29,145 bases of DNA from a virus. The translations under genes and the position numbers were made by a program. Location: positions 1-29,145 of IMG/VR virus record IMGVR_UViG_3300022200_006537; one strand, written 5' to 3'. Shown piece by piece: positions 1 through 29,145 of this stretch (positions are counted from its first letter, which is position 1; the number at the start of each line of letters is the position of its first letter). The notes beneath the pieces are model-generated. The model ran no database searches. It worked only from the letters and a program-made list of their open reading frames with translations, and was not told where the DNA came from.

Positions 1-1
1 G

Positions 2-295
2 GCATTACGACAGAGTGACGCAATACGACAGAGTGACGCAATACGACAGAGTGACGTAACCAATACGTCAGAGAGTCGTAATCATTACGTCACAGAGTCG
101 TATAATAATAATCAGCTTAACAATCAGTTAAACAATCAGTCTTTAGAGGAGCCTGTAACTCAGGAGACGCGCGAGAATCCTTATGGGTGGAAGCTGCCAA
201 CTCCACGACCAACACGAGAGACTCAACCACCTCAACCCAAGAAGTTTGAAAGATATGAAGATATCGTTGCTCGATACAATGGAGGCCGACGATGA
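2..295 (+). CDS. Replication initiator protein, C-terminal part (partial, lambda O-like position)
   Basis: The frame is open from the left edge to TGA at 293-295, so only the last 97 or so residues are visible. They start with tandem RQSDAI hexapeptides, continue into an Asn/Gln-rich linker (NNNQLNNQLNNQ), then a Pro-rich stretch, and end with KFERYEDIVARYNGGRR. The stop overlaps the next start (ATGA), and the next gene is a DnaC-like helicase loader. The low-complexity linker coincides exactly with iteron-like DNA repeats, as in lambda O, whose gene contains the origin. The N-terminal DNA-binding domain lies outside the window, so the assignment rests on context and repeats, not on a visible domain. 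A DnaD-like or other helix-turn-helix replication protein is equally possible. That it is coding is fairly secure. Confidence 0.6.
   Translation, partial: ALRQSDAIRQSDAIRQSDVTNTSESRNHYVTESYNNNQLNNQLNNQSLEEPVTQETRENPYGWKLPTPRPTRETQPPQPKKFERYEDIVARYNGGRR
6..103 (+). repeat. Five 18-bp iterons inside the initiator gene
   Basis: Copies of TACGACAGAGTGACGCAA lie at 6-23 and 24-41, with TACGACAGAGTGACGTAA at 42-59. Variants TACGTCAGAGAGTCGTAA and TACGTCACAGAGTCGTAT lie at 64-81 and 86-103, each after a 4-bp gap. Each unit is an imperfect dyad (TACG ... CGTA), as expected for a dimeric initiator site. The three in-phase copies encode RQSDAI repeats. The array may extend left of the window. Confidence 0.8.
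110..145 (+). repeat. Three AT-rich 12-bp direct repeats, probable duplex-unwinding element
   Basis: AATCAGCTTAAC (110-121), AATCAGTTAAAC (122-133) and AATCAGTCTTTA (134-145) repeat with a 12-bp period directly after the iterons. Together with TATAATAATA at 101-110 the stretch is only about one fifth G+C. Iterons followed by AT-rich short repeats is the arrangement of lambda-type origins. The unwinding role is inferred from layout only. Confidence 0.55.
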
Positions 296-1209
296 GCGAG
301 ATGAGCAAGCTAGACCTCAGCGATTACACCAACATCATCGCAGAACTCAAAGCAGGAGCGCGCGCTAGAGCGAGCGAGCAACCTCCTAAAGTTGATCTCG
401 ACTTCTCAGATCTTGAGCCTAAGAACCTCGAGGCGAGAAACTGGATAGATCTCAAAGCGGGATATCTAAAGCCAAGGCCGGTCCCCTTCTGTGGTCACTG
501 CCAAGAGGGATGGAACTATGAGTGGCTTCCAAACAGAATGGCTCAGGTGGCCTCCATGTGTCCTCGATGCGAGAAGCCGCGCCGATGGCTAAAGCGACTC
601 GACAAGATGAGACTCCCATCAGATGCAATCAATATGAACTTCTCAACCTACGAGCCAGACTCACCCGAGCAGAAGGCGGCGGTCGAATCTATGCTCGAGT
701 ATCTGAGAGGAGGTTGTCAGGGAGCTCCCCACGGACTTTATGTCTATGGTCAACCTGGCAACGGAAAGACCTCTCTACTTTACTGCTTCGCTCGTGAGGC
801 TGCCTACCTCGGCTTGAAGGTTCGTTATATCTCTCACATCGGCATCATGAACCAGATCAAGGCGAGCTGGAAAGACAAGAACAACAAAGACCCTCTCAAA
901 GACTGGCTCGCCGGTATCGACCTGCTCTTGATCGATGAGTTCGCGGGCGTCGGTGGCTCAGCCAATAAGAGTCCGTGGTGGCTCAGTCAGACTGTGGAGC
1001 TGATCCAAGAGATTTATCAGCAGTGGGGCGCCGGTGAGCTGAGTGTGGTGATGACCTCCAACGTTTATCCTCATCAGCTGCTCAACATCTTCAGCGAGAA
1101 TCCAGCGGTCAAGAGCCGACTTGGCGCGATGTTCCCTCGACCGATTGAGATGGTGGGGAGAGATCGGCGACTTGATCAGGTCGATATGAGCGCTTGGGGT
1201 GTTAGATGA
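292..1209 (+). CDS. DnaC/IstB-like AAA+ helicase loader with N-terminal zinc finger
   Basis: This 305-residue protein has a four-cysteine zinc finger (C67-x2-C70 and C90-x2-C93), a Walker A motif (GQPGNGKT, near residues 153-160) and a Walker B motif (LLLIDEF, near 211-217), followed by a sensor-like VVMTSN segment. That is the plan of DnaC and phage helicase loaders, which bring the replicative helicase to the origin. GGAGG at 281-285 sits 6 nt before the ATG at 292; the ATG at 301 has no better signal. It overlaps the initiator stop by ATGA, the O-P order of lambdoid replication modules. Its stop codon lies within the left arm of a perfect 17-bp inverted repeat. An IstB-type transposition ATPase is unlikely given this context. 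Confidence 0.85.
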   Translation: MSEMSKLDLSDYTNIIAELKAGARARASEQPPKVDLDFSDLEPKNLEARNWIDLKAGYLKPRPVPFCGHCQEGWNYEWLPNRMAQVASMCPRCEKPRRWLKRLDKMRLPSDAINMNFSTYEPDSPEQKAAVESMLEYLRGGCQGAPHGLYVYGQPGNGKTSLLYCFAREAAYLGLKVRYISHIGIMNQIKASWKDKNNKDPLKDWLAGIDLLLIDEFAGVGGSANKSPWWLSQTVELIQEIYQQWGAGELSVVMTSNVYPHQLLNIFSENPAVKSRLGAMFPRPIEMVGRDRRLDQVDMSAWGVR

Positions 1210-1268
1210 AGCCCTGAGCAACTGGACGTAACTACTTAGGGGGCTGATCAAGGCTTCATCTAACACCC
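1197..1268. repeat. Perfect 17-bp inverted repeat spanning the helicase-loader stop codon
   Basis: GGGTGTTAGATGAAGCC (1197-1213) is the exact reverse complement of GGCTTCATCTAACACCC (1252-1268), with a 38-nt loop. The left arm contains the last codons and the TGA of the loader gene. No T-run follows, so it is not a standard intrinsic terminator. It could be an RNA structure protecting the 3' end, or a protein-binding site. Confidence 0.8.
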
Positions 1269-1310
1269 TTCTCATGATGTCTCTTTTCGAGTTGGCATCA
1301 CCATGAGAAG
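1268..1310. repeat. 9-bp inverted repeat directly after the 17-bp one
   Basis: CTTCTCATG (1268-1276) pairs with CATGAGAAG (1302-1310), and ATG/CAT can extend the stem across a bulge. It abuts the preceding 17-bp inverted repeat by one base. No U-tract is present. Confidence 0.55.
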
Positions 1311-1318
1311 AGGTTAAC

Positions 1319-1361
1319 TGGTGGTTGTTCGCAATCAAGGAGGAATCTTGAAAAACCACCA
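1319..1361 (+). promoter_or_regulatory. Stem-loop enclosing the ribosome site of a small ORF
   Basis: TGGTGGTT (1319-1326) pairs with AACCACCA (1354-1361). The 27-nt loop contains AAGGAGG (1337-1343) and the TTG at 1348, so the start region of the short ORF would be presented in, or hidden by, this hairpin. Pairing is seen; a regulatory role is inferred. Confidence 0.4.
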
Positions 1362-1458
1362 TCGACAGTCTTATCACTTTGGTGTTATGCTGTCTATCCT
1401 TTTCACTGCAATAAAGTCTCTCGCTTCACCGATTTTAACCGCAGTGATAAAGGCCTAG
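1348..1458 (+). CDS. Possible 36-residue membrane peptide with TTG start
   Basis: TTG at 1348 is preceded by a perfect Shine-Dalgarno (AAGGAGG, 1337-1343) 4 nt upstream and opens a 36-codon frame to TAG at 1456-1458. The peptide starts with a basic, His-rich segment (KNHHRQ), followed by a hydrophobic stretch of about 25 residues (VMLSILFTAIKS, then SPILTAVIKA) that could span or line a membrane. It lies alone in an otherwise gene-free stretch, inside a stem-loop. I recognise no family. Short length and a TTG start make chance possible; the ribosome site is the main argument for it. Confidence 0.3.
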   Translation: MKNHHRQSYHFGVMLSILFTAIKSLASPILTAVIKA

Positions 1459-1464
1459 TTAATC

Positions 1465-1523
1465 TGTAAACAAAGTAGACGTCTCTAAGATCAAATACTT
1501 ACAGAGTTGTAAACAATGTACAC
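1465..1523 (+). repeat. Duplicated 16-bp operator-like site
   Basis: TGTAAACAAAGTAGAC (1465-1480) recurs as TGTAAACAATGTACAC (1508-1523) with two mismatches. Starts are 43 bp apart, about four helical turns, so both copies face the same side of the DNA. They lie upstream of the ribbon-helix-helix gene and ssb in a non-coding stretch, which suggests a regulator-binding pair. No convincing sigma-70 promoter with correct spacing is visible nearby. Confidence 0.4.
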
Positions 1524-1566
1524 AAGGCGGTTGACAGAGTTATTATAGAAGTGAGAAGCTCACCTA

Positions 1567-1628
1567 GCCCTCACTGACCCTTAAACATAAATGGAACTTT
1601 GTGTCAGAGAAAACCGTTCAGTGAGGGC
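1567..1628. promoter_or_regulatory. 11-bp inverted repeat just upstream of the ribbon-helix-helix gene
   Basis: GCCCTCACTGA (1567-1577) is perfectly complementary to TCAGTGAGGGC (1618-1628), with a 40-nt loop, ending 18 nt before the regulator's ATG. It could be an operator half-site pair for autoregulation or a leader RNA hairpin. Together with the items above it fills the 437-bp gap between the helicase loader and the regulator gene. Confidence 0.5.
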
Positions 1629-1646
1629 GCTTCATAAAGAGGAATC

Positions 1647-1826
1647 ATGAGCACATCAGACAAGACAATCTCAGCGCGGGTGAGCTCCCCTGAGCTCGCT
1701 CGACTAGACAAGATCGCTCATCGGCTTGGGTGGTCACGCTCGCAGCTGCTCAGAGAGATCATCTTCAGATTCGTTTCATCACATACACCCTCAACGGCTC
1801 AGAAAGAGTTAACCAACCATGATTAA
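1647..1826 (+). CDS. Ribbon-helix-helix (Arc/CopG-like) DNA-binding protein
   Basis: This 59-residue protein has a short beta segment (TISARVSS) followed by two helices (PELARLDKIAHRLG and SRSQLLREIIFRFV), the pattern of Arc/CopG/MetJ repressors that bind operators as dimers through an antiparallel sheet. AGAGGA lies just before the ATG at 1647. The end overlaps the ssb start by 8 nt (ATGATTAA), so the two genes are translationally coupled. The upstream 11-bp inverted repeat and paired 16-bp sites are plausible operators, making it a likely autorepressor or replication-timing regulator. An antitoxin role is possible by family, but no toxin gene is adjacent. Confidence 0.7.
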   Translation: MSTSDKTISARVSSPELARLDKIAHRLGWSRSQLLREIIFRFVSSHTPSTAQKELTNHD

Positions 1827-2235
1827 CAAAGTGACCCTCATCGGCAACGTCGGACAAGATGCCGAGTTGCGCACTACTCAGAGCGGTCAACCGTTCACCT
1901 ATTTCCGTTTAGCCACACACGAGAACTATCAGGACTCAAGAGGACAGTGGCAGAAGTCCACCGAGTGGCACACCATTAAGGTATGGGACAAGTCATCCAA
2001 TCGCGCCGCCTCTACCATCCGTAAAGGGGCCAAGATCTACATCGAAGGCCAGCTCAAGAGCTTCAAGGGGAAGGATGATAAAACACTTTGGGAAGTACGC
2101 TGCACAACTTGGCGCTTGCTCGATAAAGAGCCTGATCACTCCACCGGTCAAAAGCCTGACCCTTTTCTACCACCTGAGCCACTCTCTCAGAGTCACAACC
2201 CACCATCATGGGGTGATGGATTCACCCGCCGATAA
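1819..2235 (+). CDS. ssb: Single-stranded DNA-binding protein (SSB), OB fold
   Basis: The first 105 residues or so match bacterial SSB closely: MINKVTLIGNVGQDAELR, FRLATHENYQD, TEWHTIKVWDKSS, and KGAKIYIEGQLKSF. It would coat single-stranded DNA during phage replication as an OB-fold oligomer. The total length of 138 is short of many bacterial SSBs. The C-terminus ends GDGFTRR instead of the acidic DDDIPF-type tip used to recruit partner proteins, so it may not dock host SSB-interacting enzymes, or may do so differently. It overlaps the regulator by 8 nt and belongs to the replication module with the helicase loader. Confidence 0.93.
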   Translation: MINKVTLIGNVGQDAELRTTQSGQPFTYFRLATHENYQDSRGQWQKSTEWHTIKVWDKSSNRAASTIRKGAKIYIEGQLKSFKGKDDKTLWEVRCTTWRLLDKEPDHSTGQKPDPFLPPEPLSQSHNPPSWGDGFTRR

Positions 2236-2243
2236 ACACCCAA

Positions 2244-2278
2244 CGAGTATTAATGCGCTCTTATCAGAGAGAAAGTGA
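2244..2278 (+). promoter_or_regulatory. Conserved intergenic element, copy A (before the GIY-YIG gene)
   Basis: CGAGTATTAATGCGCTC, a small hairpin CTCT-TATC-AGAG (2258-2269), then AAAGTGA (2272-2278). The same order occurs at 7827-7859 with a compensated stem. An ATG inside it (2253) is in frame with the endonuclease and would add ten residues, but it lacks a ribosome site. Promoter, processing site or leader are all possible. Confidence 0.5.
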
Positions 2279-2282
2279 AGTT

Positions 2283-2996
2283 ATGGACAAGAGTTCATTT
2301 GAAAGTGATTACTACGTTTATCAACTGTCTTCAGAAGACTTAGGTGTTTATTATATCGGCTCGCATTATTGCACCGGTCGCTCTTACTCATGCACTGATA
2401 AGACCTGCAACTATAAAGGCTCATCTCAAGAGGTGCGCAAGCTTAAAGAGCAACATCCTGAGTTCATTTGGAAGATGGAGATCTTAGCTTTTGCAGATTC
2501 TAGGCAAGAGCTTGCAGACTTAGAGACTCAGATGCTTGAGTGGTACATAGGTGACCCTCACTGCTTAAATAAGATTGTTGCTTCTCCTAGTCGAGCGCCA
2601 GTGCATACAGACCTCGGCCTAGAAGCAATAAGAAATTCAGCGCGTGCCACTCATATCAAGATGAGAGATTCTAGTGGTAAGTGTGTAAGAGTTCTAAGAG
2701 ATGAGCTTTTTGATAAGCTTAGATTAGGCTATAGGATTAAGGGGCCAATCGTTTGGATGAAGAATAATGAGTTAGAGCTTTATGGACAGTTCTCTTCAAA
2801 AACTGTTGGGCAAGTAGCGCATTATTTAGAGCGTCATCGTTGGGAATATGGATATGATCGCAGTTTTACTCTTATCGGCGCCAAAACGTTACTGCGTTCA
2901 CTAAACGTCGAGATAAAAAAACACGTTGTAGTTACCTATGAAATAAAGGAGCTACAACAGGAAAAGTCTCAGCCTCTTGTGCTGCAGATATATTAA
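2283..2996 (+). CDS. GIY-YIG endonuclease, probably a free-standing homing-type enzyme
   Basis: From the ATG at 2283 (GAGAGAAAGTGA just upstream) the protein has 237 residues. A GIY-YIG module is visible at the N-terminus: YVY (residues 11-13), then VYYIGSHY with YIG at 24-26, a candidate catalytic Arg at 33, and the metal-binding Glu in LETQMLEWY (E81). This nuclease fold occurs in phage homing endonucleases of the Seg type. The C-terminal 130 residues are probably the DNA-binding part but show no motif I can name. Base composition is clearly lower in G+C than its neighbours (one sampled line about 38%, against 52-67% in sampled terminase lines), consistent with recent mobility. Copy A of the repeated element lies immediately upstream. 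Confidence 0.75.
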   Translation: MDKSSFESDYYVYQLSSEDLGVYYIGSHYCTGRSYSCTDKTCNYKGSSQEVRKLKEQHPEFIWKMEILAFADSRQELADLETQMLEWYIGDPHCLNKIVASPSRAPVHTDLGLEAIRNSARATHIKMRDSSGKCVRVLRDELFDKLRLGYRIKGPIVWMKNNELELYGQFSSKTVGQVAHYLERHRWEYGYDRSFTLIGAKTLLRSLNVEIKKHVVVTYEIKELQQEKSQPLVLQIY

Positions 2997-3010
2997 CAAA
3001 AGGATGAAAC

Positions 3011-3289
3011 ATGACTGTTTTAGAAGCATTAGGCTTTTATAATCAAACACTAAGCCTTGAAGACAACATTAAGGTAATACGTTCTTTAGACTCCATTCAG
3101 CGCCAAGCCTTGATGCTTAGCTTGATTAATGATCTGAGAGAAGAGATTGAAGACTGTTTTAGAGATGATGAAATCACACAAGCTTTCTTAGCTTTCAAGT
3201 CAACTCAGACTCTTGAGGAGTTGATGGAAGCTGCGGTGGAGAGAGCAGTCTTACTAGGCATGATTGAGCTAATAGGCCCGGAGTCATAA
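3011..3289 (+). CDS. Unknown 92-residue acidic helical protein
   Basis: I do not recognise this family. The product is mostly helical by composition and acidic, with LREEIEDCFRDDEITQAF and TLEELMEAAVERAVLLGM as likely helices. AAAAGGATGA precedes the ATG. It shares the low G+C of the upstream GIY-YIG gene, so both may have arrived together. Its stop overlaps the next start by one base (TAATG). No membrane segment, cysteine cluster or nuclease motif is visible. Confidence 0.6.
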   Translation: MTVLEALGFYNQTLSLEDNIKVIRSLDSIQRQALMLSLINDLREEIEDCFRDDEITQAFLAFKSTQTLEELMEAAVERAVLLGMIELIGPES

Positions 3290-3501
3290 TGAAACAAAAA
3301 GAACCTGATCAACGCGCGCGCGAAGCAGAAACTCACCGAGTTCTCAAAGAGCTTGACCGCCTCTTGGTGATGCGCCTCGAGGAACAGCTTGACCTCAATG
3401 ATCCTGATGACCTCGATGTGTATAATAAGACCAAAGCTCTACGAGATCACATTAGGGAGACTTTGAAGAATGCCAAAGCAATCAACCAAACGAGAGGTTA
3501 A
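3289..3501 (+). CDS. Unknown 70-residue charged protein before the terminase
   Basis: A highly charged, helical product (RAREAETHRVLKELDRLL, DLNDPDDLDVYNKTKAL). It starts at a TAATG overlap with the preceding gene and overlaps the next gene by 32 nt, which supports translation as part of one operon. The position just before the small terminase suggests an accessory role in packaging, but no family is recognised. The composition returns here to the higher G+C of the terminase genes. Confidence 0.6.
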   Translation: MKQKEPDQRAREAETHRVLKELDRLLVMRLEEQLDLNDPDDLDVYNKTKALRDHIRETLKNAKAINQTRG

Positions 3502-3904
3502 GCGCAAAGAGAAGCGCGAGAAGCTACTTGAAAACCTGAGAACAGGAATGAGCGTTGACGCCGCTTGTACTCAAAGCTCCATCAGTCGCTCAACCTACTA
3601 TCGATGGATAGAAGAAGATGAAGAGTTCGCTGAAGAGGTTGAGGCTGCCAAGGATTTTAGTGAGGCTGTCTTGCTCGAGTCCATCAGATATCAAGGTGAG
3701 GCTAAGCAGGACTGGCGCGCGGCGGCTTGGATACTCGAGCGGCGTTTCCCTGATCGGTGGGGTGCCAAGCGAGAGGTCGACGTCAACGTATCTAACACCA
3801 CCAACGAGACTGATGACATCATCATCAGCATGATTGAGCAGATCGCCAAGCCTTATGAGGAGGTCACCGATGAAACAACAAACAGCGAAGAAACAGACGA
3901 CTAG
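3470..3904 (+). CDS. Terminase small subunit-like DNA-binding protein
   Basis: This 144-residue protein has a basic N-terminus, then a helix-turn-helix (MSVDAACTQSSISRSTYYRW), a helical linker, and AAAWILERRFPDRWG, a pattern I know from phage small terminases with the W-x-LERRxPxRWG segment. The C-terminus is acidic (EEVTDETTNSEETDD). Small terminases form rings that recognise the packaging site on viral DNA and hand it to the large subunit. The large subunit is encoded two genes downstream, which supports the call. The end overlaps the next gene by 35 nt. Confidence 0.75.
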   Translation: MPKQSTKREVKRKEKREKLLENLRTGMSVDAACTQSSISRSTYYRWIEEDEEFAEEVEAAKDFSEAVLLESIRYQGEAKQDWRAAAWILERRFPDRWGAKREVDVNVSNTTNETDDIIISMIEQIAKPYEEVTDETTNSEETDD

Positions 3905-4145
3905 AGTCTACCTCAGGCGCTCGTGGTCGCGTTATGCCTCCCATGAGCGTGAGGACTATCAGATTCACGGATGGCATCGCCTCATCTGCTGTGAAGACTT
4001 CAGTGAGCCTCATCAGATCTGCTATCACGACATCTTAGATGTTGAGCGCGGCGCTAAGGTCAGCGTGATCAAAGTCGGATCAGATAAGGTCAGGCTTGAG
4101 GAGAGGTGGCTCGTCACCGATGCAGGGCTAAAGCTGGATGATTAG
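3870..4145 (+). CDS. Unknown 91-residue protein between the terminase subunits
   Basis: The start is set at ATG 3870, because GAGGAGG (3857-3863) sits 6 nt upstream; the longer frame from 3834 has no ribosome site. The N-terminus is strongly basic (KQQTAKKQTTRVYLRRSWSR). The middle holds His and Cys residues (GWHRLICCEDFSEPHQICYH) that could bind metal, and the remainder looks like beta strands. It overlaps the large terminase start by 8 nt. No family is recognised; location suggests a packaging accessory protein. Confidence 0.55.
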   Translation: MKQQTAKKQTTRVYLRRSWSRYASHEREDYQIHGWHRLICCEDFSEPHQICYHDILDVERGAKVSVIKVGSDKVRLEERWLVTDAGLKLDD

Positions 4146-5502
4146 GCTCAACGAGCTCCAGCATGGGATCATCTCTCGGATCGCTCGCAGTGAGAGAATC
4201 ATAGCGGCGCGGTGTGGGTGGGGATCAGGCAAGACCTCGGCGCTTGTCTTTGCTCTGCTGTTTATCTCTCGGTTTAGACCTGGCACTAGTTCACTACTCG
4301 TCACCGACACGAACCCACGCTACAACTCAGTATTGATGCCTGAGATGGAGAAGTGGTTATCCAAACTCGGTTGGACGTATAACCATACTCTGCGACAGTG
4401 GTCAGCGCCGAATGGCTCAACCGTGTGGTGTCGTTCGTATTATCGACCTGGCACACGAGACGCCACCCACAACCCGCTCGAGGGGCTCAACATCACCTCG
4501 GGTGTCTGCCTCATCGATGAGTGTCAGACGCTCTCAGCAGAGGTGGCTCATAAGGCGATGGGTCGATTGAGAGCGGGGCCGAGCCCCATCATGATCCTTG
4601 TGGGTCTGCCGGTGAGCGGCGCTTGGTGGTGCAACCTGGCAGAAGAGGCCGGCTGCCAACCTCTCCTCTATACCTCATATGTGAACTCAGCCAACCTTAG
4701 CGCTGAATGGTTCGAGGCCACTAAGCTTCTGCCTCAGGCTGAGCGTGAGGCTATGGTGATGAACAAGCCACGGCCACCCTCAGGGCTCATCTACTCTGAG
4801 TTCGATGAGTCGCGCCACGTTATCAGCGGTTGGAAGTATAAGCCCTCGATGAGCGGACGTATCGCCATCGACTGGGGATTCAGAAAACCATCGGTGTTGA
4901 TTATCGTGCATGACGATGAACTTGGCGCCGATGTGATCTGCGCTGAGATCAACCCTCAAGAGGTGACCACCGCTCAACTAGCCACCCTTATCCTAGCTGT
5001 GGCGTGGCCTCGCTCGCTGAGGAGCTCTGCACCGGCTGAGAGGATATGGCTAGATAATGGAGTCGCTGACAAGGCCGGTAGAGCGCGAAATGATCAGACA
5101 GGGCGCTCAGCCTTCCGAGCAATGAGAGGTAATCCACCTCATGGGCTTGGTTTACCCTTGCGGTCGAACACCGACCCCATCAGGACAGATGTGCTCAATG
5201 GGATTCAGCGATTGAAGCGGGCATTTGCTCGAGGTCAATATCTCATCACTAAAGAGGTGTGGGATAATGGCGAGCGCGCTCTAGGGAACTCAATCAGGAA
5301 GGCCATCATGAGCTATGGATGGGACAACAAAGAGCAGCCTAAGAAGGATGGGCGAGAAGATCCACTCGACGCTCTCCGCTATGACTGCATCACTTGGAAC
5401 TGGTCAGATTCCCTAGTTGATCAGCGCAACTATCAACCACGAGCGACAGCCACCAAAGACCGCCGAGTCAGAGTAGGTGGCGCTAAGACAAGGGGATTCT
5501 AA
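4138..5502 (+). CDS. terL: Terminase large subunit (packaging ATPase and nuclease)
   Basis: This 454-residue protein has a Walker A motif (GWGSGKT, residues 27-33), a Walker B with catalytic Glu (CLIDE, D127-E128), and an RNase H-like nuclease domain beginning at IAIDWG (D245), with further acidic residues in EDPLDALRYD (D408, D411, D416). These are the hallmarks of the motor that cuts concatemeric DNA and drives it into the prohead through the portal. The length is normal for the family. The start overlaps the upstream stop (ATGATTAG). A five-gene block separates it from the portal, whereas the two are often adjacent. Confidence 0.93.
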   Translation: MIRLNELQHGIISRIARSERIIAARCGWGSGKTSALVFALLFISRFRPGTSSLLVTDTNPRYNSVLMPEMEKWLSKLGWTYNHTLRQWSAPNGSTVWCRSYYRPGTRDATHNPLEGLNITSGVCLIDECQTLSAEVAHKAMGRLRAGPSPIMILVGLPVSGAWWCNLAEEAGCQPLLYTSYVNSANLSAEWFEATKLLPQAEREAMVMNKPRPPSGLIYSEFDESRHVISGWKYKPSMSGRIAIDWGFRKPSVLIIVHDDELGADVICAEINPQEVTTAQLATLILAVAWPRSLRSSAPAERIWLDNGVADKAGRARNDQTGRSAFRAMRGNPPHGLGLPLRSNTDPIRTDVLNGIQRLKRAFARGQYLITKEVWDNGERALGNSIRKAIMSYGWDNKEQPKKDGREDPLDALRYDCITWNWSDSLVDQRNYQPRATATKDRRVRVGGAKTRGF

Positions 5503-5723
5503 TGGGTGATAAGGTCAACCATCCTGATCATTATCAGGCGCAGGGCTATGAGGCTATTGACATCATTGAGGCGTATAAGCTGAACTTCGCTCTAGGTTCA
5601 GCGCTGAAGTATATCCTCAGAGCAGGGCGCAAGCCTAACGAGCCAGCCACCGATGATCTTTGTAAGGCTATTTGGTACTTGCAGAGAGAGCTAAAGCGCA
5701 GGAACGACAATGAAGATCTATGA
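5502..5723 (+). CDS. DUF3310 family protein, possible nucleotide kinase (T7 gp1.7-like)
   Basis: The 73 residues fit the small DUF3310 domain: VNHPDHYQAQGYEAIDII, then ALKYILRAGRKPNEP, then DDLCKAIWYLQREL. T7 gp1.7, which carries this domain, phosphorylates dGMP and dTMP. The gene starts at a one-base overlap with terL (TAATG, with AAGGGG upstream) and overlaps thyX by 14 nt. With ThyX making dTMP, the pair would form two consecutive steps towards dTTP for phage DNA synthesis. Domain membership is fairly clear; kinase activity for this short version is inferred. Confidence 0.75.
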   Translation: MGDKVNHPDHYQAQGYEAIDIIEAYKLNFALGSALKYILRAGRKPNEPATDDLCKAIWYLQRELKRRNDNEDL

Positions 5724-6393
5724 TGACGGGATAGGTGAGGTGACTTACGTGGCTCACATGGGTCACGACTCAACGCCAGCTCACTCGGCGCGGGTGTCTC
5801 TCTATGAAGAGGCGACAAGCTCAAAGTTGCAGATGACCAATAGAGACGCGGTACTCATTAGGTATCTAGCACAACATGGCCACACCTCACCCTTTGAACA
5901 CTGCTCAGCCACCCTTAAGATCACCTGTCCTCTATTTGTTCGTTCTCAGATCATGAGGCATAGAACCTTCTCTTATAATGAGGTCAGTCGCCGCTATACA
6001 TCAGAAGACGTTCAGTTTTGGACTCCATCAGCTTTGAGAGCTCAACATCAAAAGCGCTTGCAGTGCTCGACTGATGAGGTGGTTCATGAGTCTGATCACT
6101 GGCTGGAATGTTGGGACCAACACCACGAGAACTGCATGACGTTCTACCAGCTTATGCTCGCCTCAGGTGTGGCTCGAGAGCAAGCGCGCGCCATCCTGCC
6201 TCAGTCCACATACACTCACTTCTGGATGAGCGGGAACCTAAACAACTGGGCTAAGTTTTTGAGGCAGAGGTTAGATTCACACTCTCAGCCTGAGACAAGA
6301 GCTGTGGCTTCTGCGGCTCGTGATATACTTATGCAGCACTTCCCCATATCTCTCAGCGCTCTCCTAGATGACGCTGAGAAAGTCGAGCATTGA
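5710..6393 (+). CDS. thyX: Flavin-dependent thymidylate synthase ThyX
   Basis: The signature RHR-x7-S is intact (R83, H84, R85 and S93 in RHRTFSYNEVSRRY). Other conserved blocks are HTSPFEH (residues 58-64) and the C-terminal LPQSTYTHFWMSGNLNNWAK. ThyX methylates dUMP to dTMP using methylenetetrahydrofolate, FAD and NADPH, acting as a homotetramer. The 227 residues are a normal size. It overlaps the DUF3310 gene by 14 nt. It secures dTMP for phage replication independently of the host enzyme. Confidence 0.95.
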   Translation: MKIYDDGIGEVTYVAHMGHDSTPAHSARVSLYEEATSSKLQMTNRDAVLIRYLAQHGHTSPFEHCSATLKITCPLFVRSQIMRHRTFSYNEVSRRYTSEDVQFWTPSALRAQHQKRLQCSTDEVVHESDHWLECWDQHHENCMTFYQLMLASGVAREQARAILPQSTYTHFWMSGNLNNWAKFLRQRLDSHSQPETRAVASAARDILMQHFPISLSALLDDAEKVEH

Positions 6394-6401
6394 GAGGCCT
6401 T

Positions 6402-6563
6402 ATGTTTGAAGATGACGATGAGACAATCTGCGCTCACTGTGGACTAGTTCAATGCCTTTGCGATGTGAGGCAAGAACATGACTGTGATGATGATGACTGT
6501 GATTGTGGCGTTGATTGCTCATGCTGTATCAACGGTCAATGTAACTGTCACTTCGAGGATTGA
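6402..6563 (+). CDS. Small acidic cysteine-rich protein, probably metal-binding
   Basis: A 53-residue frame begins at ATG 6402, 8 nt after the thyX stop, with GAGAGG (6392-6397) as ribosome site, and ends 3 nt before the cyclase gene. It has 12 cysteines (10, 13, 18, 20, 28, 33, 35, 39, 41, 42, 47, 49), several in C-x2-C or C-x-C pairs (CAHCG, DCDCG, CNCH), and about fifteen Asp/Glu residues, including DDDDC. This looks like a metallothionein-like metal cluster or a compact zinc ribbon. No family is recognised. The tight fit between flanking genes supports translation. Confidence 0.6.
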   Translation: MFEDDDETICAHCGLVQCLCDVRQEHDCDDDDCDCGVDCSCCINGQCNCHFED

Positions 6564-6566
6564 GCC

Positions 6567-7346
6567 ATGAAGATCAGAGAGAGGAGGCTTGCAATCGTCC
6601 TTCTCGATCTCATCGGCTCAACTCAGTTTGTTCAGAAGGTGGGCGCTGTCAAGGCGGCGCGGTGGCTTCAGTATCACGACAGGCTCACCCGCTCTCTCAT
6701 GTATCGCTTCTCAGGCAGAGAGATAGATAGGTCAGATGGATTCCTGCTGAGCTTCGAGGAACCTATCAACGCGGTGAACTTCGCGCTTCATTATCAGCTC
6801 ACAGTACCACCACGAACTCGCCTCAATACTCGCGTGGGCGTGCACGTCGGATGTATTGCTGAGGTGACACAACATGAGCTAGATGTGCTGGTGGGCGCTA
6901 AGCCGGTGGAGTTAGAGGGCATCGCCAAGAATATCGCGGCGCGAACCATGAGCGTCTGTGGTCCAGGTCAGGTGCTACTCACAGAGGAGGCGTTCAAGGA
7001 GATTCGAGGCCACACCAACAGCATGACACCCAAGGGAACAAGATATGTGATGGTAGGCCTCTATCGGTTTAAGGGTGTTAAAGAGCCTCAGGTGATTTAT
7101 GCTGTCGGCTCACGCATCGAAGCTCTCCAGCCACCTCCGAGCAGTGAGAAGGCCAAACGACTTGGAGGGCCTAAGCGGGTGAGGTCGCGCGCTCGAGATC
7201 GCAAGCTAAAAGAGTGGGTGAGTTGGGCGCTGCCTAGATGGGCCTTCATCAATATCATTTACATCCTCTGCCTGATGTGGCCTTGGTTGACTCATCAGCT
7301 TCCCATCATCTTAGAGATAGTGAGGTTCATCTATGGAGAAGATTAA
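6567..7346 (+). CDS. Class III nucleotide cyclase homologue with C-terminal membrane segment
   Basis: Residues 8-182 follow the class III adenylate/guanylate cyclase homology domain: AIVLLDLIGST (metal Asp D14), DRSDGFLLSF (metal Asp D57), TRVGVHVG, then GIAKNIAARTMSV with the transition-state pair N122 and R126, GPGQVLLTEEAF, and the closing LYRFKGVKEPQVIYAVG. The residues that select the base differ from adenylate cyclase: the usual Lys four before the second metal Asp is Ile53, and the usual Asp seven before the Asn is Glu115, so the product cannot be assumed to be cAMP. After a basic linker (195-215) comes a hydrophobic segment (226-256), probably a membrane anchor. GAGGA lies 7 nt upstream. 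The end overlaps the next gene by 14 nt. A non-catalytic decoy is an alternative. Confidence 0.85.
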   Translation: MKIRERRLAIVLLDLIGSTQFVQKVGAVKAARWLQYHDRLTRSLMYRFSGREIDRSDGFLLSFEEPINAVNFALHYQLTVPPRTRLNTRVGVHVGCIAEVTQHELDVLVGAKPVELEGIAKNIAARTMSVCGPGQVLLTEEAFKEIRGHTNSMTPKGTRYVMVGLYRFKGVKEPQVIYAVGSRIEALQPPPSSEKAKRLGGPKRVRSRARDRKLKEWVSWALPRWAFINIIYILCLMWPWLTHQLPIILEIVRFIYGED

Positions 7347-7803
7347 GACTGAGAGAGAGGTGACGAGCGAGATCAAAGCGCGGCGCGGTTGGTGGTTCAG
7401 TGTCTTCTTTATGATGCTCGTCGTCTTCCTGATCCTCTTCTTGACCTATGTTGAGATTGTCGAAAAAAATAGAGATGTGCTCGTTGGTATCCTCGGCATG
7501 ATAACAGGGTCGATCTCCTCGATGATGGCTATAGCCTCAGGTCGCGACCCATCAGAGGTCGAAGAACTGAAAGATAAACTCTCATCAGCCAACGCCGATA
7601 GAGAAGCGCTCATCGCTCGCCTCAGAGATGCGCAGATTCAGATGCAACTATTAAGAGAGCAGATACATGAACTGCAGGTGGCGGTGATTGATAAGCTCTC
7701 TATCTTCGCTGGTGATCACCCCATCAAAACCAAAGATGAGAACTCGGTCATCCTTCATCCATCAGTTGAAGAGTGGCTCCCTCACAGTGGGCTAGACAAA
7801 TAA
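7333..7803 (+). CDS. Two-helix membrane protein with coiled coil, partner of the cyclase
   Basis: The 156-residue product has a basic N-terminus, two predicted membrane helices (about 20-40, WWFSVFFMMLVVFLILFLTY, and 49-69, VLVGILGMITGSISSMMAIA), a coiled coil (73-117, with EVEELKDKL and LREQIHELQ heptads) and a soluble tail to 156. TGAGG lies 7 nt before the ATG, and the gene overlaps the cyclase by 14 nt, so the two are coupled. No cyclic-nucleotide-binding domain is visible. The layout could be a membrane effector, a scaffold that clusters the cyclase, a superinfection-exclusion protein or a holin-like protein. A holin-like gene already lies next to the lysin at 26652. Confidence 0.7.
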   Translation: MEKIKTEREVTSEIKARRGWWFSVFFMMLVVFLILFLTYVEIVEKNRDVLVGILGMITGSISSMMAIASGRDPSEVEELKDKLSSANADREALIARLRDAQIQMQLLREQIHELQVAVIDKLSIFAGDHPIKTKDENSVILHPSVEEWLPHSGLDK

Positions 7804-7884
7804 AAGTAAAGCGATTATTATTAAGCCGAGTATTGATGCGCTCCATTTGGAGAAAGTGAGAAGACCACCCCAAGAGGAGCATCT
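7804..7884 (+). promoter_or_regulatory. Intergenic gap before the head operon with conserved element copy B
   Basis: This 81-bp gap is AT-rich at its start (GATTATTATTAA, 7813-7824) and contains CGAGTATTGATGCGCTC with hairpin CTCC-ATTT-GGAG (7841-7852) and AAAGTGA (7853-7859), matching copy A at 2244-2278. An internal ATG opens a seven-codon frame (MRSIWRK). AAGAGGAG at 7872-7879 is the portal ribosome site. A head-gene promoter or leader is plausible. Confidence 0.5.
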
Positions 7885-9297
7885 ATGCACGATCACACTC
7901 AAGAGCGTGAGACTCGACATCTTAGAGCGCTCTCACCTCGATTTAGAACGCGGGGAATCACTGGCACTCAGATCAGTGGTGGGGTGATCACGGGCAAAGA
8001 ACAGAACGCTCAACTCACCGGCCTCAACTGGGTGCAAGAGGCTGAGGAGATGTTGAGGACTGACCCCATTGTCAGGCGCTCATGGCATATGCTCAGGCAG
8101 ACTCTTCTCTCTGCCGCTTGGAGATTCGAGCCAGGGATTAAAGATGATCCTACTGCTGAGGAGCTCGCGCGGTTCGCCAATGAGGCTTGGGGCTTCGATG
8201 GATACTCAGGTCAGATGTCGATCAGTTGGGAAGATCAACTAGCATATCTGTTTGAGTTCGTCCCTCTCGGCTATCGATACGCAGAGGAGATTTACAAGGT
8301 TGGTCCTGACTCACGCGGTGAGACTAAGGTATGGCTATCTCATTACGCCGACCGCGAGCCAAGCGCTCATCAGAAGTGGCTGAGTCGAGACGCTCAACAG
8401 CTCGATGGGGTGATTCAGAACACAGTAGGCATCACTTACACTCCTGAGCCCATCCCTGCCAACAAGCTCTTACTACTCACCCTCAACAAGACCGGTTCAA
8501 ACTTTGAGGGCGTCGGGATGCTTCGTCCAGTGTGGTGGTGGTGGCGTACTAAACAGAGAGTGGCTAACCTGATGTGCGTTGGCCTCGATAGATGGGCCGT
8601 CCCATCTCCAAAGGTTGTGGTCGACCGCTCTCAGGCTGAAGCGCTCGGTTTATCTGATGGTGACATCGACGCTATGATTGATGATGCAGAAGCTCAAGCA
8701 AGAGCTTTCATCTCAGCTGAGCAGAGCTATCTAGTAGAGAACGCCGCTGTTAAGTTCGATACCTACGCAGCCACTCCTAATCTCTACGCTGATGGCCCCA
8801 TCAATATCATAACCAAATGTGATTCTCAGATAGCGGCCGCCTTCCTCACTCAGTTTGCCGACCTCGGGAACACCGAGACAGGAGCGCGCTCAGTTGGTGA
8901 GATTCATCTCTCTGTCTTCAGACGAGCTGCCATCAACCTTTGTGATCTAGTCGCTTCAGCTGTAAGCGGGATAGATCGAAGAGGCGCTGGAACTATAGGA
9001 CGCCTCATCCGCTGGAACTATGGCGCTGTTGATCCTTCTAAGCTACCTCGCCTCACCCATACCGGCCTCGATACTGATGACCTGGCTGAGTCACTCGGCA
9101 TGTTGCCAGGTCTAGTCCAAGCAGGGCTACTCACTCCTGATGATGAGCTCGAGCGAGCAATCAGAGAGAGACTCGGCGCGGGTGTATTACCTGATGAAGC
9201 TGAGCGCTCACCAATCTCAAGAGTCTCTGCTGTGGGTGGTGGTGGCTCAGTCTCAGCGCTCGCTGAGCAGCTCATCAGGAGACGCCGAGATGGTTAA
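7885..9297 (+). CDS. Portal protein, Mu-like (DUF935-type)
   Basis: This 470-residue protein resembles Mu-type portals: an early segment DPIVRRSWHMLRQTLLSAAWRF typical of the clip and wing region, the aromatic run PVWWWWRTKQRV, and a C-terminal helical part. The portal forms the dodecameric ring at one vertex through which DNA is packaged and ejected. It follows the conserved element at 7827, has a strong ribosome site, and is followed by a Mu-I-like protease, as expected in Mu-like head modules. The C-terminus is Gly- and Arg-rich and overlaps the next gene by 8 nt. Other portal families are less likely. Confidence 0.8.
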   Translation: MHDHTQERETRHLRALSPRFRTRGITGTQISGGVITGKEQNAQLTGLNWVQEAEEMLRTDPIVRRSWHMLRQTLLSAAWRFEPGIKDDPTAEELARFANEAWGFDGYSGQMSISWEDQLAYLFEFVPLGYRYAEEIYKVGPDSRGETKVWLSHYADREPSAHQKWLSRDAQQLDGVIQNTVGITYTPEPIPANKLLLLTLNKTGSNFEGVGMLRPVWWWWRTKQRVANLMCVGLDRWAVPSPKVVVDRSQAEALGLSDGDIDAMIDDAEAQARAFISAEQSYLVENAAVKFDTYAATPNLYADGPINIITKCDSQIAAAFLTQFADLGNTETGARSVGEIHLSVFRRAAINLCDLVASAVSGIDRRGAGTIGRLIRWNYGAVDPSKLPRLTHTGLDTDDLAESLGMLPGLVQAGLLTPDDELERAIRERLGAGVLPDEAERSPISRVSAVGGGGSVSALAEQLIRRRRDG

Positions 9298-11233
9298 GAT
9301 TAAGAAGCGCACCCAAGCGCAGACACCAGCTCCACCGAGCGACCGCAAGACGGGAAGCGCCAAGAATCCTGAGGGCTCAGCGAGTGGCGCTCGTGGTGGT
9401 ATCGAGATAGGCGAGCAAGCCACCAAAGCTCTTGAGAAGATGCGAGATGATCACAACAAGCGCTTCACTAAACCTGCTCGTCGTGTAGACCTCGGCACAC
9501 TCAAAGCAGTCTTTAGACGTGGCGCGGGTGCTTTCTCGGTGAGCCATCGACCAGGGATGACTCGCAATCAATGGGCGCTCGCTCGAGTGCGCACCTTCTT
9601 AAAGCTCGTGGCTACAGGTCAGCGCAAGAAAGCATATACAGGTGACCTTGATCTTTTGCCCAAGGGCCACCCTCAGCGCAGAGAGGCAGAGACTCAGGCT
9701 GAGCTGTTAGCTATTCCTGACAAATACTCTCACATCGACTTCACCCCACCCAAAGGAGCCCGAGACGCCGCCAAGCGAGCGCTTGAAGTGAGAGCTGATA
9801 AGCCCTCCTCTCAGCGTGGGATGACTCCTGTTGGCATCGCGCGCGCTCGTGACCTCAGCGCGGGTAAGCAGCTATCTCCTGAGACAGTCAAGAGGATGCT
9901 CGCTTACTTCACTCGTCATGAGGTCGACAAGCAGGGATCAACATGGGATCAGCAGGGCAAGGGCTGGCAGGCGTGGCAGGGTTGGGGAGGTGATGCCGGT
10001 TATGCTTGGGCTCGAAAGGTAGTTAAGCAGATGGACTCAGCAGACAAGAAGACACAAGCGCTCAGAGCTTATGGTGAAGCTATCCAACTCTCAGAGGCGC
10101 CATCTTACAATGTCCCCGATGGGCTCACCATCGGTCGACCCTTCAAGACTCTCTCACTCGGCCAAGTCTCCTCTCGGATGAGCGGTGAAGCCATCGGCAA
10201 AGAGATTGACCTAGAGATGCTCGGCGAGATGCTGAGAGTCTATCAAGAGCGCAAAGATGCAGATCCAGTCATCATCGATTGGCAGCATGCTACCTCACCC
10301 TTTAACGGTGGGCCTCCTGCTCCACCTGAGAGCGGGAACGCGCTTGGCTTAATCGTTGATCTAGAACTCAGAGAAGATGGTCTTTACGCTGTCCCTGCCT
10401 ACAACGAGCGCGGCTTAAACGTGGTCAGGGAGGCGGGCGGCGTCTTGTGGTCTTCGCCTGAATTCATTACCGGCGATGTTTACGACCGTAGTGGAGGAGA
10501 GAAAGTCGGATCGGCTCAACTCCTTGCTATCACACTCACCCCTCGGCCTGCACAGTCTCACGACAAGATAAGCCGAGTAACACTCAATGAAAGGCTACAC
10601 ATGGATATTGAGTCTATGTCACCTGATGAGCTCAAAGCTGCTCTTGTCGCCAAGGACGAGATGGTCAAGGAGCTTGAAGAGATGATCAAAGAAATGAAGG
10701 CAGACGCTGAAGCCAACATGAAGACCGAATCAGAAGAAGAGGTTGAGTTGGCAGAAGAGAAGCCTAAAGAGGATGAGGCCGAGAAGATGGCCGAGTCTGA
10801 AGAGAAGAAGGAATACAACAAGATGAGTGAGTCACTCACCGCTGATGTAAGCCTCCTCTCAGAGCTTCAGCTTCTCCGAGAGAGCGTAGCAGAGCTCACC
10901 GCTGAGCGTGACGCTATCAAACGTGATCAGGCTGTTAGCGCTCTACTCTCAGAGGGCAAGATCTCACCTGCTGAGCAAGCAGTAGCTGGCAAGGCGTGGG
11001 ATCTCAAAGACTCATCACCTGAGTTTTGGCAGATGTTCAACGAGCGCTCAGCCTCTTCCGCTGTCCCTCTCACTGAGGTGGGGCATGGTGCAAGCGGCGC
11101 TGAGATCTCACAGCAGACTCTTAATGAGGCTGTTCTTAAGCTCAAGCAAGAGAAGGGCGTCACATATAGCGAAGCGCTTGACCTCTTCCGCGCTGAGAAT
11201 CCCGACTACTACAATAAGGCCTTTGGAGTTTAA
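9290..11233 (+). CDS. Multidomain head maturation protease, Mu I-like, with scaffold tail
   Basis: The start is ATG 9290, with AGGAG 8 nt upstream; the open frame reaches further back, but only into the portal gene. The 647 residues divide into a basic N-terminus; a domain around 65-130 (RGAGAFSVSHRPGMTR, then QWALARVRTFLKL); a second around 155-250 (GIARARDLSAGKQLS, WGGDAGYAWARKV); a Mu-I-like protease around 300-430 (VIIDWQHA, SSPEF, LLAITLTPRP); then an acidic Glu/Lys-rich coiled coil from 442 and a C-terminal segment ending in SEALDLFRAENPDYY. Mu I cleaves scaffold during head maturation. The two N-terminal domains look like conserved phage modules that I cannot name with certainty. The arrangement is a fusion longer than Mu I alone. 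Confidence 0.75.
   Translation: MVKIKKRTQAQTPAPPSDRKTGSAKNPEGSASGARGGIEIGEQATKALEKMRDDHNKRFTKPARRVDLGTLKAVFRRGAGAFSVSHRPGMTRNQWALARVRTFLKLVATGQRKKAYTGDLDLLPKGHPQRREAETQAELLAIPDKYSHIDFTPPKGARDAAKRALEVRADKPSSQRGMTPVGIARARDLSAGKQLSPETVKRMLAYFTRHEVDKQGSTWDQQGKGWQAWQGWGGDAGYAWARKVVKQMDSADKKTQALRAYGEAIQLSEAPSYNVPDGLTIGRPFKTLSLGQVSSRMSGEAIGKEIDLEMLGEMLRVYQERKDADPVIIDWQHATSPFNGGPPAPPESGNALGLIVDLELREDGLYAVPAYNERGLNVVREAGGVLWSSPEFITGDVYDRSGGEKVGSAQLLAITLTPRPAQSHDKISRVTLNERLHMDIESMSPDELKAALVAKDEMVKELEEMIKEMKADAEANMKTESEEEVELAEEKPKEDEAEKMAESEEKKEYNKMSESLTADVSLLSELQLLRESVAELTAERDAIKRDQAVSALLSEGKISPAEQAVAGKAWDLKDSSPEFWQMFNERSASSAVPLTEVGHGASGAEISQQTLNEAVLKLKQEKGVTYSEALDLFRAENPDYYNKAFGV
10601..11233 (+). CDS. 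Possible nested scaffold protein from an internal start
   Basis: An in-frame ATG at 10601 (codon 438 of the protease gene) is preceded by TGAAAGG (10588-10594) with a 6-nt spacer. It falls exactly between the protease domain and the acidic coiled coil. The product would have 210 residues: helical MSPDELKAALVAKDEM, a Glu/Lys-rich region, and the conserved C-terminal segment. Phage lambda and Mu make their scaffolds from such internal starts in the protease gene. The start is inferred from sequence and precedent only. Confidence 0.45.
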   Translation: MDIESMSPDELKAALVAKDEMVKELEEMIKEMKADAEANMKTESEEEVELAEEKPKEDEAEKMAESEEKKEYNKMSESLTADVSLLSELQLLRESVAELTAERDAIKRDQAVSALLSEGKISPAEQAVAGKAWDLKDSSPEFWQMFNERSASSAVPLTEVGHGASGAEISQQTLNEAVLKLKQEKGVTYSEALDLFRAENPDYYNKAFGV

Positions 11234-11235
11234 TC

Positions 11236-11628
11236 ATGGCTACTACTGACAACATCGTATCATTCGTGGCTAACTCAGCGATCACTGAGTTTGCTCTTGT
11301 CTCTGTTTTGTCAACTGGAAAGATCCAAGTCACAGCCTCAGAAGATGAGACTAACTGTGTTGGGATCGCTCAGCGTGCATGCTCAGCAGGTGACTCTGTT
11401 GAGGTCGTTGTACTCGGCAAGTCTCGCGCTATTGCAGGCGGCGCTATTGCACCAGCTACCATGAATCTTCTCATGTCCGACGCCTCAGGGCATCTCGTCG
11501 CATTTGATGAGGGTGCAGGCAACTATGCTGTAGCTCGCATGATCCCCAACATTAACCAAACAGGCGCTTCAGCAGGTGATCAAATCACTGTTGTCTTTAC
11601 CGGCCCTGTTGCTCTAACTGCATCTTAA
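11236..11628 (+). CDS. Head decoration or capsid-cement protein (DUF2190-like)
   Basis: A 130-residue, mostly beta product rich in Ala, Val and Ser: STGKIQVTASEDETNCVGIA, GDSVEVVVLGKSRAIAGGAI, and SDASGHLVAF. This matches small capsid-stabilising proteins often placed between the head protease and the major capsid gene. GGAG lies 7 nt before the ATG, 2 nt after the protease stop. It would bind the outside of the capsid after expansion. A structural role is likely; the exact family is less sure. Confidence 0.7.
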   Translation: MATTDNIVSFVANSAITEFALVSVLSTGKIQVTASEDETNCVGIAQRACSAGDSVEVVVLGKSRAIAGGAIAPATMNLLMSDASGHLVAFDEGAGNYAVARMIPNINQTGASAGDQITVVFTGPVALTAS

Positions 11629-11639
11629 GGAGCTGACTA

Positions 11640-12638
11640 ATGGCTAGTTCATACAGTAATCTGCATCCAGTCGACCAAATCCTATCCAACCTCGTCGTTG
11701 AGGCTGTCCCAAGTGATGACCAGCTCATCGCTGATAAAGTCTTTGAGAGCATCAAGGTTCCTGAGCGATCAGGCACCATCTTGCTTGAGGAGACTCGGAA
11801 CTTCATGGGCGCCGGCGCGGGTCTTGACCTCGAGCGCGCACCGGGGAGCTCACGCACCAACATCGGTGGATTCGACCGAAGCTCAACCACCTTCAAGGCG
11901 AAGATCTACGCGGCTCAAGACTCCATCGCGATGGAGGATATCTTCGACTCTCAGTATCCAGGGAGCGAAGAGGCGCGCATCGCAAAGAAGGTCGCTCGAG
12001 TGATGAAGCTCGCTAAAGAGAAGCGCGCTGCTGATCTCCTCTTCAGCACCTCGCTCTTTGCAGGCTACACCTCAGCACCTGCTACTAAGTTTGACGCTGT
12101 TGGCGCTGAGCCTCTCACTACCTTGCACAGCCTCAAAGATACCGTTTACTCAAACGCTCATGGGATCAACCCTGACACCATGATCTTAGGCCGTGACGTC
12201 TTCCGCGCTCTTGCTCGTAATCCTGAAGTCCGTGGCTATGTTGGAGACAGCTCTAGCGGGATCGCTTCAGGCAATCGCATCTTGGCAGATGAGGCGGTTC
12301 TCTCTGTGCTTCGTGATGTGCTCGGTATCCCCAACATCATGGTAGGTGCTGCGCTTCGAGACACCGCTGTTCCTGGCGCGGCTAGCTCTGAGGCTTACAT
12401 CTGGGATCGTGAGACGATCTTCATGGGTATCCTACGCGGCTCAGATGCCATCGTTCAAAAGAGCGGTAATGTTAAGGGCATGCCAACGGCAGCGCTTAAC
12501 CTCGAGTTTGGTGGCATGATCGCGGGTCAGTATGACTCATTAGATCGTACTCGGCGCTATGTCTACGCTGAGGAGGTCCACAGCTTCAAGCTCATCGATG
12601 CTTCTCTTGGTTACGTCCTCAACGACTGTTTGACCTGA
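11640..12638 (+). CDS. Major capsid protein
   Basis: A 332-residue protein with the order expected of HK97-fold capsid proteins: an N-terminal segment (NLHPVDQILSNLVVEAVP), an E-loop-like stretch (TRNFMGAGAGLDLERAPG), a long helix (EEARIAKKVARVMKLAKEKR), a P-domain segment (NPDTMILGRDVFRALARNPE) and a C-terminal A-domain with EAYIWDRETIFMGIL. Hundreds of copies form the shell. The place after the protease and decoration genes, a strong AAGGAG ribosome site and the length all fit. No separate N-terminal delta domain is present, consistent with a separate scaffold. Confidence 0.85.
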   Translation: MASSYSNLHPVDQILSNLVVEAVPSDDQLIADKVFESIKVPERSGTILLEETRNFMGAGAGLDLERAPGSSRTNIGGFDRSSTTFKAKIYAAQDSIAMEDIFDSQYPGSEEARIAKKVARVMKLAKEKRAADLLFSTSLFAGYTSAPATKFDAVGAEPLTTLHSLKDTVYSNAHGINPDTMILGRDVFRALARNPEVRGYVGDSSSGIASGNRILADEAVLSVLRDVLGIPNIMVGAALRDTAVPGAASSEAYIWDRETIFMGILRGSDAIVQKSGNVKGMPTAALNLEFGGMIAGQYDSLDRTRRYVYAEEVHSFKLIDASLGYVLNDCLT

Positions 12639-12648
12639 GTGTGAGTTG

Positions 12649-13548
12649 ATGCTTGAGGCTAGCCACATACATCTCTCAGAGGATGCGGACCAGCTCGCCA
12701 TTGATGATCTGTCTCGACAGGTCAAGGGCGAGCGTGGGCCGGTGGCTAGCCTTATTCGTGCTCGTCGCGATCAACTCAGAGCAGAGGTAGAAGCTGAGCG
12801 GGGCTTCACCCTTGCTCTAAAGCGAGCACGAAAACAGATCGTCGACCTCATGACTATGCAGTCAGTGAGCAATGATCCTCAGCTCTTGATGAGCTTCACA
12901 GATGAGCAGATATTAGACCTCATCTTACGTGGTGGGCTCGGCTTGGCTGTCGATGACTTCATCGAGGCCACCACGAGAATCAGAGCAAGCGTTGAGAAAT
13001 CGCTTGAGGTGATAGGCGTCGATCTATCCCCTCAAGCGATTCCTCAACTTGACCTGATCCAAGCGCAAGCGGCTAGCGCTGTCTTTGAGGACGTAATAGC
13101 GCCCGACTTCACCGCGGCGGTGAAGACCTCTCTGCGCTCGATGACTCTATCCATCCCGATGGAGATCATTAAGAGCGACCTAGAGAGACAACTAGAGAGG
13201 GCAGAGGGGCGACAGCTCACCGAGATCAAAACACAGATCTCAGAGTATGGACGCTCAGTGACAGCGGTGGCGGCGGCGGCTGCTGATCTCAACTACTATC
13301 TCTACACCGGCCCACGAGATGGGATCACTCGGCCCTTCTGTCGAGCGCTGATTAATCTCGTGGTCGATGAGACGCAGATGAGCAAGCTCAACAACAATCA
13401 AGGGCGACCGGTTAAGATCGCGTGTGGTGGCTACAACTGCCGACACTCTTGGAGCCCTGTTACTGAGAGCTTCATCAAGGCGGCTGATCTTGAGCGCGCC
13501 AAGGCGAGTGATATAAGCAAAGCTAATGCAGGAGCAAAGAAGCGATGA
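12649..13548 (+). CDS. Minor head protein, phage head morphogenesis family
   Basis: ATG 12649 is used; the preceding TTG is in frame but less likely. The ribosome site is weak (GTGAG). The 299 residues are helical in the first 200. Then comes the segment YTGPRDGITRPFCRALINLV and a closing GGYNCRHSWSPV, the Cys/His pattern seen at the C-terminus of SPP1 gp7 and Mu F-like minor head proteins. Such proteins are packaged in few copies and help DNA exit or portal attachment. The usual position is directly after the portal; here it lies after the capsid gene. The end overlaps the next gene by ATGA. Confidence 0.7.
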   Translation: MLEASHIHLSEDADQLAIDDLSRQVKGERGPVASLIRARRDQLRAEVEAERGFTLALKRARKQIVDLMTMQSVSNDPQLLMSFTDEQILDLILRGGLGLAVDDFIEATTRIRASVEKSLEVIGVDLSPQAIPQLDLIQAQAASAVFEDVIAPDFTAAVKTSLRSMTLSIPMEIIKSDLERQLERAEGRQLTEIKTQISEYGRSVTAVAAAAADLNYYLYTGPRDGITRPFCRALINLVVDETQMSKLNNNQGRPVKIACGGYNCRHSWSPVTESFIKAADLERAKASDISKANAGAKKR

Positions 13549-14492
13549 GAAAAGCAGTCAAAGGCCAAACACACTTCTTCTCTTGGAACCCTCCTCAACC
13601 CTACTCAGGAGCTCCATCACTCACCATCGGATTTAGTACACCTCTCACTGATGAGGCGTTCACCAAGTCGCGTGATGATGTGACAGTGACAGCGGTGGCA
13701 AATGACCGGCGCACACTCACGCTCAGTGAGGCGGTGGCTACTCAGCTTGAGCGCTATGAGATCAACGCCTTCATCAAGACTACTCGTGACACCTTTTATG
13801 CAGTCAAGGTAAGTAGGCTAGGAGGAACCAGCGCCATCTTAGCAGAGCCTCTGCCTAGAGAGTTAGACCTGAGTGGCACTGTGACGCTCAACTTTGCGAT
13901 GAGCTATGTTAACCTCACCGCGCTTCAAACAGCTACGGCGGGTGTCTATCCATACACTATCAAATACGCTGATCTAGCTGGTGATAATCACGTTGAGACA
14001 GGACTTCTCAAAGTCACTCCTAGACCGTTCAACACCGGCCTAGATCATGATGAGCTTGTGGGTCAGTTCGCCAACCTCGCTGATAAGGTGCCACGCCGTC
14101 AGAGTGATTTCACACCTCAGATCGAGGCGGCGCTTGATGAGATCATCTTAGTGATACGTGATCATGTCATAGCTGACAATGTGACTGAGGATGAGGTCTT
14201 CAATCAGCAGAGCTTCAAGCGCGCTCATGCTTACTGCTCAGCTGCCATGATCTATGAAATGAATATGCAGTTCGACGCCGCCGAGACGATGAGGGCTAGA
14301 TGTCGTGAGTTGCTCGATATCGCTCTACGTTCAGTCACCTTGGATCTAGATGGTGATGGGGTGGTTGATGAGGGTGAGGAGAACCTAAGGCGCAAGGGTG
14401 GAAGCTCCACCGACTTTAGAGCTTCATGGTCTAGCTATGTGAAGAGTGAGAACGATAGCCGCTTCACACCAGTTAGAGGGATGAGGCACTAA
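13545..14492 (+). CDS. Head-tail adaptor-like protein with an EF-hand calcium-binding loop
   Basis: The 315-residue protein has a beta-rich N-terminal half (about 1-165, with GAPSLTIGFSTPLTDEAFTK) and a helical C-terminal half (from about 185) of the kind seen in head-tail adaptors (FTPQIEAALDEIILVIRDHV, KRAHAYCSAAMIYEMNMQFD). At residues 267-278 there is a perfect EF-hand loop, DLDGDGVVDEGE, with Asp at loop positions 1, 3, 5 and 9, Gly at 6 and Glu at 12. The gene sits between the minor head and tail completion genes, where adaptors are normally encoded. No family is firmly recognised. Calcium binding is inferred from the loop alone. Confidence 0.55.
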   Translation: MRKAVKGQTHFFSWNPPQPYSGAPSLTIGFSTPLTDEAFTKSRDDVTVTAVANDRRTLTLSEAVATQLERYEINAFIKTTRDTFYAVKVSRLGGTSAILAEPLPRELDLSGTVTLNFAMSYVNLTALQTATAGVYPYTIKYADLAGDNHVETGLLKVTPRPFNTGLDHDELVGQFANLADKVPRRQSDFTPQIEAALDEIILVIRDHVIADNVTEDEVFNQQSFKRAHAYCSAAMIYEMNMQFDAAETMRARCRELLDIALRSVTLDLDGDGVVDEGEENLRRKGGSSTDFRASWSSYVKSENDSRFTPVRGMRH

Positions 14493-14995
14493 TGCCGAAT
14501 CAGGTTAACATCAAGATCCCGCGATCATTGTGGACCGCTAAGGACACGTTGAGGTTAGCGCAGAACACGCTTGCATCTATCAAGCTCAGAACCTCGAGAG
14601 GGCTTGACGCTGATGGTCGACCGTTCAAGCCATACTCAACCACACCTCTCTATGTCTCCAAGCGTGGCGCTCGTCTGAAGCCCAAAGGAGGGCGACCATC
14701 TAGGACGGGTGAGAGCGTCTACTATGAGGGTGGCTATCAGCAGTATAAAGAGGAGAGCAGGCGTCGAGGCAGCGGAAGTGACAGCGCTGAGGTTGATCTA
14801 GTCCTCTCAGGGAACATGATGAACAATCTGATAGTGAAGCAAGCCACTGAGGACATGTTTGTCATCGGCCTCAGTGACAAGGCTCAGTATGGGTACGTGG
14901 TCAATCAAGATCGTCAGTTCCTTGGCTTAAGTCCTCAGGATATTGAGATTCTCGTTGAGGCAGTTAAGCTATCCATCAGAAAGAAGATCAAATGA
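14492..14995 (+). CDS. Tail completion / virion morphogenesis protein (gpG or HK97 gp10-like)
   Basis: A 167-residue basic protein. The segments LSGNMMNNLIV, then YGYVVNQDRQFLGLSPQDI, are characteristic of phage virion morphogenesis proteins, with the R-x-FLGLS signature near the C-terminus. A central stretch rich in Arg, Lys and Gly (KRGARLKPKGGRPSRTGES) is likely exposed. These proteins close the neck between head and tail. The gene starts at a TAATG overlap and ends with an ATGA overlap. Confidence 0.75.
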   Translation: MPNQVNIKIPRSLWTAKDTLRLAQNTLASIKLRTSRGLDADGRPFKPYSTTPLYVSKRGARLKPKGGRPSRTGESVYYEGGYQQYKEESRRRGSGSDSAEVDLVLSGNMMNNLIVKQATEDMFVIGLSDKAQYGYVVNQDRQFLGLSPQDIEILVEAVKLSIRKKIK

Positions 14996-15450
14996 GCCAA
15001 GGCATTTTTTCAGCGCTGGAATACCTAGAGACTCAGCTCGAGGCGACGTCACCCAAGAGTGACATTTATCATGGCTTTGTGGCTCACGCTCGAGCTGATG
15101 GGATGGTTGTCCCATTAGAGGAGCGCTTCAACAGCAATCGATACTTTCAGCTTGATATCGCTGAGATGCCGAGCGACGACGGCGCGGCAGGGCTGAGCGG
15201 TAGACGCCGCGCGCTCATCGACCTCAGGGTGAGGTATGACATCCCTCATGATGTGGCCTATCTGCAGCGTCTCATGGCTGAGGATGCCGAGAGTCTTTTA
15301 GTCACTCTCAAAGGGCCTAACTATTCACTCGTCACAACTGGGATTGTGTCAGTCATTCCTGAGACACCCATCTATGAGCCCTTAAACCTCGGTGAGCAGG
15401 GTGTCTTCATCCTGACCATCCCCTTTACTCTGCTTTATTTGGAGGCATAA
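14992..15450 (+). CDS. Tail terminator-like protein
   Basis: The 152 residues look like a compact alpha/beta protein: N-terminal helix (GIFSALEYLETQLEAT), strands (RRALIDLRVRYDIP), a helix (VAYLQRLMAEDAESLLVTL), and closing strands (GVFILTIPFTLLYLE). This order and length match tail terminators that cap the tube at the neck. The assignment depends on position between the completion protein and the tail tube. It overlaps the preceding gene by ATGA. Confidence 0.55.
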   Translation: MSQGIFSALEYLETQLEATSPKSDIYHGFVAHARADGMVVPLEERFNSNRYFQLDIAEMPSDDGAAGLSGRRRALIDLRVRYDIPHDVAYLQRLMAEDAESLLVTLKGPNYSLVTTGIVSVIPETPIYEPLNLGEQGVFILTIPFTLLYLEA

Positions 15451-15451
15451 C

Positions 15452-16738
15452 ATGGCGGTAACACATCGCTCTTTGTCCATCGCTGTTGAAAGCTCATTTG
15501 GCTCACTCAGCGCTTCTACTGGTCTACCTGATAACTCAGGGCTCACTTATGTTTCTATCCCTTGTGAGCGTGACCCCATCATCATCCCTGGTGAGCCCGT
15601 GGTCAGTGAGCGCAATGATGCTCGAGATGGTAACTACATGCTACCTCCTGAGCCTGATACAGTTTGGTCAGGTGGCTCACGAGTTCGCCGGCGAACCGGC
15701 CAAGTTGTCGTTCGCGCCGACCTCACCACGATTGGATCAGCTGCGGATACCTACGCCGCCAACTACCTCGGCTACCTCCTCGGCGCTGGTATGAAGACCA
15801 AGCTTCCATCTGTGATCACTGACACAGTGACAGCGGTTGACGCCAACACATACACACCAGGGAGCGCACCGGCTGAGGCTGATATTGGAACGCTCGTGAG
15901 CACCTCTATCAGTGGCCGCGCTGAATACTCAGCGATAACTGACAACGCCGACGCCTCATCTGATGTGACCATCTCACCTGCTTTCTCATCAAGTTCTTAC
16001 ACTGCGGTGAGAGGTCTACAAACGTGGTATATCCCTGGACGCACTGCGACAGGTGACAGAGAGCACTCACTATCATTCCGCATCGATGGAGTGAACTTCC
16101 GCTCGTATGCTTATGGCTGTGTATTGGAGAGCATGAGCATCACCCTTGATAACGGGCGTCTCATGGCTGACTTCACTTATCAAGCGGCGCTCATTCAGGA
16201 TGATCACGGCTCAGCGGTTGGCCCCATCGAGCCAACTTACAACACCGGCGCGCCAGCCTTCTTCCGTGGTGCTTATGTGGTCGCCTCATCGACCTCACCC
16301 ACCTCACTCACCAACGCTTCAACGGGTGACACCTTGGGACGCTTGGCGCTCGATGCTGAAGAATTCAGCCTCACTCTCACAAATACGCTCACACCTATGG
16401 GTCACTCTAATAGCATCATCGCTATGAGTGACATGGAGATCAGTGACGTTGTGGTTGAGCTGTCTCTGACTCTCAGCTCAGTTAACACCACCATCAGCAG
16501 CGACTTCTTCAACCGTACTGTGCGACAGATCATTGTAGGCACTGGCCCTCAGGGTGATGGGCTCGGTTGCGCTCTCATGCTTCCAGCGGCTCAGCTCACA
16601 GTTGACCCGAGCGCTTATGATGTGTCAGGTAATGACATTGTTCGTCAGCAGTTAACCTATCAACAGTCTCGCTTCGGTGGTGATGTAAGTGAGGCCGACG
16701 CTGGCAACTCACCCTTTAGATTAGGACTCGGCGTGTAA
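15452..16738 (+). CDS. Major tail tube protein
   Basis: A 428-residue beta-rich protein just before the G/GT chaperone and tape measure genes, the standard place for the tube subunit. It has repeated strand-forming segments (EHSLSFRIDGVNF, LESMSITLDNGRLMADFTYQ, EEFSLTLTNTLTPMG, MEISDVVVELSLTL). The duplicated pattern of strands suggests an enlarged tube protein with extra domains, since classic tube proteins have roughly 200-250 residues. GGAGG is just upstream of the ATG. Confidence 0.75.
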   Translation: MAVTHRSLSIAVESSFGSLSASTGLPDNSGLTYVSIPCERDPIIIPGEPVVSERNDARDGNYMLPPEPDTVWSGGSRVRRRTGQVVVRADLTTIGSAADTYAANYLGYLLGAGMKTKLPSVITDTVTAVDANTYTPGSAPAEADIGTLVSTSISGRAEYSAITDNADASSDVTISPAFSSSSYTAVRGLQTWYIPGRTATGDREHSLSFRIDGVNFRSYAYGCVLESMSITLDNGRLMADFTYQAALIQDDHGSAVGPIEPTYNTGAPAFFRGAYVVASSTSPTSLTNASTGDTLGRLALDAEEFSLTLTNTLTPMGHSNSIIAMSDMEISDVVVELSLTLSSVNTTISSDFFNRTVRQIIVGTGPQGDGLGCALMLPAAQLTVDPSAYDVSGNDIVRQQLTYQQSRFGGDVSEADAGNSPFRLGLGV

Positions 16739-16739
16739 T

Positions 16740-17252
16740 ATGGCTCTCTCTTTCCTCTCCTCCTCAGATCAGACTCTTGACGTTGTGGTTACGTGTGACT
16801 CATCGGTGACAGCTGATGAAGCTCAGCGCTCAGCTTATCTCGAGTCAGGTGAGATTCAACAACTCGGCAAGGTCGGCAAAGACGCCACTAAGTTCACGCT
16901 TAAGGCCTTGTCACCTGCTGAGCGTGAGGAGGCAGAGGCGAGAGCAGGAGCACTCACACGCTCAGAACTCGGGCGACTCCTTTGGACTGAGGCGCCAACT
17001 GACACGATGGAGCGCGCTCAGTGGCATCACAAGCTGAGTGATGATGAGCGTGAGGCGATGAGCGATTATCAAGCTTATCTCAACCGAGTCTATAAAGAGA
17101 TGATCAACGCTAGCCTCACCCACATTGATGGAGCTGAGGCGAGCGCTGACCAGCTCGAGCTGATCCGGCCTGAGGCTCATCGTATCCAAACAGTCAGCGA
17201 GCTTGTGCTGCACATTCAACGAATCAGTCTGCTAGGCCTTGAGGGAAAATAG
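16740..17252 (+). CDS. Tail assembly chaperone, short form (lambda G-like)
   Basis: The 170-residue product is soluble, acidic and helical, with a Glu/Ala-rich middle (SPAEREEAEARAGALTRSEL) and LELIRPEAHRIQTVSELV near the end. It lies between tail tube and tape measure and ends at TAG 17250, immediately after the slippery heptamer GGGAAAA (17243-17249). It is the zero-frame product of a G/GT-type pair that coats the tape measure during tail assembly. The position and frameshift signal identify it; sequence similarity to lambda G itself is not obvious. Confidence 0.8.
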   Translation: MALSFLSSSDQTLDVVVTCDSSVTADEAQRSAYLESGEIQQLGKVGKDATKFTLKALSPAEREEAEARAGALTRSELGRLLWTEAPTDTMERAQWHHKLSDDEREAMSDYQAYLNRVYKEMINASLTHIDGAEASADQLELIRPEAHRIQTVSELVLHIQRISLLGLEGK

Positions 17253-17680
17253 CGCTCGCGGCTTCCGTTTGGCTTCGCCACTCAAGAGGCCGCGCTTGGG
17301 ACTGTACCCAATGCCGAGCAAAGCCGGGGCTGAGGGCTCAGCGCGGGAACTGTGGTGGACCATTTCAGCAGGGTTTACCATCAGCTCAAAAGGATGAGCG
17401 CGGTTGGTTCGTGCCAGGTTATCGCGTCGCGCCGGATTGTGGAGAGGGATTCAGTGATCTTGAAATCAGGTCTTGTCCGGTGGCCGGTGCGAATAAGATG
17501 GCGTCTCTCATCTCGGCGTATCATCGACATCGAGCGGGGCTCTACTCCATCTCTGAGAGCTTCCCCCGTCCTAGTTGTGCAGTGATCGAGGCCATAGATA
17601 TACTTCACAACAACACAGAATCAGCTCATTATAGAGAGCAAGAGCGAGCGATGAAGGAGGCCCAACATGGCGGCAAGTAA
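16740..17680 (+). CDS. Tail assembly chaperone, -1 frameshift product (lambda GT-like)
   Basis: A -1 shift at 17243-17249 bypasses TAG 17250 and continues in the open frame from 17249 to TAA 17680, adding 143 residues for a total of 313. The extension has a C-x2-C pair (C189, C192), then C205, C234 and C246, in contexts WDCTQC, NCGG, PDCGEG and SCPV, suggesting a zinc-binding domain. In lambda, the long form bridges the tape measure and tube subunits. The extension has no good start codon of its own at its beginning; a GTG at 17411 is internal and lacks a ribosome site. It overlaps the tape measure start by 14 nt. Confidence 0.85.
17243..17294 (+). promoter_or_regulatory. Programmed -1 ribosomal frameshift signal
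   Basis: The heptamer G GGA AAA is read in zero frame directly before TAG. After a 7-nt spacer, CGCGGCTTC (17257-17265) pairs with GAGGCCGCG (17286-17294) as nine pairs including one G-U, and an inner TGGC/GCCA hairpin (17270-17280) sits in the loop. These are the slippery site, spacer and stimulatory structure of a classic -1 frameshift. Confidence 0.85.
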
Positions 17681-20030
17681 TACCGTAGATATTGAAGTCA
17701 ATCTAAAGGGTGCTGAGGCCGCCAAGAAAGGGCTCAACTCCATTGGTGAGTCAGCGGGTCAGATTGCTCAAAAGTTCGATCAGACCAACAGCCATCTAGG
17801 GGAAGGGTTAAGCAGCCTCACCGGAAATGTTGAGGAGATGGTTGGGTCTTTTGGTGAGCTAGGTGGAGCGATCAAGCAAGTGGGGAAGACTGGCGCTAAA
17901 GGCTTGCTCTTTATGCTTCCTGCTGTCGGTGGAGTAATAGCGGCGGGCATGGCTCTTTATGAAACATTCAACATGATCACCGGAGCCGCTCAAAGAGCTG
18001 AGGACGCTGAAGAAGCAATGGCGGCGGCGGCTTCTGATCTTCAGAGCAAGCTCGAGGCGCTCGCTGAGAAAGGCGTGATACCCACTGCTCAAGAGCTTTA
18101 CAAGTTTATGAAGCTCAATATCGATGCTCAGATAGCTAAAGAGAAGCTACAGAAATCAATAGAGAAGCTGACTAGATCAGAGCAAAAGGCTAGAGAGTCA
18201 AGTGAGAAGATCATACAGCTTGAGAAGGAGAAAATTAAGCTTCATGAAGAAGCCAACAAGGTCAAAAAAGAGGGTGATTTTCTAGCTCAAAAAGCAGTCC
18301 ACATTATGACTAAAGAGCTGATCGTTTCTCAAAACCTAGAGAAAGCTAAGGTTGATCAAGCTCAAGCTCAACACAACTATAATACTCAGTTAAGGGCGCT
18401 TATACCTATTCAAGAGGAGGTAGAGAGGAAGATCCGAGCATCTGCCACAGCTGAGAAAGAGTTTGAGGACCGCTCGGCAGAGTCAACGCTTGGAAGAGTC
18501 AAGGAGCTCTCGGCACGTCTTCAAAACATAAAGGTCATGAGCGCTGAGGTCATTTTAGAGGGCAATCTATTAGAGCTCAGAAAGGAAAGCATTGATAAAG
18601 AGAATAAGCTTTTAGCCATACAAGTGGAGAGGATTAAAAAGAACGCTCCAGAGCTAAGAGCTATTGAGCAGAGGTTGAAGGCTCAGCTTGCTATTTATAA
18701 TGAAGAGGCAGTGGTCAGGGCCAACTCAGTAGCCAAACAAGCCGATATACGAAAGAAGGCAGCTGAAGAGGAAGAGGCTGAGAACAAGAAGAGATATGAA
18801 GCCTACAAGGCTCGTGCTCAACGTCGCCTGATTGAAGATAATCAAATCAGGATGCTTGAGATTGAGCAGATGAGGCTTCAAGGCGCTTCTATTGAGGAGG
18901 TCTTACAAGCTCGATATGAGGCAGAGATTAAGCTTGCAGGTAATAACGCTCAACGAAAGCTAGCCATCGATCTACGCTATGAGAACGAGCGCTTAAGGAT
19001 TCAACAGGCAGCTGATCAGCAAGCCGAGCGACAAGCCGAGCAAGAGCGCAAGCGCGCTGAGCAAGAGCAGAAGAGAGCTGAGCAAGAGCGCCAACGCCTA
19101 GAAGCTCATCGGCGTCAGTTCTTATATGAGTCTCAAGCCTTTGATATCTCGATGATGAAAGAAGGCTCGAATAAAGAGTTAAGCCTCTTAGAGTTAAAAT
19201 ATCGCCAAGAGTTTGAAATGAAGGAGCGCTCAGAGGAGGAGATCACCGAGCTGTCGCGCCGATACAATATAGAGCGCGCCGCGATCATCCAACGCTATAC
19301 CGATGAGGGGAATGTAGCCTTTAAGGAGTCGATGCAATCAATGGTCGATCAGCTCCCACAACTATTGGGCGCCTCGATATTCCAGCACTTCACCGACGCG
19401 AGCGCAGATGAGGCGAGAGAGAACCTTCATGAGCGCTATCAAGAGGATGTAAAGAGAGCAAAGAAGGCGGCGTCAAAGGTTGAGGGAACCTATAAGCAAA
19501 GAGTTGATGCAGTTAAAAAGGCCAACGAGCAAATCAATGAAATGACTCTCTTGTATCAGCAAGAGCGCGAAAAGATTGCAGAGCAGGAGAAGTCAGAGCT
19601 ACCTCGAGCGATAGGAAATCTATTGTTGGCTCTCGGCCAGCAAGCTCTCATTGAGTCGCTGATGATGACTGCCAAAGGTATTGCGGCCGCCTATATCGAA
19701 CCACAAGCGGCGGCGGGATATTTTGCAGGCGCGGGGGTTATGGCAGGCGCGGCAATTGCGGCAGGTGTGGCGGGCTCGAGCTTGGCAGGTAGTGGCGGCG
19801 GTGGTGGTGGTGGAGCAGCTGCCGCCGCTAGTGTCTCACCTCTCGGCTCACCTCAAGAGGCTCCTGAGGCAGAGAGAGAGCAAGCTAGGGATACTCAGAT
19901 GGTGTTTAATATCAACTTCGGTGGGGCTGTCATCTATGACACCAAGGCGAGCGCTGAGCAGGCTTTGGCTGATCGAATAACCAACCTTCAGAATACGCCG
20001 AGACGCGGCGCACCAAGGAGGCGCTTCTAA
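17667..20030 (+). CDS. Tail tape measure protein
   Basis: A 787-residue protein: N-terminal VDIEVNLKGAEAAKKGLNSI typical of tape measures, a hydrophobic stretch (about 85-115, GLLFMLPAVGGVIAAGMALY), several hundred residues of charged coiled coil (with QAERQAEQERKRAEQEQKRA), a second hydrophobic region (about 650-700), a Gly/Ala-rich linker (SGGGGGGGAAAAAS) and a basic end (RRGAPRRRF). It sets tail length and helps DNA entry. At about 0.15 nm per residue, 787 residues would suggest a tail near 120 nm. AAGGAGG lies 6 nt before the ATG. Confidence 0.9.
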   Translation: MAASNTVDIEVNLKGAEAAKKGLNSIGESAGQIAQKFDQTNSHLGEGLSSLTGNVEEMVGSFGELGGAIKQVGKTGAKGLLFMLPAVGGVIAAGMALYETFNMITGAAQRAEDAEEAMAAAASDLQSKLEALAEKGVIPTAQELYKFMKLNIDAQIAKEKLQKSIEKLTRSEQKARESSEKIIQLEKEKIKLHEEANKVKKEGDFLAQKAVHIMTKELIVSQNLEKAKVDQAQAQHNYNTQLRALIPIQEEVERKIRASATAEKEFEDRSAESTLGRVKELSARLQNIKVMSAEVILEGNLLELRKESIDKENKLLAIQVERIKKNAPELRAIEQRLKAQLAIYNEEAVVRANSVAKQADIRKKAAEEEEAENKKRYEAYKARAQRRLIEDNQIRMLEIEQMRLQGASIEEVLQARYEAEIKLAGNNAQRKLAIDLRYENERLRIQQAADQQAERQAEQERKRAEQEQKRAEQERQRLEAHRRQFLYESQAFDISMMKEGSNKELSLLELKYRQEFEMKERSEEEITELSRRYNIERAAIIQRYTDEGNVAFKESMQSMVDQLPQLLGASIFQHFTDASADEARENLHERYQEDVKRAKKAASKVEGTYKQRVDAVKKANEQINEMTLLYQQEREKIAEQEKSELPRAIGNLLLALGQQALIESLMMTAKGIAAAYIEPQAAAGYFAGAGVMAGAAIAAGVAGSSLAGSGGGGGGGAAAAASVSPLGSPQEAPEAEREQARDTQMVFNINFGGAVIYDTKASAEQALADRITNLQNTPRRGAPRRRF

Positions 20031-21238
20031 TGCCACTCAATAACCCTGCTCCTCAGTTCGGCCTTCTCACTGCGTATGATATGAGAGACTATTCAGGCGT
20101 TAAAATGTTCACTCGCAGTGGTGGCGCGGCTGTCAATATGATCACCTTCGCCAGCGGTGATGGGATATTTGAGGATCTAATCTTCTTACTTAATAGGCGT
20201 GCAGATGATGGGAATCTAACATGGTCGGGCGCTATGGATTTGGTCAACACATTTGGTACTTCATGGGTGGTGGGTATAGATGCAAACGACAAGATCACCA
20301 TCACCTCAGATGTCGATTTTGAGATCAGGTCCACCGGCTCAGTTGATGCGCTTGGTATTGGGACGTCGGCTATAAACGCCACACTCGTTGGGTCTGACTA
20401 TGTGGTCACAGCTCCCAACGACTGGATCAGAGGAGAGCTGAACCTAGATGACGTCTCATATACTGTTGAGGAGGTGGGTGGCGCTGGCTCTTTCCTCTTC
20501 CCTAGCATCAAGGTTTATATGCAGGATGTGACGACGGGGCTTAGGAATAAGTCGACCATCAATGACGCTGATGCTTTCTCTACTATGCCCTCAATCAGTG
20601 AGATAGACCGAGCCGCTAACGCTACTCAGATCTCATGGTTCTTGGACTCAGAAGGCAGGGTCAACTGTTCATATCTCACGAGTATTGGCCACATCACGTG
20701 GGACTCATCAGACGTGAGAGATCTTCTAGGGTTCACCGGTGACGAGACGCCAACCACATACGCGACAAGCTACAGTCTACTCACTGCTACTCATAAAGCG
20801 GCGGGTGTACTCATCCCGACTAGACCTTATCAACAGCATCACCTGAGGGGTGAGAACATGGGACAGGCGCGCCGCCTCATCGGTGGTGGCTATGTCTCCA
20901 ACTATATCGGCACCTATATCACGAGCATCTTAAGATTTGATCTCGATGCGTTGCTCGATTCGACCGACGATTATCAGCACTTCGTCAATCGTTGGCTGCC
21001 ATACTGTGGATCAGGTGAGCGGGTTAACTTCTATCAGGGTTGGGGTGACTCTCGGCGCTCTCTGCCCACTGCCTCAGTCTATGCCGGTCAACCTGCCTAT
21101 GATACGCTCTACACCTCAGAGGATAATGGCGCTTATGGTCGAATCAGAGGCAGTCTGACGACAGACAAGTTCGACCTTGTTTATCCTGGCAGACTGAGGC
21201 GGCGCGTTCCTGTATCGATGGAGATTGAGCACCTATGA
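20030..21238 (+). CDS. Tail tip protein of unknown family (402 residues)
   Basis: The product is beta-rich, with IDANDKITITSDVDFEI, then ISWFLDSEGRVNCSYLTSIG followed by DSSDVRDLLGFTGDE. It starts one base into the tape-measure stop (TAATG) and overlaps the next gene by ATGA. By position it would be a distal tail or baseplate-like component. The segment that places a W-S pattern before RDLLGFTG recurs in virion proteins I have seen, but I cannot name the family. No enzyme motif is visible. Confidence 0.6.
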   Translation: MPLNNPAPQFGLLTAYDMRDYSGVKMFTRSGGAAVNMITFASGDGIFEDLIFLLNRRADDGNLTWSGAMDLVNTFGTSWVVGIDANDKITITSDVDFEIRSTGSVDALGIGTSAINATLVGSDYVVTAPNDWIRGELNLDDVSYTVEEVGGAGSFLFPSIKVYMQDVTTGLRNKSTINDADAFSTMPSISEIDRAANATQISWFLDSEGRVNCSYLTSIGHITWDSSDVRDLLGFTGDETPTTYATSYSLLTATHKAAGVLIPTRPYQQHHLRGENMGQARRLIGGGYVSNYIGTYITSILRFDLDALLDSTDDYQHFVNRWLPYCGSGERVNFYQGWGDSRRSLPTASVYAGQPAYDTLYTSEDNGAYGRIRGSLTTDKFDLVYPGRLRRRVPVSMEIEHL

Positions 21239-22293
21239 GCAATACATATACAACGCCACCTCTGTTGGTTGATCCTGCTCGACTCACCTCAGGGCTCACT
21301 GTTCGCTCTACTGAACTCTCACGACTCGGCGACATGCAAAACTACGCCTTCGCCTATGGTGGTTGTGGTGACGTCGTGAATCAGGCGTGGTCTGCTGAAG
21401 CCTTTGAGTTCAACAGTACCTCGATGACTGATGTGTGCCAGTGGTACATCCCCCACCCATCAGAGGAACACATTGAGTTTAAGTTCAGGCTGAGCGCTTA
21501 TACGAGCGTGGCAGGGAGTCAAGCCAAGGTCACCTTGACCTTTCCCACCACCTCAAACAGCTACACCTCAACCATCACCATCACAGACACCTCACGATTT
21601 AACAGCGCTTTCAATGTGGCCACTGTGACGCTCGGCGCGGTTGAGGCAGATGAGAGGGCAATACTGACTCTGAGCCTTCAAGCCTCAGCGGGTGCAACGA
21701 TTGAGGTGGCAGCCATTCAGGGGAGTTGGTCACCGCTCGCCTCACCACTCGCGGCGCGAGCTCTTGACCAATACGAAGAAGAGTTCATCCCGTTTGGAGC
21801 CACTCGCCTCGGCGCTGATTATCCTCTGCCAGCTCGCTTCGGTGTGGACTCTATCAATAATCTAGGTCACCTGAGAAAGCGTGGCCGAACTCTGCTGAAC
21901 TGGTCTGGCGTCTTCAGCTCATCGAGCATACCAGCACCGGCTAAAGGCCTAGGCGTTTCAGATGCTGAGTTGTTAAGCTCTGAGGTAGCGATACCAAGCG
22001 GCCTTAATCTTGTAGGTTTGAAGATCATTATCTTGATCAACGCGGTGAACATCACCACCTCAAAGGTATTCGACATCATGGGCTATCCAATCACTGTCTC
22101 ATCTAATGGGTGGTCAGCTCATGAGAGGGATATCAGAAGCCCTGAGTTAGAGCGCAGTCAAGACTTTAAGCTCTCCATGTATCGAGTGGGCCTAGATTCA
22201 ACGCCGCTCAATCAGACTAACCTTCTCTCAACATCTAATCCGATTGCTTCAAGCCCCGAATACATTCAAGGCTTAAGCATCATAGGAGTTTGA
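21235..22293 (+). CDS. Tail tip protein of unknown family (352 residues)
   Basis: A beta-rich protein with many Ser and Thr residues (VTLTFPTTSNSYTSTITITD), consistent with a jelly-roll or sandwich domain exposed on the virion. A second part begins near residue 180 (EEFIPFGATRLGADYPLPARFG). It overlaps the preceding gene by ATGA. No family is recognised. The location between tape measure and hub suggests a tail-tip or receptor-contacting component. Confidence 0.6.
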   Translation: MSNTYTTPPLLVDPARLTSGLTVRSTELSRLGDMQNYAFAYGGCGDVVNQAWSAEAFEFNSTSMTDVCQWYIPHPSEEHIEFKFRLSAYTSVAGSQAKVTLTFPTTSNSYTSTITITDTSRFNSAFNVATVTLGAVEADERAILTLSLQASAGATIEVAAIQGSWSPLASPLAARALDQYEEEFIPFGATRLGADYPLPARFGVDSINNLGHLRKRGRTLLNWSGVFSSSSIPAPAKGLGVSDAELLSSEVAIPSGLNLVGLKIIILINAVNITTSKVFDIMGYPITVSSNGWSAHERDIRSPELERSQDFKLSMYRVGLDSTPLNQTNLLSTSNPIASSPEYIQGLSIIGV

Positions 22294-22296
22294 TCA

Positions 22297-22926
22297 ATGT
22301 TGATCCCAACGAGCTTTCAGCGTCTGCCTAATGTTTCAGGCTGTTATAATGGCCAGCTGTTGTTTGGTGGCGCTATCGCTCAGATGGCTTCAGCAGCTGC
22401 GCAGCTCACTAGAGTCAAGTTCCTCGGAGAGGCTCACTATAATATAAATAGAGGTGTGGGGACTGATGTGGTTGGTACTTTGATTGGTGGTCGATTCCGC
22501 ATCATTGAGCCTAACGCGTTCAAGGCGACCACAACGAATCACTATCTATATCAATCTACACCTATTAGCTCACACCTCGGTATCATCATTCAGTATGTTA
22601 GCGCGAACTTCGCGGCGGGTGCCAACGTGTCAATAGAGCTAGAGCTTAGGGATACTGCTTCAAACAGTTATTCAGGCACCACGTTAGATGTGGGGTGCAG
22701 GTTCACAGAGGTAGATCTACAGAGTGACCCCAACACCCTCCTCACAACATTCACCGGCGCTGACCTCATAGCGGCTCCATCTAATGTCACCCCTGATCCA
22801 CCTCGGGTGCTTTATGTTCCCTCAGCTAATCGTGGTGAGCTGTTGAATGTGGCAGTAACGACTAATAACCTAGTTGTGTTAGGGTTACATATCTATGACA
22901 TCTATGACCCTGAGGTGACCCCATGA
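22297..22926 (+). CDS. Tail tip protein of unknown family (209 residues)
   Basis: This beta-rich product shares its style with the preceding one (AAGANVSIELELRDTASNSY, LLNVAVTTNNLVVLGLHIYD), which may indicate that the two are distant duplicates. GGAG lies upstream of the ATG, which follows the previous stop by 3 nt. The end overlaps the hub gene by ATGA. No enzyme motif or membrane segment is visible, and no family is recognised. Confidence 0.6.
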   Translation: MLIPTSFQRLPNVSGCYNGQLLFGGAIAQMASAAAQLTRVKFLGEAHYNINRGVGTDVVGTLIGGRFRIIEPNAFKATTTNHYLYQSTPISSHLGIIIQYVSANFAAGANVSIELELRDTASNSYSGTTLDVGCRFTEVDLQSDPNTLLTTFTGADLIAAPSNVTPDPPRVLYVPSANRGELLNVAVTTNNLVVLGLHIYDIYDPEVTP

Positions 22927-25900
22927 GCATCACTAGTCAGCATGGCCGCCGCGTCTTCGCTCTACAAGTGGCAGGGCTCAAATATAGATATCACAGCCAC
23001 CCGCCTCCTGCATCGAGCAACCTTGATGCTGAGATCGCCACAGGTGTGGCCTATGAGGATATTGAGGCGATCACTGAGGTCGGAGCTTTCAGCGCTTCGA
23101 TTGACCCTAGCGGTGGGGTGGCTCAATACTCATCCACCTCTGTCACTCTCGGGATAGATAGGCAGCGTGGCGGGCTCAGTGATCCTGGTGTGGTCTTTGG
23201 TCGCTGTGGAGCTCGCTCAAGTCCTGCGCTCGCTCGACTAACCACCTCAGCCTCACGACAAGATACTACCTTCTACCTTGACGCTGATGTCAGATCTACA
23301 GCTGAAGCTATCGTTCACATCGGAGCCGAGACAGTTCACACCACGTTGAGAACAGCCACTTCAATCACTGTCACTCGTGGTGTTGGTGGTACGCCGATTC
23401 AAACTCACAGCATCGGCCTCGAGGGCTCATTTGTTCCTGAGATCTCGAACCATATCACAACCTTCAGAGGTCGCCGAGCCAAGCTCTACATGGCTCATCG
23501 ATATCCCAACGGCAACACCACTGACTTCGTTGAGGTGCTTAACGGATTCATCGAAGCGAGCCCAACGATTGAACAAGGCGATGAGATCAGCCTCGATATT
23601 GTACCTCTCACCGCTCTCATCGATACAGACCTAGCTGATAAGGGGATAAGTCAGACTCGACTGCTCCAAGGATATCACTATTTTGATGGTGTTAATGGCA
23701 GTGTTTTAGAGTATGCGCTCACACTTGAGATTGATAGAGATAGCCGCTCTGTTATTGTCTATCCCGACACAACAGCGGCGATCACAGCCAACACATTTCA
23801 AGTCTCAGTGCTACAGACGCGAGGTTTCACAGACCTCTTTGACGACTTTGATGTGACCCTACCACAAGGGCCTGATGCAGATGACTACATCAGAGAGCAC
23901 CCACGATATCCAAAGCTGAGGAGGGAAGCTGATACCTTTCTCCCTGATGGTGTGTTCCCTAATACCATCACCTATGATGGCAGCATACCAGGCTATGTTA
24001 TCAACGCTGATGGAGCTCTCACTAATGCTCTGAGCGCGGGTGAGATAAGCGCGGCAGATACTCTGAGAATCAGCCTGCCTAATGTCGAGGTCAAACAGCA
24101 TGAACTAGGGTCAGAAGAGGTTAAGCGCTGGCCTGATGTGATCAACGACACATTAGAGAGTGATGGGCCATCGAGCACCCAAGGTTTAAGCGGCGGCTTC
24201 GCTCGATGGAGGCTTCAAGCAGGGCCAGAGATTAGAGCTGAGAAGTTGAGTGACTCACCTTTCCCTGCTGGGATATGGCTGTGGAATGATGCGGCATTCT
24301 TTCGAAGCGCGGCTAGCAACTATTGGATTCTTGGTGAAGATTGGCCGCTATGCTGGAGGGCTTCAGGCACATCCACCCAGCTTCCAACCTTATCGCGTTT
24401 AGCTTATCCCATCGATTTGGGATTAGAGGGCGAACCTTACTCAGAGAGCTTCACCGATAATGCTTTGATCCAAAAAGACAAGATTCTCATCAACACAGTA
24501 GAGCGGACCGCTTTAAGAGCGTTGAGAGATATACCGGCGGCTTATTATCAACAGTTTGAATCTGCCATACTCGTTGAGGGCTCGCTTGGTCTACCCACCT
24601 CAGCCACGGCGGGTGAGTTCTATTATGTGACAGTCGAGCATTATGACCGCAATCAAGAGCAGGTTGTTAAGCAAGTTTTCAAATGCACACACGAGACGAC
24701 AGCGACCTTTGGCGGTTCTGATGTCGGTGTAATTTTACACATCGCCGATGATAACGATTTCTTTCAGAATCAGAGCTTTGGTGATTGGACTGATGTTGAG
24801 CGAGCGCTGATCTATCGAGGTGGCCAGCTCACCGGCGAGCGACCAGGGACAGTGATTCTTAAACTGTTAGAATCAGGTGGTGGAAACAACGTCAACGGTG
24901 ACTATGACCTCTTGGGAATCGGCCTCAATATAGACAGCTCAGATATTGATGAGCGCTCATTTCTAGCGATTGACGCGGCGGCCACCTTCACTCTGTCAGA
25001 TAACTACGCGGGTGATGGAACCAACCTGAGAGACACCATCGATGCGATGTTAAGGCTCATGGGTGCAGTGCTCGTGATGAAGCGCGACCCAACGACAGGG
25101 CGCTCGAGGTTGGCGGCTGTCCCCATCGGCAATGAGCGAACCGACGCGGCGGCGGCGACAGTCACCGCTGATCAATGGATAGCAGCTCCCCCCCCTCGAT
25201 GGGGTATACGAGAAGACATCGTGACTCAGATTGTCTTCGAGTTCGACTTTGACCCTGTTGAGGATAAGTACAGATCAGAGGTGATCTTCAACAATCAGGA
25301 GGCTATCAACCGTTATGGTGGTGAGCGCTCGAGCATCTCCTTGACACTGCCAGGTGTGAACTCCGAACAGTTTGGACGCGGGGCCGGTGACAATTTCGCC
25401 TACTTCCTGCCAACGGCGGCGCGACTATTTAACCTATTCGCCAATCCATTGAGAACGTGGTCAGGCTCCATCGGTACTGGTCAGAGTTCATATATTGATG
25501 TGGGCTCCTATCTGACTGTGAGCTCACCCCACCTCAGAGGTTACTCAGACACCTATGGTGTAACTAATGGTGTGGGGATGGTTCGGTCGATTCGTCAGGA
25601 ACTCATGAAAGAAGGCTGCCAGCTTGAGCTGGTGGTCGCCGGGTTGGCTGCCCGTTATTGGAACGCCTCAGCACGAGTCACAGCCACCCCCACCGCTACG
25701 GCAGTCACAGTGGCGGCAGACGACTTCAGCGACTCAACAGAAGCCGACGCTTCATTCTTTGAGGCTGGTGATGTGGTCGATTATCTCCCTAAAGGGAATC
25801 ATGATGGAGCCATCACGGGGCTTGAGGTGGCGAGCGTCACAGGTCACACCATCGTGTTTACAGCGGCCCATAATATCACAGCGCTCAACGGCACTCTTGA

Positions 25901-26006
25901 GCCAACCACATACTCTCAAGCTTCAGACAATCACAGAAGTGATGCTTATTTAGCCAACTCTTCTGATATCATCAACCTAACCACACCTGCTCAGGAGTTC
26001 AGCTGA
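22923..26006 (+). CDS. Large tail tip / hub protein (1027 residues)
   Basis: This is the longest complete protein of the window and lies just upstream of the lysis genes. The N-terminal 230 residues look like a tail-associated domain (GVGGTPIQTHSIGLEGSFVP, DEISLDIVPLTALID). A middle part (about 300-650) is mixed. A later domain includes GIREDIVTQIVFEFDFDPVE and a phage-hub-like segment with SYIDVGSYLTVSSPHLRGY. The C-terminal 80 residues are beta-rich and Thr/Ala-rich. Size and position fit a central tip or baseplate hub that contacts the host surface. The exact family is not identified; no lytic domain is obvious. Confidence 0.65.
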   Translation: MSITSQHGRRVFALQVAGLKYRYHSHPPPASSNLDAEIATGVAYEDIEAITEVGAFSASIDPSGGVAQYSSTSVTLGIDRQRGGLSDPGVVFGRCGARSSPALARLTTSASRQDTTFYLDADVRSTAEAIVHIGAETVHTTLRTATSITVTRGVGGTPIQTHSIGLEGSFVPEISNHITTFRGRRAKLYMAHRYPNGNTTDFVEVLNGFIEASPTIEQGDEISLDIVPLTALIDTDLADKGISQTRLLQGYHYFDGVNGSVLEYALTLEIDRDSRSVIVYPDTTAAITANTFQVSVLQTRGFTDLFDDFDVTLPQGPDADDYIREHPRYPKLRREADTFLPDGVFPNTITYDGSIPGYVINADGALTNALSAGEISAADTLRISLPNVEVKQHELGSEEVKRWPDVINDTLESDGPSSTQGLSGGFARWRLQAGPEIRAEKLSDSPFPAGIWLWNDAAFFRSAASNYWILGEDWPLCWRASGTSTQLPTLSRLAYPIDLGLEGEPYSESFTDNALIQKDKILINTVERTALRALRDIPAAYYQQFESAILVEGSLGLPTSATAGEFYYVTVEHYDRNQEQVVKQVFKCTHETTATFGGSDVGVILHIADDNDFFQNQSFGDWTDVERALIYRGGQLTGERPGTVILKLLESGGGNNVNGDYDLLGIGLNIDSSDIDERSFLAIDAAATFTLSDNYAGDGTNLRDTIDAMLRLMGAVLVMKRDPTTGRSRLAAVPIGNERTDAAAATVTADQWIAAPPPRWGIREDIVTQIVFEFDFDPVEDKYRSEVIFNNQEAINRYGGERSSISLTLPGVNSEQFGRGAGDNFAYFLPTAARLFNLFANPLRTWSGSIGTGQSSYIDVGSYLTVSSPHLRGYSDTYGVTNGVGMVRSIRQELMKEGCQLELVVAGLAARYWNASARVTATPTATAVTVAADDFSDSTEADASFFEAGDVVDYLPKGNHDGAITGLEVASVTGHTIVFTAAHNITALNGTLEPTTYSQASDNHRSDAYLANSSDIINLTTPAQEFS

Positions 26007-26659
26007 TGCCAACAAAAGCAGAGCTAGAGGCGACAATCAACGACCTCAAACATGATGTAAGGCGCCTCGAGCGTTCACTAGGTCAGGCTGAGCTTGACCT
26101 TCAAGCGCTACCTCATCGCGACGTCACGTATCCAAGACCACCACGAGATGAAAGATCCGTCGAGGCCGTCGCTCGTGGGATGAGTGAATGGCAGAGTGTT
26201 GTCAAAGAGCCTGATCGACGAATCAACACCTATATCAGATCAGTCGAGGGGCTCGGTTGGACGTGGGAGAAGGAGTACGTCAAGAATGGTCAGTTTGCTT
26301 GGTGTGGAGCTTTCGCCGCCTTCTGTTGGACGGCAGTTAAGCCGAGCATCAGAAAGAAGATCTTTCCATCTTGCTACCGTCTCTACTCTAACTGGTCACA
26401 GACCTCACGACACATTGACCCATCTAAGATGATGCCCGGTGATATCGTGGTGGTCTATTCCGGCAAGCACGCGACCCAAGGTGACCACATCACCATCTGT
26501 CGTGGTGAGCCTGTTGATGGAGTCTTTGAGACTGTCGAGGGGAACGCTCATGGCACGCTCGGCGATGATACCCATGGTGAGGGTGTGATTATTCGCGACC
26601 GCTCACTAGATGAGGTGGCCCACGTTTACCGCTTACTCTCGGAAGACTTCGATGAGTAG
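26006..26659 (+). CDS. Endolysin-like CHAP cysteine peptidase/amidase
   Basis: The 217-residue protein begins with a short coiled coil (residues 5-35), followed by a CHAP-like papain-fold domain: catalytic Cys in FAWCGAFAAFC (C100), GDIVVVYSG, catalytic His in GDHITICRG (H161) and the closing TVEGNAHG with E178 and N180. Such enzymes cut peptide or amide bonds of peptidoglycan at lysis. There is no signal peptide or membrane segment, so release would need the holin. The next gene overlaps it by 8 nt and encodes a holin-like protein. A virion-bound peptidase is an alternative. Confidence 0.8.
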   Translation: MPTKAELEATINDLKHDVRRLERSLGQAELDLQALPHRDVTYPRPPRDERSVEAVARGMSEWQSVVKEPDRRINTYIRSVEGLGWTWEKEYVKNGQFAWCGAFAAFCWTAVKPSIRKKIFPSCYRLYSNWSQTSRHIDPSKMMPGDIVVVYSGKHATQGDHITICRGEPVDGVFETVEGNAHGTLGDDTHGEGVIIRDRSLDEVAHVYRLLSEDFDE

Positions 26660-26930
26660 CAGCCTAACAGGTAAAGCAGGAGGCCGGAAGGCGCTTGGCT
26701 TCTACGCGGCGCTAGGCTGTTGTTTTATGCTCGCCATGAGTGGCAAGGCGACCACTGAAGCGCTCGGCCTCATCAACACTTTATATCTCTCGTTTGCAGG
26801 TGCCAACGTGTGGGCTAAAAAGGTGTCACCAACTGAGGTGATTCAAGCTCAAGCTCAGGCTCAGCAGATGCAACAACCTCAACCCCAAACCCAACCCCAA
26901 CCTCAAGAGACTACACTGGAGAAGCCATGA
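26652..26930 (+). CDS. Holin-like membrane protein
   Basis: ATG 26652 overlaps the lysin stop and gives 92 residues. Two hydrophobic helices are visible (about 14-30, ALGFYAALGCCFMLAMSG, and 35-54, TEALGLINTLYLSFAGANVW). They follow a GKAGGRK start and precede a Gln/Pro-rich tail (QAQAQAQQMQQPQPQTQPQP). The GGRK-to-two-helix layout with AANVW resembles small phage holins that let endolysin through the inner membrane. Adjacency to the lysin supports this. The low-complexity tail is unusual. Confidence 0.65.
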   Translation: MSSSLTGKAGGRKALGFYAALGCCFMLAMSGKATTEALGLINTLYLSFAGANVWAKKVSPTEVIQAQAQAQQMQQPQPQTQPQPQETTLEKP

Positions 26931-27322
26931 GACTCGGAGTTCAGTACCCCATCCACGCTGGTGGATATACCGCAGCCTATAACGCCTCAGCAGTCGCTGA
27001 CACTGATTGGCACAGCCTCAGCTCGACCGACTTTTACGACACACGAACAGGGACACAGCTCGACGCTGGCCTCAGCTTCGCCTTCTTGGAGGTGGTGAGC
27101 GGATCAACTGACACGGTGAGCTATTGCAAGTTACGCGCCGCCGGTGGTGCAGGTGATGGCGTGGCCAACTCAGATGGCGTCATCCCTGTACTCGGCGCCT
27201 ATAAGGTCGACGTGCAAGCGCTTGTCTCAGGCTCAAGCGTGACCTCAGTGGCCTATAAGAAGGCCGCCGCCGGTGATTCTTTCGTGATCTATGCAGGCTT
27301 CAACGCCACGACCAACGTGTGA
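26927..27322 (+). CDS. Unknown 131-residue virion-like protein
   Basis: It starts with an ATGA overlap after the holin-like gene. The product is rich in Ala, Gly, Ser and Val and looks beta-structured (LSFAFLEVVSGSTDTVSYCK, YKVDVQALVSGSSVTSVAYK), ending in DSFVIYAGFNATTNV. No family is recognised. Position before the fibre gene suggests a small decoration or fibre-base protein. Confidence 0.5.
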   Translation: MRLGVQYPIHAGGYTAAYNASAVADTDWHSLSSTDFYDTRTGTQLDAGLSFAFLEVVSGSTDTVSYCKLRAAGGAGDGVANSDGVIPVLGAYKVDVQALVSGSSVTSVAYKKAAAGDSFVIYAGFNATTNV

Positions 27323-27330
27323 GGTGAGAT

Positions 27331-29145
27331 ATGAGTATTGACGCTAAACCATGGCCAGGGGGTGGGGCCGCTTCGGTCCCTGATGCAAGCGAGACGGTCA
27401 AGGGGATCATCGAGATCGCTGACTCGGTTGAGTCAGCGGCGGGTACTGATGACCTCAAGGCCATGACACCTCGAAAGGTTAAGGAGCGGATTGACGCGGC
27501 GCTTGTGGGAGGGGTCGAATATAAAGGGAGTTATACAGGTCAGAGCTTGGTGACAGCTCAGCAAGGTGACATGTATATCTCAGCGGCGACCTACTCACTA
27601 GCTGGGGTACAGTTCCTCTCAGGTGACCATTTGATCTTTAATCAAGATGCAAGTGACCCTGTTACTAGTGCGATGTTTGATAAGGTCGACAACACCGACG
27701 CGGTAAGCTCAGTCAACACCTTGACCGGCGCTGTGGTGCTCTCTGCTGATGATCTCGCCGCTGATCACAGTCCATCAAACTACATACCCGCCAACGCCAA
27801 CATCGATGGACACCTCAGCGGGATTGATGATGAGTTGTTCCTTAAGGCGCCAAAGGCGAGTCCTATTTTAACAGGCACGCCGACCGCACCGACCGCGACT
27901 CAGGGCGATAACTCAACGCGGATCGCCACAACCGCTTATGTTGACCTCGCTGTCTCAGGTGCTGGCAATCAGATCAATGATATTGAGACTAAGACGAGCT
28001 CAACATTTACAGCTCAGAGCAATTATGTGTACGTTTGCGGTTATCCAGTAGGCACTCAAACAGTAACCATGCCGGACGCTTCAGGCTCTACACCTGGCGA
28101 TATCATCGGCTTCACAACTCGCAATCAATCTTACACGATTGACCTAGTGAGTAGTGATGGTACTACTAATGATCTCTTGAATATCTCCAACCAAACAAAA
28201 GGAGGTACTCTCGGAGCTTTATCTATTACTATTAATCGTCAGATTAGTTGGTTTGTTTGTAGCGGCACTCAATGGCAAGAAGCCAACGCCAGCTTTTTTA
28301 CACAACCTATTTCAACCGATATGGTCCCCACTTCAGCTAATACCTACGATCTAGGCTCTCCATCAGGAGAGTGGGCTGATCTTTACCTTGGTGATGGTGG
28401 CATCATTTACTGGGGGAATGACCAGGATGTAAAACTCATTCATGATCCTGATGATGGGCTAACCTTAGACCTAGGTGTCACAGATAGCTCACATGATCCA
28501 CAGTTTGAGCTTAAGAGTGAATCGAGCGCGAGCTTTGGCCCTCGCCTTCTGTTTAATATGCAGAGCACCACTCCCGCTGCAAATGATCGATTGGGGCAAC
28601 TCACATTTAAGGGGCTAGATTCAGGGAGCGGCTCCACCGAATACGCTTATGTTTTTGGTCAAATAGAAGACCCAACAGCAGGAGCAGAAGCAGGCAGGGT
28701 TGACATTTTACCTCTGCCTTGCAGTACTCAAACTAAAGGCTTGCACGTCATCGGCATCCCGAGTGAGTTGAATGGTGCTAAGGTTGACATCGATCACAAT
28801 GGAACTGATTACGGCCTTCATCTAAATGGAACGATTGTGGCGGCGAGCGCGGCAGAGCTTAGCCTCTTAGATGGTGGCTCTAGCGTCGGTGCATCTGTGA
28901 CTATTGCTGATACTGATGGCTTCATCTTAAATGATGGAGGTGTAACTAAGCTCATCCCTGCAAGCGATCTTAAGACCTATGCAGGAGGGGGAATCAGCGC
29001 AGTCGTTGAGGATACCACACCTCAACTCGGTGGCCCTCTTGATGTTAACGGTCAAGCGATCACCTCAGCGAGCAATGGAGACATTGCCATCAATCCTGAT
29101 GGGACGGGTGATATCAGTATTGGCGCTGATATGATTCCTGATGCA
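27331..29145 (+). CDS. Tail fibre protein (partial, runs off the right edge)
   Basis: ATG 27331 follows GGTGAG and opens a frame of 605 codons with no stop before the window end. The product is a mosaic of fibre modules: an N-terminal adaptor (ETVKGIIEIADSVESA, MTPRKVKERIDAAL), SPILTGTPTAPTATQGDNST followed by RIATTAYVD, then YDLGSPSGEWADLYLGDGG, VAASAAELSLLDGGS, and EDTTPQLGGPLDVNGQAI. Such repeats occur in receptor-binding fibres of environmental phages. The receptor-binding tip and any chaperone lie beyond the edge. The gene is in a new frame, 8 nt after the preceding stop. Confidence 0.85.
   Translation, partial: MSIDAKPWPGGGAASVPDASETVKGIIEIADSVESAAGTDDLKAMTPRKVKERIDAALVGGVEYKGSYTGQSLVTAQQGDMYISAATYSLAGVQFLSGDHLIFNQDASDPVTSAMFDKVDNTDAVSSVNTLTGAVVLSADDLAADHSPSNYIPANANIDGHLSGIDDELFLKAPKASPILTGTPTAPTATQGDNSTRIATTAYVDLAVSGAGNQINDIETKTSSTFTAQSNYVYVCGYPVGTQTVTMPDASGSTPGDIIGFTTRNQSYTIDLVSSDGTTNDLLNISNQTKGGTLGALSITINRQISWFVCSGTQWQEANASFFTQPISTDMVPTSANTYDLGSPSGEWADLYLGDGGIIYWGNDQDVKLIHDPDDGLTLDLGVTDSSHDPQFELKSESSASFGPRLLFNMQSTTPAANDRLGQLTFKGLDSGSGSTEYAYVFGQIEDPTAGAEAGRVDILPLPCSTQTKGLHVIGIPSELNGAKVDIDHNGTDYGLHLNGTIVAASAAELSLLDGGSSVGASVTIADTDGFILNDGGVTKLIPASDLKTYAGGGISAVVEDTTPQLGGPLDVNGQAITSASNGDIAINPDGTGDISIGADMIPDA

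Follow-up and report, generated by a model that had tools for sequence, protein, structure and literature searches.

The question raised by this locus is whether a set of repeats lying inside a viral gene forms an origin of replication, or whether the repeats belong to the encoded protein, to gene regulation or to the messenger RNA. The DNA analysed (the window) is a 29,145-bp stretch of a virus, and starts with an open reading frame that is open at its 5′ end at the contig start (positions 2–295, plus strand). This frame is the C-terminal part of a replication initiator gene; the N-terminal winged-helix domain lies beyond the left end of the window, and the complete gene is found at 1336–1935 of the relative L002, which is 99.3% identical to the window across window positions 2–1202. 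The sequence-only reading had described five dyad iterons with start spacings of 18, 18, 22 and 22 bp in the coding sequence before a DnaC-like loader, three AT-rich 12-bp repeats after them, and repeats in the encoded peptide, RQSDAI and NQLN (given here as NNQ(L)). All of these are present, and the coordinates are confirmed. It had also pointed to the sequence left of the window, where L002 supplies two extra iterons and the winged-helix domain.

The iterons are 17–18 bp long and all lie inside the 2–295 reading frame: TACGACAGAGTGACGCA at 6–22 and again at 24–40, TACGACAGAGTGACGTA at 42–58, TACGTCAGAGAGTCGTA at 64–80 and TACGTCACAGAGTCGTA at 86–102. The distance between their half-sites is 11 bp, roughly one turn of the helix. 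The 18-bp-spaced iterons are in frame with one another, and only the last two, each 22 bp on from its predecessor, are in other frames (the fourth iteron in the second reading frame and the fifth in the third). The pattern TACGNC-N5-GNCGYA is confined to the array within the 29 kb, where base composition leads one to expect 0.12 matches. In the best dyads of this type, five of the six arm positions match and one is mispaired. We note that the array's left edge (GCATTACGA) coincides with the contig start and that the near-identical L002 has seven iterons, with two more 18-bp units, compared with five in the window. The copy number in the window is therefore doubtful, and may reflect either assembly collapse or real variation.

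The AT-rich repeats follow directly, as TAATAATCAGCT (106–117), TAACAATCAGTT (118–129) and AAACAATCAGTC (130–141). They fall within a predicted DNA unwinding element at 101–148, which is the least stable 48-bp duplex of the whole window. A genome-wide comparison comes from the relative L006, the ends of whose contig overlap by 127 bp; we take it to be a complete circular genome of 36,402 bp (G002). Its six top-scoring iteron sites (23.0–24.8 bits) are those of the initiator-gene array, with the next site at 11.1 bits, and no 36-, 48- or 60-bp duplex in the genome is less stable than its AT repeats. The lambda O/ori design proposed from the window is supported by this coincidence of iterons and weakest duplex, which is unique in the complete genome. 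In a stability ranking that includes several partial contigs, G002 being complete, the AT repeats are also the 48-bp minimum in the window, G003, L003, L004, L007, L009 and L010; in G005 they come third and in L012 fourth. The cumulative GC skew, suggested earlier as a check, has no switch at the array and is monotonic with the coding strand; it is uninformative. The AT-repeat motif alone was rejected as a means of finding relatives: the extra matches examined were all unrelated, being Asn/Gln-rich linkers or chance AT-rich sequence, and NNQ repeats by themselves therefore mean little.

The initiator frame overlaps by 4 nt the gene that follows it, which starts at 292 and encodes a DnaC-like helicase loader of 305 residues (292–1209, plus strand; phrog_50, E = 1.3e-27; PF01695, E = 5.5e-7) with the Cys pairs CGHC...CPRC and the Walker A motif GQPGNGKT. 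The replication region continues with a single-strand DNA-binding protein, SSB (1819–2235, plus strand; Pfam SSB, E = 7e-26). In G002 a RecT-like gene lies upstream (just below the Pfam cut-off), and a HATPase-domain protein is encoded in the replication region (25921–27897, equivalent to L056 7621–9597; PF13589, E = 3.6e-6). About 1 kb 3′ of the loader in the window is a homing-endonuclease-like gene (2253–2996; phrog_314, E = 1.3e-9). Positions 2278–3313 are without a counterpart in the L006 alignment, which suggests an insertion or replacement. Further to the right are a terminase-like large subunit (4138–5502) and the flavin-dependent thymidylate synthase ThyX (5710–6393; PF02511, E = 1.1e-47), and then a nucleotidyl-cyclase-like gene (6567–7346; PDB relative 1ybt, E = 3.6e-11) overlapped by a gene for a predicted membrane protein (7333–7803), which has a weak SLATT-type match (4.9e-5). 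This pair, which sits between thyX and the portal gene and is conserved in G002, resembles a Pycsar-like arrangement; a PADLOC search with it gave no match. Positions 7885–12638 match a Mu-type portal (PF06074), a head maturation protease-like protein and a major head protein. No near phage match was found, and a pattern search for a host across 84,980 bacterial and archaeal genomes gave no relatives of the loader or the initiator.

The complete initiators consist of a winged helix (approximately residues 1–90), a linker that carries the array, the AT repeats, and a short C-terminal part. AlphaFold2 gives a pLDDT of about 90 for residues 1–90 and below 50 for the linker, and it predicts the C-terminal part with low confidence, with one helix near the C-terminus. 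In the PDB the fold neighbours are winged-helix proteins, archaeal Orc1 and MarR-type proteins among them; in a set of viral models (BFVD) they are helix-turn-helix proteins, with a replication protein O at E = 8e-4. In PHROG searches the "replication initiation (O-like)" family was matched at E = 2e-6 to 4e-5, and most members matched either this family or "replication initiation protein" at 2e-6 to 1e-4. The initiators have no Pfam match above cut-off and do not match PF04492 (Phage_rep_O), for which the lambda O control gave E = 5.7e-36. A comparison with nine O proteins using hhalign gave E = 0.005 with a probability of 7% (reversed control, 0.54), and sequence searches found no useful solved structure for the initiator. 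The upstream protein is thus a predicted winged-helix DNA-binding protein. The sequence-only reading would have failed if this protein were not a DNA-binding initiator, and both the predicted fold and the weak O-like matches speak against that outcome.

A search with the loader identified 15 loci, and 12 sequences including the window were analysed, all of which carry the initiator array. L004 and L005 were not recounted, their initiator protein being the same as that of L006, and the contigs L015 and L016 begin within the loader gene. The layout is common to all 12 sequences, and the iteron arms are of five types: T (TACGWC; window, L002 and L006), C (TATGTC; L003, L008, L010 and L013), Q (CCCTC; L007 and L014), H (CCATC; L009 and L011) and R (TGCGWC; L012). 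Arrays of the T, Q and H types start with in-frame 18-bp units and end in two 22-bp steps (L014 is less regular), C-type arrays have a spacing of 22 or 23 bp throughout, and in L012 six 18-bp units precede the atypical dyads. At approximately 2048–2086 of L012 there is a chimeric iteron, with left arm TACGTC and right arm GGCGGG, and then a CCCGCC-N5-GGCGGG dyad. L010 keeps a lone H-type iteron 3′ of its AT repeats. The L012 chimera is probably a recombination scar inside the array, and both scars would fit with recombination.

A step of 22 bp shifts the reading frame, so that within an array one and the same dyad is read in all three frames, producing unrelated peptides, for example LCQPDIP, PMSERHT and SVTVTYP in L003. 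We compared this with a null in which the same proteins were recoded with synonymous codons 20,000 times, for 11 arrays (L012 was left out). Identity between iterons in different frames was 76–90%, against 38–53% after recoding, and the observed value was never reached (p ≤ 5e-5); dyad symmetry exceeded the null to the same degree (p ≤ 5e-5; 2.5e-4 for L011). Since cross-frame identity goes beyond what synonymous recoding gives, conservation acts on the DNA of the array rather than on the peptide. The peptide repeats are a by-product of the 18-bp units, and C-type arrays with 22-bp spacing are without them. The earlier suggestion that the linker is read both as DNA and as protein holds for the DNA; its protein half is not clear, the peptide repeats following the 18-bp unit. 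That reading had also asked how iterons compare among relatives, and had named as its refutation relatives that keep the peptide repeats with the dyads destroyed. The reverse is found: the dyads are retained, with arm sequences of five types, while the peptide changes. The frame-rotating array is a clean example of a DNA function constraining a coding sequence.

Pairs of relatives differ sharply along this region. Between L010 and L009, identity is approximately 95% in the sequence before the initiator gene and 93% in that of the loader, compared with 54% in the DNA for the winged helix. L010 and L008 give the mirror image: their winged helices are 92% identical, against 54% upstream and 70% in the loader. 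L008 and L014 have loaders 88% identical and winged helices 57% identical. L003 is 95.9% identical to the window from window position 164 rightwards, with a winged helix 61% identical to that of L002; here the upstream side has diverged too (72% between L003 and L002), and the right-hand junction alone is sharp. In the swapped pairs homology is lost some six codons into the gene and returns at the AT repeats or immediately beyond them. The C type changes label four times on a tree of the DnaC-like protein and once, as a single clade, on a tree of the winged helix. These comparisons indicate that winged helix, iterons and AT repeats have been swapped together, at least three times, between otherwise close phages. 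Such natural reciprocal domain swaps link the initiator domain to the iteron type. In the nine complete proteins, residue 56 (L002 numbering), which lies in the aligned recognition helix, varies with bases 3 and 4 of the iteron arm: it is R where these are CG (types T and R), S where they are TG (type C), A where they are CC (type Q) and P where they are CA (type H). We hypothesize that residue 56 forms a recognition code for the iteron arms, which would be a small and directly testable code for origin specificity.

It is very probable that the array is an origin lying in the gene of its own initiator, at which winged-helix dimers bind, AT repeats open and the loader adds the helicase, the whole forming a cassette that is exchanged. 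The conservation of the array DNA, its uniqueness, its co-exchange with the winged helix and the location of the stability minimum can be read from the sequences themselves; the steps of binding, opening and helicase loading are modelled on the lambda precedent. An N-terminal winged-helix dimer would bind each dyad iteron, with specificity determined by the iteron arms, and several initiator dimers would assemble into an O-some-like complex that strains the adjoining AT-rich 12-bp repeats until they open. The DnaC-like loader would then put a host DnaB-type helicase onto the opened repeats. Winged helix, iterons and AT repeats travel as one cassette, which related phages have exchanged. Several observations count against the origin reading: the GC skew has no switch at the array, profile similarity to lambda O is weak and Phage_rep_O gives no match, the AT repeats are not the weakest duplex in G005 and L012, and in L012 the dyad proximal to the unwinding element is of another arm type (CCCGCC..GGCGGG) and is accompanied by the chimeric dyad, and such non-cognate sites are awkward if cognate sites are required in this position.

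Three other explanations of the repeats were weighed against this one. The repeats might be a protein feature, a low-complexity and expandable linker (RQSDAI, NNQ) whose DNA repeats are merely a consequence. The 18-bp units are indeed in frame and vary in number, AlphaFold2 has low confidence in the linker, as for a disordered spacer, and linkers of the NNQ type are present in phage proteins of no relation as well. However, in most arrays the two final iterons, and in the C type every iteron, lie in different frames and encode unrelated peptides, and both cross-frame identity and dyads go far beyond synonymous recoding. The linker explanation is refuted for the iterons as a whole and possible for the NNQ segment; overall we consider it very improbable. 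The array might alternatively act as RNA, a structured mRNA controlling translation of the initiator or the loader, and transcripts of the window, one C and one Q array do fold better than shuffles (z −5.0 to −8.1), as is to be expected of any palindromic array. The H-type array is hardly structured (z −1.9), the predicted structures are unlike between types, and the mispaired arm position of the best T-type dyads suits protein half-sites rather than a stem. An RNA function also does not predict co-exchange with the winged-helix domain, and of the explanations considered here it is the one to which we give the least credence.

The dyads could instead be operators, bound by the initiator as an autoregulator or transcription factor within its own gene, without any origin. 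Dyads are typical of operators, and the winged-helix fold is near MarR-type regulators in the PDB. This explanation is very improbable, though slightly less so than the other two. Against it, the sites lie approximately 270 bp into the gene, where there is no sigma-70 promoter-like match, and occur nowhere else in the complete genome G002; they adjoin the weakest duplex of that genome, and the next genes are those for the helicase loader and SSB.

As to why the cassette varies, it may be a self-contained origin-specificity cassette, kept diverse in a manner resembling immunity types and recombined between two conserved anchors, the initial MKQHEA codons and the sequence just after the AT repeats. 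The driver would plausibly be escape from competing phages, satellites or origin-directed nucleases that recognize the iteron type. We offer this tentatively, and regard it as somewhat doubtful.

Phage TP901-1 has an intragenic origin, on which our literature search gave no paper. In lambda, dimers of O bind iterons situated midway along their own gene, and an AT-rich region opens (PMC7466680); P22 and phage L are reported to have different iterons in gene 18 (PMC8022706). The present locus resembles lambda O/ori, P22 gp18, phi80 gp15, HK544 and mEpX1 in having an N-terminal winged-helix initiator with dyad iterons in mid-gene, an AT-rich opening region directly 3′ of them, a helicase loader or helicase gene next, and arms that vary among phages at similar positions (PMC7466680; PMC8022706). 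Iteron spacings in O-type genes are 20, 24 and 23 bp in lambda, P22 and HK544, 20, 24 and 24 in mEpX1, and approximately 20–21 in phi80. Compared with lambda, the spacing here is of 18-bp units with two 22-bp steps, or 22–23 bp throughout; the AT region consists of 12-bp TAAYAATCAG repeats; a DnaC-like loader replaces lambda P; and the initiators, which do not match Phage_rep_O, are approximately 190–250 residues long compared with 299, with the winged helix from the start. The Q-type arms CCCTC-N5-GAGGG are those of lambda iteron 1 (L014 ATCCCTCAAAATGAGGG, lambda ATCCCTCAAAACGAGGG); despite this, the recognition helices of Q-type initiators and lambda O do not match by eye, and the shared arms may therefore be a case of convergence. 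Phage mEpX1 is similar in that an O-type initiator is followed by a DnaC-type loader, and differs in that its O has a Phage_rep_O annotation and its iteron geometry is lambda-like.

The closest parallel for the exchange is found in the PLE satellites of Vibrio cholerae, where the DNA-binding domain of the initiator is co-exchanged with the iterons and an origin-directed nuclease is the proposed driver (PMC8263062). In RepA_N/ori of PLE, as here, domain and iterons are exchanged together and the rest of the initiator is retained (PMC8263062). The PLE origin is intergenic and apart from repA, whereas at the present locus a single gene holds the domain, the iterons and the AT repeats side by side, so that one crossover pair moves all three. 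With iterons within the initiator gene, an adjacent AT region, an N-terminal winged helix and a neighbouring loader, the locus has the features of the lambda-type design. It would work like lambda O/ori; its initiators do not match PF04492, and the remote homology is suggestive. We describe it as a putative lambda-O-like intragenic origin, a divergent form of a known design, which would extend lambda O/ori to a group of uncultured phages in which lambda O models fail.
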